Part shown: positions 1-64,000 of the stretch, piece by piece | How positions within the stretch are numbered: the stretch's first letter is position 1 | Layout: each line of letters starts with the position of its first letter | NCBI RefSeq assembly: GCF_025140835.1 | Contig: NZ_CP081153.1 | Span: 2,356,001 to 2,420,000 of the forward strand | DNA: 64,000 nt | Direction of reading: 5' to 3' | DNA from: Aliiroseovarius sp. M344 | GTDB taxonomy: Bacteria > Pseudomonadota > Alphaproteobacteria > Rhodobacterales > Rhodobacteraceae | Made by a program: the position numbers and the translations under genes | The notes under the pieces: model-generated | The model's database searches: none | What the model was told of the DNA's origin: nothing | Seen by the model: only the letters and a program-made list of their open reading frames with translations

Positions 1-441
1 CGTTGGCGATTTCAGGTGCTGCCCATCGCGGGACTGCACGATCTGATCGGCAAAATAGCGAAAATTCTCTGCCCCGCGCAAAGCCGCTTTGGACATGAAC
101 CGAATGGTCTGGCCGGTGTCCCAGCATTCGCACAAGGCGATTTCTTCGGCCCGCGCCTCGATCGCTTCGGCCACATTGATCAGGATCTTGCGCCGCTCGG
201 CGGCGGCCATATCGCGCCAATCGGCAAAGGCCGCATGGGCTGCCTGTGCGGCCGCATCGATATCCGCAGCCGTGCCATGCGCCACGTCGCAGATCAGGCT
301 TTTGTCGACCGGGGACTGCGTAGTGAACGTCCCGCCCGCGCCCGCACGGTCAACACCGCCGATTCGGTTCTGGATCCCACCTTGGCGAAATCGCGAAAGA
401 TACCCGTCGCGCTTCTTGAGATTCTCGTCTAGTGCGGCCAT
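1..441 (-). CDS. Aldehyde dehydrogenase, HpaE-like (5-carboxymethyl-2-hydroxymuconate semialdehyde dehydrogenase), N-terminal part
   Basis: The first 147 codons are visible; the gene runs off the left edge, so the catalytic Cys and Glu are not seen. The reading frame is open to base 1. The visible part has the NAD-dependent aldehyde dehydrogenase N-terminal layout, with GRIDAAAQAA-like helix region, the WDTGQ stretch, and an ending ARDGQHLKSPT-like segment (here SRDGQHLKSPT) that is typical of HpaE of the homoprotocatechuate pathway. The start ATG follows a GGGGGCG Shine-Dalgarno. HpaE oxidises the ring-cleavage semialdehyde to the dicarboxylate in the cytoplasm. The rest of any hpa operon would lie outside the window. 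The family is certain; the substrate is an inference. Confidence 0.75.
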   Translation of the reverse strand, partial: MAALDENLKKRDGYLSRFRQGGIQNRIGGVDRAGAGGTFTTQSPVDKSLICDVAHGTAADIDAAAQAAHAAFADWRDMAAAERRKILINVAEAIEARAEEIALCECWDTGQTIRFMSKAALRGAENFRYFADQIVQSRDGQHLKSPT

Positions 442-501
442 GTCGCCCCCTCTTAACCAACTTACCAATCATAAGCCTGCGTCTGTAATTTGGTTCACAT
501 G

Positions 502-513
502 TTAACTAATTAA
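502..513. promoter_or_regulatory. TTAA-N4-TTAA dyad between hpaE-like gene and tupB
   Basis: A short A/T-rich inverted repeat (TTAACTAATTAA) lies 61 bases upstream of the HpaE-like start in the divergent region 442-714. Its position suits an operator for the aromatic-degradation gene. No regulator gene is visible and the half-sites are short, so this is weak. Confidence 0.25.
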
Positions 514-714
514 GGGAAGCACTGTCAACCCGAAGCGCGCACACTGGGCCAAACAAAACGTTTGTCGCGCGGCTATAGGCCGAAAAGGCTCGAAAAATGG
601 CCACAATGACGTTTCCAGCCCAAAATACGGTTTTTTTGTCACCCTTAGTGTGGTTGATCTGCTGCTGACTGGGCGTCGAAGCTGACCGGTTCGGTCAATA
701 CTCAAGGGGAAGGC

Positions 715-1419
715 ATGATTGATATCTGGTCTGGCATGACCCAAGCGTTCTGGCTTTTGGTGACGCTTGATGCCGATCTTGTTGAAATTACGCTAAGATC
801 ACTGCGCGTTACGTTGACCGCGCTGGTGATCGCCTGTGCGATTGCGCTGCCGTTGGGCGCATTTCTGGCCGTGCGCCGTTTCCGTGCCCGTCGGGTCACA
901 ATCGCCGTTCTGAATGCCCTGATGGGTCTGCCACCGGTCGTGGTTGGCTTGATCGTCTACGTGCTTTTCAGCCGCTCCGGGCCGCTTGGGGTGTTCGGAT
1001 TGTTGTTTACGCCCACGGCAATGATCATTGCACAGGTTATCATCATCACGCCGCTGATCGCGTCGATCGCACACCAGGCGCTGCGTGAGCTCTGGTCAGA
1101 TTATCATGACCTGCTGATCTCGATGAACACGACACAGCGGCAGCGCATTCAAGCCCTTCTGTGGGACGGCCGGCGCGCATTGCTGACGGCCGCGCTGGCG
1201 GGGTTCGGGCGTGCCATCGGCGAAGTCGGCGCGATCATGGTGGTGGGCGGAAACATCGACCACCACACCCGCGTTTTGACCACGGCGATCGCGCTGGAAA
1301 CCGGAAAAGGCGACTTCGCCCTGGCCCTTGGTCTTGGGTTCGTTCTGATCTTCATGGCAATTGCCGTGAACCTGGCCATCCACGTCATCAGCCGCACAGA
1401 ACAGGGGGGACGATGGTGA
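715..1419 (+). CDS. tupB: Tungstate ABC transporter, permease TupB
   Basis: A 234-residue inner-membrane permease with about five hydrophobic segments. The EAA-like cytoplasmic loop, around residues 157-175 (FGRAIGEVGAIMVVGG), is the contact site for the ATPase and is characteristic of the ModB/TupB/WtpB oxyanion permeases. The start follows AAGGGGAAGGC. It is the first gene of tupB-tupC-tupA and its last bases overlap the tupC start. The tungstate assignment comes from the binding protein encoded downstream, which is TupA-like rather than ModA-like. Together the three genes import tungstate for tungsto- or molybdoenzymes. Confidence 0.88.
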   Translation: MIDIWSGMTQAFWLLVTLDADLVEITLRSLRVTLTALVIACAIALPLGAFLAVRRFRARRVTIAVLNALMGLPPVVVGLIVYVLFSRSGPLGVFGLLFTPTAMIIAQVIIITPLIASIAHQALRELWSDYHDLLISMNTTQRQRIQALLWDGRRALLTAALAGFGRAIGEVGAIMVVGGNIDHHTRVLTTAIALETGKGDFALALGLGFVLIFMAIAVNLAIHVISRTEQGGRW

Positions 1420-2129
1420 GCAAGCTGTTCCCTGTGGTCATCAACGATGCGTCGGTGCGCCGTGCGGGCAAAGTGTTGCTCGCCCCTACCGATCTGACGC
1501 TCAAGGGTCACGGCGTCACAATTGTGATCGGGCCAAATGGCGCGGGCAAGACCTCGTTGCTGCGGATGCTGCACGGGATTGCGCGGTTGGGCAGCGGGTC
1601 CATTACCTGGGCCTGCCCCGACGACGAAGCCCGGCGCCGACAAGCCTTTGTCTTCCAATCCCCTATCATCATGCGCCGCTCGGTTTTGGGAAATCTGGTC
1701 TATCCGCTTCGCCAGACCGGGATGTCGCGCGCCGACGCCAACGCGCGCGCGGCACAGGCTGCCGATGAGGTTGGGCTGGGCGAGATGCTCGACCGCCCTG
1801 CCCTGTTTCTGTCGGGCGGTGAACGGCAAAAACTTGCGCTGGCCCGCGCCTTGATCACCAAGCCAGATCTGCTGTTTCTGGACGAGCCATGTGCATCGCT
1901 TGACGGGCGCGCAACCCGCGAAATAGAGGCCATACTGACGCGCACGGCAACAGCCGGAACACGGTTGATCATGTCGACCCACGATATGGGGCAAGCGCGG
2001 CGTCTGGCGACCGAAGTCATTTTCCTGCTGAACGGGAAAATCCACGAACACAGCCCGGCAGAGCAATTCTTTGCAGGGCCAACAACCGCACAGGCAGCGG
2101 CATTTCTTAAAGGGGATATTGTCGAATGA
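1413..2129 (+). CDS. tupC: Tungstate ABC transporter, ATP-binding protein TupC
   Basis: A 238-residue ABC ATPase with Walker A GPNGAGKTS, signature LSGGERQK and Walker B LLFLDEPCASLD, followed by the H-loop STHD. The ATG at 1413 overlaps the end of tupB by 7 bases; the longer open frame upstream is only read-through inside tupB. There is no C-terminal TOBE/molybdate regulatory domain, as usual for TupC. It energises TupB for oxyanion import. The stop overlaps the tupA start (ATGA), so the operon is translationally coupled. Confidence 0.88.
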   Translation: MVSKLFPVVINDASVRRAGKVLLAPTDLTLKGHGVTIVIGPNGAGKTSLLRMLHGIARLGSGSITWACPDDEARRRQAFVFQSPIIMRRSVLGNLVYPLRQTGMSRADANARAAQAADEVGLGEMLDRPALFLSGGERQKLALARALITKPDLLFLDEPCASLDGRATREIEAILTRTATAGTRLIMSTHDMGQARRLATEVIFLLNGKIHEHSPAEQFFAGPTTAQAAAFLKGDIVE

Positions 2130-2920
2130 TCCGGTTTATTCTGGGGGCCATAACATCTTTGGCTCTTGCTGGCACCGCACTTGCCGACGACATGAAGCTT
2201 GCGGTGACGACGTCATTCCACAACTCGGGTCTGGCTGACATCTTGCTGCCGCAGATCAAACAAGACACGGGCATCGAGGTCCAGCTTTTGGTTGTCGGCA
2301 CCGGTCAGGCAATCAAGCTAGGTGCAGGGGGGGACGTAGACGCAATCTTGGTGCATTCACGCTCAGCCGAGGAGGAATTCTTGGCAGAGGGTTTAGGCAC
2401 CCATCGCCGCGAGATAATGTACAATGACTTCGTTTTCATTGGCCCCAAAGCGGATGAGGCCAAGCTGGCCGAGGCGACAAGCGCCACCGATGCCCTGACG
2501 CGCATCGCAACCGCCACCGCACCCTTTGTCAGCCGCGGTGATGACAGCGGTACCCACAAAAAAGAACGAAGCCTGTGGGCCGCCGCAGACCTCGCCCCCT
2601 CTGGCGCATGGTACAATGAAGTCGGCGCAGGTATGGGGGCGGCTCTGAACACGGCTGCAGCCTTGGATGCCTATATCATGTCAGACCGAGCGAGCTGGCT
2701 GAACTTTGCCAATAAGGGCGAACTGGCGCTGATCTACGCAGGTGATCCGTTGCTGTTCAACCAGTATGCCTTTTTGCCGGTAAACTCGGAAAAGCACCCG
2801 CATGTTAAAGCAGCGCTGACCGCGAAACTGGAAGACTGGCTGGTGTCCGAAACCGCGAAGTTACTGATCAATGGCTATAGGATCAACGGCGAGACCTTGT
2901 TTGTTTTCAATGCCGATTAA
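2126..2920 (+). CDS. tupA: Tungstate-binding periplasmic protein TupA
   Basis: A 264-residue substrate-binding protein with a Sec signal peptide (about residues 1-21, cleavage after ALA). It has the TupA landmarks: TTSFHNSG near the mature N-terminus, VGTGQAIKLG and GDVDAILVHS around residues 58-78, MYNDFVFIGP, and SRGDDSGTHKKE around 136-147. TupA proteins bind tungstate with very high affinity and discriminate against molybdate. Placing the binding protein last, after permease and ATPase, is unusual but workable. It converges on the RidA gene at 2955-3365. The family is secure; ion specificity is inferred from these motifs. Confidence 0.9.
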   Translation: MIRFILGAITSLALAGTALADDMKLAVTTSFHNSGLADILLPQIKQDTGIEVQLLVVGTGQAIKLGAGGDVDAILVHSRSAEEEFLAEGLGTHRREIMYNDFVFIGPKADEAKLAEATSATDALTRIATATAPFVSRGDDSGTHKKERSLWAAADLAPSGAWYNEVGAGMGAALNTAAALDAYIMSDRASWLNFANKGELALIYAGDPLLFNQYAFLPVNSEKHPHVKAALTAKLEDWLVSETAKLLINGYRINGETLFVFNAD

Positions 2921-2954
2921 CGCGGGCTGACAACCGCCTTGCCCGACCGCCGCG

Positions 2955-3365
2955 TCACTGGCCAGCATGATCTGCGATGACCGCGTCGACCTCGATTTCG
3001 ACCAGCCATTCTGGGTTCACAAATCTTGTCACAGCCATGATCGTGTCAACAGGGCGCGCATCAAGGCAATATGGTTTGCGCGCATCGATGGCTGCTTTCC
3101 AGTTCTCGATGTCGGTCAGGATAACTCTCGTGCGGACGATGTCCTGCAAACCGGAACCAGCCTGTTCCAGCGCCGCCTTGATGATCTCAAAACACTGCGT
3201 TGTCTGTGCGTGGACATCGCCAATGCCGACGGTCTTCCCATCCCGGTCGACTGGGGCGGTCCCGCCAACCGAAATATATGGCCCAACCCGCACCGCGCGG
3301 CTGAACCCGACAATCTGTTCCATCGGGTTTCCGTTTGATACCAACTGCCGCTTTAGTTCCGTCAT
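2955..3365 (-). CDS. RidA-family (YjgF/YER057c/UK114) enamine/imine deaminase
   Basis: A 136-residue cytoplasmic protein of RidA length and fold, with ISVGGTAPVD near residues 31-40, DIVRTRVILTDI around 75-86, and Arg104 in LDARPVDT at the place of the catalytic Arg of RidA (Arg105 in E. coli). RidA proteins hydrolyse reactive 2-aminoacrylate and related enamines released by PLP enzymes to keto acids and ammonia. The start follows AGAGGAGAAAGAC. The gene is one of two RidA paralogues flanking a PLP-dependent cysteate lyase (5138-6151), whose reaction intermediate is 2-aminoacrylate, which suggests a linked role. Confidence 0.85.
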   Translation of the reverse strand: MTELKRQLVSNGNPMEQIVGFSRAVRVGPYISVGGTAPVDRDGKTVGIGDVHAQTTQCFEIIKAALEQAGSGLQDIVRTRVILTDIENWKAAIDARKPYCLDARPVDTIMAVTRFVNPEWLVEIEVDAVIADHAGQ

Positions 3366-3611
3366 GTCTTTCTCCTCTACAGGTATATCGTCTCAACGCA
3401 TTGTATCGGAGTATCCGGTCTGAGAACGGTAAATCGCAGACATCGCCGAATTTGATGTGTTGCGCGCTGGTGAGAACGGCGCATGAACTTTGCAGCGGGG
3501 TCGGCACATGTCACGGCCATAGGGCCATTTCGGGTGTTTTGCGTGATTGAGGCAAATCAATGCTTCGATGCCGCCTTGCTGCTAATTTCTGGTTAGTTTG
3601 GGGGGAATGAG

Positions 3612-3890
3612 ATGATCACTTTGGATGATATTGAAGACATGTCTGCGCTTACGCGCGCGGAGATCGACGCGCTTGCAGAACACGAACACTCGAATGAGTT
3701 CGATGCCGCTGTCATGGGGGACTACCTCATGCATGTTCATCACGGCCCCCAAAAAGTTCATCAGATGATTTGCGAGGATATTCGCGCCGCATTGCACGAC
3801 GACAACGCGCCCCACGCGCGTAAACTGTTCGCTGTTCTGCGTGGGTTTCTTTACGAATACCCGGAAGCCGCCCGCGGCGTGGGCGACTAA
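3612..3890 (+). CDS. Conserved-looking hypothetical protein, histidine-rich, 92 aa
   Basis: Function not recognised. The protein is acidic and helical, with six His residues between about residues 24 and 49 (EHEHSNE, MHVHHGPQKVH), which could bind a metal. There is no signal peptide or membrane segment. A strong GGGGGG tract lies just upstream of the ATG and codon use matches the neighbours, which supports a real gene. It stands alone between a RidA gene and a LysR gene that both point leftwards. The C-terminus ends with a Gly-rich tail after an alpha-helical region (ARKLFAVLRGFLYEY). Confidence 0.6.
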   Translation: MITLDDIEDMSALTRAEIDALAEHEHSNEFDAAVMGDYLMHVHHGPQKVHQMICEDIRAALHDDNAPHARKLFAVLRGFLYEYPEAARGVGD

Positions 3891-4094
3891 CACCACAAAC
3901 CAGACCACAGCATTTGAACAGGTCGCTGGGTAGGTTATGCGCGCAGCCAGACCAACCAGATGAACCATACGCGATACTCGTTTAAATCACCTTTTTTGCC
4001 CGATACCCTGATGACGGTCACAGCTGGCCCTTGTTGACCAAATTGCGGTGCCGATGAACCCACCACCCTGAATTTCATTCCACTGGTTGAGGTC

Positions 4095-5015
4095 TTACGT
4101 CGCGTCTGGTGGGCAATCTCCGACAGTGCGAAGCTGCAGTTGCTTTGCAAGATGTTGCCATACCTGCTCGGCATGCTCAGATTGGGCCTCAGAAAGGCGC
4201 ACCATACGAATGATCAGCGGTTGCGAAGGCAAGACATCGTCGATCCGCACCAGCGAGCCATTGGACATATGATCACCAACAAGGGATTGCGGCAACCATG
4301 CGATACCAATGCCCGTTAGCACCAGTTGCAGCATCGCCAGTGTCAGTGCGGTTTCGGCGATTGCCGACACAGTGGTGCCTTTTGGCAAGCGCGGGTTGAT
4401 CATTCGGGCAAATACCTGCCCCAGAAAGACCTCAGGTGGATAGCTTATCATCGGAAGAAACGCCACGTCGGCCTTGGTGCGGCCGTTCGGCGTCGCGACC
4501 GGGATCAACATGTCCGTCCCAAGCGTGACCGTTTCGAAAGCATTGCCGGGCTCGGGTGTTTCATCACCCGGAAGCGCATACATAATCGCAAAATCGACCT
4601 GCTTGGAGATCAGATGCATCAGGCATTCGTCCTGATTGCCTGAACGCACCCGCGTTGATGTCTGACCATTTGCGGTCAAAGCCAGAACCACTTGCGGCGA
4701 CACGGTGGTCGTCAGCGCGTGCTGACAGACAAAACCCAGTGATTTCGCGGTCTGGTCGCTGGCGGTCTTCATTGTGTGGCGCAACGTGTGCAATCGCGCG
4801 CTAAGATCACGCAGCTCGGGTTCAAGCGCCTGCACACCGGGCATAAGGGTTACAGGTTTGCGGCGGCGGTCAAACAGCGTCGCACCGATGCTGTCTTCGA
4901 TAATTCGCACCCGGCGCGTAAAGGCCGACTGAGTCAGCAGCCGTCGTTCCGCCGCCCGCGCCAGCGAACCGCCATCAAGCACCGCCAAAATATCGTCAAT
5001 CCATTCAAGCCGCAT
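4095..5015 (-). CDS. LysR-family transcriptional regulator (likely regulator of cuyA)
   Basis: A 306-residue LysR regulator. The N-terminal winged helix-turn-helix (residues about 1-60) has SLARAAERRLLTQSAFTRRVRIIEDSIGA, and a periplasmic-binding-fold effector domain follows. It is transcribed divergently from the cuyA-racemase genes across a 122-base gap that contains a perfect TTGCA-N5-TGCAA dyad, the classic layout for LysR control of its neighbour. In known cysteate-degrading roseobacters a LysR (CuyR) sits next to cuyA; calling this one CuyR is an inference. No clear Shine-Dalgarno precedes the start. Confidence 0.8.
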   Translation of the reverse strand: MRLEWIDDILAVLDGGSLARAAERRLLTQSAFTRRVRIIEDSIGATLFDRRRKPVTLMPGVQALEPELRDLSARLHTLRHTMKTASDQTAKSLGFVCQHALTTTVSPQVVLALTANGQTSTRVRSGNQDECLMHLISKQVDFAIMYALPGDETPEPGNAFETVTLGTDMLIPVATPNGRTKADVAFLPMISYPPEVFLGQVFARMINPRLPKGTTVSAIAETALTLAMLQLVLTGIGIAWLPQSLVGDHMSNGSLVRIDDVLPSQPLIIRMVRLSEAQSEHAEQVWQHLAKQLQLRTVGDCPPDAT

Positions 5016-5044
5016 GGAACATCGATAGCGTAACCCGCTGTAAC

Positions 5045-5059
5045 TTGCAATTAATGCAA
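5045..5059. promoter_or_regulatory. LysR-type operator dyad TTGCA-N5-TGCAA
   Basis: A perfect 5-5-5 inverted repeat in the divergent LysR/cuyA intergenic region. It includes the T-N11-A core of LysR recognition sites. A further TTGCA-like half-site (TTTTGCATTAGG) begins near 5073, where an activation half-site would be expected. This is the probable binding site of the LysR at 4095-5015. Confidence 0.55.
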
Positions 5060-5137
5060 CTTATTGGCCAAATTTTGCATTAGGAACTGCCCTCTTTAGT
5101 GGATAAATTGATGAAAGCCAAAATTAGGAGTCCTCCC

Positions 5138-6151
5138 ATGCATCTCGCCCGCTTTCCCCGCCTGCACCTTGCCCACCTGCCCACGCCGCTTGAGCCGATG
5201 AAGCGGCTGTCCAAGGAACTGGGTTGCGAGATCTGGATCAAGCGCGACGATTGCACTGGCATGTCGACGGGCGGAAACAAGACCCGCAAGCTTGAATTCC
5301 TGATGGCGGAAGCCGAGGCACAGGGCGCTGACATGGTCATGACGCAGGGGGCGACCCAAACCAACCATGGCCGCCAGACCGCGGCATTTGCCGCCAAGCT
5401 GGGCCTTGACTGTCACATCCTTTTGGAAGACCGCACCGGCTATCAGGATGGCAACTACAACACCAACGGCAATGTGCTGCTTGATCATCTGCATGGCGCC
5501 ACGACCGAGAAATTCCCCGGTGGCCACGATATGGTGGCCGAGATGGAAAAAGCCGCCGAGACATTTCGTGCAGCCGGGCGCAATGTCTATGTCATCCCCG
5601 GTGGCGGGTCCAATGCGACCGGCGCGCTTGGTTATGTGAACGCTGCCTTCGAGCTGTTGTCGCAGGCGAATGACGCAGGGTTGAGGATCGACCGTCTGGT
5701 GCATGCCACCGGGTCATCCGGCACCCAAGCCGGGCTTGTCACCGGTATGTGCGCGATGAATTCTCTAGTACCCGTGCTGGGTATTGGCACGCGCGCGCCG
5801 CAGCCCAAACAAGAGCAAATGGTGTTTGATCTGGCCTGCAAGACAGCGGAAAAACTGGGCTGCCCCGGTGTGGTCAAACGTGAGGATGTGATGGCCAATA
5901 CCAATTATGTTGGCGAAGGGTATGGCCTGCCGACCGAAAGCGGGATCGAGGCGATCCGCATGTTTGCCGAATTGGAAGGCATCCTTCTGGACCCCTGCTA
6001 TTCGGCCAAGGGTGCCGCTGGCCTGATCGATCTGGCGCGCAAGGGCGAGTTCAAGGATCAGCGCGTCGTATTTCTGCATACCGGTGGCGCCGCGGCATTG
6101 GGTGGCTATGACTTCGCCTTTGACAACTCCAGCCGCTGGGTGAATGTCTGA
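5138..6151 (+). CDS. cuyA: L-cysteate sulfo-lyase / D-cysteine desulfhydrase family (PLP)
   Basis: A 337-residue PLP enzyme of the ACC deaminase/D-cysteine desulfhydrase fold. The PLP lysine is Lys51 in [20 protein letters not shown] precedes it, then [27 protein letters not shown], the [18 protein letters not shown] phosphate-binding region, and a C-terminal HTGGAAAL. Overall it reads as CuyA, which splits L-cysteate to pyruvate, ammonia and sulfite. I take the ATG at 5138, with AGGAG seven bases upstream; an in-frame start at 5099 lacks a ribosome site. The racemase follows after three bases. No sulfite exporter or oxidase is visible nearby, so D-cysteine or another beta-substituted alanine remains possible as substrate. 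Confidence 0.82.
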
Positions 6152-6154
6152 CCA

Positions 6155-6871
6155 ATGGCCGATCTTCGCACCATCGGGGTTCTTGGTGGCATGGGTCCCG
6201 AAGCAACCGTCCTACTTCAGCGCAAGCTGATCGAGGCGGTGCAGCCTCGCGATGACAGCGATCATATTCCTTTGCTCATTGACATGAACCCGCAGGTTCC
6301 GTCACGGATCGCCCATCTGATTGAGAGCAACGGCACCGATCCGGGCCCAACGCTTGCTGAGATGGCGCAGCGGCTTCAGACCGCCGGGGCCGTGGCATTG
6401 GCAATGCCCTGCAATACCGCACACCACTATGCGAAGGCGATCACCGACGCGGTCGATATTCCCCTTCTGAACATGGTCGATCTGGCTGCGGACCATGCGG
6501 CCAAAACGCTTGGGACTGGGGGATGTGTCGGTCTGTTGGCCTCGCCTGCAGTGCGGCGTATCCGACTTTTTGAAACGGCGCTTTCAGCGCGCGGTTTGTC
6601 TGTTATCTGGCCCGCAAAAGATCAGCCCATGCTGGATGCGATCCGTGCAATCAAGGCGGGCGACGCCGGTACGTCGCCCCGTGACACGCTGCTGTCGGCG
6701 TCAACCGAGCTGGCCGCTGCAGGAGCAGAGCTGCAATTCGTCGCCTGCTCTGAATTCTCTATCATCGCCGACAGTGTCGCACCGGAGGCCAATGTTCTGG
6801 ACACTATTGATTTGCTCACAAGTTCGATTATCGAGACTTCACGGGCAGGTTTCTCGGGCAAATCTGAATAA
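6155..6871 (+). CDS. Aspartate/glutamate racemase family protein
   Basis: A 238-residue cytoplasmic protein of the PLP-independent Asp/Glu racemase fold. It opens with TIGVLGGMGPEAT, and has both catalytic cysteines: Cys86 in MPCNTAHH and Cys198 in VACSEFS. These act as the two-base pair that inverts the alpha carbon. It starts three bases after cuyA, so the two are co-transcribed. The obvious reading is that it inverts an acidic amino acid, possibly a sulfonated aspartate analogue such as D-cysteate, to supply the lyase; that substrate is inferred only from the neighbourhood. Confidence 0.82.
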   Translation: MADLRTIGVLGGMGPEATVLLQRKLIEAVQPRDDSDHIPLLIDMNPQVPSRIAHLIESNGTDPGPTLAEMAQRLQTAGAVALAMPCNTAHHYAKAITDAVDIPLLNMVDLAADHAAKTLGTGGCVGLLASPAVRRIRLFETALSARGLSVIWPAKDQPMLDAIRAIKAGDAGTSPRDTLLSASTELAAAGAELQFVACSEFSIIADSVAPEANVLDTIDLLTSSIIETSRAGFSGKSE

Positions 6872-6966
6872 TCCGTGGGCCAATTACGCAAGCGCTGATT
6901 GCACACTGCTACCTCCCAGCTCAGATTCGGTAATTGCCCGGCCTGCACCCATAGAAAGGAAGACCC

Positions 6967-7314
6967 ATGACCCAGATCGAACGAATGCACAGCACCGGCC
7001 GGATGAGCCGGATCGTCATCCATGGTGAAACCATTTATCTTTGCGGCCAAGTGGGTGAGGCCGGGGCCAGCGTGGCAGACCAGACCCGCCAGACCCTAGC
7101 AAAGATCGAAGGCCTTCTGGCCGAAGCAGGCTCTGACAAGACCAAGATCCTGCAAGCGATCATCTGGCTGGCTTCGATGGACGATTTTGCTGAGATGAAC
7201 GCGGTTTGGGATGATTGGGTCCTCCCTGGCACAGAACCCGCCCGCGCTTGTGGCGAAGCGGCACTGGCCCGACCCGAATTGAAGGTCGAGATTACCATCA
7301 CCGCCGCACGCTAG
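6967..7314 (+). CDS. RidA-family protein, short type (115 aa)
   Basis: A second RidA-like protein, from a different subgroup than the one at 2955-3365. It has IYLCGQVGEAG near residues 23-33, ILQAIIWLASMDDFAEMNAVWDDWV, and Arg93 in EPARACGEAAL at the catalytic Arg position, followed by KVEITITA. The start follows AAAGGAAGACCC. It lies 95 bases after the racemase, same strand, so it probably belongs to the cuyA transcript. A role in clearing 2-aminoacrylate released by the lyase is plausible. Confidence 0.82.
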   Translation: MTQIERMHSTGRMSRIVIHGETIYLCGQVGEAGASVADQTRQTLAKIEGLLAEAGSDKTKILQAIIWLASMDDFAEMNAVWDDWVLPGTEPARACGEAALARPELKVEITITAAR

Positions 7315-7318
7315 CGCT

Positions 7319-8203
7319 TTACAACAATTCCCAGAGCTTGCGCGCTGTCGGATCGAAAGCCGCTGGATTGGACAGCGCAGAAATCGTCAAACTGGTGCAC
7401 CAACCCTCGTCCCCAATCGGTACCAACACGCCGTTGGCAAGTTCTGCAGCAATGGCTGTTTCGGGCATCCATGCAAACCCGCTTCCGGTCACAAGACGTC
7501 GCTTGATTGTCTCGACCAGGCTATCGACATAGATCTTTTCAACATTCAGCGGTTGGCGGCCGATAATATTCTCAACCACCATGCCCAAGAACGACGACCG
7601 CTCATAGGCCAGATAAGGGATCGGTGGGCCGTCCTGCCGGCCAAGATCCCAGCCCCGTGCGCGCACCGCTTCTGTGGCGGCCACCGGGATCAGCCGATCG
7701 GTCAACAGGTCTTTTCGCGCAAATGCGGCCCCGTCTATCATGGGTGAGACGGAATGATGGTAATAACACAGCATCACATCCACCGCGCCCTCTACCAAAA
7801 GTTCACAACAGGTGCTCAGGGAATCAGACACCACACGCGTGCGTAGGTCGCGAATTTGCCGTTGCATCTCTTCAATCCGAGTGGCGAGGTAGTTCACTGA
7901 AATCGTGTGAAGTACCGAAAATCGGACAAATTGGCTGTCTCCCCGATCAGCATCGCGCAATGATTGCCGCGATTCCGACAGTTGAGAAATCGCGGCTAGC
8001 GCGACCGGAAGAAACTGCTGACCCGCTTCTGTTAACTGCACCGGATAAGTCGCACGGTTGACCAAGGGCAAACCGACCCAACTTTCCAACGCCTTGATTC
8101 TGCGGCTGAAAGCCGATTGCGTAATGTTCCTTTCGTCAGAGGCGCGGGTGAAGTTCAAGGTCCGAGCCAGGCATTCAAAATCACGTATCCAATTTAAGTC
8201 CAT
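7319..8203 (-). CDS. LysR-family transcriptional regulator
   Basis: A 294-residue LysR regulator with helix-turn-helix at residues about 10-45 (LARTLNFTRASDERNITQSAFSRRIKALE, read in two halves) and a substrate-binding-like effector domain. I take the ATG at 8203 (MDLNWIRDF), the normal LysR beginning; an in-frame TTG further upstream is less likely. It converges on the RidA gene (4-base gap) and is divergent from the ABC importer at 8471, so it is the likely regulator of that operon. It is paralogous in style to the LysR at 4095-5015, with similar N-termini. Confidence 0.8.
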   Translation of the reverse strand: MDLNWIRDFECLARTLNFTRASDERNITQSAFSRRIKALESWVGLPLVNRATYPVQLTEAGQQFLPVALAAISQLSESRQSLRDADRGDSQFVRFSVLHTISVNYLATRIEEMQRQIRDLRTRVVSDSLSTCCELLVEGAVDVMLCYYHHSVSPMIDGAAFARKDLLTDRLIPVAATEAVRARGWDLGRQDGPPIPYLAYERSSFLGMVVENIIGRQPLNVEKIYVDSLVETIKRRLVTGSGFAWMPETAIAAELANGVLVPIGDEGWCTSLTISALSNPAAFDPTARKLWELL

Positions 8204-8238
8204 GCGTTGCTGCACCTGTTTTTGGGATCCGCCCAAGT

Positions 8239-8251
8239 ATAGTTAATCTAT
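8239..8251. promoter_or_regulatory. Candidate LysR operator, ATAG-N5-CTAT dyad
   Basis: A perfect 4-5-4 inverted repeat, 36 bases upstream of the second LysR start and in the 267-base divergent region before the ABC importer. A second ATAG half-site (ATAGTTTGATGAA) begins near 8264. Its place and size fit autoregulation by the LysR. Confidence 0.4.
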
Positions 8252-8470
8252 GCAAAAAAAGAATAGTTTGATGAAATGTTCGAATTGGCCCTCTTAAAAC
8301 TTCGCGGTCTAGACTTTTGGGCAGTGCCCGGCGCGCTGTCTAAAAACCAGTTCCCGGTCCACATTTGCGGCACTTAAGCCAATTTAGCGCGAAGTCTCCG
8401 CTCAGTGTGGAACCCAAAAGAACCAAAATAAGCGCCAGAAAACCGGCGCATCTCAACAGAGGAGACTACA

Positions 8471-9436
8471 ATGAAAACCAAACTGAAATCGCTTGGCCTT
8501 GCGGCTGCAGTCAGCGTCTTTTCGATGCCCGCGCTGGCGGCCGAAGAGGTGAAAATCGGTGTGCCATCTTGGACCGGCGCGCAAGCCATTGCCCACCTTC
8601 TGGGCGCGGTTGTTGAAATGCGGATTGGCGGAACGGTTGAATTCGTGCCCGGCAACAATGCCACGATTTTCCAAGCCATGGACCAGGGCAAGGGTGATAT
8701 TGATGTGCACCCCGACGTCTGGCTACCGAACCAGGAAAGCTTTACCAAGAAATACGTCGACGAAGCAGGCACCGTGACGTTGTCCTCGAACCCTTACGAG
8801 GGCAATCAGGGGTTTTGCGTCTCGAAGGACTTCGGTGAAGCAAACAACATCACTGATATCGCCGATCTTGGTCGTCCGGACGTAGCGGCGTTGATGGACA
8901 GCGATGGCAACGGCAAGGGCGAGATGTGGATCGGCGCACCTGGCTGGGCGTCGGCCAACGTCAACGAGGTGAAGACCCGTGATTATGGCCTGCTTGATTT
9001 CATCGAACCCGTCCGCGCAGAAGAGAGCGTTAAGACCGCGCGCATCAAGGACAGTATCGCCAAGGGCGAAGGCTATGCCTTCTACTGCTACAAACCGCAC
9101 GCCGTTTGGTACATGTTCGACGTCCAGATGCTCAGCGAACCAACATACGATCCGGCGAAATACGTGATGGTGCAACCGTCTGACGATGCCGATTGGTATG
9201 AGAAGTCCATGGTTGCCTCCAAAGACGCATTGAAGAACGTGCAGATCGCTTGGTCGAACTCGCTGGAAGGCCGCTCACCGGCTATTGCCGAGTTCTTTGC
9301 GAATTTCGCGCTGACGGCTGACGACGTCTCGGGCTTCGCCTTTGAGATCAGCGGCAAGGGCCGTGATCCGGCAGAGGTTGCGCGCGAATGGGTTGAAGCC
9401 AACCCCGACCGCGTGGACGCTTGGCTGGGTCTCTGA
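8471..9436 (+). CDS. Glycine betaine/proline-type ABC transporter, periplasmic binding protein (OpuAC/ProX family)
   Basis: A 321-residue binding protein with a Sec signal peptide of about 23 residues (cleavage after MPALA). The mature protein has the OpuAC fold: VKIGVPSWTGAQA at the N-terminus, FVPGNNATIFQAMDQGKGDIDVHPDVWLPN in sections around residues 58-85, and several Trp/Tyr residues (PSW, WIGAPGWAS, YKPHAVWYM) that could form the aromatic box for a quaternary ammonium group. GAGGAGACTACA precedes the ATG. It heads an importer operon with the ATPase and permease. Substrate could be a betaine or a sulfonate zwitterion given the cuyA neighbourhood. Confidence 0.88.
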   Translation: MKTKLKSLGLAAAVSVFSMPALAAEEVKIGVPSWTGAQAIAHLLGAVVEMRIGGTVEFVPGNNATIFQAMDQGKGDIDVHPDVWLPNQESFTKKYVDEAGTVTLSSNPYEGNQGFCVSKDFGEANNITDIADLGRPDVAALMDSDGNGKGEMWIGAPGWASANVNEVKTRDYGLLDFIEPVRAEESVKTARIKDSIAKGEGYAFYCYKPHAVWYMFDVQMLSEPTYDPAKYVMVQPSDDADWYEKSMVASKDALKNVQIAWSNSLEGRSPAIAEFFANFALTADDVSGFAFEISGKGRDPAEVAREWVEANPDRVDAWLGL

Positions 9437-9523
9437 TCCCGCCACCGCTTACAAACTTGCCGACACCGAAACCCATTGGTGTCGGCCACACCATCTACCC
9501 CTGAAATCACCGGGATGCAGCGC

Positions 9524-10579
9524 ATGAACCCTGAAACCGTCGTAGAAATCTCCAATGTCTGGAAGATTTTCGGGCATAAGCCGCAAGCTGCTTTACAGGC
9601 GATCCGTGATCGGGGTCTGAACAAGGCTGAAGTACTTGCAGAATTGGGCGCTGTCGTGGGTGTTGCCGACGTAAGCCTCTCGGTCAACCGCGGCGAGATT
9701 TTTTGCATCATGGGCCTTTCAGGCAGTGGTAAATCCACGCTGGTGCGCCATTTCAACAGATTACTAGAGCCCACTGCCGGTAAGATCGAGATCGAGGGGA
9801 CCGACGTCATGGCGCTCGGACCGAAAGAGCTTCAAGCGTTTCGCAACCGAAAAATTGGAATGGTTTTCCAGAATTTCGCCCTCATGCCGCACCGCTCGGT
9901 GCTTGATAATGTGGCGATGCCATTGGAAATTCGTCAGGTTGCCAAAAATGAACGAATGCGCCAAGCGGCGGCTATCCTCGACATCGTCGAACTTGGCGCC
10001 TGGGGGTCGAAATTCGCCCATGAATTGTCGGGCGGCATGCAACAGCGTGTCGGCCTTGCCCGCGCACTGGCCGCCAACCCGGATGTCTTGTTGATGGACG
10101 AGCCATTTTCGGCGCTTGACCCTCTTATCCGCCGCCAATTGCAGGACGAGTTCATTCGCCTGTCCAAGATCCTGAAGAAAACCACAATCTTCATCACCCA
10201 CGACCTTGATGAAGCGGTTCGCATCGGCGACCGGATCGCCATTATGCGCGACGGCAAGATGGTGCAGATGGGCACTGCAGAAGATATTGTTATGCATCCT
10301 GCGGACGACTACGTGGCCGACTTTGTCGCCGGCATCTCGCGCCTCAAAGTGGTGCATGCCCATGCTGTTATGCAGCCGCTCGCAGCCTATGTCAGCACCA
10401 GCGGCCCTATCGCCGCGGATGGGCCACGGGTCGCGGAAAGCGAAACCCTTAGCAATCTTATCAACTTGGCGATCGACGACGAAAAACCGATCGTTGTTCA
10501 GTCGGACGGAAAAGACCTGGGTGTTATTACCCGCGCCGACCTTCTGCGCACCGTGATCGAAGGGACTGAAGTATCATGA
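9524..10579 (+). CDS. Glycine betaine/proline-type ABC transporter, ATP-binding protein (ProV/OpuAA family)
   Basis: About 351 residues. It has the ProV-specific N-terminal insertion (KIFGHKPQAALQAIRDRGL, then EVLAELGAVVGVADV) before Walker A GLSGSGKST, then signature LSGGMQQR, Walker B VLLMDEPFSALD and the H-loop THD. A degenerate CBS-like region occupies the C-terminal hundred residues. I choose ATG 9524, eight bases after a GGGA; ATG 9515 and TTG 9476 in frame are possible. Its stop overlaps the permease start (ATGA). It powers import by the OpuAC-like protein upstream. Confidence 0.88.
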   Translation: MNPETVVEISNVWKIFGHKPQAALQAIRDRGLNKAEVLAELGAVVGVADVSLSVNRGEIFCIMGLSGSGKSTLVRHFNRLLEPTAGKIEIEGTDVMALGPKELQAFRNRKIGMVFQNFALMPHRSVLDNVAMPLEIRQVAKNERMRQAAAILDIVELGAWGSKFAHELSGGMQQRVGLARALAANPDVLLMDEPFSALDPLIRRQLQDEFIRLSKILKKTTIFITHDLDEAVRIGDRIAIMRDGKMVQMGTAEDIVMHPADDYVADFVAGISRLKVVHAHAVMQPLAAYVSTSGPIAADGPRVAESETLSNLINLAIDDEKPIVVQSDGKDLGVITRADLLRTVIEGTEVS

Positions 10580-12126
10580 GTGATCTTGATGACTTGGGCG
10601 TTAACCCGCTGGAAGATACTGAAAGTGAAGCCGCTCTGGCTTATGCGGAAGAACGGCGCGAAAACATCCGCACCTTCGTTCGCACCAGCCCCGATTACTA
10701 CATTCGCAACTTCGACAAGATCGGCGCTTCGTCCCGGTTTACCGCCACATTCAACCTGATGGCTGGCCTGTTTGGTCCGATCTGGTTTGGCGCGCGCGGG
10801 CTGTGGTCTTGGGCCCTGCCTTTCCTGATCCTTGAGACCCTTGCCTTTGTGCAAATTGCGCGCGGTCTTTTCGGCGATCTGGCCGCAGATGCCATGGCCC
10901 GCATTGCCTCGATCGAAGGCACGCTTGAACTGCGCCGCGAACAACTTGCTGCCGCCATCGAAAGCAACTCCGAGAAAATCGATGTCTATCGCCGCACCGT
11001 CGAGTCGCTGGAAGAAAACATCGGCGGCATCCGTGCCGAGGCCGAAACCTTGGCCGCCGAAGGCCCGATGATTGTGCTTACGGGCATCATCATCTTGCTG
11101 ATCGCCAAGGCGGCACAGTCACTGGTTGCCAACTGGGCGCTCGAAGCGCGGTTTTCTGATTGGCTGTCCGACCGCTCGGTCCGCTCTGCCATGCCGGTAA
11201 CGCATATTGTATTCAGTGCCGTCTTTATGGCGCTGATCGTCGCGGCCGCCATGCTTCACTACAGCTTTCCAGGCCGTTTTTCGCTGCTCAGCCATTTCCC
11301 CACCGACCCCGACATCCGCCTGACCAGTATCTCTTGGGTCGAAGATTTTATCGCCTGGTGTGTGCGCAACTCGGAGGCTTTCTTCGATGGTCTGACATTC
11401 GGTATCCGCGCGCTGCTTGATGCTCTTGAAGTCATACTCGTCCAGACCCCGTGGATCGTGATCGCCAGCTTGATCGTGCTGCTGACTTGGCTCACCGCTG
11501 GCATACGCACGGCCATCTACTCGGGCGCTTTCCTCGCCTATATGGGCCTTCTGGGCTTTTGGGAGGGTGCAATGACGACGCTTGCATTGCTGGGTACCGC
11601 AGCCTGCCTATCGATTGTGATCGGCATTCCACTGGGCATGTTCGCCGCCCGCCGCCCGCGATTTTACAGCTTCATTCAGCCGATCATGGATTTCATGCAG
11701 ACCATGCCTGCCTTTGTCTTCATGGTGCCCGTGATTGCGTTCTTTGGCGTCGGAAAACCAGCCGCGGTTGTGGTTACGATGATCTTTGGCGGTACCCCCG
11801 TCGTACGGCTGACTGTGCTGGGTTTGCGCGGTGTGCCTGAAAGCGTACGCGAAGCGGCGATCAGCTTTGGTGCAAACAAATGGTATCTGTTGACCAAGGT
11901 CGATCTGCCTTTGGCCAGCCCGTCAATCCGCGCAGGCATCAACCAGACCATAATGCTGTCGTTGGCCATGGTCGTCGTTGCCTCGTTGATCGGTGCCAAA
12001 GGGCTGGGTGAGGATGTTCTGGAAGCGCTGCAATATGCCAATGTCGGTCAGGGTATTCTCGCCGGATTCTCGATCTTGTTCTGTGCCATGATCCTTGATC
12101 GCATCGTTCAGGGGGGACGCAAATGA
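10576..12126 (+). CDS. Glycine betaine/proline-type ABC permease (ProW/OpuAB family) with long N-terminal extension
   Basis: A 516-residue permease, far longer than the usual 280-350. The C-terminal half (from about residue 300) is a normal ProW/MetI permease, with FMQTMPAFVFMVPVIAFFGVGKPAA, VRLTVLGLRGVPESVREAA as coupling loop, and SLIGAKGLGEDVLEAL. The first 230 residues are extra: a hydrophobic hairpin around 55-100, a charged, probably coiled-coil stretch around 110-155 (ARIASIEGTLELRREQL and on to ESLEENI), and further membrane segments around 160-240. The extension may sense the membrane or osmotic state, by analogy with added sensor parts in other betaine carriers. It is coupled by ATGA overlaps on both sides. 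Confidence 0.85.
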   Translation: MSDLDDLGVNPLEDTESEAALAYAEERRENIRTFVRTSPDYYIRNFDKIGASSRFTATFNLMAGLFGPIWFGARGLWSWALPFLILETLAFVQIARGLFGDLAADAMARIASIEGTLELRREQLAAAIESNSEKIDVYRRTVESLEENIGGIRAEAETLAAEGPMIVLTGIIILLIAKAAQSLVANWALEARFSDWLSDRSVRSAMPVTHIVFSAVFMALIVAAAMLHYSFPGRFSLLSHFPTDPDIRLTSISWVEDFIAWCVRNSEAFFDGLTFGIRALLDALEVILVQTPWIVIASLIVLLTWLTAGIRTAIYSGAFLAYMGLLGFWEGAMTTLALLGTAACLSIVIGIPLGMFAARRPRFYSFIQPIMDFMQTMPAFVFMVPVIAFFGVGKPAAVVVTMIFGGTPVVRLTVLGLRGVPESVREAAISFGANKWYLLTKVDLPLASPSIRAGINQTIMLSLAMVVVASLIGAKGLGEDVLEALQYANVGQGILAGFSILFCAMILDRIVQGGRK

Positions 12127-12842
12127 ACCCAGTTGTCTTTGTTCATGGGTTTATGGGTGGCAGTCGACAATGGCAGGGGCAAATCGACTCTGACGCTGGA
12201 TATGAGGTCATAAGTCTGGATTTGCCGGGATATGGCGAGAACGCGCAAAGCGAGGCCCTCGACAGCATTGCCAGCTATGCTGAATGGGCGCTGGACGAAC
12301 TGAGCGCGCGCGGCGTCGAGCGATTCAACTTGGTTGGCCATTCGATGGGCGGGATGGTCGCGCAAGAAATGGTCGTACAAACCCCGGACCGCGTTGACCG
12401 GCTCGTACTCTACGGCACTGGCGCCACAGGGGTCCTGCCGGGCCGGTTCGAGACCATCTGCACGTCCAAACGCCGCGCGCTTGCAGATGGGCCGCAAACT
12501 ACAGCCAGACGGATCGCGGCGACCTGGTTTCTTGAGCGGGAAGAAGCTCCTGGTTATGAGGCCTGCGCCGCGATTGCTGAACAATGCAGACTTCAGGCTA
12601 TGCTCAATGGGCTCGATGCAATGGAAAACTGGAGCGGTGTCGAGCGCCTAGAAGATATCAAGGCCAAAACACTGGTCATCTGGGGCGACCGTGATCGCAC
12701 CTACCCCTGGTGCCAGACCGAACAATTGTGGAAATCTATCTCCAACGCGAACCTTTCTGTGCTGCCAGGTTGCGCCCATGCCGCGCACTTGGAAAAGCCG
12801 GAGCTGTTCAACAAAATCTTGGGGGATTTCTTTTCAGCCTGA
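12123..12842 (+). CDS. Alpha/beta-hydrolase fold protein
   Basis: A 239-residue cytoplasmic hydrolase. It has the oxyanion-hole HGFMGGSRQW (HG at residues 8-9), the nucleophile Ser74 in VGHSMGGM, the acid in WGDRDRTYP and the His in GCAHAAHLEKP. That is a complete triad of an esterase, lactonase or C-C hydrolase. It begins within the permease stop codon, so it is the fourth gene of the importer operon and probably acts on the imported compound, for example splitting an ester or lactone. No signal peptide is visible. The exact substrate cannot be told from sequence. Confidence 0.82.
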   Translation: MNPVVFVHGFMGGSRQWQGQIDSDAGYEVISLDLPGYGENAQSEALDSIASYAEWALDELSARGVERFNLVGHSMGGMVAQEMVVQTPDRVDRLVLYGTGATGVLPGRFETICTSKRRALADGPQTTARRIAATWFLEREEAPGYEACAAIAEQCRLQAMLNGLDAMENWSGVERLEDIKAKTLVIWGDRDRTYPWCQTEQLWKSISNANLSVLPGCAHAAHLEKPELFNKILGDFFSA

Positions 12843-12920
12843 TGACGCGTCGAATGGCGTGCGTTGCATCCGAAGTCCAGACCGAGTCCGCTCGTCCAGA
12901 ACTTGACCGTGCCGCGAATA

Positions 12921-13487
12921 TCATTTGTGCAAAACCTGAAAGACATCAAGCCCGGCTTCAAGCGCTGCCCTTACGCCTTCGGGAGAATCCTCAAACACGA
13001 CGGTTTCGGTTGTCGAAAATCCCAAGCGCTCCGTCGCCAACAAGAAAATTTCCGGCGCCGGTTTCGGCGCAACATTGTCAGAGATAGAAACGACAACGTC
13101 AAAAAATTTCAGCAAGCCAGTTGCGCGAAGGGACGCAGTTGCAACCTCGAATTCAGCGTTTGTCCCGATGGCCATTGGAACCGACTGATCCAACGCCTGC
13201 GCCAATTTAAAAGTTTCGTCAATCGACGAGACTGAAGGACTTAGTTCAATGAAATTTTCAATGCTTTGTCTGATCGCCAAGGCAACGTCGAACCCACCCT
13301 GAACGTCGGCCGAAAAGGCAGCGAAAAGGGATTTTCGGTCAAGGCCCGTTCGCGCAAAGTACCAGTCGCGGTCCATGTCTTGACCTTGAGCCTGAACGGC
13401 AGCCTGAAATGACTTAAAATGCACCTCGCTGCTTTCGACAAGTGTGCCATCAAGGTCCAGAATGACGGCCCGATAGCCACCCGCCAT
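12921..13487 (-). CDS. HAD-superfamily phosphatase, beta-phosphoglucomutase-like
   Basis: About 188 residues, cytoplasmic. HAD motif I is DLDGTLVES (catalytic Asp11 and Asp13), a cap follows, motif II is IGTNAEF (Thr), motif III Lys is in VAPKPAPEIF, and motif IV is VFEDSPEGVRAA. This is the subfamily of sugar-phosphate phosphatases and beta-phosphoglucomutases. I take ATG 13487, the normal distance before the DxD motif; an upstream ATG at 13559 would add 24 residues. It lies divergent to the Afu-type importer, next to two more phosphatases beyond it, pointing to sugar-phosphate metabolism. Confidence 0.8.
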   Translation of the reverse strand: MAGGYRAVILDLDGTLVESSEVHFKSFQAAVQAQGQDMDRDWYFARTGLDRKSLFAAFSADVQGGFDVALAIRQSIENFIELSPSVSSIDETFKLAQALDQSVPMAIGTNAEFEVATASLRATGLLKFFDVVVSISDNVAPKPAPEIFLLATERLGFSTTETVVFEDSPEGVRAALEAGLDVFQVLHK

Positions 13488-13935
13488 GATCTCTGAGTAC
13501 CAGCTTTCTGATGACACAGACCGCTGCGTGCCCCTCGCATGGAAAATGCTATCCATCATGGTGCGCTCTTTGAGGCGCTCGGAATAGATCAGTCTGGACT
13601 GTCACGCTTTCTCCCTAATTGAAAAGCTGATCGGTTAGCTGAAACAGATAGCAGGCAACCATGGCTATGTCGCCGCAATCGTGCATCTCCAGCTTAGAGG
13701 GTCAAGATATCCCTTCAGCCCATTTTTGGTCTCGTTCATCTGCAGATAGGGGTGGGGTCTACGAATTCTTTCGTAGGTGCGTAAATCGAGATCCCAACAA
13801 AAACTTATATTTTTCCGATGCTTATAGATTCTTGGCCCTGTGCGAATTTTGGATCAGTATCTTTTTGTTAGGTCAAATTGAAAAACCGGCGCTATCATCG
13901 CCCTCTAAATCCAATTCATTGGGGGGACCATCATA
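13488..13935. other. Gene-free stretch between HAD phosphatase and afuA-like gene
   Basis: 448 bases of A/T-richer DNA that must hold the divergent promoters of the phosphatase and the importer operon. An open frame at 13661-13936 shows no coding character. A GGGGGG Shine-Dalgarno sits at its right end, just before afuA. I cannot point to a convincing promoter pair or operator. Confidence 0.5.
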
Positions 13936-14961
13936 ATGATCAAATTCAATAACTTGGCTGGCGCATCAGCCCTTGCAGTCTTCGCTACAGCAGGTGCGGC
14001 TTCGGCTGACGACCTGACATTCTACTGCTCTGCACAAGAAGACTGGTGCCAGTTGATGGCCAACAGTTTTCAGGACGCGACCGGAATCGATGTTGCGATG
14101 ACGCGCAAGTCGTCAGGGGAAACGTTTGCACAAATCAAGGCGGAAAGCTCGAACCCACGCGGCGACGTTTGGTGGGGCGGCACGGGTGACCCCCATCTTC
14201 AAGCAGCTGAAGAAGGTTTGACGGCAGAATACATGTCACCAATGCGCGACCAACTGCATCCTTGGGCTATTAGCCAAGCGGAAAGTGCTGGCAACAGAAC
14301 CATCGGGATTTACTCTGGCGCACTGGGCTACGGCTATAACACCGATCTGTTGGCTGCCAACAATTTGCCAACCCCTGCCTGTTGGGAAGACCTGCTCAAG
14401 CCAGAATTCAAAGGCCACGTACAGATGGCAAACCCAAACTCATCTGGCACCGCATACACAACGCTTGCGACGATGGTGCAGCTGTTTGGCGAAGAAGAAG
14501 GCTTTGAGTTTATGGCCGGCCTGCATGCCAACATAAACCAATACACCAAGTCAGGCTCTGCGCCGATCAAGGCTGCAGGCCGTGGTGAAAACACCATCGG
14601 TATCGTGTTTATGCATGATGCGGTGAAGCAAGCCGTCAGCGGCTTCCCGATTAACGTCGTGGCACCATGCGAAGGCACAGGTTATGAAATCGGGTCTATG
14701 TCGATCATCGAGGGCGCTCGGAACATGGACAGCGCGAAAGCGTTTTACGATTGGGCACTAAGTGCCGAAGCTCAGAACCTCGCGTTGGAGGTTAGTGCGT
14801 TTCAAGTGCCATCAAATGTGAATGCAAAGACATCAGAGAGCGCGCCGGACATGAGCACGATCAAGTTGATCGACTATGATTTCCGCACCTATGGCTCGTC
14901 TAACACACGTCAGCGCCTTCTGAAACGATGGGATGATGAGGTGTCGGTCCTGCCGCAGTAA
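13936..14961 (+). CDS. ABC transporter periplasmic binding protein, AfuA/FbpA type (probable sugar-phosphate binder)
   Basis: A 341-residue binding protein with a Sec signal peptide (about residues 1-24, cleavage after ASA). The mature part reads FYCSAQEDWCQLMANSF, VAMTRKSSGETFAQIKAES, GDVWWGGTGDPHLQAAEEGL: the AfuA layout. Such proteins are often called iron(III)-binding, but AfuA of Actinobacillus and enteric pathogens binds hexose-6-phosphates and sedoheptulose-7-phosphate. The iron-coordinating tyrosine pair of FbpA is not evident. It heads afuABC and is flanked by three phosphatase genes, which favours a phosphorylated sugar or polyol. GGGGGGACC precedes the ATG. Confidence 0.8.
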   Translation: MIKFNNLAGASALAVFATAGAASADDLTFYCSAQEDWCQLMANSFQDATGIDVAMTRKSSGETFAQIKAESSNPRGDVWWGGTGDPHLQAAEEGLTAEYMSPMRDQLHPWAISQAESAGNRTIGIYSGALGYGYNTDLLAANNLPTPACWEDLLKPEFKGHVQMANPNSSGTAYTTLATMVQLFGEEEGFEFMAGLHANINQYTKSGSAPIKAAGRGENTIGIVFMHDAVKQAVSGFPINVVAPCEGTGYEIGSMSIIEGARNMDSAKAFYDWALSAEAQNLALEVSAFQVPSNVNAKTSESAPDMSTIKLIDYDFRTYGSSNTRQRLLKRWDDEVSVLPQ

Positions 14962-14963
14962 CC

Positions 14964-17177
14964 ATGCGTCAGGTCACGTCCGATAAAGCGACCAACCCGG
15001 TTTTGATCTTCTGGATCATTGCCGGGTTAGCTGGCTTTTTTATCCTTCCCTGGTACGGGATCGAGGACTTTTTCCGCTTTGAATGGCTTGTCGATGGCTA
15101 TCCATTCGATAGCGACTACGCCCCCGGAATCTTCTTGATCGGGCAAGGGGAAAAGCTTTGGCTGGCCCCGCTGATCGCGCCGTTGCTTGCCCCGATAGCC
15201 GTTCTGAAAAAAAGTAAATCAGACCCGATCTATGCACAGGTTCTTATCCTTGCAGGCGCATTTGGCTTTGGTTGGTTGGTTCTGCAGGGCTTTTCCATTG
15301 GTATTCGAGGTTGGAATTTCGGCTGGGCGACGGCCTTGTTTGGCGAATTGGACGATCGGCAATATGGCATGGGCTATGGCGCACTGATCAGCGCCGCTGC
15401 GTTCCTTTTCATCTTCACGCAGGGCCTTGCTGCACGGGGGGCCATCAACGGCGATGTCTTTGTTGTAAGCTCTATCGGCGGCGTCGTTGTGATCGTCACG
15501 GCTTTCGTGTTTTTCCCTATCGCCAAGATGTTGACCGCTGCGTTTATCACACAAGACGGGGGCTATTCTGTCGCCGTCTTCTTTTCCAAGTTTTTTGACG
15601 ACAGGTTGTGGGGACTAAGTTGCCTGACAGGTGGACGATGTGGCGTCGCCTGGAACTCTTTGTTCCTTGCGGTATGCGTTGGTCTTATCACGACCATCCT
15701 TGGACTGGTTTTCGCTTTGGTCGTGACCCGGTCTGGGTTCCGCTTCAAACGCGGTTTGCGCGCCTTGACGGTGTTGCCGATCATCACGCCTCCCTTTGTG
15801 ATTGGCTTGGCGTTGATACTGTTGTTCGGCCTTTCCGGAACAGTGACCGTATGGGTCTCAGATCTTTTAGGGGTGCAACCGACGCGTTGGTTATACGGAC
15901 TGCCCGGCATCTTGATTGCACAAACACTGGCCTTCACACCGATCGCCTTTCTGGTGCTGATTGGCGTGGTCGAAGGCGTCTCTCCGTCAATGGAGGAAGC
16001 AGCACAAACCTTGCGCGCAACCAAGTGGCAAGTTTTCAAGACAGTGTCTTTACCGCTCATGCGGCCGGGCTTGGCCAATGCTTTTTTGCTGGGCTTTATT
16101 GAAAGCATGGCGGATTTTGGCAACCCGTTGGTGTTGGGTGGCAACTACGATGTGCTTTCAACCGAGATCTTCTTTGCCATTGTAGGCGCGCAATATGATC
16201 AAGGCCAAGCGGCCGTGCTGGCGATGGTTCTGCTGTTCTTTACGCTTGGAGCTTTCTACGCGCAGCGCCGCTGGTTGGGCAAAAAAAGTTATACGACGGT
16301 ATCGGGCAAAGGCGACAGCGGCGTGCATCCTCATATGCCAACGGCGCTTTCACTACCTGTACTTGCAATCGCCATGATCTGGGCCGCGTTTACAATTGTT
16401 GTCTATCTGATGATCTTCTACGGCTCAGTTGTTGAGCTTTGGGGCGTGAACAACACCCTGACGTTAAAACATTATGGCACAGCCTTCTCGCTTCGCATTG
16501 AAGAAGAGGGCATCCGCTGGACCGGAGCAGCATGGGATAGTTTCTGGACCACCCTCAAGATTGCGGGGATTGCAGCACCGCTGACGGCTGTCGTTGGCCT
16601 CATCACCGCATATTTGCTGACACGCCAGACATTTGCTGGCAAAAATGCGTTTGAATTCGGGACTATGCTGTCCTTTGCCATTCCGGGCACGGTTATCGGT
16701 GTCAGCTATATTCTGGCGTTCAACGTCCCCCCGATTGAGATCACCGGCACCGGTATCATCCTTGTCGTCAGCTTCATTTTCCGCAACATGCCTGTCGGTG
16801 TGCGTGCAGGTATTGCCAGCATGTCACAGCTCGATAAATCTCTGGATGAAAGCTCGCTGACCCTTGGCGCAAATTCTTGGCAAACGTTCCGCCGGGTGAT
16901 CCTTCCGCTGCTGCGCCCCGCCATTCTTGCAGCACTGGTTTACAGTTTCGTCAGAGCGATGACGGCGATCTCTGCCGTGATCTTCCTTGTCTCTGCTGAA
17001 TACAATATGGCGACGAGCTACATCATTGGCAGAGTTGAAAATAACGACTACGGCCTTGCGATTGCTTATTCCACCACGCTGATCTTTGTCATGTTGTGCG
17101 TTGTTCTGGCGATGCAGCTCATCGTTGGCCGCACCAAGATCGGGCGGCGCATGACCCAGTCACGCACCAATGTTTAG
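14964..17177 (+). CDS. ABC transporter permease, fused double-domain AfuB type
   Basis: A 737-residue inner-membrane protein with about 15 hydrophobic segments. Two MetI permease modules are fused in one chain. The first coupling loop is around residues 340-365 (EGVSPSMEEAAQTLRATKW, then LPLMRPGLANA) and the second around 620-650 (LDESSLTLGANSWQTF, then LPLLRPAILAA). Fused permeases are typical of AfuB and FbpB. It starts two bases after afuA. It forms the channel for the binding protein at 13936 and is driven by the ATPase at 17190. Confidence 0.88.
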   Translation: MRQVTSDKATNPVLIFWIIAGLAGFFILPWYGIEDFFRFEWLVDGYPFDSDYAPGIFLIGQGEKLWLAPLIAPLLAPIAVLKKSKSDPIYAQVLILAGAFGFGWLVLQGFSIGIRGWNFGWATALFGELDDRQYGMGYGALISAAAFLFIFTQGLAARGAINGDVFVVSSIGGVVVIVTAFVFFPIAKMLTAAFITQDGGYSVAVFFSKFFDDRLWGLSCLTGGRCGVAWNSLFLAVCVGLITTILGLVFALVVTRSGFRFKRGLRALTVLPIITPPFVIGLALILLFGLSGTVTVWVSDLLGVQPTRWLYGLPGILIAQTLAFTPIAFLVLIGVVEGVSPSMEEAAQTLRATKWQVFKTVSLPLMRPGLANAFLLGFIESMADFGNPLVLGGNYDVLSTEIFFAIVGAQYDQGQAAVLAMVLLFFTLGAFYAQRRWLGKKSYTTVSGKGDSGVHPHMPTALSLPVLAIAMIWAAFTIVVYLMIFYGSVVELWGVNNTLTLKHYGTAFSLRIEEEGIRWTGAAWDSFWTTLKIAGIAAPLTAVVGLITAYLLTRQTFAGKNAFEFGTMLSFAIPGTVIGVSYILAFNVPPIEITGTGIILVVSFIFRNMPVGVRAGIASMSQLDKSLDESSLTLGANSWQTFRRVILPLLRPAILAALVYSFVRAMTAISAVIFLVSAEYNMATSYIIGRVENNDYGLAIAYSTTLIFVMLCVVLAMQLIVGRTKIGRRMTQSRTNV

Positions 17178-17189
17178 GGAACCAAAGAC

Positions 17190-18254
17190 ATGAGCATCAA
17201 TGCAAAAGCGGCGCCCGTCAGTTTCCGCAATGTCACAAAGGTCTACGGCAAAGATGTCGTCGCCGTTGACGACATAAATTTGGAAATCGAAGCAGGTAAA
17301 CTGGTTACACTGCTGGGGCCGTCTGGGTGCGGCAAGACCACAACCCTGCGGATGATTGCGGGGCTCGAGATTGCAACGCGCGGGTCAATTTTTATCGGTG
17401 AACAAGATGTCACCCTGCTGCCCGCGACAGATCGCGACGTCTCTATGGTGTTCCAGTCTTATGCGCTTTTCCCTCATATGACGGTGATGGAAAACGTCTC
17501 TTACGGGTTGGGGTTTTCGGGATTTGATAAGTCGGAAATACAGGACCGTGCCCAACATGGGCTTGATCTGGTGGGCCTGAAGGGCTTCGGCAATCGCCTG
17601 CCGTCAGAATTGTCAGGCGGACAGCAACAGCGTGTGGCCGTCGCGCGGGCGCTTGTGTTGGAGCCTCAGGTGCTGTTGTTTGATGAACCTCTGTCGAACC
17701 TCGATGCGAAACTACGTCGACAGGTTCGCGAAGATATTCGCGACATCCAGAAAAACCTTGGCTTGACTGTCGTCTACGTCACTCATGATCAAGAAGAAGC
17801 ATTGGCAGTCTCGGACGAGATCGTGGTCATGCGGAACGCGTCCATCGCGCAGGTCGGCCATCCAAGGGAACTTTACGACGCGCCAGCCGACCGGTTTGTT
17901 GCCGATTTCATCGGCGAGGCGAATATCATTCCGTGTGAGATCACCAGTGTTCAGGGCGATGTCGCTCACATCCGTATGGGCGATCTGGCGCATCAACTGC
18001 CTGCACGCGGGCTTGCCCCTGGACCGGCGAACCTCGCTGTGCGCCCAACACGGTTTAAGCTCGGTGTTTCTGAAGGGCTGGCAATGAACGTGGCAAAAGC
18101 GACCTATGTGGGCAGTCGGATGGAATACACTTTGGAAGCCAGCTTCGGTCAGGTCTTTGTTGTCAGCGAAGATGTCGACACGCCGCTTTCAGCGGGTGCA
18201 AATGTGACGGTGGGTTTGGATTCTGTTGGCCCGGTCCTCTTACCAGAAGATTAA
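17190..18254 (+). CDS. ABC transporter ATP-binding protein, AfuC/PotA type
   Basis: A 354-residue ATPase: Walker A GPSGCGKTT near residue 45, Q-loop MVFQSYALFPH, signature LSGGQQQR, Walker B VLLFDEPLSNLD, H-loop VTHDQEEA. The last 110 residues form a TOBE domain, the usual regulatory tail of CUT1/PotA/AfuC ATPases. It follows the permease after 12 bases and completes the importer. Its final 4 bases overlap the end of the convergent inositol-phosphatase gene, leaving no space for a terminator between them. Confidence 0.88.
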   Translation: MSINAKAAPVSFRNVTKVYGKDVVAVDDINLEIEAGKLVTLLGPSGCGKTTTLRMIAGLEIATRGSIFIGEQDVTLLPATDRDVSMVFQSYALFPHMTVMENVSYGLGFSGFDKSEIQDRAQHGLDLVGLKGFGNRLPSELSGGQQQRVAVARALVLEPQVLLFDEPLSNLDAKLRRQVREDIRDIQKNLGLTVVYVTHDQEEALAVSDEIVVMRNASIAQVGHPRELYDAPADRFVADFIGEANIIPCEITSVQGDVAHIRMGDLAHQLPARGLAPGPANLAVRPTRFKLGVSEGLAMNVAKATYVGSRMEYTLEASFGQVFVVSEDVDTPLSAGANVTVGLDSVGPVLLPED

Positions 18255-19033
18255 TCGCCAAAGGCGGTGTCTGCGATGCGGATCAATTCGTCAAAGATAC
18301 CCGCGCTTCCAGCGACGACGCGCCCACCCTTGGCAATCATCTGATCCGCGGATTGGTGTTCCACCCGACCACCGGCCTCAGAAATGATGAGCTGCCCGGC
18401 AATGCAATCCCAGGCATTCATATGCTCCTCAACATAGCCGATCAAACGCCCAGCGGCCGTATAGGCCAAAGAAAGGGCGCCGGATGCGTTGCGATGAAAG
18501 ACGCCGTCTTGTTCCAGCACCATCGAGATCAGCGTCAAGGTGTTGGCTTTGCTGACGCGACTGCAATATCCGGTTCCGATACTGCCGCGGTTTACAGCCG
18601 TGCCAGCCGGGCAAATCAGCGGTAGACCGTTCAGTGTCGCGCCGTCACCCCGAACCGCGTGAAATACCTCGTCATGGATTGGGTCACAGATCACGCCAAT
18701 CTGAGTTTGATCATCCTTCACAACGGCAATTACAACGCACCAAGCGGGAATAGAATTGACGAAATTCGTTGTGCCATCAATCGGATCGATCACCCAATGA
18801 AAGCCGGACTTGCTGGGTTTCGGCGCATGTTCTTCACCGATAATGCCATCTTCAGGATAGGCGTGTTCGATGAGCTGACGAATGTGCAATTCAACATTCT
18901 GATCCGCTTCAGAGACAAAGTCTTGCAGGCCTTTGTCCACAATATCCAAGCTGCCGACGCGTCGAAAATAGTCCAGGGCCAGTTCTCCGCCACTCTTTGC
19001 GATCTCGGCTGCACTCTGTGATCTGCTGTTCAA
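18251..19033 (-). CDS. Inositol monophosphatase family protein
   Basis: A 260-residue magnesium-dependent phosphatase. The metal site is complete: GEEHAP (Glu near residue 71), DPIDGTTNFV, and the C-terminal AWDCIAG with EAGG after it. The family removes phosphate from inositol-1-phosphate, histidinol phosphate, fructose-1,6-bisphosphate or PAP. The start appears to be TTG, with AGGAG six bases upstream. It converges on the AfuC-type ATPase and is followed by a histidine phosphatase 33 bases further on, so the two are probably co-transcribed and linked to the imported phosphoester. Confidence 0.85.
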   Translation of the reverse strand: MNSRSQSAAEIAKSGGELALDYFRRVGSLDIVDKGLQDFVSEADQNVELHIRQLIEHAYPEDGIIGEEHAPKPSKSGFHWVIDPIDGTTNFVNSIPAWCVVIAVVKDDQTQIGVICDPIHDEVFHAVRGDGATLNGLPLICPAGTAVNRGSIGTGYCSRVSKANTLTLISMVLEQDGVFHRNASGALSLAYTAAGRLIGYVEEHMNAWDCIAGQLIISEAGGRVEHQSADQMIAKGGRVVAGSAGIFDELIRIADTAFGD

Positions 19034-19066
19034 TTCGCACTCCTCTTCACGTTCAATAAGTCCCGC

Positions 19067-19666
19067 TTAGCGTTTTGGACCGTTGATTAACTCTTCCATC
19101 GAGCGCCACCCGGTTTCGGGTCGGCTTTGCAGACTGGTGAACCCAAAGAAACATCCACCACCGCCCGGGCCTTGGTCAAATTTTCGATCGATCGGCAGGT
19201 CGGACAAGTGACAGAACAGAAGTGTCCCAACCGCGCCATGCCCGACAAACAACACATCGCCACGCTTATGCTTACGTAAGCTGAGTTCGACTTCATTTAC
19301 AATTCGCGCCTGAGCCGCCGCTGCAGTTTCCCACCCGCGAACACTGACGTTTGGATGAGCGAAGAATTGATCGGCAACGGTTTCAAACTCGTCGCGGGGC
19401 AAATAGCCGGTCGCACTGCGGTCATTCTCGTGCATCAACTCACGAATTTCAAAATCACAGCCAAGGGCCATCGCCAAGGGTCTGGCCGTTTCAATCGCTT
19501 TGGTTTCAGCGCTGCTGATGACAGTCAAGGTCCCATGCAATGCATTGGATCTTGCAAGCATGGTCACGCGGCGGCACCCTAAATCGCTCAATGACCAATC
19601 CGTAATTTCTTTGGCTGGGTCAATCAGCACTTGTGGGTGGGAAAGATACCTAATTCTCTGCAGCAT
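19067..19666 (-). CDS. Histidine phosphatase superfamily protein with atypical RHG motif
   Basis: A 199-residue phosphoglycerate-mutase-fold protein. The catalytic motif normally reading RHG is here SHP (YLSHPQV, His10), and the second block reads SSAETKAIETA without the usual Arg. The C-terminal catalytic His is kept in FVGHGAVGT. The nucleophile His is therefore present but two phosphate-binding arginines are replaced, so activity or substrate may differ from ordinary family members. It is the third phosphatase around the Afu-type importer, sharing a transcript with the inositol phosphatase. Confidence 0.72.
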   Translation of the reverse strand: MLQRIRYLSHPQVLIDPAKEITDWSLSDLGCRRVTMLARSNALHGTLTVISSAETKAIETARPLAMALGCDFEIRELMHENDRSATGYLPRDEFETVADQFFAHPNVSVRGWETAAAAQARIVNEVELSLRKHKRGDVLFVGHGAVGTLLFCHLSDLPIDRKFDQGPGGGGCFFGFTSLQSRPETGWRSMEELINGPKR

Positions 19667-19984
19667 GTTTGCAGTGTCTCACGTGCGGCGAAGACAAGAA
19701 AGCCTGTGAGCTGAAATTGGCATGCTCACGCGATTGCTAGGTAAAGAAGTCGAAGTGCTTGGCGGCACAGAGCGCCGAAAACAGGGCCATTTGCCCTCTA
19801 AGCGACTCTATGGAAGGGGGCATAGGGCGATGAATAAAGGCTCCGCAGCTGTCCAGGATGCGACGGCTGAAATAGTAAAACCCGCCTTTCACGACGGTGA
19901 ATGGTTGCGAAATGATCCCAACATTGCCTTAAGCTTCTAACATCTGTCAAAAGTCGGAGCAGACCATTGGGTTAACCGAAGAAG
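19667..19984. other. Gene-free stretch left of tRNA-Phe
   Basis: 318 bases. An open frame at 19722-19940 has no recognisable protein character or ribosome site, so I do not call a gene. I see no clear terminator for the tRNA or promoter for the histidine phosphatase. Confidence 0.5.
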
Positions 19985-20059
19985 TGGTGCCCGGGGGCGG
20001 AATCGAACCACCGACACGAGGATTTTCAATCCACTGCTCTACCCCTGAGCTACCCGGGC
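19985..20059 (-). tRNA. tRNA-Phe (GAA)
   Basis: Complete cloverleaf, 75 bases with encoded CCA. Acceptor stem GCCCGGG/CCCGGGC, D arm GCTCAGGGGTAGAGC, anticodon loop TTGAAAA giving anticodon GAA, T arm GGTGG-TTCGATT-CCGCC. The anticodon stem as I fold it (GTGGA/TCCTC) has one T-T mismatch. It lies at the end of the leftward murA-to-yacG gene string, 80 bases after yacG, and may be processed from that transcript. Confidence 0.95.
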
Positions 20060-20139
20060 ACGGGTGAACGTTTTAGCGTTCGGGTGCGCGGGTTGTAGAC
20101 GGGGGGTCGGGCGGTGTCCAGAGCAAAAATGCAGGATTT

Positions 20140-20334
20140 TCAGTGCGGGCCGTGGCTTTGCTCACGCGTCTCGTTCAGCAGCGCGTCGGCGGCTTCCTCA
20201 AGGTCTTCCGGGTCCTCGGACGGGACAGCGTATGAGCCGTTCAACCATCGGCCCAGATCCACATCAGCGCAGCGTCGAGAACAAAAAGGGCGATATTTCG
20301 GATCGGTCTTCTTTTCGCAGATCGGACAGCTCAT
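20140..20334 (-). CDS. yacG: DNA gyrase inhibitor YacG, zinc-binding
   Basis: A 64-residue protein with the YacG zinc site: CPIC at residues 3-6 and CSRRC at 18-22, followed by DLGRWLNGSYAVPSEDPED, the conserved gyrase-binding segment. In E. coli YacG binds GyrB and blocks DNA binding. It overlaps the end of rng by 4 bases, so it is translated from the same message. The acidic C-terminus (EDLEEAADALLNE) is typical. This order rng-yacG next to maf and infA is standard in Rhodobacteraceae. Confidence 0.92.
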   Translation of the reverse strand: MSCPICEKKTDPKYRPFCSRRCADVDLGRWLNGSYAVPSEDPEDLEEAADALLNETREQSHGPH

Positions 20335-21374
20335 TTGGTGCCCTCCAGACAGGCGCGCAGGCTCATGCGTTCACGTTTGCGCTGTAACTCAAAGTTGCCA
20401 AGTGTGGTCCAGCCGACCAGCGACGTTTCAATTCCGTCTGGGCGAAACGCCGTGCGCAGGGCTTGTTCGATCTGGCGACGGTCCTTCTTTGGGCTTGGGG
20501 CGAAATCCACGACAATTTGCCCACCCAATCCGCGGCACCGCAATGCGCGCGGCAAGGCCTGTGCGGTGGCAATGTTGGCTTTAAGACCCGCCGCCGGGCT
20601 GGTGTCTCCACCAGTATTCACATCCACCGCGATCAATGCCCGCGTGGGTTCGACAAAAGCATAGGCCCCGCCGGGTAGCAGGACGCGCGCGCTGCGCAAC
20701 TCGGCAATCAGGTCGGCGACATCATGGCGAGCGAAGGCACCTTCACCGTCGTCAAGCTGATCTGGAGTTGCCCATTCCCGCCACGCCTGATGGTGCGGGT
20801 CGGCGCCGTCGATCAGAAGTTCAGGTGTCTGGCCATCTGCATCCTCGCGTACAGCACGCGACAGGGTCAGCATCTGCGCAATATCGTCGGCAATCTCATC
20901 ATCCGATCCGGTCGCCGCAACAGATCGCAGGATCAGACCTTCCGCTGCGCCATCCATCACCTCATGGGCGATTTCCAGCAAGCGCACGCGGGCGTCATCG
21001 TCCCGGATCGAACGGCTGACATTGATGCCTGGTGCGTCGGGGGTCACGATCGCGAAACGGCTTTTGAACAGCAGCTTCTGGGTGACCGGAACGGCTTTCC
21101 CGTCCTCGGCAAACCCGGTGACCTGCACCAGTATCGGCTGGCCTGGTTTTAGCCCCTTGCCTTGCCGCAAGAACCCGGTTTCACCATCCGGCAGGCGCAG
21201 TATCATTCCACCCTGCCCTTTCAACGGACGATCACAAATGGCGCGGAAGGTCGCGCCGGGCAGCGTTACGTTCTCTGGAGGCTCGATCAACAGATCTTCC
21301 AGCCGGCCATCAACGATATGCGCGGCGGCCAGACGACCTTTGTAACGGTCAAGCGCGATCACGCTGCCTTTCAT
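20331..21374 (-). CDS. rng: Ribonuclease E/G family protein, short form
   Basis: A 347-residue endoribonuclease, shorter than E. coli RNase G (489) because the C-terminal zinc-link/small domain is missing. An S1-like N-terminal part is followed by the DNase I-like catalytic core with [11 protein letters not shown] and the second metal ligand in [10 protein letters not shown]. The start I use ([10 protein letters not shown]) overlaps the maf stop as ATGA; the longer open frame upstream is inside maf. It probably serves rRNA or mRNA processing. The absence of the zinc-link suggests it does not form the usual tetramer. Confidence 0.82.
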
Positions 21375-21958
21375 GTGCAGTCTCCATAGAGCGGGTAACC
21401 GGCGGCCACCAACAGGGCGGCAGCTTCGGCCACTGGCAGTCCAACGACTGCGGTATAGCTGCCTTGCAGCCATGTGACGAACGCTCCGGCTGGCCCCTGA
21501 ATGGCATAACCGCCTGCCTTGCCGCGCCAGTCATCGGAGGCGAGATAGGCGTTCAATTCGGTATCGGACAGGCGTTTGAATTTGACGGTCGTCACGACAT
21601 CGCGGGCCCATGTCTGCTGTGCATTGCGCACAACGACCGACGTGATGACGCGATGGCGCCGCCCGGACAAGGCCAGCAGAAACTCCGCCGCCTGCGCTGC
21701 ATCCTCGGGCTTGCCCATGATGCGGCGGCCCAGCGCCACCGTTGTATCGGCACACAAGACAACCTCGTCCGCCGCCACATCCATCGCAGCCGCTTTGGCC
21801 CCGGCGATCCGACGACAGTATTCCAAAGGCGCCTCGCCCTTTCTGGGGGTCTCGTCCACATCGGGTGGCCGTACGGCATCCGCGACAAGGCCGAGCTGCC
21901 CTAGCAACTCGGCCCGTCTTGGACTTCCAGAGCCCAGAATCAGTTTGGGGCGCGGCAT
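21371..21958 (-). CDS. maf: Maf family nucleotide pyrophosphatase
   Basis: A 195-residue cytoplasmic protein with the Maf signature [14 protein letters not shown] at the N-terminus, the DETP motif near residue 35, CADTTVALG with the catalytic Asp near residue 70, [13 protein letters not shown], and [12 protein letters not shown]. Maf proteins hydrolyse non-canonical nucleoside triphosphates and can slow septum formation. It lies 14 bases after infA and overlaps rng, in the standard order. Confidence 0.92.
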
Positions 21959-21972
21959 GCCCGGCAGACCGC

Positions 21973-22191
21973 TTACTTGAAGCGGTAGTTGATCCGACCT
22001 TTGGTCAGATCATAGGGGGTCATTTCGACCTGCACCTTGTCGCCAGCCAGAACACGAATGCGGTTTTTACGCATCTTTCCTGCCGTATGAGCGATGATCG
22101 TATGGCCGTTTTCCAGCTCGACCAGGAATGTCGCATTCGGCAGGAGTTCCTTCACGACACCGGGGAATTCGAGCAGTTCTTCCTTGGCCAT
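21973..22191 (-). CDS. infA: Translation initiation factor IF-1
   Basis: A 72-residue S1/OB-fold protein with the full IF-1 sequence pattern: [40 protein letters not shown] in parts, [25 protein letters not shown] stands just upstream of this ATG; an in-frame extension upstream is not needed. It binds the ribosomal A site during initiation. Confidence 0.97.
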
Positions 22192-22284
22192 GTTCACTCC
22201 TGTATTTTCACTCACCCGTCGTGAGCGCCTACTAAATGGGGCCAAACTTTCAGATTTTCAAGGGAAATCCGGCAGGATCACAGA

Positions 22285-22761
22285 TTAGGTGCTGGTTTCG
22301 TCCCCAAGCGGGGCCGGGTCGCCAAATCGCGCCAAAATATGGCCCCGAATCTGATCACGCGTCTGGCGATAAGCGGTCAGCTTTTCCTCGCGCCGCGAAC
22401 CAAGACCCGTGGGATCCAAAATTGGCCAATACTCGACGTCCAGATGAAATAGGCGGGTCAGTTCAAGCGCGCGGCGTTGGCTGGCCGGGGACAGCGCGAC
22501 GACCAGATCAAAGCTCGACAGATCGTCGCCCCATTCCTCCATCTGGTCAAAACTGCGCACACGATGGTTGGACAACGTGATGCCCAACTCCTGACAGACC
22601 GAGATCGAAAAGCCGTCAATCTCCATATCGCTGTGGACGCCCGCGGATTGCACATAGATGTCATGCCCATAGAAGGCTTTCATCATCCCCTCGGCCATTG
22701 GCGACCGCACAGCGTTGTGGTCGCAGCAAAACAGCACAGATTGGGGAAGCTCTGAACCCAT
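22285..22761 (-). CDS. Low-molecular-weight protein-tyrosine-phosphatase family protein (ArsC-like)
   Basis: A 158-residue phosphatase with the Cx5R loop CDHNAVRS at residues 13-20, and the general acid in PILDPTG near residue 117. The fold is shared by tyrosine phosphatases and thioredoxin-type arsenate reductases; the extra Cys residues of ArsC are not all evident (only Cys12, Cys13 and one in SVCQEL). It starts 1 base after the UPF0262 stop and precedes infA by 93 bases. Protein or small-molecule phosphatase is more likely than arsenate reductase here. Confidence 0.85.
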   Translation of the reverse strand: MGSELPQSVLFCCDHNAVRSPMAEGMMKAFYGHDIYVQSAGVHSDMEIDGFSISVCQELGITLSNHRVRSFDQMEEWGDDLSSFDLVVALSPASQRRALELTRLFHLDVEYWPILDPTGLGSRREEKLTAYRQTRDQIRGHILARFGDPAPLGDETST

Positions 22762-22762
22762 C

Positions 22763-23245
22763 TTAACCCCAGTGTAGGACGCAGATCAGGGTGAACAGGC
22801 GGCGGGCGGTGTCGATGTCGATGCTGGCTTTGCCTTCCAGCCGTTCCTGCAAGACACGCGCGCCTTCGTTGTGGATGCCGCGCCGGGCCATATCGATCGC
22901 TTCGATCTGGCTGGGTGGCAACTTCTTCACCGCATCAAAATAGCTTTCGCAGATCGCGAAATAGTCCTTCACCACCTGACGGAAGGGCCCCAGCGACAGG
23001 TGGAACTCGGCCGCCGGGTCGCCTGTCTCGGTCTTTGCATCGACGACAAGTCGCTTATCACGAATGGCCAAACCAAGATTATACGGACCGTCAGGCGGGG
23101 TCTGATCATCACGACTGGCCAGCTCGAAACTGTTATCTTCCAGCAGGTCAAAGATGGCGACTTTGCGCTCCTGCTCAATTGCAGGAGTTGGTGCGGCTAG
23201 CCCGCTGTCATCGATCTGAATGTCGTTAATTCGGTTTTTTGTCAT
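22763..23245 (-). CDS. UPF0262 family protein
   Basis: A 160-residue protein of unknown function restricted largely to alphaproteobacteria. Landmarks are NRINDIQID at the N-terminus, ERKVAIFDLLEDNSF, HLSLGPFRQVVKDYF and ICESYFDAVK. No signal peptide or membrane segment. The ATG at 23245 fits the family; the longer frame to 23353 overlaps hisD. It is wedged between hisD (16 bases) and the LMW phosphatase (1 base), an order kept in Rhodobacteraceae. Confidence 0.9.
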   Translation of the reverse strand: MTKNRINDIQIDDSGLAAPTPAIEQERKVAIFDLLEDNSFELASRDDQTPPDGPYNLGLAIRDKRLVVDAKTETGDPAAEFHLSLGPFRQVVKDYFAICESYFDAVKKLPPSQIEAIDMARRGIHNEGARVLQERLEGKASIDIDTARRLFTLICVLHWG

Positions 23246-23261
23246 TGCGCTACTCTGTAGG

Positions 23262-24563
23262 TCAATCGTTAAGGGCGTCAAGCCGGGCACGCACAGACAA
23301 TCCGTGCGCTTCAAGACTTTCGGAAATTGCGAGTGTCTCTGCCGCCGCGCCAATCGCAGACAGGGCGGCGGGCGTCATCCGGGCAAGCGTCGTGCGTTTC
23401 AGGAAATCCATCACGGACAGGCCAGAACTGAACCGCGCAGACCGGGCGGTGGGCAACACATGGTTTGGGCCGCCGACATAATCGCCGATCGCCTCGGGCG
23501 TCCACTGCCCCAGAAAAATCGCGCCTGCATGAACGCATTTGGCGGACAGCGCGTCCGGGTCGGCCACGCAAAGCTCAAGGTGTTCAGGCGCGATCCGGTT
23601 GGACAGGGCCGCAGCCTCGTCCAGATTGGCAACCGTGATCACCGCACCGAAATCGCGCCAACTCGCGCCCGCAATCTCGCGCCGTTCCAGTGTTTCAAGC
23701 CGCGCATCGACGGCGGCGGCCACTTTGCGCCCGAAGGCTTCGTCCGTGGTGATCAACAAAGATTGCGCGCTTTCGTCATGTTCGGCTTGGCTCATCAGAT
23801 CCAGGGCCAACCAATCCGGGTCGTTGGACGCGTCCGCAATAACCAAAATTTCTGACGGGCCCGCGATCATATCGATCCCGACCTTGCCAAACACGCGACG
23901 CTTAGCAGCGGCAACAAAGGCGTTGCCGGGGCCCGTGATTTTGTCGACCGGCGCGATTGTGTCGGTGCCATAGGCCAAAGCGGCGACGGCCTGCGCCCCC
24001 CCGATCCGATACACTTCGTCAACCCCAGCGATCCGCGCAGCCAGAAGAACCAGCGGGTTTGCGATTCCGTCAGGCGTTGGCACCGTGATCGCCAGCCGTT
24101 CGACACCCGCCACTTTGGCCGGGATCGCATTCATCAGAACAGAAGACGGATAGCTCGCCAATCCGCCGGGAACGTAAAGACCAGCCGCAGAGACAGCCGA
24201 CCAGCGCCAGCCCAGCTCTGCCCCCGCCTCGTCCGTCCACGATTGGTCGTCCGGCATCTGTCTGGCGTGATAAGCACGGATGCGATCTGCGGCCAGTTCC
24301 AGCGCGGCCCGGTCTTCATCCGAAACCTTGGCACATTCCGCTTCGATCTCCTCGGGCGAATAGCGCAACGTTTCAGGGGTCAGGTCCAGCCGGTCAAACT
24401 TCGATGTCAGCTCGATCACTGCAGCGTCGCCGCGCGACCGCACATCAGCGATGATACCCGCAACGATGTCGTCGACCTCTGGGCTGTCCTCGCGCTTCAT
24501 CGACAGAAGCTCGGCAAAGCGCGCCTCGAAATCGGCGTCGGAGGAGTTCAGGAAATGGGGCAT
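23262..24563 (-). CDS. hisD: Histidinol dehydrogenase
   Basis: A 433-residue enzyme catalysing the last two steps of histidine synthesis, histidinol to histidine with two NAD. It has the family pattern PGGLASYPSSVLMNAIPA, the zinc/NAD region IDMIAGPSEILVIAD, QAEHDESAQSLL, and the C-terminal GGPNHVLPT. The length is standard. It follows the DUF2948 gene after 3 bases. Other his genes are not in the window. Confidence 0.96.
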   Translation of the reverse strand: MPHFLNSSDADFEARFAELLSMKREDSPEVDDIVAGIIADVRSRGDAAVIELTSKFDRLDLTPETLRYSPEEIEAECAKVSDEDRAALELAADRIRAYHARQMPDDQSWTDEAGAELGWRWSAVSAAGLYVPGGLASYPSSVLMNAIPAKVAGVERLAITVPTPDGIANPLVLLAARIAGVDEVYRIGGAQAVAALAYGTDTIAPVDKITGPGNAFVAAAKRRVFGKVGIDMIAGPSEILVIADASNDPDWLALDLMSQAEHDESAQSLLITTDEAFGRKVAAAVDARLETLERREIAGASWRDFGAVITVANLDEAAALSNRIAPEHLELCVADPDALSAKCVHAGAIFLGQWTPEAIGDYVGGPNHVLPTARSARFSSGLSVMDFLKRTTLARMTPAALSAIGAAAETLAISESLEAHGLSVRARLDALND

Positions 24564-24566
24564 AAC

Positions 24567-25055
24567 TTATTCCGGGTGCTTCGGTGTGTGGCGCGATGGT
24601 GCGACATAGGGGCGGGTAACATCTTGCAATGTGACATCCAACGTCTCGACATCCAACGCAATCACGCCATCACCAGCCAGAACCAGCTCCAACCGCCCCA
24701 TCCCGTCCTCGCCAGCGGTAAATGACATGGACAAAAGCGATAAAATCATATCCTTATCGCCGCGCTCAACCCCCTGACTTTGCACTTTCAGTACATCCGT
24801 AACGGAAAGCACCGATTGCACCCGCTCAACCGGACGCGCGCGGCGTTTCGCGGCAGGCGCGTCCTCCCAACGGAAGCGATTCAACAGCAGCGCAAAGCGC
24901 CGGTGCGGCGCATCCCAGGCCATTTCGGATGCGGGGAACACTGCGTCCTGAACCAGCGCACTGATCACGCCTAGATCGTCCGCGTCCATGGCCAACAGGC
25001 GCAGCGGTGCCTCGCCGCCATCCTCGAATTTTGCGTCTTGCTGATTGTCGGTCAT
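24567..25055 (-). CDS. DUF2948 family protein
   Basis: A 162-residue protein of unknown function, found mainly in alphaproteobacteria between murA and hisD as here. Landmarks: [35 protein letters not shown], and the C-terminal [19 protein letters not shown]. It is soluble, acidic, with no signal peptide. It overlaps murA by 4 bases (ATGA), so its synthesis is coupled to MurA. Confidence 0.9.
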
Positions 25056-26317
25056 TCTTTGATCCGTTCGATTTTCGCCCCGATCGAGGACAGCTTGCGC
25101 ACAACCTTCTCATACCCACGATCAAGGTGATAGACGCGGCTGACAACTGTTTCACCTTCGGCAGCCATCCCGGCAAGGATCAGCGACACAGATGCGCGCA
25201 GGTCCGTTGCCATCACAGGCGCTCCTTTCAGACGTTTCACGCCATGCACTGTGGCGGTGCCCCCATGCACTTCGATATTCGCGCCCATGCGCGTCAGTTC
25301 CGGCGCGTGCATGAAACGGTTTTCAAAAATGGTTTCATGCAGGACCGAGGTCCCATCAGCGATGCACAGCATCGCCATCATCTGGGCTTGTAGGTCAGTT
25401 GGGAAACCGGGAAACGGCTCGGTCGTCACATCCACAGCGGATACGCGCCCGTTTTTGCGAGCCACTTTCAGGCCGCGCGCGGTTTCTTCCACCTGAATAC
25501 CAGCTGCATCCAGTTTTTCGACAAAGCTTTTGACCAGATCAATGCGGCCACCCAGACATTCAACCTCGCCGCCCGCAATGGCCGGGGCCAGCATATAGGT
25601 GCCAAGCTCGATCCGGTCTGTCACAACCGGGTGTGTCGCCCCATGCAGCCGATCAACGCCCTGAACGACGATCTCGGAGGTGCCGTCACCGTCGATCTGC
25701 GCGCCCATCTTGCGCAAGCAATCCGCCAGATCCACGATTTCCGGCTCGCGCGCGGCGTTGCGAATGACCGTCGTGCCCTTGGCCAGCGTGGCTGCCATCA
25801 GGATGTTTTCCGTCGCGCCCACCGACGCAAAGGTCAGGTCGATCTCGGCCCCCTTCAGGCCGCGTGGCGCCTTGGCGTGCAGATAACCGTCTTTCAACTC
25901 GATCTCGGCACCCAGCTTTTCCAGTCCGAAAATATGCAGGTCCATAGGCCGCGCGCCAATGGCGCAACCGCCCGGCAGCGAAACGACCGCATGACCTAGG
26001 CGCGCCAGCATAGGCCCAAGTACAAGGTTGGAGGCGCGCATCTTGCGCACGATGTCATAGTCGGCCACGTGGTTGTTAATGTCATGCGACGACATCGCAA
26101 GCACTTGTCCGTCTTGCATCGAGGTCGCCTCAGCCCCCAGCGACGATAGCAACTCGGTCATCGTTTTGATATCTGACAGGCGCGGTGCGTTGGTCAGCGT
26201 CAAAGGCTCTTCCGACAAAAGCGTCGCGGGCATCAGCGTCAGACACGCATTCTTCGCCCCCGCGATTGGTATTTCGCCGTGCAGTTCACCACCACCGGTT
26301 ACAACTATCGAATCCAT
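25052..26317 (-). CDS. murA: UDP-N-acetylglucosamine 1-carboxyvinyltransferase
   Basis: A 421-residue enzyme for the first committed step of peptidoglycan synthesis, transfer of enolpyruvate from PEP to UDP-GlcNAc. It has the N-terminal [15 protein letters not shown] and the active-site Cys in [15 protein letters not shown] (fosfomycin target), then [14 protein letters not shown] and [15 protein letters not shown]. The ATG at 26317 follows GGCGGGCAG. A small gene ends 13 bases upstream and probably shares the transcript. It leads the leftward housekeeping string. Confidence 0.96.
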
Positions 26318-26330
26318 CTGCCCGCCTTTT

Positions 26331-26492
26331 CTATTCTTCTTTTGTGTCTTGCGACCGATTATCCCCATGATCTGCGCGCGCCCGTGCCTGAGACTTGCGC
26401 CGGGCCATGTTGGCCTTCAGCGCAGCTTTCAGCCGCTGGTCGCGATCAGTCCCTTTTTTCGAGGGTTTCTGGGGTATGTTCTTACGCTCCAT
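26331..26492 (-). CDS. Small basic protein upstream of murA, 53 aa
   Basis: Too short for most gene finders. The frame starts [14 protein letters not shown], is rich in Lys/Arg through the middle ([20 protein letters not shown]) and ends in an acidic tail DTKEE. AGAAGGGATT directly upstream gives a good ribosome site, and the stop lies 13 bases before the murA ATG. The protein looks like a soluble helical, nucleic-acid- or ribosome-binding type, but I do not recognise a named family. Conservation next to murA in related genomes would confirm it. Confidence 0.7.
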
Positions 26493-26582
26493 AATCCCTT
26501 CTGTAACGCAGGTATAAAAAAGGGTCCAGAATGCGCTTGCGTCGCGCGCAGATTAGAGCTACTCAGCCGCCCACGATAAGGC

Positions 26583-26657
<75 letters not shown>

Positions 26658-26842
26658 TTTATTCCCCTTTCAGATCAAAAAGATGCTGTAAAACAAAGGG
26701 CTAATTGCCTCAGGCGTGACAGTGAGGCGCGGCACCGTGGCTTTTAGTATAGCCCGCACCCCTTCTAAACTCTCTGTAAGCCTCTCAATGGCGTCAAGAA
26801 GTGTAAGCCTTCTGAATATTTTGCGACGTTGCCCTTTGGGCG

Positions 26843-27577
26843 TTAATTCTGAAGAAATTGGCTGGTGACGTAAACCGCCCCAAACAAAATGGGTTGGTGC
26901 ACGAGATAGATCGACAAACTGTGCTTGCCTGGCCAACTCAGCAGCCGGACATATCTGTCTGAGCCATCAAGCACCGACGTGAGTTTGCCACTAAAATGCC
27001 GCGCAAAAAGGACTCCCGACAGGCATATGCCGAACCAAGGGAAAATGGGTTCGTAATCCATCATAAATGGCAATGTCGCGCCCAAACCAGTCCAAAGCCA
27101 AAGCGGGCCATCAAATGCCGACAGATTAACTTGTCCCATCGCCAGAGTTGCAATCACGACCAACACCAGCACGGGTATGGGCGCGTTTAGAAACAACAGC
27201 GCCAAGGCAGTCGAAGCGGCGATTGAGTGCAAAATTCCGAAGCGCACCCATTCGTGGGGCATTGCCAAACGCGTAACCAATGAGACGGCGGCGGCAGCGA
27301 GGATCAAGATGCCTAACCGGCGCAGGAACGGCCTCCATTTTATGCCGCCACAATGCGCCAACCACAGACTGATGCCGGAGAGGAACAAGAAGCTTCCCGC
27401 AATGAGTTGTGCTGACAATCTAGGGCCGGGCTGGATCATGGTGTCCGGCGGTAAAAAGCCAAACAACGAAAGGTCATATGCAAAGTGAAAGACGATCATC
27501 GACGCAAGGGCGAATGTCCGAGCTATGTCAATTTCCGGCACACGACGGCGCTGTATCTGGGGGGCATTGTCGATCAA
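26843..27577 (-). CDS. DUF1624 (heparan-alpha-glucosaminide N-acetyltransferase-like) membrane protein
   Basis: A 244-residue inner-membrane protein with about seven hydrophobic segments. It opens EIDIARTFALASMIVFHFAYDLSLFG, the DUF1624 hallmark with a conserved Asp-Arg and His in the first segment, and ends with GKHSLSIYLVHQP, the acyltransferase-type last helix. Such proteins are predicted to acetylate sugars across the membrane. The start seems to be TTG (27577) preceded by GAAGG; no ATG is available in frame. It is transcribed away from luxR. The biological substrate is unknown. Confidence 0.8.
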   Translation of the reverse strand: MIDNAPQIQRRRVPEIDIARTFALASMIVFHFAYDLSLFGFLPPDTMIQPGPRLSAQLIAGSFLFLSGISLWLAHCGGIKWRPFLRRLGILILAAAAVSLVTRLAMPHEWVRFGILHSIAASTALALLFLNAPIPVLVLVVIATLAMGQVNLSAFDGPLWLWTGLGATLPFMMDYEPIFPWFGICLSGVLFARHFSGKLTSVLDGSDRYVRLLSWPGKHSLSIYLVHQPILFGAVYVTSQFLQN

Positions 27578-27736
27578 AGCATACCTTCGTGAGCGGAGTA
27601 ACTTGGTTGTGGCCTAATGCTAGACAGGCAGGACCAACAAGTTCAAGGCGATACGACCACTGTCATAGTTCTACTCAAGCCCCGCTATCATAACTCCGGG
27701 GCTGAACGCGGGGAGAGAAGCGGAGGGAGGATGTGC

Positions 27737-27805
27737 ATGGGAAAGTTGAAAACCTTTTTTGAAAATGGTTCGGGTTCATTTCCGCCCGGGCGCAACATTC
27801 TCTGA
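27737..27805 (+). CDS. Possible micro-protein (22 aa) with strong ribosome site
   Basis: ATG 27737 begins MGKLKTFFENGSG and the frame closes at TGA 27805. GGAGGGAGG lies at 27722-27730, an unusually good ribosome site about seven bases upstream; a second in-frame ATG at 27731 is too close to it. There is no family to recognise. It could be a leader peptide or small protein upstream of luxR, or chance. Confidence 0.3.
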   Translation: MGKLKTFFENGSGSFPPGRNIL

Positions 27806-28014
27806 AAGGTTTCACACTTCGTCAAACCCAGCCAGATTCTCTTTTTTGGATCCCCTGCGCACACCCTTTCGCATATCGAAGCAATGGTAGCTTTGAAAGC
27901 TCATTGTCCCCCGGATGAACACAGTGGACAATCTTGGGTTGAAATTTTTTTAAACACGTAGGTTTGCACTTGCATCATGTTTTGTTCGATGTGACCTTGC
28001 GTCGTTGGGCTTTT

Positions 28015-28043
28015 TTGACACATCCAATAATTGTGCTGAAAAT
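28015..28043 (+). promoter_or_regulatory. Candidate sigma-70 promoter of luxR
   Basis: A perfect -35 TTGACA (28015-28020), 17-base spacer, and a weak -10 GAAAAT (28038-28043), 52 bases before the luxR ATG. An AAATT/AATTT dyad overlaps and follows the -10 region and may bind a regulator. Confidence 0.4.
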
Positions 28044-28094
28044 TCTAATACAATTTAGGGTTGTTTTTCTCATCGGTGTAACCAAGATTTAACC

Positions 28095-28706
28095 ATGAGC
28101 CGGAATCAAGCGATCGACTCGCTGCTAAACGAATTGGGAACTATGGCCTCGGCGGGATATTTCGTCGGGCTGCATATCCGTTTTGCCGCACCTCTCTTGA
28201 CCTTCCAAACATACCCAAAAACCTGGTCCGATCATTATACACGCAATGCCTATGCCTTGCGTGACCCGATGATCGCCTGGGGAATATCGCGCACCGGGGC
28301 AACCCGTTGGAGCGATATCGATCTGCCTGATCCGTTCAACATCATGAAAGATGCTGCGCGCCACGGGCTGGTCTATGGCGTCTGCGTGTCCTGTGGTGAT
28401 ATCTCATCGCGGACAGTTGCAGGTTTGGCCCGGGCTGACCGGGAATTCAACGATGAAGAGATCGCCGCGATCAGCGGTGTCGTGCTTCGGCTTCACCACG
28501 TCTCACAACCCCCCGACACATTGACCAAGGCCGAGATTGAAGCACTTCAAGTGCTTGCCTCGGGTGAGCGTTATGCGAACGGTGCGGTTGTGCTGGGCAT
28601 TTCGGAGAGCGCGTTGAAGGCGCGTCTATCCTCTGCCCGCAAGAAGTTGTTCGCACGCACATCGGCCGAGGCCATTCAAAGAGCTAAGGATTATCGGCTG
28701 ATCTAA
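28095..28706 (+). CDS. luxR: LuxR-family quorum-sensing transcriptional regulator
   Basis: A 203-residue regulator. The N-terminal autoinducer-binding domain carries the usual ligand residues in KTWSDHYTRNAYALRDP (Trp, Tyr, Asp-Pro) and TRWSDI, with VYGVCVSC after it. The C-terminal GerE-type helix-turn-helix is LTKAEIEALQVLASGE to KARLSSARKKLFA. It is 56 bases upstream of the luxI gene on the same strand, so the pair is a complete signal synthase/receptor module. No strong Shine-Dalgarno precedes the ATG, hinting at weak translation. Confidence 0.9.
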   Translation: MSRNQAIDSLLNELGTMASAGYFVGLHIRFAAPLLTFQTYPKTWSDHYTRNAYALRDPMIAWGISRTGATRWSDIDLPDPFNIMKDAARHGLVYGVCVSCGDISSRTVAGLARADREFNDEEIAAISGVVLRLHHVSQPPDTLTKAEIEALQVLASGERYANGAVVLGISESALKARLSSARKKLFARTSAEAIQRAKDYRLI

Positions 28707-28762
28707 ACCCGGCTGTCGCCAGGGCGTGCTTCCCGTTTTTTTCAACCAAACTGGAGGATGTC

Positions 28763-29350
28763 ATGCAGACGACCACACTTTCTTTCGCCAATCTACACAA
28801 CTATGGCGAGTTATTTGCTAATCTACTTCGCGCTAGACGGCAAAGTTTCATTGTACAGAACCGCTGGGACCTGCCCGAAGCGATGGGGATGGAATTTGAC
28901 CAATACGACACCCCAGCCAGTCGCTGGGTGGCGGTGCACGAATTCGGGCGGGTGCTGGCAGGCATTCGACTGACCCCCACAACCGCGCGGTGCGGCATCT
29001 ATACCTACATGATCCGTGACGCTCAGTTGGGGCTGTTGGAGTCGATCCCGTCGGACCTTCTTTACGAAGAAGCCCCGGTGGCTGAGCACACGTGGGAAAG
29101 CAGTCGTGTGTTCGTGGCACACGATACCCCGCAGCGGATGCGCCGCGTGGTCCATGGCCACCTGATCGCCGAGATGACCAAATCCGCACGCGACCTTGGT
29201 GCGACCCGAGTTCTGGGCCTGATCCCCGCCAGTTGGCCGCGCTGGTCCAAACGGCTGGGGCTGGACGCCAGCGCCGCAGGTCGGGTGATGGAGATTGACG
29301 GGATAGACAATCAGGTCGTGTCCATCGATCTGTCTGGTAAGCTGCACTAA
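28763..29350 (+). CDS. luxI: Acyl-homoserine-lactone synthase
   Basis: A 195-residue LuxI-family enzyme. All the invariant residues of the family are in place: Arg25 or Arg26, Phe29, Trp35, Glu44, Asp46, Asp49, Arg69, Glu112 and Arg115. It makes an acyl-homoserine lactone from S-adenosylmethionine and an acyl-ACP or acyl-CoA; chain length cannot be read from sequence. GGAGGATGTC precedes the ATG. It follows luxR and ends at a hairpin terminator. An acyl-CoA synthetase gene lies nearby (30288-32180) on the other strand, without evidence of a link. Confidence 0.93.
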   Translation: MQTTTLSFANLHNYGELFANLLRARRQSFIVQNRWDLPEAMGMEFDQYDTPASRWVAVHEFGRVLAGIRLTPTTARCGIYTYMIRDAQLGLLESIPSDLLYEEAPVAEHTWESSRVFVAHDTPQRMRRVVHGHLIAEMTKSARDLGATRVLGLIPASWPRWSKRLGLDASAAGRVMEIDGIDNQVVSIDLSGKLH

Positions 29351-29393
29351 CCCTTTAATCCGCCTACAGGAAACAGCGGTCATACGACGGATT

Positions 29394-29416
29394 GGGGCGC
29401 AATATCGCGCCCCTTT
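29394..29416 (+). terminator. Rho-independent terminator of luxRI
   Basis: Stem GGGGCGC/GCGCCCC (7 bp) with loop AATATC, followed by TTT, 44 bases after the luxI stop. Confidence 0.65.
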
Positions 29417-29585
29417 CTGTTGGCTTGCTAACAATTCGCTGCGTGACAGGGCCTGAGCAAAGACCTGCCACCCTAGCCGGACCGCATGTTCATACCCCTT
29501 AAAAAACGGGCCAATCGTTCTTAAATATGATCCAGAGGCGGTTACGCCTCGTATCAAAGCTACAGACAACGAGAGGATGGAACAC

Positions 29586-30170
29586 ATGTTGAAGAAATTA
29601 TCTTTCGCAGCAGCAGCGGTTGCACTATCTGCGTCAAGCGCGTTTGCAGGCAGCCTGACCGAGGCCACGCCTGAGCCTACAATCGCCTATTCCGCCGCAC
29701 CTGCCGCGACGCCAGACTGGACCGGCGCTTATGTCGGTGCCCAAATCGGGTATGCTGATGTTGGCACCAGTGCTGCGGGCATCGAGGGCAACGGCGTCAT
29801 CGGCGGCCTGACCGCAGGGTACGATTTTGATATGGGTAACTGGGTTGCAGGTGTCGGTATCGACTATGATTGGGCAGGCGTTGATCTGGCAGGTGCCGCG
29901 ACGCTTGAGAACGTCCTGCGCGTTAAGGCGCGTGGCGGTTACAAGATGGGTGACGGCTTGCTGTATGCAACCGCGGGCTATGCCAACGCTTATACCGATA
30001 CGCTGGGTGACAGCGACGGCTACTTCGTGGGTGCTGGCTATGAACAGCGCGTTACGAGTTCCTTCAATCTAGGCGCTGAAGTTCTGTATCACGAGTTTGC
30101 GGACTTCAATGGAAGCGGGATCGATGTGGACGCGACCACCATTCAGTTGCGTGGAACCTTCCGCTTCTGA
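29586..30170 (+). CDS. Outer-membrane beta-barrel protein, Omp25/OmpA-like porin family
   Basis: A 194-residue protein with a Sec signal peptide (about 20 residues, cleavage after AFA). The mature part shows the small eight-stranded barrel pattern: DWTGAYVGAQIGYA, GLTAGYDFDMGNWVAGVGIDYD in parts, LYATAGYANAY, FNLGAEVLYHEF, ending IQLRGTFRF with the terminal Phe needed for outer-membrane assembly. I choose ATG 29586, eight bases after GAGAGGA; ATG 29577 is too near the ribosome site. It is monocistronic, closed by a strong hairpin. Role: surface structure or passive pore, not specified. Confidence 0.88.
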   Translation: MLKKLSFAAAAVALSASSAFAGSLTEATPEPTIAYSAAPAATPDWTGAYVGAQIGYADVGTSAAGIEGNGVIGGLTAGYDFDMGNWVAGVGIDYDWAGVDLAGAATLENVLRVKARGGYKMGDGLLYATAGYANAYTDTLGDSDGYFVGAGYEQRVTSSFNLGAEVLYHEFADFNGSGIDVDATTIQLRGTFRF

Positions 30171-30195
30171 TCACCCAGACACCGTCTGAAACCAA

Positions 30196-30225
30196 AATGG
30201 CGCGCCGGATTGGCGCGCCATTCTT
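30196..30225. terminator. Bidirectional terminator between barrel protein and acyl-CoA synthetase
   Basis: A 10-bp stem ATGGCGCGCC/GGCGCGCCAT with a five-base loop. On the plus strand it is followed by TCTTGTTT, on the minus strand by TTTTGGTTT, so it can stop both converging transcripts. Confidence 0.85.
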
Positions 30226-30287
30226 GTTTCGCTCAGCCCATATTGGCAGCCAATGAGAACTGCCAGCCAAACCAGTAACGTCCAGGC

Positions 30288-32180
30288 TTAGTCCATCCAC
30301 TCGAACGGACGGGTGAATTCACCCAAGCATTGCGCCACTGCTTCGTGATCCACTTCACCCGTTGCCCGCACCCGAGCCACCAGACCACGCTTCTTGTCGT
30401 CGATAACTTCCACAATATGTGCCGTATGACCCGCATCCGCCAAAGCCTTGTTATAGACGCGGGTGATCGCGGATTTCCGCAGGTCCGGCTTGAACACCTT
30501 GCCCACGGCAGTCTTGGGCAGTTCATCCAGAATCTCGATATGCTTGGGCAGCGCAGCTTTCTCGTGGATGTGTTTCTTCGCATAATCCATCAGCTCATCG
30601 GTGGTGACTTGTGCCCCGCCCACGAGCTCAACATACGCGCAAGGCAGTTCGCCCGAATAGCTGTCGGGCTGACCAATGGCGCCCACCATCGCAACCGCTT
30701 CGTGCCCGGCCAGAACCTCTTCGATTTCAGCGGGGTCGATGTTGTGTCCACCCCGAATGATCAGGTCTTTGGCGCGGCCGGTAATCCACAGGTAGCCGTC
30801 TTCATCAAGGCGACCCAAATCGCCGGTGCGTAGATGGGTACCAGAAGCGAACAGTCCATCGTTCTTGGCCGCTTCGGTATACGTATTGCCCGCGAACACT
30901 CCGGGATTTGACAGGCAAATCTCGCCCACTTCGTCCACGTCATGTTCCTTCAGAATGGTCCCTGCATCATCGCAGGTCAGAATTTTCACATCCGTGTAAG
31001 GAAATGGCACACCGACCGACCCGATCTTTTTATCTCCTGTCGGCGGGTTGCAGGACACAAGGCAGGTTGCTTCGGTCAACCCATAGCCCTCGACAATGTT
31101 CACGCCGGTTGCGGCGACAAAGCGGTTGTAAAGCTCTATCGGAAGCGGTGCCGACCCAGAAAACGCCGTCTTAAGTGACGACACATCCGCATCTACTGGC
31201 CGCTGCATCAGGGCCGAGATCGCGGTGGGCACCGTGATCATGAAACTGACTTTATACCGCTCGATCAACTTCCAGAAATTGTCGAACACCCCTTCGCCGC
31301 GATACCCCGCAGGCGTTGGGTGGACGAAATGGCTGCCTGCCATCAGAACCGACATCCAAATCACATGCACTGCAAAAACGTGAAACAGCGGCAAGGGGCA
31401 GATGATTACATCGTTTTCATCGAACAACAGGCTTGACCCAAGCCAGCCGTTGTAAACCATGCCTGAATACTTGTGCTGTGCCACCTTTGGCGTGCCAGTG
31501 GTGCCGCCGGTGTGGAAATAGGCCGCAACCCTGTCTTCCGCCTTGTCTTCAAAATCGAGCGTCGTGTTTTGCCGCTTCATCTCTGCGACAAAATCGAGAA
31601 CATTCGCCTTGTGCGTCACCGGGTTTTTTGGCCGCAGCAGCGGCACAAGCCAGCTTTTGGGCGGGTTGAGATACCGGTTGAGGTCGATCTCAAGCACCGT
31701 TTTCACATTCGGGGCCATCGCGACGGACTTGGCCGCTAGTTGGGCAACGTCAGCTTTCGGGAAAGACTTCAGCGTGACCAGAACCTTGGCATTCGTCTCG
31801 CGCAGGATCCCAGAAACCTGTTCAGCATCTAAAAGCGGGTTGATCGGGTTGACGATACCGGCGATCGCGCCGCCCATCAGTGTGTAAATCGTCTCGTTGC
31901 TATTGGGCAGAAGGAAGGCGACCACGTCGTTTTCACCAATGCCCAAAGACCGAAACAGGTTGGCCGCCTGGCAGCTACGGTCCAGTACCTGCTGCCAAGT
32001 GACAGTTTCCTTGGCATCGGTGGGTCCCGACGTCAGCTGATAGGACGCCGCAGGCCGTTGCGGGAACTTCCTCGCCGTCCGCTCTAGCATTTGATAAAGC
32101 GTAACGGGCTTGTCGCGCACGTCCCAACTCATCTCGGCCTCGACCGCATTGCGGTCTTTCATTGAGGCAAAATCATACAT
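30288..32180 (-). CDS. Acyl-CoA synthetase (AMP-forming), FadD-like
   Basis: A 630-residue ANL-superfamily enzyme. The AMP-binding P-loop is YFHTGGTTGTPK near residue 230, followed by PLFHVFA, the A5 motif VEGYGLTEAT, LRTGDLGRLDEDGYLWITGRAKDL in two blocks, RGGHNI and the catalytic Lys in PKTAVGKVFK. It activates a carboxylic acid to acyl-CoA through an acyl-AMP. GGGAGGA stands before the ATG at 32180; the open frame to 32219 is not needed. It is monocistronic. Fatty versus aryl substrate is not decided by what I can see. Confidence 0.88.
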   Translation of the reverse strand: MYDFASMKDRNAVEAEMSWDVRDKPVTLYQMLERTARKFPQRPAASYQLTSGPTDAKETVTWQQVLDRSCQAANLFRSLGIGENDVVAFLLPNSNETIYTLMGGAIAGIVNPINPLLDAEQVSGILRETNAKVLVTLKSFPKADVAQLAAKSVAMAPNVKTVLEIDLNRYLNPPKSWLVPLLRPKNPVTHKANVLDFVAEMKRQNTTLDFEDKAEDRVAAYFHTGGTTGTPKVAQHKYSGMVYNGWLGSSLLFDENDVIICPLPLFHVFAVHVIWMSVLMAGSHFVHPTPAGYRGEGVFDNFWKLIERYKVSFMITVPTAISALMQRPVDADVSSLKTAFSGSAPLPIELYNRFVAATGVNIVEGYGLTEATCLVSCNPPTGDKKIGSVGVPFPYTDVKILTCDDAGTILKEHDVDEVGEICLSNPGVFAGNTYTEAAKNDGLFASGTHLRTGDLGRLDEDGYLWITGRAKDLIIRGGHNIDPAEIEEVLAGHEAVAMVGAIGQPDSYSGELPCAYVELVGGAQVTTDELMDYAKKHIHEKAALPKHIEILDELPKTAVGKVFKPDLRKSAITRVYNKALADAGHTAHIVEVIDDKKRGLVARVRATGEVDHEAVAQCLGEFTRPFEWMD

Positions 32181-32337
32181 TCCATATCCTCCCCTGCGTC
32201 CGTATTTTCGGACTGTCATTTGATCATAAGAATGATGCGAAAACCCAAACCCCGCAAGTGTGACGTGACGTGGCGAAATAAGGTGACGCTAGGAGAGGTT
32301 GGCGGAGGCGTGCGATCTGCCGCCATCGCCCAGAGGC

Positions 32338-34134
32338 TCAGCCCATGCCTTCGGTGAATTGCAGGCGGGCCAAACGCGCATAAAGCCCGTCTTGTGCCAC
32401 CAGCTCATCATGGGTGCCTTGCGCGACGATCCGGCCTTCGTCAAAGACGACGATACGGTCAGCTTTCTTAACCGTTGCCAGACGGTGCGCGACAATCAAA
32501 GTGGTGCGCCCTTGGGCCAGTTCGTCCACCGCATGCTGCACCAGTCGCTCGCTTTCGGCGTCCAGCGCTGATGTCGCCTCGTCCAGCAAAAGGATGGGTG
32601 CATCACGTAAAATAGCCCGCGCAATGGCGATCCGCTGCTTTTGACCGCCGGACAGCATCACGCCGCGTTCACCCACATAGGTGTCATAGCCTTCTGGCAG
32701 TTTATCCAGAAACTCGTGTGCTGCGGCAGCCTGTGCGGCGGCTTCGACCTCGGCATCCGTGGCCTCGGGCCGCCCAAAGCGAATGTTTTCTCGGGCGGAG
32801 GCCGCAAAGATAACCGCATCCTGCGGCACCAGGGCGACATATTGGCGGAAATCGTCGCGCCGCATGTCACGCAGATCGGTGCCGTCCAACTTCACCGCCC
32901 CCGCTTCTGGATCATAAAACCGCTGGATCAGCTGAATGATCGTGGACTTGCCCGCACCTGAGGGACCGACAAGCGCCACGGTTTCACCCGGGGCAACATT
33001 CAGGGTCACGCCCTCAAGCGCCGCTTGCGTCGGCCGCGCGGGGTAGTGGAATGTCACATCCTCGAAATCGATCGCGCCCTTGGGGCGGTCGGTGATGGCC
33101 ACGGGGTCGATGGGGTCTTTCACCATGTCTTCGGCGTTCAGAAGCTCGACCAAACGTTCGGTGGCACCGGCAGCGCGCTGAAGCTCGCTCCATATCTCGG
33201 ACAAGGCACCTACGGCCCCGGCCACCATCACCGCGTAGATGACGAACTGCACCAAGGCACCGATGGTTACAGCACCTTCGGTCACATCACGCATGCCAAT
33301 CCAAAGCACCCCAACCACGCCCGAAAAGATCAGAGAAATGACGATCACGGTCATCACCGCGCGGGTCAGGATACGCCGTTTGGCGGACAGAAAGCTTTCT
33401 TCGGTCAGATCCGAGAACGAAACCCGGCTCAGATCTTCATGGGTGAAGGCTTGCACGGTTTGAACAGATGACAACGCCTCGGACGCGTTGCCCGAACTTT
33501 TGGCGATCCATTCCTGATTTTCACGCCCCAATACGCGCAACCGGCGGCCCAAGACGATGATCGGAACGATCACCAGCGGCACGATCAACAGCACCAACCC
33601 GGTCAGTTTGGCTGACGTCAGAAGCATCAGCACAATGCCACCAAGGAAGATAAACACGTTGCGTAGCGCCACAGATACCGACGATCCGATCACCGACAGA
33701 ATCAGCGTCGTATCGGTGGTGATGCGGCTTAACACTTCGCCGGTCATGATCTTTTCATAAAAAGCAGGGCTCATCCCGACCACACGGGCAAAGACGGCTT
33801 TGCGGATGTCGGCCACAATCCGTTCGCCCAAGCGCGTGACCAGATAGTACCTAAGCCCCGTTCCAAGAGCGAGCAAACTGGCAACCATCAAGGCCGCAAG
33901 GAAGTATTTGTCCAAGAGCTGGCTTGTCGCTTCGCCAAACCCATCAACGACCCGGCGCACCGCAATGGGCAGGATCAACGAGATACCGGCGGTAAACATC
34001 AGCGCGCAAAACGCCGCTAGAATCCACAACCGATAAGGGCTCATGAACGGCCATAGCCCAGCCAGCGCTCCGATCCGTTTGGATTTCTCGCGTTCGTCCA
34101 TTTCGACGCTCGAGGCGCTCGCTTCTCTTGCCAT
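32338..34134 (-). CDS. MsbA-like ABC exporter (fused membrane domain and ATPase)
   Basis: A 598-residue half-transporter that would work as a homodimer in the inner membrane. Six membrane helices (about residues 30-320) are followed by a nucleotide-binding domain: Walker A GPSGAGKST, Q-loop LVPQDAVIF, signature LSGGQKQR, Walker B ILLLDEATSALD, H-loop VAHRL. The type exports lipids or hydrophobic drugs. The ATG at 34134 follows AGGAGCGGGTCAT. A 46-residue charged cytoplasmic segment (ASASSVEMDEREKSKR) precedes helix 1. Substrate unknown. Confidence 0.88.
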   Translation of the reverse strand: MAREASASSVEMDEREKSKRIGALAGLWPFMSPYRLWILAAFCALMFTAGISLILPIAVRRVVDGFGEATSQLLDKYFLAALMVASLLALGTGLRYYLVTRLGERIVADIRKAVFARVVGMSPAFYEKIMTGEVLSRITTDTTLILSVIGSSVSVALRNVFIFLGGIVLMLLTSAKLTGLVLLIVPLVIVPIIVLGRRLRVLGRENQEWIAKSSGNASEALSSVQTVQAFTHEDLSRVSFSDLTEESFLSAKRRILTRAVMTVIVISLIFSGVVGVLWIGMRDVTEGAVTIGALVQFVIYAVMVAGAVGALSEIWSELQRAAGATERLVELLNAEDMVKDPIDPVAITDRPKGAIDFEDVTFHYPARPTQAALEGVTLNVAPGETVALVGPSGAGKSTIIQLIQRFYDPEAGAVKLDGTDLRDMRRDDFRQYVALVPQDAVIFAASARENIRFGRPEATDAEVEAAAQAAAAHEFLDKLPEGYDTYVGERGVMLSGGQKQRIAIARAILRDAPILLLDEATSALDAESERLVQHAVDELAQGRTTLIVAHRLATVKKADRIVVFDEGRIVAQGTHDELVAQDGLYARLARLQFTEGMG

Positions 34135-34324
34135 ATGACCCGCTCCTTTCGGGCAGAGATAGCCGGGCGCGGCGTGGCGCACAAGCGGATGTCGACCATT
34201 GGGGTGTCGCGGGTACGCTGGATCAATCACTAGTTGGCGGGGTGCGACGGTCTATGTCCTTTTACAAGGCGCCAGCAAAAGTTAATATCGGGCCTATCGA
34301 AAGAACCCAAAAGGAACCCGTCAG

Positions 34325-34717
34325 ATGACCTTTAAAAGCCGCGCGTCCGTCCTTGCCGGTCTGGCCCTGCTGTTGGGCCTTTCTGCCTGCGCCACGCCAC
34401 AACAACAATGTATCGCTGGCGCAACTGCAGATCTGCGTACCCTGCAAGCCCAGATCAAAGAGACGGAAGCCACGATTGCGCGCGGCTATGCGCTACACAG
34501 GCAGTCGATTCCCGTCCCCAGCACACGGGTCTGCTATGACAGCAAGCGGCGCCCTTACACCTGTCACCGGACCGCATTTCGTCAGATTGAAACGCCTGTC
34601 ACCGTTGATATCAGTAATGAGAAGGTCAAGCTTGCCAGTTTGAAATCAAAACTCGCGCAGGCGCAGCGCAAAGCCGCCCCAGCCATCAAGGCTTGCCGTC
34701 AGACTTATCGCGAATGA
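34325..34717 (+). CDS. Predicted lipoprotein, 130 aa
   Basis: A lipoprotein signal peptide ends in the lipobox LSAC (Cys22), so the mature protein is lipid-anchored in the envelope. The rest has two helical, coiled-coil-like stretches (ADLRTLQAQIKETEATIARGY in parts; ISNEKVKLASLKSKLAQAQRK) around a short region with two Cys (VCYDSKRRPYTCHR). No family recognised. GGAACC lies upstream. Its stop overlaps the start of the YdcF gene (ATGA), so the two are coupled. Confidence 0.72.
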   Translation: MTFKSRASVLAGLALLLGLSACATPQQQCIAGATADLRTLQAQIKETEATIARGYALHRQSIPVPSTRVCYDSKRRPYTCHRTAFRQIETPVTVDISNEKVKLASLKSKLAQAQRKAAPAIKACRQTYRE

Positions 34718-35208
34718 CGCGTGTCGCCATCGTTCTTGGGGCGGCGGTGCGCCCAGATGGAACCGCGTCACCTGCATTGCAGCGGCGGGCGGTCTTGGCG
34801 GCTGACCTGTTTTTGCAGGGTCAGGTCGATCAGATAATTGCATCGGGCGGCGTCCCGCGCGCAGGCCGCAGCGAAGCTGCCGTGATCGCTGCCATCTGCA
34901 CCACCGCCGGAGTGCCGCTTGCCGCCATTCAGATCGAAGAAGAGTCGCGCAACACGTTGGAAAATTTGCAAAATTCCAAACCTCTTCTACCAGCCAAAGC
35001 AGACGTCACATTGGTCACCGACAAATACCACGCGTTTCGGGCACGGGTGACCGCACGCGAGCTTGGTCTGCGGGTGCAAAGCGCATCGCCTGCCCTCAAG
35101 CCAGCTTCGGCGCTTCGGATTTTTCGAGGATATGTCAGAGAGGCCGCCGCGCTGGGGCTTTATGTGGCGCGCAGGGTGCGACGGATTATTTCGCGACAGT
35201 CACTTTGA
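34714..35208 (+). CDS. YdcF/DUF218 family protein
   Basis: A 164-residue protein with the DUF218 pattern: VAIVLGAAV at the N-terminus, IASGGVPRAGRSEA, EEESRNTLENL, VTDKYHAFRA. The family includes SanA and ElyC, envelope proteins with a Rossmann-like fold; this one lacks the membrane anchor, so it may be cytoplasmic. The start at 34714 overlaps the lipoprotein stop. Its 3' end overlaps by 23 bases the 3' end of the convergent gene 35186-35608. Function in envelope maintenance is a guess from the family. Confidence 0.85.
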   Translation: MTRVAIVLGAAVRPDGTASPALQRRAVLAADLFLQGQVDQIIASGGVPRAGRSEAAVIAAICTTAGVPLAAIQIEEESRNTLENLQNSKPLLPAKADVTLVTDKYHAFRARVTARELGLRVQSASPALKPASALRIFRGYVREAAALGLYVARRVRRIISRQSL

Positions 35209-35608
35209 CCGAGGTGCCGGTAGAACCCGAGCCAAAAATACGCACGAAAACAACCGCCCCTCCTTCCACCAGACGTTTGGCGGCCTGCGGCTCTATCGAG
35301 CCATTCATCACCATACGTTCCATGATCTCGCGATTGCCGATCGAACCGAAGAACGGGTCGAATTCGTCGCCCGGCTGACTGATACCGAACCGATGGAAAT
35401 TCGCGCGATCCTGACGCAGAATCTGCCAGGGTTCCGTCAATCGCGCGCCCTTGGAATTAAACAGGTCCGGCTGGCCGATATAGGCGACATATGAGCCGAT
35501 AAGCTCTTGCGCGCGGGCACCGGTCGCAAATGCAAACGACATCGTCGTCGCCGCCAAAAGCATTGCTGTTAGAACCCCGAAACGTCGTTTTTGTGTCTTA
35601 TGCGGCAT
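35186..35608 (-). CDS. Hypothetical periplasmic protein
   Basis: A 140-residue protein starting MPHKTQKRRFGVL with a Sec signal peptide of about 34 residues (cleavage after ARA). The mature part, QELIGSYVAYIGQPDLFNSKG, then RANFHRFGISQPGDEFDPFFGS, ends with a short beta-rich tail. I do not recognise the family by name; similar small exported proteins are common in Rhodobacteraceae. TTGGAGGCAGCC upstream gives a good start; the open frame further upstream is unlikely. It converges on ydcF with a 23-base overlap. Confidence 0.75.
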   Translation of the reverse strand: MPHKTQKRRFGVLTAMLLAATTMSFAFATGARAQELIGSYVAYIGQPDLFNSKGARLTEPWQILRQDRANFHRFGISQPGDEFDPFFGSIGNREIMERMVMNGSIEPQAAKRLVEGGAVVFVRIFGSGSTGTSVKVTVAK

Positions 35609-35732
35609 AGGCTGCCTCCAATCATTGCCCACAACTTGGGGGCGGCGTGGTGTGGGGTCAATGGGGCGCTTGTTTTGCTGCCTTAGTGCGGCATTGGCGC
35701 GACAGATAACGTGCCGCGCCACCGCGAAGGAT

Positions 35733-36323
35733 TTATTGGGGTTCCGAAACGGTCAGGCCCAGCAGTCGCCAAGCCTGCATTCCGCCACGGTAATAGTGTA
35801 TTTTTTCAGCAGGATAGCCAGCTTCGATCATCCGGCGCGCGGCTGTCGGAGATTGGCCACACCAGTTGCCGTTGCAAAACAGCGCGACAGGCTTGGCCCC
35901 TTCGCAATCGAAGCCGTCGAAATCCACCTCGCATCCCAGCTCATCAAGACGATCGGCCGCTTCATTGTAAGGCATAGAGATTGCGCCCGGTATCGTGCCA
36001 CCCACATGATCGGCTGGCACACGACTGTCCACCACGATCACCTCGGGGTCTTGCAGCATCTCAAGCATCTCAAGCTCGCCAATAGGTGTCACGCCGGGGG
36101 CAGGCACCATCGGTTGCACACAGAAATTCGGACACGGGCGCGACGTCCGCGCCCATTCGCCGGTGACTTGATTGTCCTGATCAGGATTACGTGAAATCTC
36201 GACCGGGCCGGACGCGGTTTCAACGGTCACAGCGGCGACATCGGGGCGGATATTCACCCCCTCTGCCAATGCAGGCGCAGCCAACACCGCGGCTGTCAGG
36301 AAAGCGAATGCGTATTTCATCAT
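35733..36323 (-). CDS. Exported rhodanese-like domain protein
   Basis: A 196-residue protein with a Sec signal peptide (about 20 residues, cleavage after ALA). A Cys-Pro-Asn-Phe-Cys motif follows near residue 65, then a rhodanese domain: VIVVDSRVPADH, GAISMPYNEA, and the active-site loop FCNGNWCGQS with the catalytic Cys. Periplasmic rhodaneses carry sulfane sulfur or help redox folding; the extra CPNFC pair might bind a metal or form a disulfide. AGAGGGACTTC precedes the start. The ABM-domain gene upstream ends 10 bases before it. Confidence 0.82.
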   Translation of the reverse strand: MMKYAFAFLTAAVLAAPALAEGVNIRPDVAAVTVETASGPVEISRNPDQDNQVTGEWARTSRPCPNFCVQPMVPAPGVTPIGELEMLEMLQDPEVIVVDSRVPADHVGGTIPGAISMPYNEAADRLDELGCEVDFDGFDCEGAKPVALFCNGNWCGQSPTAARRMIEAGYPAEKIHYYRGGMQAWRLLGLTVSEPQ

Positions 36324-36333
36324 GAAGTCCCTC

Positions 36334-36654
36334 TCAGTCAAATGTCTCGAACACGTCATACATGACAGGCTCGAAGCTTTTGCACAGGGTCGCGATCTTG
36401 CGGTTGCGCTCGCGCATTTCGTCGGTGCGCAGCATGGCTTGAAAATCCTCTCGCCGTTTCCACTGGGAATAGTTGGCGATCCGGGTCTGGGCGTCGTTTA
36501 CATGCAGGCCAGCGGCCACGAAACCGGGCTGCTTCGAGATGAACTGATGATAGGCCTCGGTCAACGCGTCCAACAGATCCTGACACGTGCCGGGTGTCAT
36601 TTCGAACGTGGTGATAACGGTTTGATAATCGGGGGCTTTGCTGATCTTGGGCAT
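36334..36654 (-). CDS. Antibiotic-biosynthesis-monooxygenase-type (ABM) domain protein
   Basis: A 106-residue ferredoxin-like dimeric alpha-beta barrel protein: TTFEMTPGTCQDLLDAL, QPGFVAAGLHVNDAQTRIANYSQW, then DEMRERNRKIATLC. ABM proteins include small monooxygenases and heme or quinone-modifying enzymes, but many are uncharacterised. CAGGAGGAAGCC precedes the ATG. It lies just upstream of the exported rhodanese and is probably co-transcribed. Confidence 0.8.
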   Translation of the reverse strand: MPKISKAPDYQTVITTFEMTPGTCQDLLDALTEAYHQFISKQPGFVAAGLHVNDAQTRIANYSQWKRREDFQAMLRTDEMRERNRKIATLCKSFEPVMYDVFETFD

Positions 36655-36761
36655 GGCTTCCTCCTGTTGATAAGGAAAGCCTAAAGCCTTTCGCGCGACA
36701 GATGAATACGAGATTTGGGGGTGGGCGGAAATGGCTCACCCCCGGCCGAACCAATCACCGA

Positions 36762-37142
36762 TCAATCGAAGTCGAAAATCTCGGACAAGATCGACTTGCC
36801 GCGCTTGCGCTTGAAGCGCTTCGCATAACGATATTCGTCGTCATCGTCATCGTCGTCGTCATAGCGATGCCGATCTTTGCGGGACGGCTTCTTATACCGC
36901 TTGTCGTCATGACGTGCCGATCGGGGTTCTTCTGCCCGGATAGGGTCAGGTGCAGCAGGGGGCGTTGCCGGTGCAGGGATCGGGTCTGGATCGGGAAGCA
37001 CGACGGCTGGGGTCGCCTTTTCGATGATTTTGTCGAGTTCGCCACGGTCAAGCCAAACACCCCGACATTCGGGGCAATAGTCAATCTCGACGCCAAGACG
37101 ATCCATCATCAGAAGGTTGGTTCCATCAATCGGGCATTTCAT
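36762..37142 (-). CDS. TFIIB-type zinc-ribbon protein with aspartate tract
   Basis: A 126-residue protein. The first 40 residues form a zf-TFIIB ribbon: CPIDGTNLL with Cys3, then YCPECRGVWLDRGELDKII, a common bacterial module. A Pro/Ala-rich linker follows, then a basic segment (KRYKKPSRKDRHRY), a run of eight Asp, and a basic tail (RYAKRFKRKRGK) ending in ILSEIFDFD. GGAGGAGCCC precedes the start. Nucleic-acid or partner binding is likely; nothing more specific can be said. Confidence 0.8.
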   Translation of the reverse strand: MKCPIDGTNLLMMDRLGVEIDYCPECRGVWLDRGELDKIIEKATPAVVLPDPDPIPAPATPPAAPDPIRAEEPRSARHDDKRYKKPSRKDRHRYDDDDDDDDEYRYAKRFKRKRGKSILSEIFDFD

Positions 37143-37182
37143 AAACGGGCTCCTCCTGCCTTGCTGCAGGAAATGTAGTCAA

Positions 37183-37213
37183 GAAAAAGCGGGCCGCAAG
37201 TGCCCGCTTTCCC
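37183..37213 (-). terminator. Terminator of the universal stress gene
   Basis: On the minus strand the stem AAAGCGGG/CCCGCTTT (8 bp, nine-base loop) is followed by TTCTT. It lies 22 bases after the stop of the gene at 37235-37642. Confidence 0.7.
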
Positions 37214-37234
37214 CACGATCTTGTTATCAGCACG

Positions 37235-37642
37235 TTATCGCGAAACATGCACCGCACAAGGTGCGTGACGCACGACACGGGCTGCGGTCGAGCCAAGGAA
37301 AAAGTCGGTCAGGCCGGGCCGGTGCGATGCAACAACGATGCAATCGACGCCGTTATGTTTGGCGAAATCGACAATGGCATGACCCGCATGGCCGGACACA
37401 ACCTTGATTTCAATGTTGGCTTCTCCAGCCAGCGCTTCTTTCATGCGTGCCGCCAGTTCCTTTACATTGTCTTCCAACTGCCCTTCCGGCAGGTACTGGG
37501 CGACATAGGCGGGCACCTCTTCCATCACATGGAGTGCGGTGATTTTCGCACCTTTTGCTGAAAGCGCCTTGGCAATTTCCAAAGCTTCATTGGTATCCCG
37601 ATCATGATCCAGAGCGATTGGCACGAGGACATTCTTGTACAT
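37235..37642 (-). CDS. Universal stress protein UspA family
   Basis: A 135-residue UspA-fold protein. N-terminal VLVPIALDHD, AKITALHVMEEVPAYV, then the ATP-binding signature region VVASHRPGLTDFFLGSTAARVVRHAPCAVHV (GxxG-x9-G-S/T type). It should bind ATP and dimerise. AAGGAGCACCAAG precedes the ATG. It is monocistronic, closed by its own hairpin terminator, and divergent from the ffh leader region. Confidence 0.92.
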   Translation of the reverse strand: MYKNVLVPIALDHDRDTNEALEIAKALSAKGAKITALHVMEEVPAYVAQYLPEGQLEDNVKELAARMKEALAGEANIEIKVVSGHAGHAIVDFAKHNGVDCIVVASHRPGLTDFFLGSTAARVVRHAPCAVHVSR

Positions 37643-37756
37643 CTTGGTGCTCCTTTGTTTATGTGTTCAGTTTCTCCTTAACATTATGAGTCGCTGGCGA
37701 GTCGCTCTATGACACAGGTCAAACGGCTAGGGCTGCGCCAAATCGGCCGGCGTTCC

Positions 37757-37785
37757 TTGACAATAAAGGACAAGCGGGCTAATTC
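37757..37785 (+). promoter_or_regulatory. Sigma-70 promoter of the ffh operon
   Basis: -35 TTGACA (37757-37762), exact 17-base spacer, -10 TAATTC (37780-37785). Predicted start near 37792, giving a leader of about 157 bases before ffh. Confidence 0.6.
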
Positions 37786-37857
37786 CGCCCCAACTCCGGG
37801 AGTCGAATAGCTTCCGGTCCCATGGCTTATGCCGGGATCGCCCTCTGTCAGCGCGTT

Positions 37858-37877
37858 GCGCCCACAGGGGCGCTTTT
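37858..37877 (+). terminator. Terminator-like hairpin in the ffh leader
   Basis: Stem GCGCCC/GGGCGC, loop ACAG, then TTTT. It lies between the predicted promoter and the ffh ATG, so it could act as an attenuator. Confidence 0.4.
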
Positions 37878-37948
37878 GGTTTGAAGTTTGGAATTGCGCA
37901 GCCCGCCCCTTATCTATGGGGCAAATGAAACGGCAAAGGAGCCGAGAT

Positions 37949-39445
37949 ATGTTCGAGAGCCTGTCAGATCGCCTATCCGGTGTCTTTGACCGCCTGACGA
38001 AACAGGGTGCGCTGTCCGAGGATGACGTAAAAACCGCGCTGCGCGAAGTGCGTGTGGCTTTGCTTGAGGCGGACGTCTCGCTGGCCGTTGCGCGTGATTT
38101 CGTCAAGAAAGTTCAGGAACAGGCCACCGGTCAGGCCGTCACCAAGTCAGTAACGCCCGGCCAGCAGGTCGTGAAAATCGTACATGACGCGCTGGTCGAG
38201 GTTCTGACCGGTGAAGGCGAGCCCGGCGCGCTGAAAATCGACACCCCCCCTGCCCCGATCCTGATGGTCGGCCTGCAGGGCGGCGGTAAGACGACCACGA
38301 CCGCCAAACTGGCCAAACGTCTGCAAGAAAAAGACGGCAAGCGCGTGCTTATGGCGTCACTTGACGTTTATCGGCCCGCCGCCATGGATCAGTTGGCGAT
38401 CCTCGGCACGCAAATCGGTGTCGATACATTGCCGATCGTTCCGGGCCAAAAACCCGTCGACATTGCGAAACGCGCCAAACAGCAAGCGACCATGGGTGGC
38501 TATGACGTCTATATGCTCGATACAGCTGGCCGTTTGCATATCGACGAAGTCCTGATGGACGAGGTCGAGCAGGTCTCGAAAGTTGTCACCCCGCGCGAAA
38601 CCCTTCTGGTCGTTGACGGCCTGACCGGGCAGGTCGCCGTCGAGGTCGCGCAAGAGTTTGATGACAAGGTCGGCATCTCTGGCGTGGTTCTGACCCGTAT
38701 GGATGGTGATGGTCGCGGTGGTGCGGCGCTGTCCATGCGTGCTGTCACCGGCAAGCCGATCAAGTATGTCGGCCTTGGCGAAAAGATGGACGCGCTGGAA
38801 ACCTTCGAACCTGAGCGGATCGCCGGTCGTATCCTTGGCATGGGCGACATCGTTTCGCTGGTCGAAAAAGCCCAGGAAACCATCGAGGCCGAACAGGCCG
38901 AGCGCATGATGAAGCGCTTCCAGAAAGGTCAGTTCAACATGAACGACCTGAAGATGCAGCTGGAACAGATGATCAAGATGGGTGGCATGCAGGGTGTCAT
39001 GGGGATGATGCCGGGCATGGGCAAGATGGCCAAACAGGCCGAGGCCGCCGGCATGGATGACAAGGTTCTGAAACGCCAGATCGCCCTGATCCAGTCCATG
39101 ACCAAACGCGAACGCGCCAACCCCCAGCTTCTGCAGGCCAGCCGCAAGAAACGGATCGCCAAAGGGGCTGGGCTGGAAGTGTCCGAGCTGAACAAGCTTC
39201 TGAAAATGCAGCGCCAGATGGGCGACATGATGAAGAAGATGGGCAAGATGGGCAAAGGCAAGATGCTGAAACAAGCCATGTCTGGCATGTTCGGCAAAGG
39301 CGGCGGAATGCCCCCCGGCATGGACCCGTCGTCGATGGACCCGAAAGCGCTTGAGCAAGCGGCCAAAGCCATGGGCGGCAAGTTGCCCGGACTTGGTGGC
39401 GCGGGACTGCCCTCCGGCCTGTCTGGTTTCGGGAAGAAAAAGTAA
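37949..39445 (+). CDS. ffh: Signal recognition particle protein Ffh (SRP54)
   Basis: A 498-residue GTPase that binds SRP RNA and signal sequences for co-translational targeting. The N domain (MFESLSDRLSGVFDRL) is followed by the G domain with P-loop GLQGGGKTTT, DTAGRLHID and TRMDGDGRGG, then a methionine-rich M domain (KMGGMQGVMGMMPGMGKM, and further Met clusters) with an extended Gly/Pro/Met tail. AAGGAGCCGAGAT sets the start at 37949, not the longer open frame. It is the first gene of a tightly packed run into rpsP. Confidence 0.96.
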   Translation: MFESLSDRLSGVFDRLTKQGALSEDDVKTALREVRVALLEADVSLAVARDFVKKVQEQATGQAVTKSVTPGQQVVKIVHDALVEVLTGEGEPGALKIDTPPAPILMVGLQGGGKTTTTAKLAKRLQEKDGKRVLMASLDVYRPAAMDQLAILGTQIGVDTLPIVPGQKPVDIAKRAKQQATMGGYDVYMLDTAGRLHIDEVLMDEVEQVSKVVTPRETLLVVDGLTGQVAVEVAQEFDDKVGISGVVLTRMDGDGRGGAALSMRAVTGKPIKYVGLGEKMDALETFEPERIAGRILGMGDIVSLVEKAQETIEAEQAERMMKRFQKGQFNMNDLKMQLEQMIKMGGMQGVMGMMPGMGKMAKQAEAAGMDDKVLKRQIALIQSMTKRERANPQLLQASRKKRIAKGAGLEVSELNKLLKMQRQMGDMMKKMGKMGKGKMLKQAMSGMFGKGGGMPPGMDPSSMDPKALEQAAKAMGGKLPGLGGAGLPSGLSGFGKKK

Positions 39446-39446
39446 C

Positions 39447-40010
39447 ATGATATCGCCCGTCACCCTTCCCTGCCCCGGCGCCCATATCGCCGAAGCTGCC
39501 CGCAAGGCACTTCCCGTTCTGCGCACAGAGCGGCTGGTGCTACGCGCGCCGGTGCTGGACGATTTCGCGGTGTTCCAACGGCTGTTCTCGCTGCCCTCAG
39601 CGAAGTTCATGGGACAGACACCGGGTGACGAGGATATCTGGGCACAGTTCACCAACTATGCCGCCGGATGGGTCCTGCGTGGTGACGGCATGTTTACCGT
39701 GTGTCACGACGACACCATCGTGGGCTTTGTCTTCGCCGGTGTCGAACCCGGCGACCAAGCGATTGAGCTTGGCTTTTTCATCGCGCCCGAAGCCCAACGT
39801 CAGGGCTTTGCATTCGAAGCTGCCAATGCCGCCTTGGCGCATCTGCGCAGCATCGGGCCAGATATGATCGTCAGCTATGTCGATCCCGCCAACACCGCCA
39901 GTCAGGCACTGGTCGCGAAGCTTGGTGGTCAACAGACCGGTACATTGGATGGGTCGCTGGTCTTCTCTTATGCGCTGGACGGCGATGGCAGCCCGGAGGC
40001 GTATTCATGA
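39447..40010 (+). CDS. GNAT-family N-acetyltransferase (RimJ/RimL-like)
   Basis: A 187-residue acetyltransferase. LRTERLVLRAPVLDDF opens the RimJ/RimL-type fold, and the acetyl-CoA loop is EAQRQGFAFEAANAAL around residues 113-128. The start lies 2 bases after the ffh stop, and its stop overlaps the next acetyltransferase gene. The pair probably arose by duplication. A role in acetylating ribosomal protein N-termini is possible from the location but not shown. Confidence 0.85.
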   Translation: MISPVTLPCPGAHIAEAARKALPVLRTERLVLRAPVLDDFAVFQRLFSLPSAKFMGQTPGDEDIWAQFTNYAAGWVLRGDGMFTVCHDDTIVGFVFAGVEPGDQAIELGFFIAPEAQRQGFAFEAANAALAHLRSIGPDMIVSYVDPANTASQALVAKLGGQQTGTLDGSLVFSYALDGDGSPEAYS

Positions 40011-40534
40011 CGCTTTCGCTCAACATTCCTGTTCTGACAACAGATCGCTTGGTTATGCGCGCGCCTTGTGAAGCCGACTTCACCGCCGAGGCGGATTTCT
40101 ATACATCAGACGCGTCCAAGTTCGTTGGCGGACCGATGCCAGCCCACCGCACTTGGCGGTTGCTGGCAACCATTCTGGGCCATTGGGTGATGCGCGGATA
40201 CGGTTTTTGGGCGCTCGACGACAAGGCGACAGGCACGTATCAGGGCCGCGTCGGCTTGTGGTTCCCGCATGGTTGGTCCGAGCGAGAGATCGGGTGGACC
40301 CTGATGCCAAATGCGATTGGCAAGGGCTACGCGACCGAGGCTGCAGCTGCAGCCCGGGCACATGCTTACGGCGCGCTTGGCTGGGACACGGCAATCTCGC
40401 AGATCGATCCGGAAAACGAAGCCTCGAAAGCCGTCGCGCGCCGTTTGGATGCACGTTTCGAGGCCATGTATGAAGACCCGGAATACGGTCCGACTGAAAT
40501 CTGGCGACACCCAGCCCCGGAGGATTGCCAATGA
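40007..40534 (+). CDS. GNAT-family N-acetyltransferase, second copy
   Basis: A 175-residue paralogue of the preceding gene: LTTDRLVMRAPCEADF at the N-terminus, EIGWTLMPNAIGKGYATEAA with the acetyl-CoA-binding loop, and IDPENEASKAVARRLDARF, the usual helix of this family. It overlaps both neighbours (ATGA at each end). The two proteins share the same order of motifs, consistent with tandem duplication. Confidence 0.85.
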   Translation: MTLSLNIPVLTTDRLVMRAPCEADFTAEADFYTSDASKFVGGPMPAHRTWRLLATILGHWVMRGYGFWALDDKATGTYQGRVGLWFPHGWSEREIGWTLMPNAIGKGYATEAAAAARAHAYGALGWDTAISQIDPENEASKAVARRLDARFEAMYEDPEYGPTEIWRHPAPEDCQ

Positions 40535-40827
40535 CCGACGCCGTCACCCTCGCCGATGAACTTTTGAAAGAACATCGCCAGTCGATAGACCGGCTGGATG
40601 CGATCCTGGTCTATACGCTGGGCGAACGCTTCAAGCACACGCAGGCGGTCGGCAAGCTGAAGGCCGAACATGACCTGCCGCCCTCTGACCCGGCGCGCGA
40701 GGCCAAACAAATCGAACGTCTGGAAGACCTGGCACGCCTTGCCGATCTGGACCCCGAATTCGCCAAAGAATTCCTGAACTTCATCATTGATGAGGTGATC
40801 AGGCATCACAAGAAACACCAAGAATGA
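40531..40827 (+). CDS. Chorismate mutase family protein (AroQ type)
   Basis: A 98-residue all-helical protein of AroQ size: LLKEHRQSIDRLDAILVYTLGERFKHTQAVGKLKAEHDLPPSDPAREAKQIERL in outline, with Arg, Lys and Glu residues at the expected places (HRQSIDRLD, VGKLKAEH, REAKQIERL). It would convert chorismate to prephenate for Phe/Tyr synthesis. The start overlaps the GNAT stop. This small AroQ gene upstream of rpsP is a common arrangement in Rhodobacteraceae. Confidence 0.87.
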   Translation: MTDAVTLADELLKEHRQSIDRLDAILVYTLGERFKHTQAVGKLKAEHDLPPSDPAREAKQIERLEDLARLADLDPEFAKEFLNFIIDEVIRHHKKHQE

Positions 40828-40873
40828 TTGGGGCCAGGCCCCGCTCAAATAGCTAGTAAAAAGGAAAACTCTC

Positions 40874-41287
40874 ATGGCTATGAAAATTCGTCTCGCCCGT
40901 GGCGGCTCGAAAAAACGTCCCTTCTACCGCGTTGTCGCAACAGACTCGCGCATGCCGCGCGATGGTCGCTTCATCGAAAAGCTGGGCACCTATAACCCGC
41001 TGCTGCCGAAAGATTCGGAAGAGCGTGTAAAGCTGGACATGGAACGCGTTCAGTACTGGCTGGACCAAGGCGCGCAGCCGTCTGACCGTGTGTCGCGCTT
41101 CCTTGAAGCTGCTGGCGTTCTGGAGAAGAAAGAGCGCGCGAACCTGAAAAAAGGTGCGCCCGGCAAGAAAGCCCAAGACCGCGTACAGGAAAAGGCTGAC
41201 AAAGCCGCTGCCGCTGCTGAAGCTGCTGCTGCCCCTGCCGAAGCCCCAGCTGAAGAGGCACCCGCCGAAGAAGCAACTGCTGAATAA
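40874..41287 (+). CDS. rpsP: 30S ribosomal protein S16 with acidic Ala-rich tail
   Basis: A 137-residue S16. The core (residues 1-80: [48 protein letters not shown]) is canonical. An extra 50-residue tail, first basic then Ala/Glu/Pro-rich ([19 protein letters not shown]), is longer than E. coli S16 and typical of alphaproteobacteria. AAAAAGGAAAACTCTC precedes the ATG. Confidence 0.97.
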
Positions 41288-41314
41288 TTATTTCCAAGCA
41301 GGAGCGGATCTGAC

Positions 41315-41944
41315 ATGCACACCTTTTCCAAGGCGTTTCAGTCGGATCTTGAAGATCTGATGCGTTGGCGGCGCGATGTGCGCCGCTTTCGCCCAGACCC
41401 AGTGGACGAGGCGCTCCTGCAGGAGTGCCTCGACGCGTTTTTGCTGGCCCCTTCTGTGGGGTTGTCAGAACCGTGGCGGGTGATCCGCGTGGACAGCGCG
41501 CAGGCGCGCGCTGCGGCGTTGGCCAATTTCAGCACTGCCAACAATGAAGCGTTGCGCGGGTATTCCGGTGACAAGGCCCAGCTTTATGCCGGGTTGAAGC
41601 TGTCCGGGATGCAAGATGCCCCGATCCAATTGGCCGTATTCAGCGACGAAGCGACAGACAAAGGCGCCCAGCTGGGCGCAGGCACCATGCCCGAGATGCG
41701 ACGCTATTCGGTCGTGTCGGCCATCATGTTGTTCTGGCTGGCGGCGCGCGCACGCGGACTTGGCTTGGGTTGGGTGTCGATCCTTGACCCGGACCAGCTT
41801 TGTCGCGACCTTGACGTACCGAAAGATTGGCAGCTGGTTGGGTATTTCTGTTTGGGGTGGCCAGAAACGGTCGATGACAGCCCCGAACTGGAACAATCCG
41901 GGTGGGAAGCCCGGCGCGGCGCACTTCTGGTCGAACGCCGCTGA
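41315..41944 (+). CDS. bluB: 5,6-dimethylbenzimidazole synthase BluB
   Basis: A 209-residue flavodoxin-reductase-like enzyme that breaks reduced FMN with oxygen to make the lower ligand of vitamin B12. The BluB pattern is clear: WRRDVRRFRPDPVDE, FLLAPSVGLSEPWRVIRV, YAGLKLSGMQDAPIQLAVF, LGAGTMPEMRRYSVV, GLGWVSILDP. It lies between rpsP and rimM, an odd place for a cobalamin gene, 27 bases after rpsP and so probably on the ribosomal transcript. No other cob genes are in the window. Confidence 0.93.
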   Translation: MHTFSKAFQSDLEDLMRWRRDVRRFRPDPVDEALLQECLDAFLLAPSVGLSEPWRVIRVDSAQARAAALANFSTANNEALRGYSGDKAQLYAGLKLSGMQDAPIQLAVFSDEATDKGAQLGAGTMPEMRRYSVVSAIMLFWLAARARGLGLGWVSILDPDQLCRDLDVPKDWQLVGYFCLGWPETVDDSPELEQSGWEARRGALLVERR

Positions 41945-41967
41945 GGATAAGCTAGGAAAGGTGTGTC

Positions 41968-42117
41968 ATGGGTTTGCTTTTTCGTCCCTTTCGGTTGATC
42001 CTGATTGTTGGCGCTGGCTTTCTTGCCGGGTTGCTGTTTGAACGAAACTCGATGATCGACCGCTGCCTTGATCGTGGCGGTGCTGTGGATCAGGGCATTT
42101 GCGTAGGTGGGAAATGA
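41968..42117 (+). CDS. Small single-pass membrane protein, 49 aa
   Basis: The frame begins [18 protein letters not shown], with one hydrophobic helix (about residues 8-25), then a polar tail with Cys33 and Cys45 ([15 protein letters not shown]). AGGAAAGGTGTGTC is a good ribosome site, and the stop overlaps the rimM ATG (ATGA), which argues strongly for translation. The Cys pair would face the periplasm if the N-terminal Arg residues stay inside. No function known to me. Confidence 0.75.
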
Positions 42118-42626
42118 GCGACGATCGAATTTGCGTGGGCGCAATTGCAGGTGCCTTTGGCGTTAAAGGCGAGTTGCGGGTCAAAAGCTTTTGCGCCGAC
42201 CCCGAAGCGATCGGCACCTATGGCCCGCTATGGTCTGAAGATGGCAGCCGCCAGTTTACGCTGATCCTTGATCGCGCGATCAAAAACGGGTTCGCCGCCA
42301 CCATCGACGGGGTTAGGACGAAAGAGGACGCCGACGCTTTGAAAGGCGTGCGCCTGTTTGCCGACCGTGACGCCTTGCCCAGCCTACCCGATGACGAGTA
42401 TTATCACGCCGACCTTATCGGGCTTGAAGTGCTCGACACTGGTGGCCGCGTATTAGGCCGGGTGTCTGCGGTGCACAATCACGGCGCGGGCGATGTGCTT
42501 GAAGTGCAGGGGCCGGGTTTGAAAACCAACGCATTGCTGCCCTTCACCCTCGAGGCTGTGCCGACCGTCGATCTGGGCGCTGGTCGCGTTGTTGCGGACC
42601 CGCCCGAAGGGATTTTTCCCGAATGA
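42114..42626 (+). CDS. rimM: Ribosome maturation factor RimM
   Basis: A 170-residue 16S rRNA processing factor that binds S19. N-terminal [21 protein letters not shown] is the RimM signature, and the PRC-barrel part has [45 protein letters not shown]. The start overlaps the small membrane gene, and the stop overlaps the sulfotransferase-like gene. Confidence 0.95.
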
Positions 42627-43429
42627 CGCATGTCATTGTCCATGCCGGCTTTCACAAGACCGGCACGACCAGCATGCAGAATTTCTTGAGCCAGAACCGT
42701 GCAGCCCTGTCGCCCTATTTCGACTATTACGGCCAACAGGATTTCCTGAACGCAGGCGCGGCAGCGCGGCTTTATGCCCAACGCCCGTTTCCCCACCGCC
42801 TGCACAGGTTTCGCAAGGCTTTTCGCAGGTTTCTTTCGTCGATCCCCGACCACAAGTTGATCGTGTTGTCGCGGGAGAGTTTTTCGGGCGGGATGCCGGG
42901 GCACCGAAAGCTGGGCGGCAGGATGATCACCTCGTATCATCAGGCTGCTTTGAAACTGGCCCGCGTTATTATCGCTGAGCTGCGCCGCCGGTTCGGGCGT
43001 GAGGTCGAGATCACGTTTTTCTATACCACGCGCAACCGCGAGGACTGGATCAAATCGGTGCATGGACACCTGCTGCGCTCGATCGACCTGACAGATGACC
43101 TTGACGCGTTTGCGGCGCGCTTCCCAGCCTTGATCGGACCGATACAAGAAGCCCAACGCATGTCGGGCGCTTTGTCCCCGGTCCCAGTCGTGACCGCCGC
43201 GTTGGAGGATTTCGCCAGCACCGCGCACGGGACCGCCGAGGCGATCTTGGATATGGCGGGCGTTCCAGGGCAAGTGCGTGACAAGCTGGACCCGGCCCCA
43301 CATTCCAACCAAGGGCAGCCCGACCATCTGCGCGACGCGTTTCTGGGCTTGAACCGGATGACCCTGTCCAAGCCCGAGCGAAAAGCCCGAAAAATCCAGC
43401 TTCTAAGCCCGCGCCAAACGCATCGCTGA
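42623..43429 (+). CDS. Sulfotransferase-like protein (PAPS-type P-loop)
   Basis: A 268-residue protein. The N-terminal [13 protein letters not shown] matches the 5'-phosphosulfate-binding loop of PAPS-dependent sulfotransferases, and [16 protein letters not shown] matches the 3'-phosphate region. It could sulfate a carbohydrate or lipid; a few such proteins are only structural relatives. It is coupled to rimM (ATGA) and lies 37 bases before trmD, splitting the usual rimM-trmD pair. No signal peptide is visible. Confidence 0.75.
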
Positions 43430-43466
43430 CTTTTCAGCCCTGCTGAAACCCGCTAAGTGAGGCCGC

Positions 43467-44333
43467 ATGAGTGACAAATCCGACCCCAATGCGCCCAGCG
43501 ATGCAGCTGCGCCGGCATCTCGTGCGATGAAGTCGCATGGGAAGCTTTCCGTTTCGGCATCTCTGAAACCGCGCCAACTGATGACCAATACACCGCGCTA
43601 TGCCGGAGCTTGGACAGCGAAGGTCATCACATTGTTTCCCGCCGCCTTTCCCGGCGTGCTGGGCGAAAGCCTGACCGGCCGGGCGCTGAAGGACGGGTTG
43701 TGGGCGCTCGATCCGATTGACCTGCGCCCTTTTGGCGAAGGCAAACACCGCAACGTGGACGACACACCGGCAGGGGGCGGCGCAGGTATGGTCCTGCGCG
43801 CCGATATTCTGTCACGTGCAATCGACACCGCGCAATCTGACGCGCCGAAGGATCGGGCAAAATGGCCGATCATCTATATGTCGCCGCGCGGCAAGCCGCT
43901 CACCCAGTCCATGGCCCACCGATTTGCAGCCTGCGACGGTATAACCATCCTGTGCGGTCGCTTTGAGGGCGTCGATGAACGCGTGCTGGAAGAATACGAG
44001 ATTGAAGAGGTCAGCCTTGGCGATTTCGTCCTGACCGGCGGCGAGATCGCCGCGCAGGCTATGCTCGACGCGACTGTGCGTCTTTTGCCCGGTGTATTGG
44101 GCAACGAGGCGTCGATAGAAGACGAGAGTTTCTCGGCCGGATTGCTGGAACATCCGCAATATACACGCCCCGCCGTTTGGCGTGGGCGGGCGATCCCTGA
44201 CGTTCTGACATCGGGCCATCACGGCAAAGTCGCGACGTGGCGACGCGAGATGAGCGAGCAAATCACCCGGCAACGCCGCCCTGATTTGTGGGAATCAGTT
44301 CAGAAAAAACGCTCTGAACACGGCGCTGACTGA
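43467..44333 (+). CDS. trmD: tRNA (guanine-N1)-methyltransferase TrmD
   Basis: A 288-residue SPOUT methyltransferase making m1G37 in tRNA. The knot region is GITILCGRFEGVDERVLEEYEIEEVSLGDFVL in outline, followed by GGEIAAQAMLDATVRLLPGVLGNE, and ENPQYTRP-like EHPQYTRPAVWRG. About 48 residues precede the usual N-terminus (AKVITLFPAAFPGVL), a feature of the Rhodobacteraceae forms; GTGAGG supports this start. Confidence 0.95.
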   Translation: MSDKSDPNAPSDAAAPASRAMKSHGKLSVSASLKPRQLMTNTPRYAGAWTAKVITLFPAAFPGVLGESLTGRALKDGLWALDPIDLRPFGEGKHRNVDDTPAGGGAGMVLRADILSRAIDTAQSDAPKDRAKWPIIYMSPRGKPLTQSMAHRFAACDGITILCGRFEGVDERVLEEYEIEEVSLGDFVLTGGEIAAQAMLDATVRLLPGVLGNEASIEDESFSAGLLEHPQYTRPAVWRGRAIPDVLTSGHHGKVATWRREMSEQITRQRRPDLWESVQKKRSEHGAD

Positions 44334-44650
44334 CGTTTTTCGACAAGGCTGAATTGGGGCAATATTGTGGCTTTGTTTCGAAAAGTGCAACTTTCCGAAA
44401 ACTAGTCGGTAACTGTTTCCTGTTTTCTTGAAAACTGACCACTTACACCCTTCTGGCCTCGCTATTTCTGGGGAACCGAGAAAGGTGAATTTGTGTCAAT
44501 TCTGCGGCGTGCAACCTTTACTTAACGATTTAACGAACACCCATTTACGTGAGATACCGCAGACTAACCGCGCCCATCTTACTTTGTCTCTTTTCGCGAT
44601 AACCAGTTTTGAATTCTGCAAACGCAACACGGCAAAAAAAGGTGAATGAC
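44334..44650. other. Gene-free stretch after trmD
   Basis: 317 bases with lower G+C than the genes around it. I see neither a convincing gene nor a strong hairpin terminator. It probably holds the promoter of the small basic gene at 44651. Confidence 0.5.
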
Positions 44651-44818
44651 ATGGAACTTCTGATGACCGCTAAACAAAACCGCATCAACGCACTGAACGC
44701 CTTGGCACTTAAGAAACGCGCAGTGACCACCCCACGCCCGTCGACTGGCCTCAAGCGACGCATCCCTATGTTCCGTTCTGCCCGCAACGAAATTTCGGCA
44801 CCCCTCGTCCTCGTCTAA
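44651..44818 (+). CDS. Small basic protein, 55 aa
   Basis: The frame begins MELLMTAKQNRINALNALAL and is Lys/Arg-rich in the middle (LKKRAVTTPRPSTGLKRR). AAAAAAAGGTG precedes the ATG at 44651. It stands alone, followed at once by a 12-bp hairpin, between trmD and rplS. I do not recognise the family. The composition suits a nucleic-acid- or ribosome-associated protein. Confidence is moderate because of its size. Confidence 0.5.
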   Translation: MELLMTAKQNRINALNALALKKRAVTTPRPSTGLKRRIPMFRSARNEISAPLVLV

Positions 44819-44846
44819 CGGACGCCACTCACGAACGCCGAAAAAA

Positions 44847-44877
44847 GGAAACTGCGCCATTTAAAGGCGCAGTTTCC
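44847..44877. terminator. Perfect 12-bp hairpin after the small basic gene
   Basis: GGAAACTGCGCC/GGCGCAGTTTCC with a seven-base loop. Preceded by AAAAAA, so on the minus strand it has a TTTTTT tail and is a classic terminator; on the plus strand the tail is only TTTCC-GTCC. It begins 29 bases after the small gene stop. Confidence 0.6.
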
Positions 44878-44945
44878 GTCCGTTCAGAGACCCCCTCTGA
44901 AATCACCCAAACCCCTTGATCCGCAGACCCATTGGGCCTATACAC

Positions 44946-44988
44946 CGCCCGTCTGCCACTCATCCGAGTCGCGCGGGCGTTTTTCTTT
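44946..44988 (+). terminator. Terminator/attenuator-like hairpin upstream of rplS
   Basis: Nested stems CGCCCG/CGGGCG outside and ACTC/GAGT inside, followed by TTTTTCTTTT. It sits about 160 bases before rplS and could end the upstream transcript or attenuate rplS-rpmE. Confidence 0.5.
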
Positions 44989-45150
44989 TGGGCGAGTGCG
45001 TTCTTCTGCACATCAGACCCCACCAGAAAATACACAAAGAAACGACGGACGACCTCCTGCGGGCGCAAATGCGAACCCGATGAAGACAAGGAGCTCTTGG
45101 ACGGCACCAAACTTTGCGGAAAAACCGCAAGCAAATAAGGAGCGTTTCAG

Positions 45151-45525
45151 ATGAACCTGATCGCAGAGCTTGAGGCGGAACAAGTTGCCGCCCTGGGAAA
45201 TAAAATTCCCGATTTCAAAGCCGGTGACACGATCCGTGTCGGCTTCAAGGTGACCGAGGGTTCGCGCACCCGTGTGCAGAACTACGAAGGTGTGTGCATC
45301 AGCCGTAAAAACGGCACAGGCATTGCCGGGTCGTTCACCGTTCGCAAGATTTCTTTCGGTGAAGGCGTGGAGCGTGTGTTCCCCCTGCATTCGACCAATA
45401 TCGACAGCATCGAAGTGGTCCGTCGCGGCCGCGTGCGTCGTGCCAAACTGTATTACCTGCGTTCGCGTCGCGGGAAATCGGCCCGTATCGCTGAAGACAG
45501 CACATATAAGCCCAAGAAAGCCTGA
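45151..45525 (+). CDS. rplS: 50S ribosomal protein L19
   Basis: A 124-residue L19: [78 protein letters not shown] are all canonical. ATAAGGAGCGTTTCAG precedes the ATG. The leader (44819-45150) carries a terminator-like hairpin and a small TTGCGG/CCGCAA hairpin (45114-45130) just before the ribosome site, so regulation by leader structure is possible. rpmE follows after 11 bases. Confidence 0.97.
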
Positions 45526-45536
45526 GGAGCGTCATT

Positions 45537-45758
45537 ATGAAAAAGGAAATCCATCCCGATTACCATATGATCGACGTCAAAATGACCGACGGCACGATCT
45601 TCCAGATGAAATCGACCTGGGGCAAAGAAGGCGACACCATGTCGCTGGACATCGATCCCACCGTGCACCCCGCATGGAATGGCGGCAGCTCGCGTCTTCT
45701 GGACACTGGCGGTCGTGTGTCGAAGTTCAAATCGAAATACGAAGGCTTCGGCTTCTAA
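45537..45758 (+). CDS. rpmE: 50S ribosomal protein L31
   Basis: A 73-residue L31 of the zinc-independent class: it begins [19 protein letters not shown] and ends SKYEGFGF, but lacks the CxxC pairs of the zinc form. GAGGAGCGTC precedes the ATG. It is the last gene of the rplS transcript, closed by a strong terminator. Confidence 0.95.
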
Positions 45759-45780
45759 GACACGCCTCTTTCCAAACAGG

Positions 45781-45810
45781 AAAACGCCGTCCCGCTGGGG
45801 CGGCGTTTTT
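45781..45810 (+). terminator. Rho-independent terminator of rplS-rpmE
   Basis: Stem AAAACGCCGTCCC/GGGGCGGCGTTTT with one G-T pair and a three-base loop, then TTTT, 23 bases after the rpmE stop. Confidence 0.9.
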
Positions 45811-45872
45811 CGTTGTGCCATCCGATCCCCATACCCTAGTCTCAAGGCCGCGCATTGCAATTGAGGCACGAT

Positions 45873-46574
45873 ATGCTGACCAAATTTGGCCCAGGCATCT
45901 GGCTGGCCGACGGTCCTGCTGTTACTGCAGCGGCCGGGTTTCATTATCCCACCCGAATGGCAGTCATGAAACTGTCCGGCGGTGATTTGTTCATCTGGTC
46001 ACCTGTGGCACTGACCGGTCAGCTCAGGCAGGATATTCACGCGCTGGGACCAGGCCGTCATCTGGTCGCGCCCAATTGCCTGCACCACGTCTTTCTTGAG
46101 GAGTGGAGCCGCGCCTTTCCCAACGCAAAAATCTACGCACCGCCTGGATTGCGAGAAAAGCGACCGGACATAAACTTTCACAGTGATTTGGCTGATGCCC
46201 CGGATCGGGCATGGGCCGAGGATATTGATCAGGTGATGATGAAAGGGAATGCAATCACGACCGAGATTGTGTTCTTCCATCGCCCAAGTGGGACGGTTTT
46301 GTTCACAGACCTTTTGCAGCACCTGCCAAAGGGCTGGTATTCCGGTTGGCGCGCACTTGTTGCCCGTCTGGATTTGATGCTGGAAGCAGAACCGGCGGTC
46401 CCACGAAAATTCCGCCTCGCATGCCGGGACAAAGCTGCTGCGCGACGGTCGATTGCACGGGTTCAGGCTTGGCCTGCAGGGGCCGTGGTGATGGCGCACG
46501 GTGCGCCCGTGATCGAAAACGCAGCGGATTTCCTGCACAGGGCCTTTCATTGGCTCACCAAGCACAAAGCCTAG
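45873..46574 (+). CDS. DUF4336 domain protein (metallo-beta-lactamase-like fold)
   Basis: A 233-residue cytoplasmic protein. LTKFGPGIWLADGPAV and the following beta strands, HLVAPNCLHHVFLEEW and PSGTVLFTDLLQ fit DUF4336, a family related to metallo-hydrolases. The full HxHxDH zinc motif is not present. ATG 45873 follows GAGGCACGAT. It stands alone after the L31 terminator. Activity unknown. Confidence 0.8.
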   Translation: MLTKFGPGIWLADGPAVTAAAGFHYPTRMAVMKLSGGDLFIWSPVALTGQLRQDIHALGPGRHLVAPNCLHHVFLEEWSRAFPNAKIYAPPGLREKRPDINFHSDLADAPDRAWAEDIDQVMMKGNAITTEIVFFHRPSGTVLFTDLLQHLPKGWYSGWRALVARLDLMLEAEPAVPRKFRLACRDKAAARRSIARVQAWPAGAVVMAHGAPVIENAADFLHRAFHWLTKHKA

Positions 46575-46739
46575 CCGCTGCAAGCCATCTACGCGCGGCC
46601 TCTTCGACCGGCTCGTCGGTGCTCAAAAACCACCACAAAATCGGTCTTTACTTCAATTCGCGCGACCTCTTCCCCCCAGCACCCTTCGTATTTATAGTCG
46701 CCGCATAGAAGAAGCTGCACAACAGTCGGGGATACAGGC

Positions 46740-47552
46740 GTGGCGCATATTATCGTGGTCGGAAACGAAAAGGGCGGGGCTGGGAAATCCACCGTGTCGA
46801 TGCATGTGGCAACAGCGCTGTCGCGGCTGGGTCATAAGGTCGGCGTGCTGGACCTTGACCTGCGTCAGAAGACATTTGGGCGCTTTATTGAAAACCGCAA
46901 AGCCACCATGGCACGCGCGGGGGTCGAGCTTGCGACGCCTGAATACCATGACCTGCCCGAAGTTGACCCTGCCAGCCTGCGACCCGGTGAAAACCCCTAT
47001 GACAGACGTTTGTCGATGGCTGTGGCCGCTCTTGAAGCAGACCGCGATTTCATCATCATCGACTGCCCCGGTTCGCACACCCGGCTGAGCCAGGTTGCGC
47101 ATTCGCTGGCCGACACTTTGATCACCCCGCTGAATGACAGCTTCGTCGATTTCGATTTGCTGGCGCATATCGACCCGGAATCCAGCAAGGTCAAAGGCCC
47201 GTCGGTTTACTCCGAGATGGTGTGGAATGCGCGCCAGCTGCGTGCCAAAGCAGGGTTGAAGCCGATTGACTGGGTCGTCGTGCGCAATCGCTTGGGTGCT
47301 CAGATGATGCACAACAAGAAGAAAATGGGCGACGCGGTCGATGATCTGTCCAAACGGATCGGTTTTCGCGTGGCGCCGGGCTTCAACGAGCGGGTTATTT
47401 TCCGTGAGCTCTTCCCGCGCGGCCTGACCCTTCTTGATCTGCGCGATATTGGCGTTGTCGGACAGATGAATATCTCGAACGTCGCGGCTCGTCAGGAATT
47501 GCGCGAGTTAATGAAGGCGCTGAACCTGCCCGGCGTCGAGGTGAAAATCTAA
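46740..47552 (+). CDS. mipZ: Division-plane ATPase MipZ (ParA family)
   Basis: A 270-residue ParA-type ATPase that positions FtsZ in alphaproteobacteria by forming gradients from the ParB-bound pole. The deviant Walker A is NEKGGAGKST (residues 9-18), followed by VLDLDLRQKTFGRFIENR, IIIDCPGSHTRLSQ and NDSFVDFDLL. The start is GTG at 46740 with CGGGGAT upstream. No parA/parB gene is nearby, as usual for mipZ. Confidence 0.93.
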   Translation: MAHIIVVGNEKGGAGKSTVSMHVATALSRLGHKVGVLDLDLRQKTFGRFIENRKATMARAGVELATPEYHDLPEVDPASLRPGENPYDRRLSMAVAALEADRDFIIIDCPGSHTRLSQVAHSLADTLITPLNDSFVDFDLLAHIDPESSKVKGPSVYSEMVWNARQLRAKAGLKPIDWVVVRNRLGAQMMHNKKKMGDAVDDLSKRIGFRVAPGFNERVIFRELFPRGLTLLDLRDIGVVGQMNISNVAARQELRELMKALNLPGVEVKI

Positions 47553-47611
47553 CACCGCCCACAGCGCTTTCCCTCTTCCCGCCAGCCCAGCCGGCGTCTA
47601 ACCTCGCGACC

Positions 47612-48559
47612 ATGTTGCGTTTTGTCCTGACCCGCGCTGTGTCGCTTGGCCTGAGCCTCGTTGTCGCCTCACTGGTGATCTTCGCGATGATCGAGGTGAT
47701 CCCAGGCGATCCGGCCTCGTTCATGCTGGGGCTGAACGCGCAACCTGAAACCGTGGCTGCCCTGCGCCATGAACTGGGGTTGGACGGGTCGCTACCCGCG
47801 CGATACCTCGGCTGGATCGGCGGTTTGATCACCGGCGATTTCGGTATCTCCTACACCTATCGCGTGCCGGTAAGCGAACTTGTATTGGAACGGCTTCAGG
47901 TGTCGCTGCCACTGGCGCTTTTGGCCCTGTGCCTGTCGACGATAATTGCAATCCCCATTGGTATGTTCGCGGCCACCCGTCGCGGTGATCCTTCCGATTA
48001 TGCCATCATGGGGGCCACGCAATTGGGGATCGCGGTGCCTAATTTCTGGTTCGCGATGATTTTGGTCATGATATTCGCGGTTCAATTGCGCTGGTTCTCG
48101 GCAGGTGGATTTCCAGGATGGGACGCTGGCATCGGCCCAGCCCTGAAAGCTCTGATCCTGCCCGCAGTTGCACTGGCCCTGCCACAAGCGTCCATCTTGG
48201 CACGTGTGATGCGGTCATCGCTGCTGGACGTACTGCATCAGGACTATATGCGCACGGCGCGCGCCAAGGGGCTCACCGCCGCGCAGGCCACACGGCGCCA
48301 TGCTTTGCGCAACGCGCTTATCCCGGTTCTGACGATCATCGGCCTTCAGTTCAGCTTCCTGTTGGCCGGCGCGATCATTATCGAGAACGTCTTCTTCCTG
48401 CCCGGCCTTGGCCGGTTGATTTTTCAGGCGATCACCCAGCGTGATCTCGTCGTCGTGGAAAGCGTCGTGATGCTTTTGGTCTTTGCCGTGATCCTTGTCA
48501 CCTTCCTGGTCGACATTGCATATGCACTGGTCGATCCACGGCTGAGGCGACGCGCATGA
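47612..48559 (+). CDS. Dipeptide/oligopeptide-type ABC transporter permease (DppB family)
   Basis: A 315-residue inner-membrane permease with six predicted helices. It has the DppB layout: an early signal-anchor helix, EVIPGDPASFMLGLNA, LGLDGSLPARYLGWI, and the coupling loop RTARAKGLTAAQATRRHALRNALIP. It overlaps the next permease by 4 bases. A binding protein gene is not adjacent on either side, so the substrate (peptide, nickel or other) cannot be inferred from it. Confidence 0.88.
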   Translation: MLRFVLTRAVSLGLSLVVASLVIFAMIEVIPGDPASFMLGLNAQPETVAALRHELGLDGSLPARYLGWIGGLITGDFGISYTYRVPVSELVLERLQVSLPLALLALCLSTIIAIPIGMFAATRRGDPSDYAIMGATQLGIAVPNFWFAMILVMIFAVQLRWFSAGGFPGWDAGIGPALKALILPAVALALPQASILARVMRSSLLDVLHQDYMRTARAKGLTAAQATRRHALRNALIPVLTIIGLQFSFLLAGAIIIENVFFLPGLGRLIFQAITQRDLVVVESVVMLLVFAVILVTFLVDIAYALVDPRLRRRA

Positions 48560-49380
48560 CCCGCTTGCCTGCCCAGCTTTGGATCGGCGCTCTTCTGAGC
48601 CTCACCCTGCTTGCCACGGCGTTGTTGTCCTTCCTATGGACGCCGCATGATGTGTCCACATTGAGCATCGCCACGAAGCTGCGCCCGCCGTCAGTGGACT
48701 ACCTTCTGGGCACCGATCATTTCGGCCGCGACCTTCTTTCGATGCTGATGGAAGGGGGTCGCATTTCCATTGCCGTGGCGGTGCTGGCGGTGGGGATCGG
48801 CATGATTGCCGGCGTGCCGCTGGGCCTTCTGGCCGCCGCCAATCGGGGCGGCTGGCTGGACGAGGTGATCATGCGCGGCAACGACCTGATCTTCGCCTTC
48901 CCATCGCTGGTCATTGCAATTCTGATCACCGCGACCTTCGGCCCGTCCGCCACCAACGCGATCATCGCAATCGGCATTTTCAATATCCCGGTCTTCGCCC
49001 GCGTCGCCCGAGGCGGCGCGCTGACCGTCTGGACGCAGGAATACATCATGGCCGCGCGCGTTGCTGGTAAGGGAAAGACCCGCATCAGTGTTGAACACAT
49101 CCTGCCCAACGTCGCCAACCTGCTGATCGTTCAGGGCACCATCCAGTTTTCGCTGGGTATTCTGGCAGAAGCCGGGCTGAGCTATGTGGGCCTTGGCGCG
49201 CAACCCCCGACCGCAAGTTGGGGGCGGATGCTGGCGGACGCGCAGACCATGATCTATTCCCACCCGCGCCTTGCCATCGCGCCCGGGCTGGCGATTGTCA
49301 TGATGGTTTTGGGCCTGAACCTGATGGGCGACGGGCTGCGCGACTTGCTTGATCCCCGCATCAGAAGGGCGCGCGCATGA
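48556..49380 (+). CDS. Dipeptide/oligopeptide-type ABC transporter permease (DppC family)
   Basis: A 274-residue permease partner of the preceding gene. LGTDHFGRDLLSMLMEGGRISI is the DppC signature, followed by AFPSLVIAILI and the coupling loop AARVAGKGKTRISVEHILPNV. It overlaps neighbours at both ends (ATGA), so permeases and ATPase are made in step. Confidence 0.88.
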   Translation: MTRLPAQLWIGALLSLTLLATALLSFLWTPHDVSTLSIATKLRPPSVDYLLGTDHFGRDLLSMLMEGGRISIAVAVLAVGIGMIAGVPLGLLAAANRGGWLDEVIMRGNDLIFAFPSLVIAILITATFGPSATNAIIAIGIFNIPVFARVARGGALTVWTQEYIMAARVAGKGKTRISVEHILPNVANLLIVQGTIQFSLGILAEAGLSYVGLGAQPPTASWGRMLADAQTMIYSHPRLAIAPGLAIVMMVLGLNLMGDGLRDLLDPRIRRARA

Positions 49381-50954
49381 TCCGCATCGAAAACCTGGCC
49401 CTGACCATCCATGGCGCCCCGATCTTGCAGGATGTTGATCTGACGATTGCGCCCGGTCAGGTGGTCGGGCTGGTGGGCGAAAGCGGGTCGGGCAAGTCTA
49501 TGACGGCGCTGGCCTTGATGGGGCTGCTGCCGCGCGGCGCTGATGCGACAGGTCAGATCTGGCTGGATGACACCGACCTAACGACACTGTCCGAAGCGGC
49601 GTTGTGCGACATTCGCGGGCGCCGCATATCGATGATCTTTCAGGAACCGATGACGGCGCTGAATCCGGTCAAGACGATCGGCGATCAGGTGGCCGAAACC
49701 CTGCTGATCCATGGCTGCGCCAACCGAGACGACGCCCAGCGCATGGCTGCCGAAAAACTGGCGCGCGTCGGTTTACCTCAGGACCGGTTTCCTTTGGATC
49801 GGTATCCGCATGAATTGTCCGGGGGGCAGCGGCAAAGGGTTTGTATCGCCATGGCCATCGCTCTGCATCCCGATCTGTTGATCGCCGATGAGCCAACCAC
49901 TGCATTGGATGTGACCACACAGGCGCAAATCCTTGACCTCCTGAAAGAGCTGGTCGCTGAAGAAGATATGGGGCTACTTTTGATCACCCATGATCTGGCG
50001 GTGGTGGCGGGTATGGCAGACCACGTGGCCGTCATGCGCAAGGGCGTGATTGTCGAACAGGGTCCGACTGAAACCCTGTTTCGTACGATGTCGCACCCTT
50101 ACACCCGTCAGTTGTTGGAGGCGTCTGGGCATATACCTGCGGATCAGTCGACGCCAACAGATGCCCCCTTGCTTGAAGTGCGAGGGGCGGTGCGAGACTA
50201 TCCACTGCCCCGCACGCAACTCTTTGGCCCTGCCCCGCTTTTTCGCGCCGTCGATGGGGTCAGCTTCACGCTCAGGAACGGTGAAAGCCTTGGGTTGGTG
50301 GGCGAAAGTGGCTGCGGAAAATCCACGTTGTCACGGGCCATCTTGGGGTTGGAGCCGTTGCAGGGCGGTGAAATCCTGCTCAATGGCACGCCCATCGCAC
50401 CGGATATGCCGCCTTCCCGGCGCGCCGGGTTGCAGGTGGTGTTTCAAGACCCCTATGGCAGTTTCAACCCCCGCTGGATGGTAGAGCGCTTGGTGGCAGA
50501 GCCGTTTCATCTTCTGGGTGGGCGGCCCGACAACTGGCGCGACCGTGTCCGGGACGCGCTGGCCGAGGTGGGGTTGGAGGCCAACACCATGACCCGCTAT
50601 CCGCACGAGTTTTCCGGCGGACAGCGCCAGCGTATCGCGATCGCACGTGCCCTGATCCTGCGCCCAGAGTTGATCATACTGGACGAAGCGGTATCCGCGC
50701 TGGACGTATCAATCCGCGCCGATATTCTGGACTTGCTGACGGAATTGAAGGCACGGCACGGTCTGGCGTATCTCTTTATCAGTCACGACCTGGGCGTTGT
50801 GCGGTCCATCACGGATCGGGTGCTGGTGATGCAGGCCGGACAGATCGTTGAAGAAGGTGCGACAGACGATGTTTTTGCTGCCCCTCACCACGCTTATACA
50901 CAAACGCTGATCAACGCGGCGCCGGTCATACCGCCCGCGTGGAAGGACGCATAA
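49377..50954 (+). CDS. Dipeptide-type ABC transporter, fused DppD-DppF ATPase
   Basis: A 525-residue protein with two full ABC domains. First: Walker A GESGSGKS, signature LSGGQRQR, Walker B IADEPTTALD. Second (from about residue 265): GESGCGKS, FSGGQRQR, ILDEAVSALD. Each has an oligopeptide-type C-terminal element (HPYTRQLLEASG; HHAYTQTLINAAP). Fused forms are well known (YejF, GsiA types). It energises the two permeases upstream. The aldehyde dehydrogenase gene begins one base after it. Confidence 0.9.
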   Translation: MIRIENLALTIHGAPILQDVDLTIAPGQVVGLVGESGSGKSMTALALMGLLPRGADATGQIWLDDTDLTTLSEAALCDIRGRRISMIFQEPMTALNPVKTIGDQVAETLLIHGCANRDDAQRMAAEKLARVGLPQDRFPLDRYPHELSGGQRQRVCIAMAIALHPDLLIADEPTTALDVTTQAQILDLLKELVAEEDMGLLLITHDLAVVAGMADHVAVMRKGVIVEQGPTETLFRTMSHPYTRQLLEASGHIPADQSTPTDAPLLEVRGAVRDYPLPRTQLFGPAPLFRAVDGVSFTLRNGESLGLVGESGCGKSTLSRAILGLEPLQGGEILLNGTPIAPDMPPSRRAGLQVVFQDPYGSFNPRWMVERLVAEPFHLLGGRPDNWRDRVRDALAEVGLEANTMTRYPHEFSGGQRQRIAIARALILRPELIILDEAVSALDVSIRADILDLLTELKARHGLAYLFISHDLGVVRSITDRVLVMQAGQIVEEGATDDVFAAPHHAYTQTLINAAPVIPPAWKDA

Positions 50955-50955
50955 G

Positions 50956-52395
50956 ATGAAAGAACTATGGTTCGATCCGACCGAAATCCTGATCGGCGGG
51001 GGATGGCAGAAAACAGATGCCACATTGCCCGTCGAAGATCCCTCTACGGGTCAGGCCTTTGCTCATATCGCACGCGGCGGTGCCTCAGAAATTGATGGGG
51101 CCGTCTGTGCTGCGCAAGGGGCGCTGGACAGCGACTGGGGACGCCTGACCGCCACCGAGCGCGGACGCATCCTGACCCGGATTGGGCAGTTGGTGGAAAC
51201 CCGCATCGACGATCTGGCAGCGCTCGAGGCGCGCGACGTCGGCAAACCCCTTACACAGGCGCGCAATGACGCTGTGGCGCTGGCGCGATACATGGAGTTT
51301 TATGGAGGCGCCGCCGACAAGGTGATGGGTGAGACGATTCCATATCTGGATGGCTACACGGTCTATACGCTGCGCGAACCGCATGGCGTGACGGGCCATA
51401 TCGTGCCGTGGAACTATCCGATGCAAATCATCGGACGGTCGGTCGGCGCGGCGCTCGCGATGGGCAATGCCTGCGTCCTTAAACCGGCGGAAGAGGCTTG
51501 CCTGACCGCCCTCGCCTTTGCGCGACTGGCCGAAGAGGCCGGGTTGCCGAAGGGGGCACTGAACGTGGTCACCGGGCTGGGTGAAGAAGCGGGTGCGGCC
51601 CTGTCCGCCCACCCCGGTGTCCAACATATCAGCTTCACCGGATCGGTGCCGGTCGGCGGGTTGGTGCAATCAGCCGCAGCGCGGAATGTGGTGCCGGTGA
51701 CGCTGGAACTTGGTGGAAAGTCCCCTCAACTGGTGTTTGATGACGCCGATCTGGACGCCGCCCTGCCATTTCTTGTCGGCGCATGTATTCAGAATGCCGG
51801 TCAAACCTGCTCGGCCAGTTCGCGGGTGCTCGTGCAGCGCGGCGTCTATGACGAGGTGGTCGCGCGGATGGGCGCAGCTTACGACGCCTTGAAGGTCGGT
51901 CCTGCAACAGCCGATCTTAATGTCGGCCCGCTGATCTCGGCCCGTCAGAAACAAATCGTCGAAGGGTTCCTGTCCAAAGGGGGCGACCTGCGCGTCGCCG
52001 GGCGTGGGCAGGTCACAGACGCGCCTAAGGGCGGGCATTACGTCGCGCCGACTCTTTTCGCCGATGTGCCCCCGGATCATCCGCTGGCACGCGACGAGGT
52101 GTTTGGCCCGGTGCAGGTCATTATTCCATTTGACGACGAGGGTGACGCCACCAAGATCGCAAACTCCACCGACTACGGGCTGGTCGCCAGCATCTGGACC
52201 GCTGATGGCGCCCGCCAAATGCGGCTGGCCAAACGGCTACGCGCGGGGCAAGTGTTCATCAATAATTACGGCGCGGGTGGCGGTGTGGAACTGCCCTTCG
52301 GCGGAGTCGGAAAATCCGGTCACGGACGCGAAAAAGGGTTCGAGGCGCTGTACGGCTTCTCGCAACTGAAAACCATTGCCGCAAAGCACGGCTAA
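50956..52395 (+). CDS. NAD-dependent aldehyde dehydrogenase (betaine-aldehyde/gamma-aminobutyraldehyde type)
   Basis: A 479-residue aldehyde dehydrogenase. VPWNYPMQIIGRSVGAALAMGNACVLKPAE is the cofactor region in outline, the general base Glu is in LELGGKSPQ, and the nucleophile Cys is in NAGQTCSASSR. The C-terminal INNYGAGGGVELPFGGVGKSG matches betaine-aldehyde and aminoaldehyde dehydrogenases. GGAAGGACGCATAAG precedes the ATG. It is co-linear with the ABC genes, suggesting oxidation of an aldehyde derived from the imported substrate. Confidence 0.87.
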   Translation: MKELWFDPTEILIGGGWQKTDATLPVEDPSTGQAFAHIARGGASEIDGAVCAAQGALDSDWGRLTATERGRILTRIGQLVETRIDDLAALEARDVGKPLTQARNDAVALARYMEFYGGAADKVMGETIPYLDGYTVYTLREPHGVTGHIVPWNYPMQIIGRSVGAALAMGNACVLKPAEEACLTALAFARLAEEAGLPKGALNVVTGLGEEAGAALSAHPGVQHISFTGSVPVGGLVQSAAARNVVPVTLELGGKSPQLVFDDADLDAALPFLVGACIQNAGQTCSASSRVLVQRGVYDEVVARMGAAYDALKVGPATADLNVGPLISARQKQIVEGFLSKGGDLRVAGRGQVTDAPKGGHYVAPTLFADVPPDHPLARDEVFGPVQVIIPFDDEGDATKIANSTDYGLVASIWTADGARQMRLAKRLRAGQVFINNYGAGGGVELPFGGVGKSGHGREKGFEALYGFSQLKTIAAKHG

Positions 52396-52398
52396 GGC

Positions 52399-53556
52399 AT
52401 GGGTGCGCGGCTGAAAATACCTAACCGGCAAGCCCGCCATTTATGGCTGTGGACCAACGCCTTGGCCGACACACCTACGGGTGCATTGGATCTTCAGGCG
52501 ATCATCTGGCGGCTCGGGTTTGTGCAGATCGACACGATCCGCAATGTGACGCGCGCCCATAATCACATCTTGTGGAGCCGCAATCAGAACGTCCGCGAAG
52601 GGATGATCTGGAAGCAGCTCGCACAGCGCGAAGTCTTTGAACATTTCACCCATGACGCCAGTCTGATCGACAAGCGCGTCCTACCCTATTGGCGGCGGCA
52701 ATTTGATCGGCTTGGCGAACAGGTTGGGCGATTTGAATGGTATCAGTCCGGGCTCGCAAAGGCCCAAATTGCGGACATACGCAAGCGTATTGAAACTGAA
52801 GGTGCGCTGTCGACGCACGCCTTTGACACAAAGGCCGAAAGTCGCGAAATGTGGGCCCGCCCGCCGCACAAAAAAGCGCTCGATCAGATGTGGTACGCGG
52901 GCGAACTGGCCACCTGCCACCGCGAAAATTTCGTGAAGTATTATGATCTGGGCGAACGGGTTTTCCCGGTGCATGACCCAGCCGAGGATGCACATGCGTT
53001 GAACTGGCTCTGTGATCAAGCCATCGACAGGCTGTCCTTTGGCTCAACCGGAGAAATTGGCCGCTTTTGGGACGCGATGAGCGCTGCCGAGGCGAAGGAT
53101 TGGTGCGGCTCTGCCCAGCTGGTCCCGGTCGAGATTGAGGCCGCCGACAAAGGCGTCTATCCGGCACTGGCCCACCCGGATATCGAAGCACGACTAGCCG
53201 CCCTGCCAACCCCAACCACGCGGTTGCGCATCCTGAATCCGTTCGATCCGTCGATCCGCGACCGCGCCCGGCTTGAACGCCTGTTCGGCTTCGACTACCG
53301 CAACGAAATGTTCGTGCCCAAGTCCAAGCGGCGTTGGGGCTATTATGTCTACCCGCTGCTGGAAGGGGATCGGTTTGTTGGACGGATCGAACTCAAGGCG
53401 GATCGCAAGGCGGGAACGCTGAGCGTGATCGGCTTCTGGCCCGAGCCCGGTCTGCGATGGGGCGCGGCACGACACACCAAACTGGACGCCGAGCTGCAAC
53501 GCTTTGCGCGGTTCGCGGCACTTGATCAGGTGCGCTGGCAAGCCGCACGGGGCTGA
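52399..53556 (+). CDS. YcaQ/AlkZ-like DNA glycosylase, winged-helix (DUF1006)
   Basis: A 385-residue protein of the HTH_42 family. The catalytic Q-x-D motif is GFVQIDTIRNV (about residues 38-48), the motif that lets YcaQ and AlkZ unhook DNA interstrand crosslinks. HNHILWSRN and FEHFTHDASLI follow, and RLRILNPFDPSIRDR and RWGYYVYPLLEGDRFVGRIE are typical of the C-terminal half. It lies 3 bases after the aldehyde dehydrogenase. A repair enzyme beside a dehydrogenase suggests protection from aldehyde damage, though this is speculation. Confidence 0.85.
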   Translation: MGARLKIPNRQARHLWLWTNALADTPTGALDLQAIIWRLGFVQIDTIRNVTRAHNHILWSRNQNVREGMIWKQLAQREVFEHFTHDASLIDKRVLPYWRRQFDRLGEQVGRFEWYQSGLAKAQIADIRKRIETEGALSTHAFDTKAESREMWARPPHKKALDQMWYAGELATCHRENFVKYYDLGERVFPVHDPAEDAHALNWLCDQAIDRLSFGSTGEIGRFWDAMSAAEAKDWCGSAQLVPVEIEAADKGVYPALAHPDIEARLAALPTPTTRLRILNPFDPSIRDRARLERLFGFDYRNEMFVPKSKRRWGYYVYPLLEGDRFVGRIELKADRKAGTLSVIGFWPEPGLRWGAARHTKLDAELQRFARFAALDQVRWQAARG

Positions 53557-53611
53557 CTTGCGCCGCTGTCCAAATCGGCGCAAGCTCGTGGCAACAACCT
53601 AGGGGGGATTT

Positions 53612-54352
53612 ATGCGGCTTCAGGGTAAAACAGCCCTCGTGACCGGCGGGGCGTCAGGCTTCGGGGCAGGCATCGCTCGCAAATTCGCGATCGAGGGCGC
53701 GCGCGTGATGGTCGCCGACCTGAACGATGATCTTGCCCGCGATGTGGCCGCAGAGGTGAACGGCACGGCGCATCATGTGGATGTTTCCAGCGGCGACAGC
53801 GTGGCCCAGATGGCGCGCGCAGCGCATGAGCTTTGGGGCCATGTGGACATCATCGTGAACAACGCAGGCATCACCCATCTTCCCAAACCGATGGAGGAGG
53901 TGGACGAGGGCGAATTCGACCGCGTCTTCGCGGTGAATGCCAAATCGGTTTACCTGATGGCACGTTATTTTGTGCCGTCCATGAAAGCGGCGCACACAGG
54001 CGCGATCCTGAATGTTGCGTCGACAGCCGGGCTGAGCCCGCGCCCGAACCTGAACTGGTACAACGCCTCGAAAGGCTGGATGATCACAGCCACCAAGGCG
54101 ATGGCGGTCGAGCTTGCGCCACATGGCGTCCGCGTTAACGCCATTTGCCCCGTGGCGGGCGAAACGCCACTTCTTTCCAGTTTCATGGGTGAAGATACGC
54201 CAGAGATACGCGCCAAGTTCCTGTCCACGATCCCACTGGGTCGGTTCTCAACCCCCGAGGACATGGGGAATGCCGCCTGCTTCCTGTGCTCGGACGAGGC
54301 GTCGATGGTGACAGGTGTCGCGATGGAAGTCGACGGCGGGCGGTGTATCTGA
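53612..54352 (+). CDS. Short-chain dehydrogenase/reductase
   Basis: A 246-residue SDR. TGGASGFGAGIA (residues 12-23) binds the dinucleotide and the Asp of MVADLN indicates NAD(H) preference. NNAG, the Ser in NVASTAG, and YNASK give the complete Asn-Ser-Tyr-Lys set. The C-terminal GVAMEVDGGRCI is usual. TAGGGGGGATTT precedes the ATG. Its stop overlaps the next start (TGATG). Substrate unknown; context suggests the catabolic operon downstream of the ABC transporter. Confidence 0.88.
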   Translation: MRLQGKTALVTGGASGFGAGIARKFAIEGARVMVADLNDDLARDVAAEVNGTAHHVDVSSGDSVAQMARAAHELWGHVDIIVNNAGITHLPKPMEEVDEGEFDRVFAVNAKSVYLMARYFVPSMKAAHTGAILNVASTAGLSPRPNLNWYNASKGWMITATKAMAVELAPHGVRVNAICPVAGETPLLSSFMGEDTPEIRAKFLSTIPLGRFSTPEDMGNAACFLCSDEASMVTGVAMEVDGGRCI

Positions 54353-55338
54353 TGCGCCCCGGACCCAAAAACCTGATCACCGATGTGGCCGGCCTGCGGG
54401 TCGGGAACGCGCAGGATGATGTGATCAAAACCGGCGCAACCGTGCTGGTCGGGGATGCACCGTTCACGGCGGGCGTTCACATCATGGGCGGTGCGCCGGG
54501 AACGCGCGAAACCGCCCTGCTGGCGCCGGACAAGCTGGTTCAGCAAGTCGATGCGCTGGTTCTGTCGGGCGGATCTGCCTTCGGGCTGGACGCCGCGTCT
54601 GGCGTGGCAGATGCCTTGCGCACGCAGGGGCGCGGGTTTCAGGTGGGCGACCAGCGGGTGCCGATTGTGCCGGGCGCGATCCTGTTTGACCTGCTGAATG
54701 GCGGTGACAAGGGGTGGGCCGAAAACCCCTACAAGGCACTTGGCCGGGTAGCGCTAGATGCCGCCAGTGAAGATTTCGATCTTGGTTCGTTTGGCGCAGG
54801 CACCGGAGCCACCGTTGACGGGTTGAAGGGTGGTCTCGGGTCAGCCTCGCTGGTGCTGGACAATGGGATCACGATCGGGGCTTTGGTCGCGGTAAACGCG
54901 CTGGGGGCGGTCACGATAGGGGACGGCCCTTCGTTCTGGGCGGCCCCCTGGGAGATGGGAGGCGAATTCGGCGATCGTGGCATGGGCAAACATGACCCCT
55001 GCGCCGAACCGCGCCCCGAAGCCCGGTTGGGCGAAAACACCACCATCGCCATCATCGCGACCGACGCCAACCTGACACAAGCGCAGGCCACCCGACTGGC
55101 CAATGCTGCTCATGACGGCATGGCGCGCGCGATCCATCCCAGCCACACCCCTTTCGATGGTGATCTGGTGTTTGCAGCGGCCACCGGCGTCAAATCCCTA
55201 CCCGATCCGGGGTTTGATGCGCTCAGGCTAGGCCACGCGGCAGCCACCTGTCTGGCCCGTGCCATCGCCCGTGGGGTCTACGCCGCCACGTCCGCAGAAC
55301 AGGACACCCTGCCCACATGGGCCGAGAAATTTTCTTGA
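54352..55338 (+). CDS. P1 (S58, DmpA-type) aminopeptidase
   Basis: A 328-residue self-processing peptidase: NLITDVAGLRVGNAQDD, GGAPGTRETALL, VLSGGSAFGLDAASGVADAL, and the cleavage site region GGLGSASLVLDNG, where the Ser would become the N-terminal nucleophile. The C-terminal FDALRLGHAAATCLARAIARGVY is typical. The family hydrolyses D- or L-amino-terminal amides or beta-peptides. The ATG at 54352 shares a base with the SDR stop. With a peptide-type transporter upstream, a role in cleaving imported peptides fits. Confidence 0.88.
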   Translation: MRPGPKNLITDVAGLRVGNAQDDVIKTGATVLVGDAPFTAGVHIMGGAPGTRETALLAPDKLVQQVDALVLSGGSAFGLDAASGVADALRTQGRGFQVGDQRVPIVPGAILFDLLNGGDKGWAENPYKALGRVALDAASEDFDLGSFGAGTGATVDGLKGGLGSASLVLDNGITIGALVAVNALGAVTIGDGPSFWAAPWEMGGEFGDRGMGKHDPCAEPRPEARLGENTTIAIIATDANLTQAQATRLANAAHDGMARAIHPSHTPFDGDLVFAAATGVKSLPDPGFDALRLGHAAATCLARAIARGVYAATSAEQDTLPTWAEKFS

Positions 55339-55348
55339 GGAGGATCTT

Positions 55349-55906
55349 ATGAAACTCATGTTCAAAACCATCGCCGCTGTCGCGCTTCTAGCGCCAACTC
55401 TGGCCCACGCCGATGAGGTGACCGAGACACTGCAAAGCGCGCTCAAAGCCTATGAAGAAGGCGACATCACTTACACGTTGGAAGAACTGGAATACGCCAA
55501 GCAATTGCTGAAGGCGATGAAAACCGCCGATCTGGCCAAATTCCTGCCCGAAGCCCCCGAGGGCTGGACACGCGAAGTCTCGACCGAGATGAGCGCAGGT
55601 CTTTCCATGATGGGCGGCGGCGCGGGGGCCGAGGCGACCTATGCCGATGGATCCGAGGAGTTCTCGATCACCATCATGGCCAACAACCCGATGGTGGGCG
55701 CGCTTGCGGGGATGCTGTCCAACGCTGGCTTGATGGGCATGAAGCTTGAGCGGGTTGGGCGGATGAAATACCTCAATCAAGACGGCGAGCTTTCAGGCAT
55801 CGTTGATGGCCGCATTCTGATTCAGGCCGAAGGGGCCGACATCGCAGTGATGATCCCGGTGCTCGAAACCATCGACCATCGTGCGCTTGAAGATTTCGGA
55901 CGCTAA
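55349..55906 (+). CDS. Hypothetical exported protein
   Basis: A 185-residue protein with a Sec signal peptide (cleavage after AHA, about residue 20). The mature part is helical and acidic: ALKAYEEGDITYTLEELEYAKQLLKAMK in outline, then FLPEAPEGWTRE, a Gly/Met-rich hinge (MMGGGAG), and a C-terminal beta region. GAGGAGGATCTT is a strong ribosome site. It lies 10 bases after the P1 peptidase, so it is the last gene of that run. No family named with confidence. Confidence 0.78.
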   Translation: MKLMFKTIAAVALLAPTLAHADEVTETLQSALKAYEEGDITYTLEELEYAKQLLKAMKTADLAKFLPEAPEGWTREVSTEMSAGLSMMGGGAGAEATYADGSEEFSITIMANNPMVGALAGMLSNAGLMGMKLERVGRMKYLNQDGELSGIVDGRILIQAEGADIAVMIPVLETIDHRALEDFGR

Positions 55907-55909
55907 AGG

Positions 55910-56692
55910 TCAATCTAAAAGGGTCGCCACCATATCGCTTTCCGGGTCAGCCAGTGGCTCGATCACGTCGAAATGGTGGCGGTCTGGCGCAATGATCAAA
56001 TCAGCCTCGGGCCATGCCAGCACCAGATCGCGAGCCTGACCCAGAAATGCGGGGCGTTCATCGGCCCCAACCCAGACGGTGGTCGGAATGCCCGCCCGCG
56101 CGTCGGTCAGCACCGGGCTTTCAGCCAGCGCCTCGGCTTCATCAATCTTGAGCGTGTCGTTCATCGCCGTTTGCATCAGCGGGCGAAGATCACCAAGTGG
56201 CGATATTGGCATGATCCGGGCGATCCGGTCACGGCAGGCCAGCGGCACATCAAGGCAGTTCATCCGTGCCACCAGATGCCCGCCAGCCGAATGACCCGCC
56301 AAATAAACCGGTCCGTCTACCTGATCCGCAGCAGTGTCGATGGCCTTCGCTACCAAGCGTGTGATCTCGGATATCCGCGCGCCCGGTGCCAACGGATACG
56401 ACGGCAACGCCACCGCAAATCCCTGCGCGACCGCGCCTGCTGCCAGATGGGTCCAGTCGCGACGTCCAAAGGCCTTCCAATAGCCCCCATGGACGAACAC
56501 AGCGAGTCCCCTCGGTGCCCCCTCTGGCAGCACCAAATCCAACGCATTCGAAGCATCTTCTCCATATAGCACATCCAATCGAAGATTCTTGTGCGCTGAT
56601 CGAAAGTCGCTCGCCATTTTTTCCCATTTGGCCGGAAATTCGTAACCATTCGGGATGAAATCCGCATTCGCATAGGCTATGTCGAAATTCAT
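55910..56692 (-). CDS. Alpha/beta hydrolase, kynurenine-formamidase-like
   Basis: A 260-residue hydrolase. HGGYW at residues 69-73 is the oxyanion motif typical of arylformamidase-like enzymes, Ser135 in AGHSAGGH is the nucleophile, the acid is in VGADERPAF and the His in PDRHHFDV. No signal peptide. It converges on the exported protein (3-base gap) and is divergent from gabD. Substrate could be N-formylkynurenine, but other kyn genes are absent, so this is tentative. Confidence 0.82.
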   Translation of the reverse strand: MNFDIAYANADFIPNGYEFPAKWEKMASDFRSAHKNLRLDVLYGEDASNALDLVLPEGAPRGLAVFVHGGYWKAFGRRDWTHLAAGAVAQGFAVALPSYPLAPGARISEITRLVAKAIDTAADQVDGPVYLAGHSAGGHLVARMNCLDVPLACRDRIARIMPISPLGDLRPLMQTAMNDTLKIDEAEALAESPVLTDARAGIPTTVWVGADERPAFLGQARDLVLAWPEADLIIAPDRHHFDVIEPLADPESDMVATLLD

Positions 56693-56755
56693 ATTGGATA
56701 TCCTGTGTGAGGTTCGGGCCGTGCCCGCAAAATACAGAAGCTATGGGAGATTAAA

Positions 56756-58234
56756 ATGTCCGCAAACGCAACCGAGCTGAAGAGCTTGCTAAAAGACCCG
56801 TCCTTGGTCGAAACCCGCGCTTATGTGAACGGTGAATGGGTCGATGCAAAAGACGGCGCGACCTTCAACGTGTCCAACCCGGCGCGCGGTGACGTGATTG
56901 CGAAAGTGGCCGATCTGTCGCGGGCCGAAGTCGCACACGCCATTGAATGCGCCGACAAAGCTGGCCGCGAATGGGCCAAACGCACCGCGAAGGACCGCGC
57001 CAACATCATGCGCAAATGGTTCAACCTGATGATGGAAAACCAGGGCGACCTGGCGACCATCCTGACAGCTGAAATGGGCAAGCCGCTGGCCGAATCCATG
57101 GGCGAGATTGCCTATGGGGCCAGCTTCATTGAATGGTTCGGTGAAGAAGCGAAACGTATCTATGGCGAAACCATCCCCGGTCACCAGCCTGACAAGCGCC
57201 TGATGGTGATCCGCCAGCCGATTGGGGTTGTCGCCTCGATCACACCGTGGAACTTCCCCAACGCGATGATCACCCGCAAATGCGGCCCGGCTGTGGCCGC
57301 TGGCTGTGGCTTCGTGGGTCGCCCGGCTGCTGAAACGCCGCTTTCTGCCACGGCGCTGGCCGTTCTTGCCCATCGTGCTGGCGTGCCCGCCGGTGTGTTC
57401 AACATCGTGCCCAGCTCGCGTAGCTCGGACATTGGCAAAGAGTTCTGCGAAAACCCCTTGGTGCGCAAACTGACTTTCACAGGCTCGACCAATGTTGGCC
57501 GCATTCTGCTGCGTCAGGCCGCGGATCAGGTGCTGAAATGCTCGATGGAGCTGGGCGGCAACGCACCGTTCATCGTGTTTGACGACGCCGATCTGGATGC
57601 CGCCGTGGAAGGCGCCATCGCCTGCAAATTCCGCAACAACGGCCAGACCTGCGTCTGTGCGAACCGCATCTATGTGCAGGAAGGCGTCTATGACGATTTC
57701 GCCGCACGTTTTGCCAAAGCTGTGTCCGCCCTGCCCGTCGGCGATGGCCTGAACGAAGGCATCGCCCTTGGTCCGTTGATCTCTGACGCCGCAGTTCAAA
57801 AAGTGCGCGAACATGTGGCGGACGCAACATCGAAAGGTGGCGAAGTGATCCTTGGCGGTAAGGAGCATGAAAAGGGCGGGCTGTTCTTCGAACCCACCAT
57901 CATCAAGAACGCCACACGTGACATGGAAGTCGCCACCGACGAGACTTTCGGCCCGATGGCGCCGCTGTTCATGTTCAAAGATGAAGACGACGTGATTGCA
58001 CAGGCCAATGACACGATCTTTGGTCTGGCATCCTATTTCTATGCCAACAACCTGAGCCGCGTCTACAAAGTGGCGGAGGCACTGGAATACGGCATCGTCG
58101 GCGTGAACACCGGCATCATCTCGACCGAAACCGCCCCGTTTGGCGGCGTGAAACAGTCGGGCCTTGGCCGCGAAGGCTCCCGCCACGGGATCGAGGATTT
58201 TCTTGAGATGAAGTATATCTGCATGTCGGTCTAA
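56756..58234 (+). CDS. gabD: NAD(P)-dependent succinate-semialdehyde dehydrogenase
   Basis: A 492-residue enzyme converting succinate semialdehyde to succinate. YVNGEWVDAKDG, TAEMGKPLAESMGEI, GEEAKRIYGETIPGH, ITPWNFPNAMITRK, the general base in MELGGNAPFI and the nucleophile in NGQTCVCANR are all GabD-like. The Lys usual in the KPA motif near residue 189 is Arg here (GRPAAETP), a substitution I believe is common in the alphaproteobacterial forms. It ends at a strong terminator and seems monocistronic. Confidence 0.93.
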   Translation: MSANATELKSLLKDPSLVETRAYVNGEWVDAKDGATFNVSNPARGDVIAKVADLSRAEVAHAIECADKAGREWAKRTAKDRANIMRKWFNLMMENQGDLATILTAEMGKPLAESMGEIAYGASFIEWFGEEAKRIYGETIPGHQPDKRLMVIRQPIGVVASITPWNFPNAMITRKCGPAVAAGCGFVGRPAAETPLSATALAVLAHRAGVPAGVFNIVPSSRSSDIGKEFCENPLVRKLTFTGSTNVGRILLRQAADQVLKCSMELGGNAPFIVFDDADLDAAVEGAIACKFRNNGQTCVCANRIYVQEGVYDDFAARFAKAVSALPVGDGLNEGIALGPLISDAAVQKVREHVADATSKGGEVILGGKEHEKGGLFFEPTIIKNATRDMEVATDETFGPMAPLFMFKDEDDVIAQANDTIFGLASYFYANNLSRVYKVAEALEYGIVGVNTGIISTETAPFGGVKQSGLGREGSRHGIEDFLEMKYICMSV

Positions 58235-58260
58235 CCGCGCAAGATACCTTAAGTCTAAAG

Positions 58261-58287
58261 GCGGCAGGGCAACCTGCCGCTTTTTTT
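58261..58287 (+). terminator. Rho-independent terminator of gabD
   Basis: Stem GCGGCAGG/CCTGCCGC (8 bp), loop GCAA, then seven T, 26 bases after the gabD stop. Confidence 0.92.
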
Positions 58288-58338
58288 GTTTTCCACACCA
58301 AGGATTGACCTTCGGGCTGCGTCTTACTCTATGTGAAG

Positions 58339-58881
58339 ATGATGATGGAACAAGACGAAGAACTGGCCCAAGCGGCGGCGACCGGGGACAGGGCTGCCTT
58401 TGCGGCCCTCTTGTCGCGCCACTATGATCGGCTGTTTGCCTTCACGTTTCGTCTGACGGGCCACCGGGCCGAGGCCGAGGATCTGACGCAGGACATCTGC
58501 GCCGCTCTGCCTGCGAAACTTGCGAGTTTCAAAGGCGAAGCGCGGTTCACAACGTGGCTTTACCGGGTCGCTGTAAACGCCACCCATGACCACCGCCGAC
58601 GCGCCGTAACCCGTGCGAAGGCTGCCGACGGCTGGGGCGACTGGGAAGTGAACAGGCGCGCGGCAATCCGTGAGGAAGCCGAGGCGCAGGATTGGTTAGG
58701 CCAAGCCATGACCGCCTTGCCCGATGAATTGCGCGATACCGTCGCGCTGGTTTTGGGTGAAGAATTGACACAGGCGCAAGCGGGCGAGGTTTTGGGCCTG
58801 TCAGAAGGCACAATCGCCTGGCGCATGTCCGAAGTGAAAAAACGCCTGCGTGCGATGCGGGCAGAGGAGGACGCGATATGA
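58339..58881 (+). CDS. ECF-family RNA polymerase sigma factor
   Basis: A 180-residue sigma factor. Region 2 is YDRLFAFTFRLTGHRAEAEDLTQDICAAL in outline, with FTTWLYRVAVNATHDHRRR, and region 4 is ALVLGEELTQAQAGEVLGLSEGTIAWRMSEVKKRLR. The start is uncertain among GTG 58333 and three consecutive ATG codons at 58339-58347. It overlaps the VWA gene (ATGA), so the two are made together, the layout of a sigma factor and its regulator. The promoters it controls cannot be told here. Confidence 0.9.
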   Translation: MMMEQDEELAQAAATGDRAAFAALLSRHYDRLFAFTFRLTGHRAEAEDLTQDICAALPAKLASFKGEARFTTWLYRVAVNATHDHRRRAVTRAKAADGWGDWEVNRRAAIREEAEAQDWLGQAMTALPDELRDTVALVLGEELTQAQAGEVLGLSEGTIAWRMSEVKKRLRAMRAEEDAI

Positions 58882-60839
58882 GCGACGATCTTGACGATCT
58901 GAAGGCCGCCTTGCGCGCGACCCCGCCTGCGCCAGAACCCTCGAGGAAAGAGGCCGATCTGGCGCTTGCCATGAAAAATTTCGATGACCTCCAAGGATCG
59001 CGGTCTGACGCGCGTCCTACCTCTGACACTCCAAAGTTTGGGGTGATTGGAAAAGGAGTTTCGAAAATGTTGAATGCTTTGAATACGCGCGGCGGATTGG
59101 CCGCGACAACGGCAATGGTCGCCGTTGGGTTTGCAGTGCTGGTGGTGATGCCGAACGTGGACGAGGTCGCGTTGCCAGACGTGACAATGATGCCAACGCC
59201 AACAGTCGATGACGTAGTGCGCGAGGAAGAAATCGCTGCAGCGCCAGCCCCTGCGACGTTGGGCAAAACCGCCCCACAATCGGTGCGTCCTCGGTCGGAC
59301 ATGACTGCGGAGCTGCGCGCACAATCCGGGCAGACCGCACCGGCCGTCGTTGCAGAGCCATTGATGGAGGCCGACGCGTCAACCTTTGCCGACGGTGAAA
59401 GCTACGTCATCCGAGGCGAAATGCCCGCCGTTCTGCCGACGCCAACAGAGGTTAACGGCGAAGAATATGCCAACGAAGCCGCCTCGCCCCTGAAAATCAC
59501 CTCTGAGGAACCAGTGTCGACCTTCTCGATCGACGTGGATACGGCAAGCTATGCCGTTGTGCGGCGTGATCTGAAGTCAGGCTATCTGCCGAACCCGGAC
59601 GCGGTGCGGATCGAGGAGATGGTGAATTACTTCCCCTACACCTACCCCGCCCCCGATGGCCCGCACCCGTTCGCCCCGACCGTCACGACGATGCAAACCC
59701 CGTGGAATGCGGGCACGCAACTGGTGCAGATCGGCATTCAGGGCGAAATGGTCGACGACCGCCCGCCCCTGAATCTCGTCTTTCTAGTCGACACGTCCGG
59801 GTCGATGTCAGACCCCGACAAGCTTCCGCTTCTGAAGCAAAGCTTGCGGCTGATGCTGTCCGAACTGCGCCCGGAAGATGAAGTTGCGATCGTCGCTTAT
59901 GCGGGCAGCGCGGGAGAGGTGCTGGAACCCACCAAGGCTGCGGATCGCGCCACCATTCTGGCCGCTTTGGATCGATTGGATGCAGGCGGGTCAACCGCCG
60001 GGGCCGAAGGCATCGAACTTGCCTATCAAGTCGCCGAACGGATGTTTGACGACGGCGAAGTGGGTCGGGTTCTATTGGCCACAGATGGGGATTTCAATGT
60101 CGGCATTCACGACCCAGATCAGCTGAAAGATTACATTGCCAAGAAGCGCGACACCGGCACCTATCTGTCGATCTTGGGCTTTGGGCGCGGCAATCTGGAT
60201 GACGTAACCATGCAGGCGCTGGCGCAGAATGGTAACGGGCAAGCCGCTTATATCGACACACTGGGCGAGGCACGAAAAGTGCTGGTCGACCAGCTGTCCG
60301 GTGCGCTCTATCCCCTTGCCGATGATGTAAAAATCCAAGTTGAGTTCAATCCGGCCCAGATCGCGGAATACCGATTGATCGGTTATGAAACCCGCGCCCT
60401 GAAACGCGAGGATTTCAACAACGACAAAGTCGACGCCGGTGAGATTGGTGCTGGTCACCAAGTCACCGCGATCTATGAGGTCACGCCGGTTGGGTCGGAC
60501 GCCGTCTTGACCGACGCGCTGCGCTATGCGCCCGCGCCGGAGGTAGACGGTTCAGGCGAGCTTGGCTTCCTGAAGCTGCGTTATAAGCGTCCGGGCGAAG
60601 ACATCAGTACCCTGATCGAAACCCCAATCATCGCGGGTGCTGTTGACGCAGGCCCAGAGCAACGGTTTGCCGCCGCCATTGCAGGTTTCGGGCAACTTTT
60701 GCGCCAAGACAAATACCTTGGTGACTGGACATACTCCGACGCCATTGCTTTGGCCAATCAAACGAAAGGTGACGACCCTTACGGCTATCGCGCCGAAGCG
60801 GTCACGCTGATGCGTCTGGCCGAAAGCCTGTCCAACTAA
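58878..60839 (+). CDS. VWA-domain membrane protein (YfbK-like), possible sigma regulator
   Basis: A 653-residue protein. Residues 1-70 are cytoplasmic and charged, one membrane helix follows (about 72-91, LAATTAMVAVGFAVLVVM), then a disordered Pro/Ala/Glu-rich stretch, a YfbK-type N-terminal domain (FSIDVDTASYAVVRRDL, IEEMVNYFPYTYP) and a VWA domain with intact MIDAS DTSGSMS near residue 309. The C-terminal part is the YfbK-type DUF3520-like region. The short cytoplasmic head, coupled to the ECF gene, sits where an anti-sigma domain would be; that role is an inference. Confidence 0.88.
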   Translation: MSDDLDDLKAALRATPPAPEPSRKEADLALAMKNFDDLQGSRSDARPTSDTPKFGVIGKGVSKMLNALNTRGGLAATTAMVAVGFAVLVVMPNVDEVALPDVTMMPTPTVDDVVREEEIAAAPAPATLGKTAPQSVRPRSDMTAELRAQSGQTAPAVVAEPLMEADASTFADGESYVIRGEMPAVLPTPTEVNGEEYANEAASPLKITSEEPVSTFSIDVDTASYAVVRRDLKSGYLPNPDAVRIEEMVNYFPYTYPAPDGPHPFAPTVTTMQTPWNAGTQLVQIGIQGEMVDDRPPLNLVFLVDTSGSMSDPDKLPLLKQSLRLMLSELRPEDEVAIVAYAGSAGEVLEPTKAADRATILAALDRLDAGGSTAGAEGIELAYQVAERMFDDGEVGRVLLATDGDFNVGIHDPDQLKDYIAKKRDTGTYLSILGFGRGNLDDVTMQALAQNGNGQAAYIDTLGEARKVLVDQLSGALYPLADDVKIQVEFNPAQIAEYRLIGYETRALKREDFNNDKVDAGEIGAGHQVTAIYEVTPVGSDAVLTDALRYAPAPEVDGSGELGFLKLRYKRPGEDISTLIETPIIAGAVDAGPEQRFAAAIAGFGQLLRQDKYLGDWTYSDAIALANQTKGDDPYGYRAEAVTLMRLAESLSN

Positions 60840-60905
60840 CACGGGTTGACCACCCTTTCCCCCATCCCTATCTTCCCTGTCGCTGCCCCTGCCGGGGTGG
60901 CGACA

Positions 60906-61052
60906 TTCTCAGGGCGGGGCGAAATTCCCCACCGGCGGTAAAGGGGCGTAATGCCTCAAGCCCGCGAGCGCTTTGTGTTTCTAATGAAACACTTGGGTCA
61001 GCAGATCCGGTGAAACTCCGGAGCCGACGGTTAAAGTCCGGATGGAAGAGGA
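60906..61052 (+). ncRNA. FMN riboswitch (RFN element)
   Basis: The conserved RFN blocks are all here: CAGGGCGGGGCGAAATTCC, then ACCGGCGGTAA, AGCCCGCGAGCGC, a variable arm, GGTCAGCAGATCCGGTGAAA, and CCGGAGCCGACGGTTAAAG ending GATGGAAGAGG. It binds flavin mononucleotide. It lies in the leader of the RibN-type transporter, about 80 bases before its ATG, and so should lower riboflavin uptake when FMN is plentiful. Confidence 0.97.
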
Positions 61053-61132
61053 TGGTCAAAGGCGCTCGGGGTTCCCGCGCGCCTTGTCCTTCTGCCTTGG
61101 GTCAACGCGTAAGGAAGAAAGGACACTACGCA

Positions 61133-62011
61133 ATGGCTCATCAATCGACACTGACCACGCCTGTAAAGGCGGCGGGTCTTATGGTTCTGGCAGGCGCAAG
61201 TTTCGCTGTCGTGAACACGGCCCTTCAAGGGGCCACAATGAAAATTGGGGCCTCCGCGCCCTCGGTCACCTTCTGGCAATACCTGATCGCACTGGGCTTC
61301 TATTTGCCGTGGGTGTTTCGACATCGTACTGCGGTGATGAAAACCGGGCAGGTCTGGCTGCATATCCTGCGCGTCGTTTTGGCAGCCGGAGGCGTACAAC
61401 TTTGGACACTGGGGTTGGCACATGTGCCGATCTGGCAAGCCATCGCGCTGATCCTGTTGTCACCCTTCTTCGTGACACTCGGCGCCGGGCTGATCCTGCG
61501 CGAAACCGTGTCAATCCACCGCTGGGGCGCAGTTATTTTGGGGATCCTTGGTGGCGCGATTATTCTGGAGCCGTGGTCAGACCGGTTCGAGCTTGTCGCC
61601 CTGCTGCCTGTCGGTGCCGCTGCCTTGTGGGCAGCCAGTTCGGTGGTGACGAAATTCCTGACCCGCGCTGACGGTCCGGAAACCGTCACGATCTATCTGT
61701 TGGTTCTGCTAAGCCCGATCAACGCGGCTTTGGCGTTGGGATCCGGCTTTGCCATACCAACTGGCGCAATCTGGTTGGTCGTTGCGGCTGGTCTTTTGAC
61801 TGCCTTGGCCCAGCACGTTCTAGTGCGCGCCTATTCGCTGGCAGACGCGGCCTTCCTGCAACCCTTTGACCACCTGAAACTGGTGTTCAACGTGGTGCTG
61901 GGCTTCGTTGTATTCGGCTTCTTGCCGACCGGGTCGATGTGGTTGGGAACGGCGATCATCCTTGCCGCCAGCTTCTTTCTGTTGGAGCAGGAGCGTCGCC
62001 AGACGGCATAA
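61133..62011 (+). CDS. ribN: Riboflavin importer RibN (EamA/DMT family)
   Basis: A 292-residue inner-membrane protein with ten predicted helices in two EamA repeats (AAGLMVLAGASFAVVNTALQ at the start of repeat 1; LLPVGAAALWAASSVVTKFL at the start of repeat 2). The FMN riboswitch in its leader, plus EamA family, identifies RibN, known to import riboflavin in rhizobia and vibrios. I use ATG 61133 with AAGGAAGAAAGGA upstream; the longer open frame runs through the riboswitch. Confidence 0.92.
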   Translation: MAHQSTLTTPVKAAGLMVLAGASFAVVNTALQGATMKIGASAPSVTFWQYLIALGFYLPWVFRHRTAVMKTGQVWLHILRVVLAAGGVQLWTLGLAHVPIWQAIALILLSPFFVTLGAGLILRETVSIHRWGAVILGILGGAIILEPWSDRFELVALLPVGAAALWAASSVVTKFLTRADGPETVTIYLLVLLSPINAALALGSGFAIPTGAIWLVVAAGLLTALAQHVLVRAYSLADAAFLQPFDHLKLVFNVVLGFVVFGFLPTGSMWLGTAIILAASFFLLEQERRQTA

Positions 62012-62015
62012 ATAC

Positions 62016-62041
62016 AAAAGCGCGGAGGTTGCCCTCCGCGC
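62016..62041 (-). terminator. Terminator of hsp20 (minus strand)
   Basis: A 9-bp stem GCGCGGAGG/CCTCCGCGC with a four-base loop. On the minus strand it is followed by TTTTG. It lies 28 bases past the hsp20 stop and can also slow the converging ribN transcript. Confidence 0.75.
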
Positions 62042-62068
62042 CCATTTCATAAGGGGATCAAGCCAAGG

Positions 62069-62521
62069 TTAGGCTTCGATCGCCTTGTGTTCCACGTCTT
62101 TGGACTGAGCAATCTCGATCCGACGGGGTTTCAGCGCTTCGGGCACCTCGCGCACAAGGTCGATATGCAACATGCCGTGCTCATGAGCTGCGCCGGTTAC
62201 GCGAACATGATCAGCCAGATGGAAGCGACGCTCGAACGCGCGGGTGGCGATGCCACGGTGCAGATAGGTCCGCTCTTCTTCATCAGCCTTCTTGGCGGTG
62301 ATGAAAAGCGCATTCTCGCGAACTTCTACTGACAAGTCGCTTTCGGCAAACCCTGCCACAGCGACGGATATCCGCCAGCCGTCATCGGCGATCTTTTCAA
62401 TGTTATAGGGTGGATAGCTTTCGCGGCTCACGTCATTGGTCAAAACCCGATCCATCAGGTCGGCGATCTGGTCAAATCCGACAGTGGCACGGTAAAGGGG
62501 TGAAAGGTCAAAATTACGCAT
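62069..62521 (-). CDS. ibpA: Small heat-shock protein Hsp20 (IbpA-like)
   Basis: A 150-residue alpha-crystallin chaperone: FDLSPLYRATVGFDQI at the N-terminus, YNIEKIADDGWRISVAVAGF beginning the crystallin domain, ALFITAKKADEEERTYLHRGIATRAFERRF and the C-terminal IEIAQ tail. It holds unfolding proteins during heat shock. AGGAGGACACC precedes the ATG; this site is sequestered in a ROSE-like hairpin, and a heat-shock-type promoter lies about 110 bases upstream. Confidence 0.93.
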   Translation of the reverse strand: MRNFDLSPLYRATVGFDQIADLMDRVLTNDVSRESYPPYNIEKIADDGWRISVAVAGFAESDLSVEVRENALFITAKKADEEERTYLHRGIATRAFERRFHLADHVRVTGAAHEHGMLHIDLVREVPEALKPRRIEIAQSKDVEHKAIEA

Positions 62522-62524
62522 GGT

Positions 62525-62603
62525 GTCCTCCTAGAAGCGACTATTGTTGGGCCTTCCCAAACGGGGACAGGCGAGTTCCGGGCCCGCCCATGCGGCACCC
62601 GTG
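62525..62603 (-). promoter_or_regulatory. ROSE-like RNA thermometer in hsp20 leader
   Basis: The leader's last hairpin (62525-62541) pairs the Shine-Dalgarno GGAGG with the upstream strand GUC-G-CUU, leaving the second G of the UCGCU motif bulged, exactly the ROSE core (UYGCU against the ribosome site). An upstream GGGCC/GGCCC arm (62549-62585) completes a multi-hairpin leader. Melting at high temperature would free the ribosome site. Confidence 0.7.
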
Positions 62604-62610
62604 TCACAAA

Positions 62611-62637
62611 TTTATGGTGGATTTTTCACCCTTCAAG
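62611..62637 (-). promoter_or_regulatory. RpoH (heat-shock sigma)-type promoter of hsp20
   Basis: On the minus strand, -35 CTTGAA, a 12-base spacer, and a -10 like CACCATAAA, close to the sigma-32 consensus CTTGAA-N13-CCCCATNT. The predicted start near 62600 gives a leader of about 80 bases. Confidence 0.6.
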
Positions 62638-62640
62638 GGG

Positions 62641-63423
62641 TCAGGGGCGCAGAAATCTAGCGCCTGTGTCGTTTTCCTGATCGACGCCAATGCGTCGTGA
62701 TCCAAAGTTGGTGTCCCCTATAACACCAGTGCCGGCCCGCAAAGCGCGCTTCACTTCGGCAACACGCTCGTACAATTCAGCGCCATAAGCGATCTTGTTG
62801 CGCTGGCCGCGCGTTCCAGCAGACACCAGCGAGACGATGCGCACACGACGCGCGCTGTCATCAAACACCGGTGCGCCGGACGACCCGAAGGTGACGTTGC
62901 AATCAAATGCCAGCAATCCAGCTTGTCGCCCCAACACGTCGCAAACCGCTTGTCGGGACAAGGCTGCATCGCGCCCTTGGCCGTAACTGACCACCGACAC
63001 CTGTCGTTTTGCCTGCGGCAGACGTGACACAACAAACGGCGCCGCGACTGCGGCGGGGATCGGGGTGTCAAGTTTCACCAATCCAACATCATTGCGAATA
63101 TTCACCGCGGTCATTCGTTGGTCCGGGTCATAACCGGGATGCATGACAGCTTGAGTAATAGTGCGCGATGCAATCGCGCGCCCATCCCGCAAGCCAGCAC
63201 GAAACTGAAGCCCTTTGACATTGCCTGCGCGGGCGACACCGCGAAGGCAATGGGCGGCGGTCAGGACAAGATCCGTGGCAATCAGCACGCCCGTGCAATA
63301 GCCCTGCTCTCCGAAATCCAATCGCCCGACGGCTTCATATCCGAACAGGTCTTCACGTTGCGTTAGCCGCCGCAGGCCAGTGGAGTCTTCGGCCGTCGCG
63401 GTCGGAAGAGTGACCAACATCAT
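62641..63423 (-). CDS. Trypsin-like serine protease (exported)
   Basis: A 260-residue S1-type protease counted from the only ATG. The triad is complete: His58 in TAAHC, Asp112 in NDVGLV, Ser182 in GSSGAP. The C-terminus ends GARFLRP. From this ATG the signal peptide is too short; reading 13 codons further upstream gives KHLLRCVITCTA before the MMLV, a normal Sec signal, but the only available start would be CTG (63462) overlapping the stop of the next protease gene. It is the second of two tandem proteases. Confidence 0.82.
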   Translation of the reverse strand: MMLVTLPTATAEDSTGLRRLTQREDLFGYEAVGRLDFGEQGYCTGVLIATDLVLTAAHCLRGVARAGNVKGLQFRAGLRDGRAIASRTITQAVMHPGYDPDQRMTAVNIRNDVGLVKLDTPIPAAVAAPFVVSRLPQAKRQVSVVSYGQGRDAALSRQAVCDVLGRQAGLLAFDCNVTFGSSGAPVFDDSARRVRIVSLVSAGTRGQRNKIAYGAELYERVAEVKRALRAGTGVIGDTNFGSRRIGVDQENDTGARFLRP

Positions 63424-63458
63424 CGCGGTGCATGTGATGACGCAACGCAGGAGGTGTT

Positions 63459-64000
63459 TCAGGGACGCAGGAATTTCGCGCCTCCTGGTCCCGCCGCGCC
63501 GGACCCAAATGTGCTGACCGGCGGCCGTGATACCGGCTCGACCCGTGTGAACACGCCGTCACCGTTGGCAAGCATCTGCATCAGGTCTGCGAGAGGTTTC
63601 TCAAGATTTGTACCAAGCGACACGGGAATGTCGCGCACCATCGCCTTGGCGGAAATCACCGAAACGATGGCGGGTTTGCCGTCCTGCACAACAAATACCG
63701 GCGCGCCGGACGATCCAAAATCGACGGAACAACTCATCACCAAAGCGCCGCTTTGGCGGGCCAGCACCTGACACATCTCCTGCAGGGCCGGGCTTTCTGA
63801 ACGATCATGGGCATACGAGACGACACCCACCTCGGCCCCCTTCTTCGGTCGCGAATAGACCGCAAAGGGTTTGACTGAGCTCTTGCGTATCGGTTGGTCC
63901 AACTCCAGCACAGCCAGATCATTGACCACCCGCGCCGCCCTGTCATCGGCAGTAAATGTATAATCCGGATGCACCACCACGCGCCGCACTCCGCGATATG
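63459..64000 (-). CDS. Trypsin-like serine protease, C-terminal part (cut by window edge)
   Basis: The frame is open to the right edge, so the N-terminus and catalytic His are not seen. The visible part has the Asp in NDLAVLEL and the Ser in FGSSGAPVF, and ends GAKFLRP, nearly the same tail as the downstream protease. Sequence order and length match, so the two genes arose by tandem duplication. The last base pairs overlap the start region of the next gene. Confidence 0.82.
   Translation of the reverse strand, partial: YRGVRRVVVHPDYTFTADDRAARVVNDLAVLELDQPIRKSSVKPFAVYSRPKKGAEVGVVSYAHDRSESPALQEMCQVLARQSGALVMSCSVDFGSSGAPVFVVQDGKPAIVSVISAKAMVRDIPVSLGTNLEKPLADLMQMLANGDGVFTRVEPVSRPPVSTFGSGAAGPGGAKFLRP

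Follow-up and report, generated by a model that had tools for sequence, protein, structure and literature searches.

What do an OpuA-type importer and an alpha/beta-hydrolase (ABH) do beside two enzymes of cysteate breakdown? The question arises from a 64-kb window of the genome of the marine bacterium Aliiroseovarius sp. M344 (the whole stretch of DNA analysed), where the genes in 4095-12842 are real. Tentatively, and a little short of even confidence, we read this region as a two-operon sulfonate-catabolic locus that takes up a compound, cleaves it to cysteate with ABH and passes the product to CuyB and CuyA. Its features and the two genes to its left are as follows.

2955-3365: RidA1, RidA-family protein, outside the conserved locus
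3612-3890: 92-aa ORF, outside the conserved locus
4095-5015, minus strand: LysR1, LysR-type regulator, divergent from cuyA in a CuyR-like position; beside CuyA in related loci too
5045-5084, no strand: putative LysR operator between LysR1 and cuyA (alignment of 8 sequences)
5138-6151, plus strand: CuyA, predicted D-cysteate sulfo-lyase, ORF from GTG 5099 (NCBIfam NF052482, 518 bits vs cut-off 450)
6155-6871, plus strand: CuyB, predicted cysteate racemase (NCBIfam NF052483, 274 bits vs cut-off 190)
6967-7314, plus strand: RidA2, Rid-family protein with its Arg kept, an optional member
7319-8236, minus strand: LysR2, regulator of the LysR type, transcribed divergently from the importer genes; also retained next to importer or TRAP-ABH loci
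8249-8286, no strand: putative LysR operator between LysR2 and the importer (alignment of 15 sequences)
8471-9436, plus strand: SBP, OpuAC-type periplasmic substrate-binding protein
9476-10579, plus strand: ProV/ChoV-type ATPase of the importer (TIGR01186, 345 bits vs cut-off 327)
10576-12126, plus strand: ProW/ChoW-type permease (PF00528; best NCBIfam match TIGR03416, 254 bits, under its cut-off of 363)
12123-12842, plus strand: ABH, alpha/beta-hydrolase (PF00561, 102 bits; Ser74-Asp191-His219)

CuyA and CuyB both scored above the cut-offs of curated equivalog families, from which racemisation of cysteate by CuyB and elimination of sulfite by CuyA can be assigned as predicted activities, in agreement with the original prediction of an epimerised acid that then loses sulfite. 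CuyB is, as had been claimed, an Asp/Glu-type racemase with both catalytic cysteines (Cys86 and Cys198), and the two LysR genes, the full OpuA/ProU-type importer and the Ser hydrolase named there are all present. The cuyA-like PLP lyase was also correctly recognised, only its lysine being misnumbered as Lys51, which is not the protein's own count: it is Lys61 from GTG 5099 and Lys48 from ATG 5138, the likelier start and the one at which relatives begin. Lys61 is kept in 66/66 relatives, and the Ser of the SNH motif is Thr88 here (Thr in 12/66 relatives, Ser in 54/66). The whole genome holds a single cuyA match. According to the accessible text of PMC11382572, which cites Liu et al. 2024 (J Biol Chem 300:107371) for the CuyB-CuyA pathway, CuyB converts L- and D-cysteate into each other, and CuyA has a preference for the D enantiomer; the same text gives the R. 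pomeroyi cysteate racemase as unknown, and an older naming, in the accessible parts of PMC4334477 and PMC10507020, has CuyA as L-cysteate lyase. The pair of racemase and lyase is known chemistry, not new.

We compared the locus with 120 related loci (L061-L180, with three same-contig pairs, L061/L105, L064/L117 and L076/L128, one member of each excluded from the CuyA tree and the residue counts). The original prediction had begun the system at 2955 and counted in two RidA proteins, both with the catalytic Arg. Neither that border nor a RidA-centred pathway survived this comparison. RidA1 and the 92-aa ORF matched 0/120 related loci, whose stretches extend no more than about 10 kb away from the anchor gene and still cover both positions, which leaves 4095-12842 as the system. 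Two RidA-family genes do exist and RidA2 retains the catalytic Arg, but RidA1 carries an Asp aligned to the Arg of the PAR motif in the solved relative 2dyy, an Arg that we take to be the catalytic one. RidA2 occurred in 1/120 loci, namely L101 from Pacificoceanicola onchidii (90% identity), and in none of the others that share the window's own layout (L063, L102, L104 and L106). We therefore rejected RidA as the pathway core; where present, RidA2 may help the 2-aminoacrylate intermediate to hydrolyse faster. A tungstate-type importer upstream (715-2920) was likewise rejected as part of the locus, with TupA matches in 0/120 loci, although in many stretches its position falls close to the edge. 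Downstream, at 13936-18254, there is an AEP-type importer, with a single FeSBP-like match, in L160. The GC content of 4-13 kb (0.535-0.590) is inside the range of the surroundings and gives no sign of recent foreign origin.

The OpuA/ProU-type set is complete, with an OpuAC binding protein, a ProV-type ATPase and a single ProW-type permease. It passed the proV subfamily model and fell under the cut-offs of the ProX, ProV (equivalog), ProW and choline equivalogs. A 4-base overlap joins the ATPase gene to the permease gene, and another the permease gene to the ABH gene, an arrangement that makes co-translation of importer and ABH very likely. Could this be a standard osmolyte importer, of the betaine or DMSP type, with no functional tie to the adjoining cuyA? 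It belongs to the OpuAC family, occurs without a nearby CuyA in some genomes and in SAR11, and largely keeps the aromatic DMSP-binding cage of RnDmpX (described in the accessible text of PMC10030565; structure 7yle). By hand mapping, Trp35, Trp84, Trp152, Ala153 and Tyr200 of the DmpX pocket are retained, and Thr64, Glu113 and Trp202 are replaced by Asn63, Gln113 and Tyr207. With these three changes and about 19% identity to DmpX, we rejected DmpXWV as the importer's identity. The pocket positions of SBP are invariant from roseobacters to SAR11 (65/65 relatives).

The distribution of the importer weighs further against a chance neighbour. In a sample of 149 family genomes (one per genus, the window's own included), SBP was counted as present at ≥65% identity, leaving out 12 of the 30 genomes with an SBP match (34-51% identity), and a CuyA homologue at E up to 1e-80. 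SBP was found in 18/149 genomes and a CuyA homologue in 54/149, with CuyA in 17 of the 18 importer genomes vs 37 of the 131 others (p = 6.5e-8; the Fisher tests used throughout take genomes as independent, so their significance is overstated). This is the co-occurrence that the original prediction had proposed checking. CuyA lay within 10 kb of the importer in 13/18 importer genomes; the importer of a further genome, G054, adjoins a 40% identical relative that is under the CuyA cut-off. CuyA lies elsewhere in the genome, away from the importer, in G043, G141, G109 and G078. Many genomes have the order CuyA-importer-ABH in one direction.

The 68-row CuyA tree pointed the same way. OpuA context required 7 changes on it, of which well-supported branches force 5 or more, vs a mean of 22.7 for shuffled labels, with the qualification that some changes may be losses, that the L077 branch is very long and that near-copies cluster the labels. 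The importer-linked CuyA proteins fell into groups with 86-95% (the window's own), 61-65%, 53-56% and, for a Kiloniella-Litoreibacter group, 53-56% identity. Six of the seven importer- or ABH-linked CuyA proteins scanned were over the CuyA cut-off, L077 being under it; the CuyA of L080, over the cut-off, adjoins a different OpuAC subfamily and no ABH. Set against this co-occurrence, the several context changes across CuyA lineages, the one-direction gene order and the altered pocket, an unrelated osmolyte importer is improbable. The combination of importer, ABH and CuyA is real and has been assembled repeatedly, and it is best read as an importer-ABH module linked in different bacteria to distinct CuyA lineages. 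Genome context points to one shared pathway for importer and ABH, and the earlier grouping of importer, hydrolase and CuyA is upheld by both co-occurrence and tree.

We next consider the hydrolase. Its triad (Ser74, Asp191, His219) is kept in 94/94 relatives, and its structural model appears nearest, among the fold families listed, to enol-lactonase and esterases. A 15-sequence ABH profile was applied to the 149 family genomes and to named genomes. In the family scan, where at most 18 candidates were scored per genome and ABH absences are not certain, ABH was found in 27 genomes at 1e-25 and in 22/149 at E ≤1e-70, the 5 of 27 above 1e-70 having been dropped before counting. CuyA was present in 20 of these 22 (p = 1.3e-8) and in 6/7 ABH genomes from which this importer is missing (p = 0.001). 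The named-genome scan gave 80 loci, the best 80 of 454 and many on short contigs, with CuyA in the fetched stretch at 35/58 loci outside SAR11 and 0/22 within it. Among the non-SAR11 loci of these best 80, CuyA accompanied ABH at 25/36 with an OpuA-type importer, 8/12 with a TRAP importer and 2/3 with a taurine-type importer (L132 and L143, not L135). In L091, a CuyA-ABH pair sits beside an Opp-type transporter on the opposite strand. ABH follows CuyA rather than any one importer class. The one TRAP binding protein examined was nearest to the isethionate-binding 8t9t (61.5 bits), with 4p1e nearly tied (59.9 bits), and the one taurine-type protein examined was over its equivalog cut-off (317 vs 304). 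That one slot can hold importers of unrelated classes, with relatives among sulfonate systems, suggests a small sulfonate as the import.

On which side of the lyase does ABH act? In the Rut pathway, the Rid protein RutC and the alpha/beta-hydrolase RutD act on aminoacrylate. The importer might carry cysteate itself and ABH might follow the lyase as a RutD-like 2-aminoacrylate hydrolase, instead of or together with RidA. We regard this as unlikely. ABH scored 81.6 bits, under the RutD cut-off of 238.5, and was absent from 17/20 CuyA-anchored loci (L081-L100; present in L090, L091 and L095), so that cysteate use does not generally involve it. Nor is ABH confined to CuyA loci, as the 22 SAR11 ABH loci, with no CuyA in the stretch, make plain. 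At these loci, found via ABH within the best 80 of 454, ABH (22/22) is 36-45% identical and SBP (14/22) 63-70% identical to the window's, with the importer directly after ABH in 10/22. In 13/22, the region upstream of ABH holds an Asp-type racemase gene pointing the other way (adjacent in 9, one gene between in 4); the only one scanned, from L164, keeps both Cys and scored 160 bits, under the CuyB cut-off of 190. A search at E up to 1e-5 of 19 of the 22 SAR11 ABH genomes, mostly single-cell or metagenome assemblies, gave no clear CuyA, one weak match (25.7 bits over 85 residues) not being counted. With importer and ABH present in part of SAR11 without a clear CuyA, a step ahead of the lyase is the likelier place for ABH. 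A SAR11 route through ComDE and Xsc was rejected (Xsc over cut-off in 13/19 genomes, ComE in 0/19). The literature searched held nothing usable on the ligand of the SAR11 SBP orthologue.

Cysteinolate, an algal osmolyte according to the accessible text of PMC8703288, might be imported and then yield cysteate by oxidation elsewhere in the cell, ahead of CuyB and CuyA. As a zwitterionic sulfonate and osmolyte it suits an OpuA-type importer, and HisD-like dehydrogenases occur near CuyA in several loci, but a HisD-like gene was found in 0/36 OpuA-type ABH loci outside SAR11 (among the best 80 of 454) and the proposal leaves no role for the hydrolase; we consider it quite improbable. We favour instead a hydrolysable derivative. 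The OpuA-type importer (8471-12126) would take up a small zwitterionic sulfonate, on this reading a hydrolysable cysteate derivative (or cysteate). ABH would cleave an ester or lactone bond, less likely an amide, to release cysteate; this is the least certain step. CuyB would then interconvert L- and D-cysteate, and CuyA would eliminate sulfite from the D form, leaving pyruvate and ammonium. The importer part would be replaceable by TRAP or taurine-type importers with ABH retained.

LysR1 and LysR2 may each control one half of the locus. In the LysR1-cuyA intergenic region, 8 sequences largely share a TTGCAA-TGCAA-TTAT block that ends in GCATTAG or GAATTAG, and in the LysR2-importer region a TATGCA..GAATAGTTTGATG..TTCGAATT block shows few changes across 15 sequences. 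Judged from conservation, both are possible LysR operators. As to export of the sulfite, YeiH matched the window's own genome twice, partially, with 0 over the cut-off. YeiH-like putative exporters were seen in the ABH loci L090, L119, L132, L139 and L153, the L139 protein being under the YeiH cut-off.

DHPS, taurine and cysteate are sulfonate currencies between algae and bacteria. It is possible, though we lean against it on balance, that an undescribed catabolic route exists in which the ABH family and interchangeable importers (OpuA-type, TRAP, taurine-type ABC and perhaps Opp-type) feed CuyA, the same importer and hydrolase leading to a CuyA-independent fate in part of SAR11. If true, roseobacters, some Gammaproteobacteria and SAR11 would share an unrecognised organosulfur nutrient. 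The importer-hydrolase-lyase unit points to a further such sulfonate or to a second class of cysteate importer. SBP offers a direct handle for finding the compound: since its pocket is invariant and it occurs in 18/147 sampled genomes of the SAR11 order, one binding result would extend to abundant ocean bacteria.

Compared with known systems, the locus is a novel combination of known enzymes: CuyA and CuyB are known, and their pairing with this importer and ABH was not found described in the literature searched, most subscription journals lying beyond its reach. The original prediction held that a racemase-lyase-RidA combination with a betaine carrier was undescribed as one pathway; the literature searched agrees as regards importer, ABH and CuyA, but the CuyB-CuyA half is known from the accessible text of PMC11382572. 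The locus resembles that pathway in having both enzymes over curated cut-offs, adjacent genes and a divergent LysR gene, and differs in its additional OpuA-type importer, ABH and second LysR and in that the cluster lacks a gene for sulfite export. With the RutC-RutD pair of the Rut pathway (structure 3v48) it shares both protein superfamilies within one catabolic locus; however, the Rid protein and hydrolase here score below the cut-offs of RutC and RutD, and RidA2 is almost always missing from related loci. The DMSP importer DmpXWV, as far as the accessible text of PMC10030565 and structure 7yle describe it, has the same OpuAC fold, three cage Trp, Ala and key Tyr, and is set apart by the three substituted positions and low identity given above. 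In Ruegeria pomeroyi, the accessible text of PMC10130141 describes cuyTUVW (SPO3040-3043) as a cysteate transporter that is unique or nearly so to that species against 13 other strains. Compared by description, it likewise ties cysteate uptake to sulfonate use in a roseobacter, but is a four-gene system; other roseobacters could instead rely on the present importer for cysteate uptake.

The D-cysteate sulfo-lyase CuyA of the window (5099-6151) carries Thr88 and Gly91 in the motif QTNHGRQ, a place at which most of its relatives have QSNHARQ or QSNHVRQ. The Thr-Gly form is common to the window and 12 of 66 relatives. In L080, a related locus from another genome, CuyA (above the cut-off) adjoins a different OpuAC-type importer (6823-11752) with a binding protein 33% identical to that of the window, and the alpha/beta-hydrolase is absent.

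Two further putative importers flank the cluster. The downstream one is related to TIGR03261, TIGR03262 and TIGR03265, with scores below their cut-offs; TupA and TupB of the upstream one likewise score below the equivalog cut-offs. In the window's own genome (G000), the matches to the putative sulfite exporter YeiH (TIGR00698) are two incomplete segments separated by about 2.6 kb.

Window 715-2920, tungstate-type importer resembling TupB-ATPase-TupA, upstream of the cluster
Window 13936-18254, putative 2-aminoethylphosphonate-type importer, directly downstream of the cluster
Window 60901-61057, FMN riboswitch, 117 bits
G000:C1:282950-283489, YeiH-type partial piece, below cut-off
G000:C1:286095-286472, YeiH-type partial piece, below cut-off

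Three other related loci encode putative DegT/DnrJ-type aminotransferases, recognized by eye, which adjoin CuyA or a HisD-like dehydrogenase.

L084:5335-6534, minus strand, putative DegT/DnrJ-type aminotransferase
L096:10594-11802, plus strand, putative DegT/DnrJ-type aminotransferase
L153:7348-8547, minus strand, putative DegT/DnrJ-type aminotransferase

Each of these proteins is a candidate for the role of sulfopyruvate or cysteinolate aminotransferase, an enzyme that, for R. pomeroyi, is given as unknown in PMC11382572.
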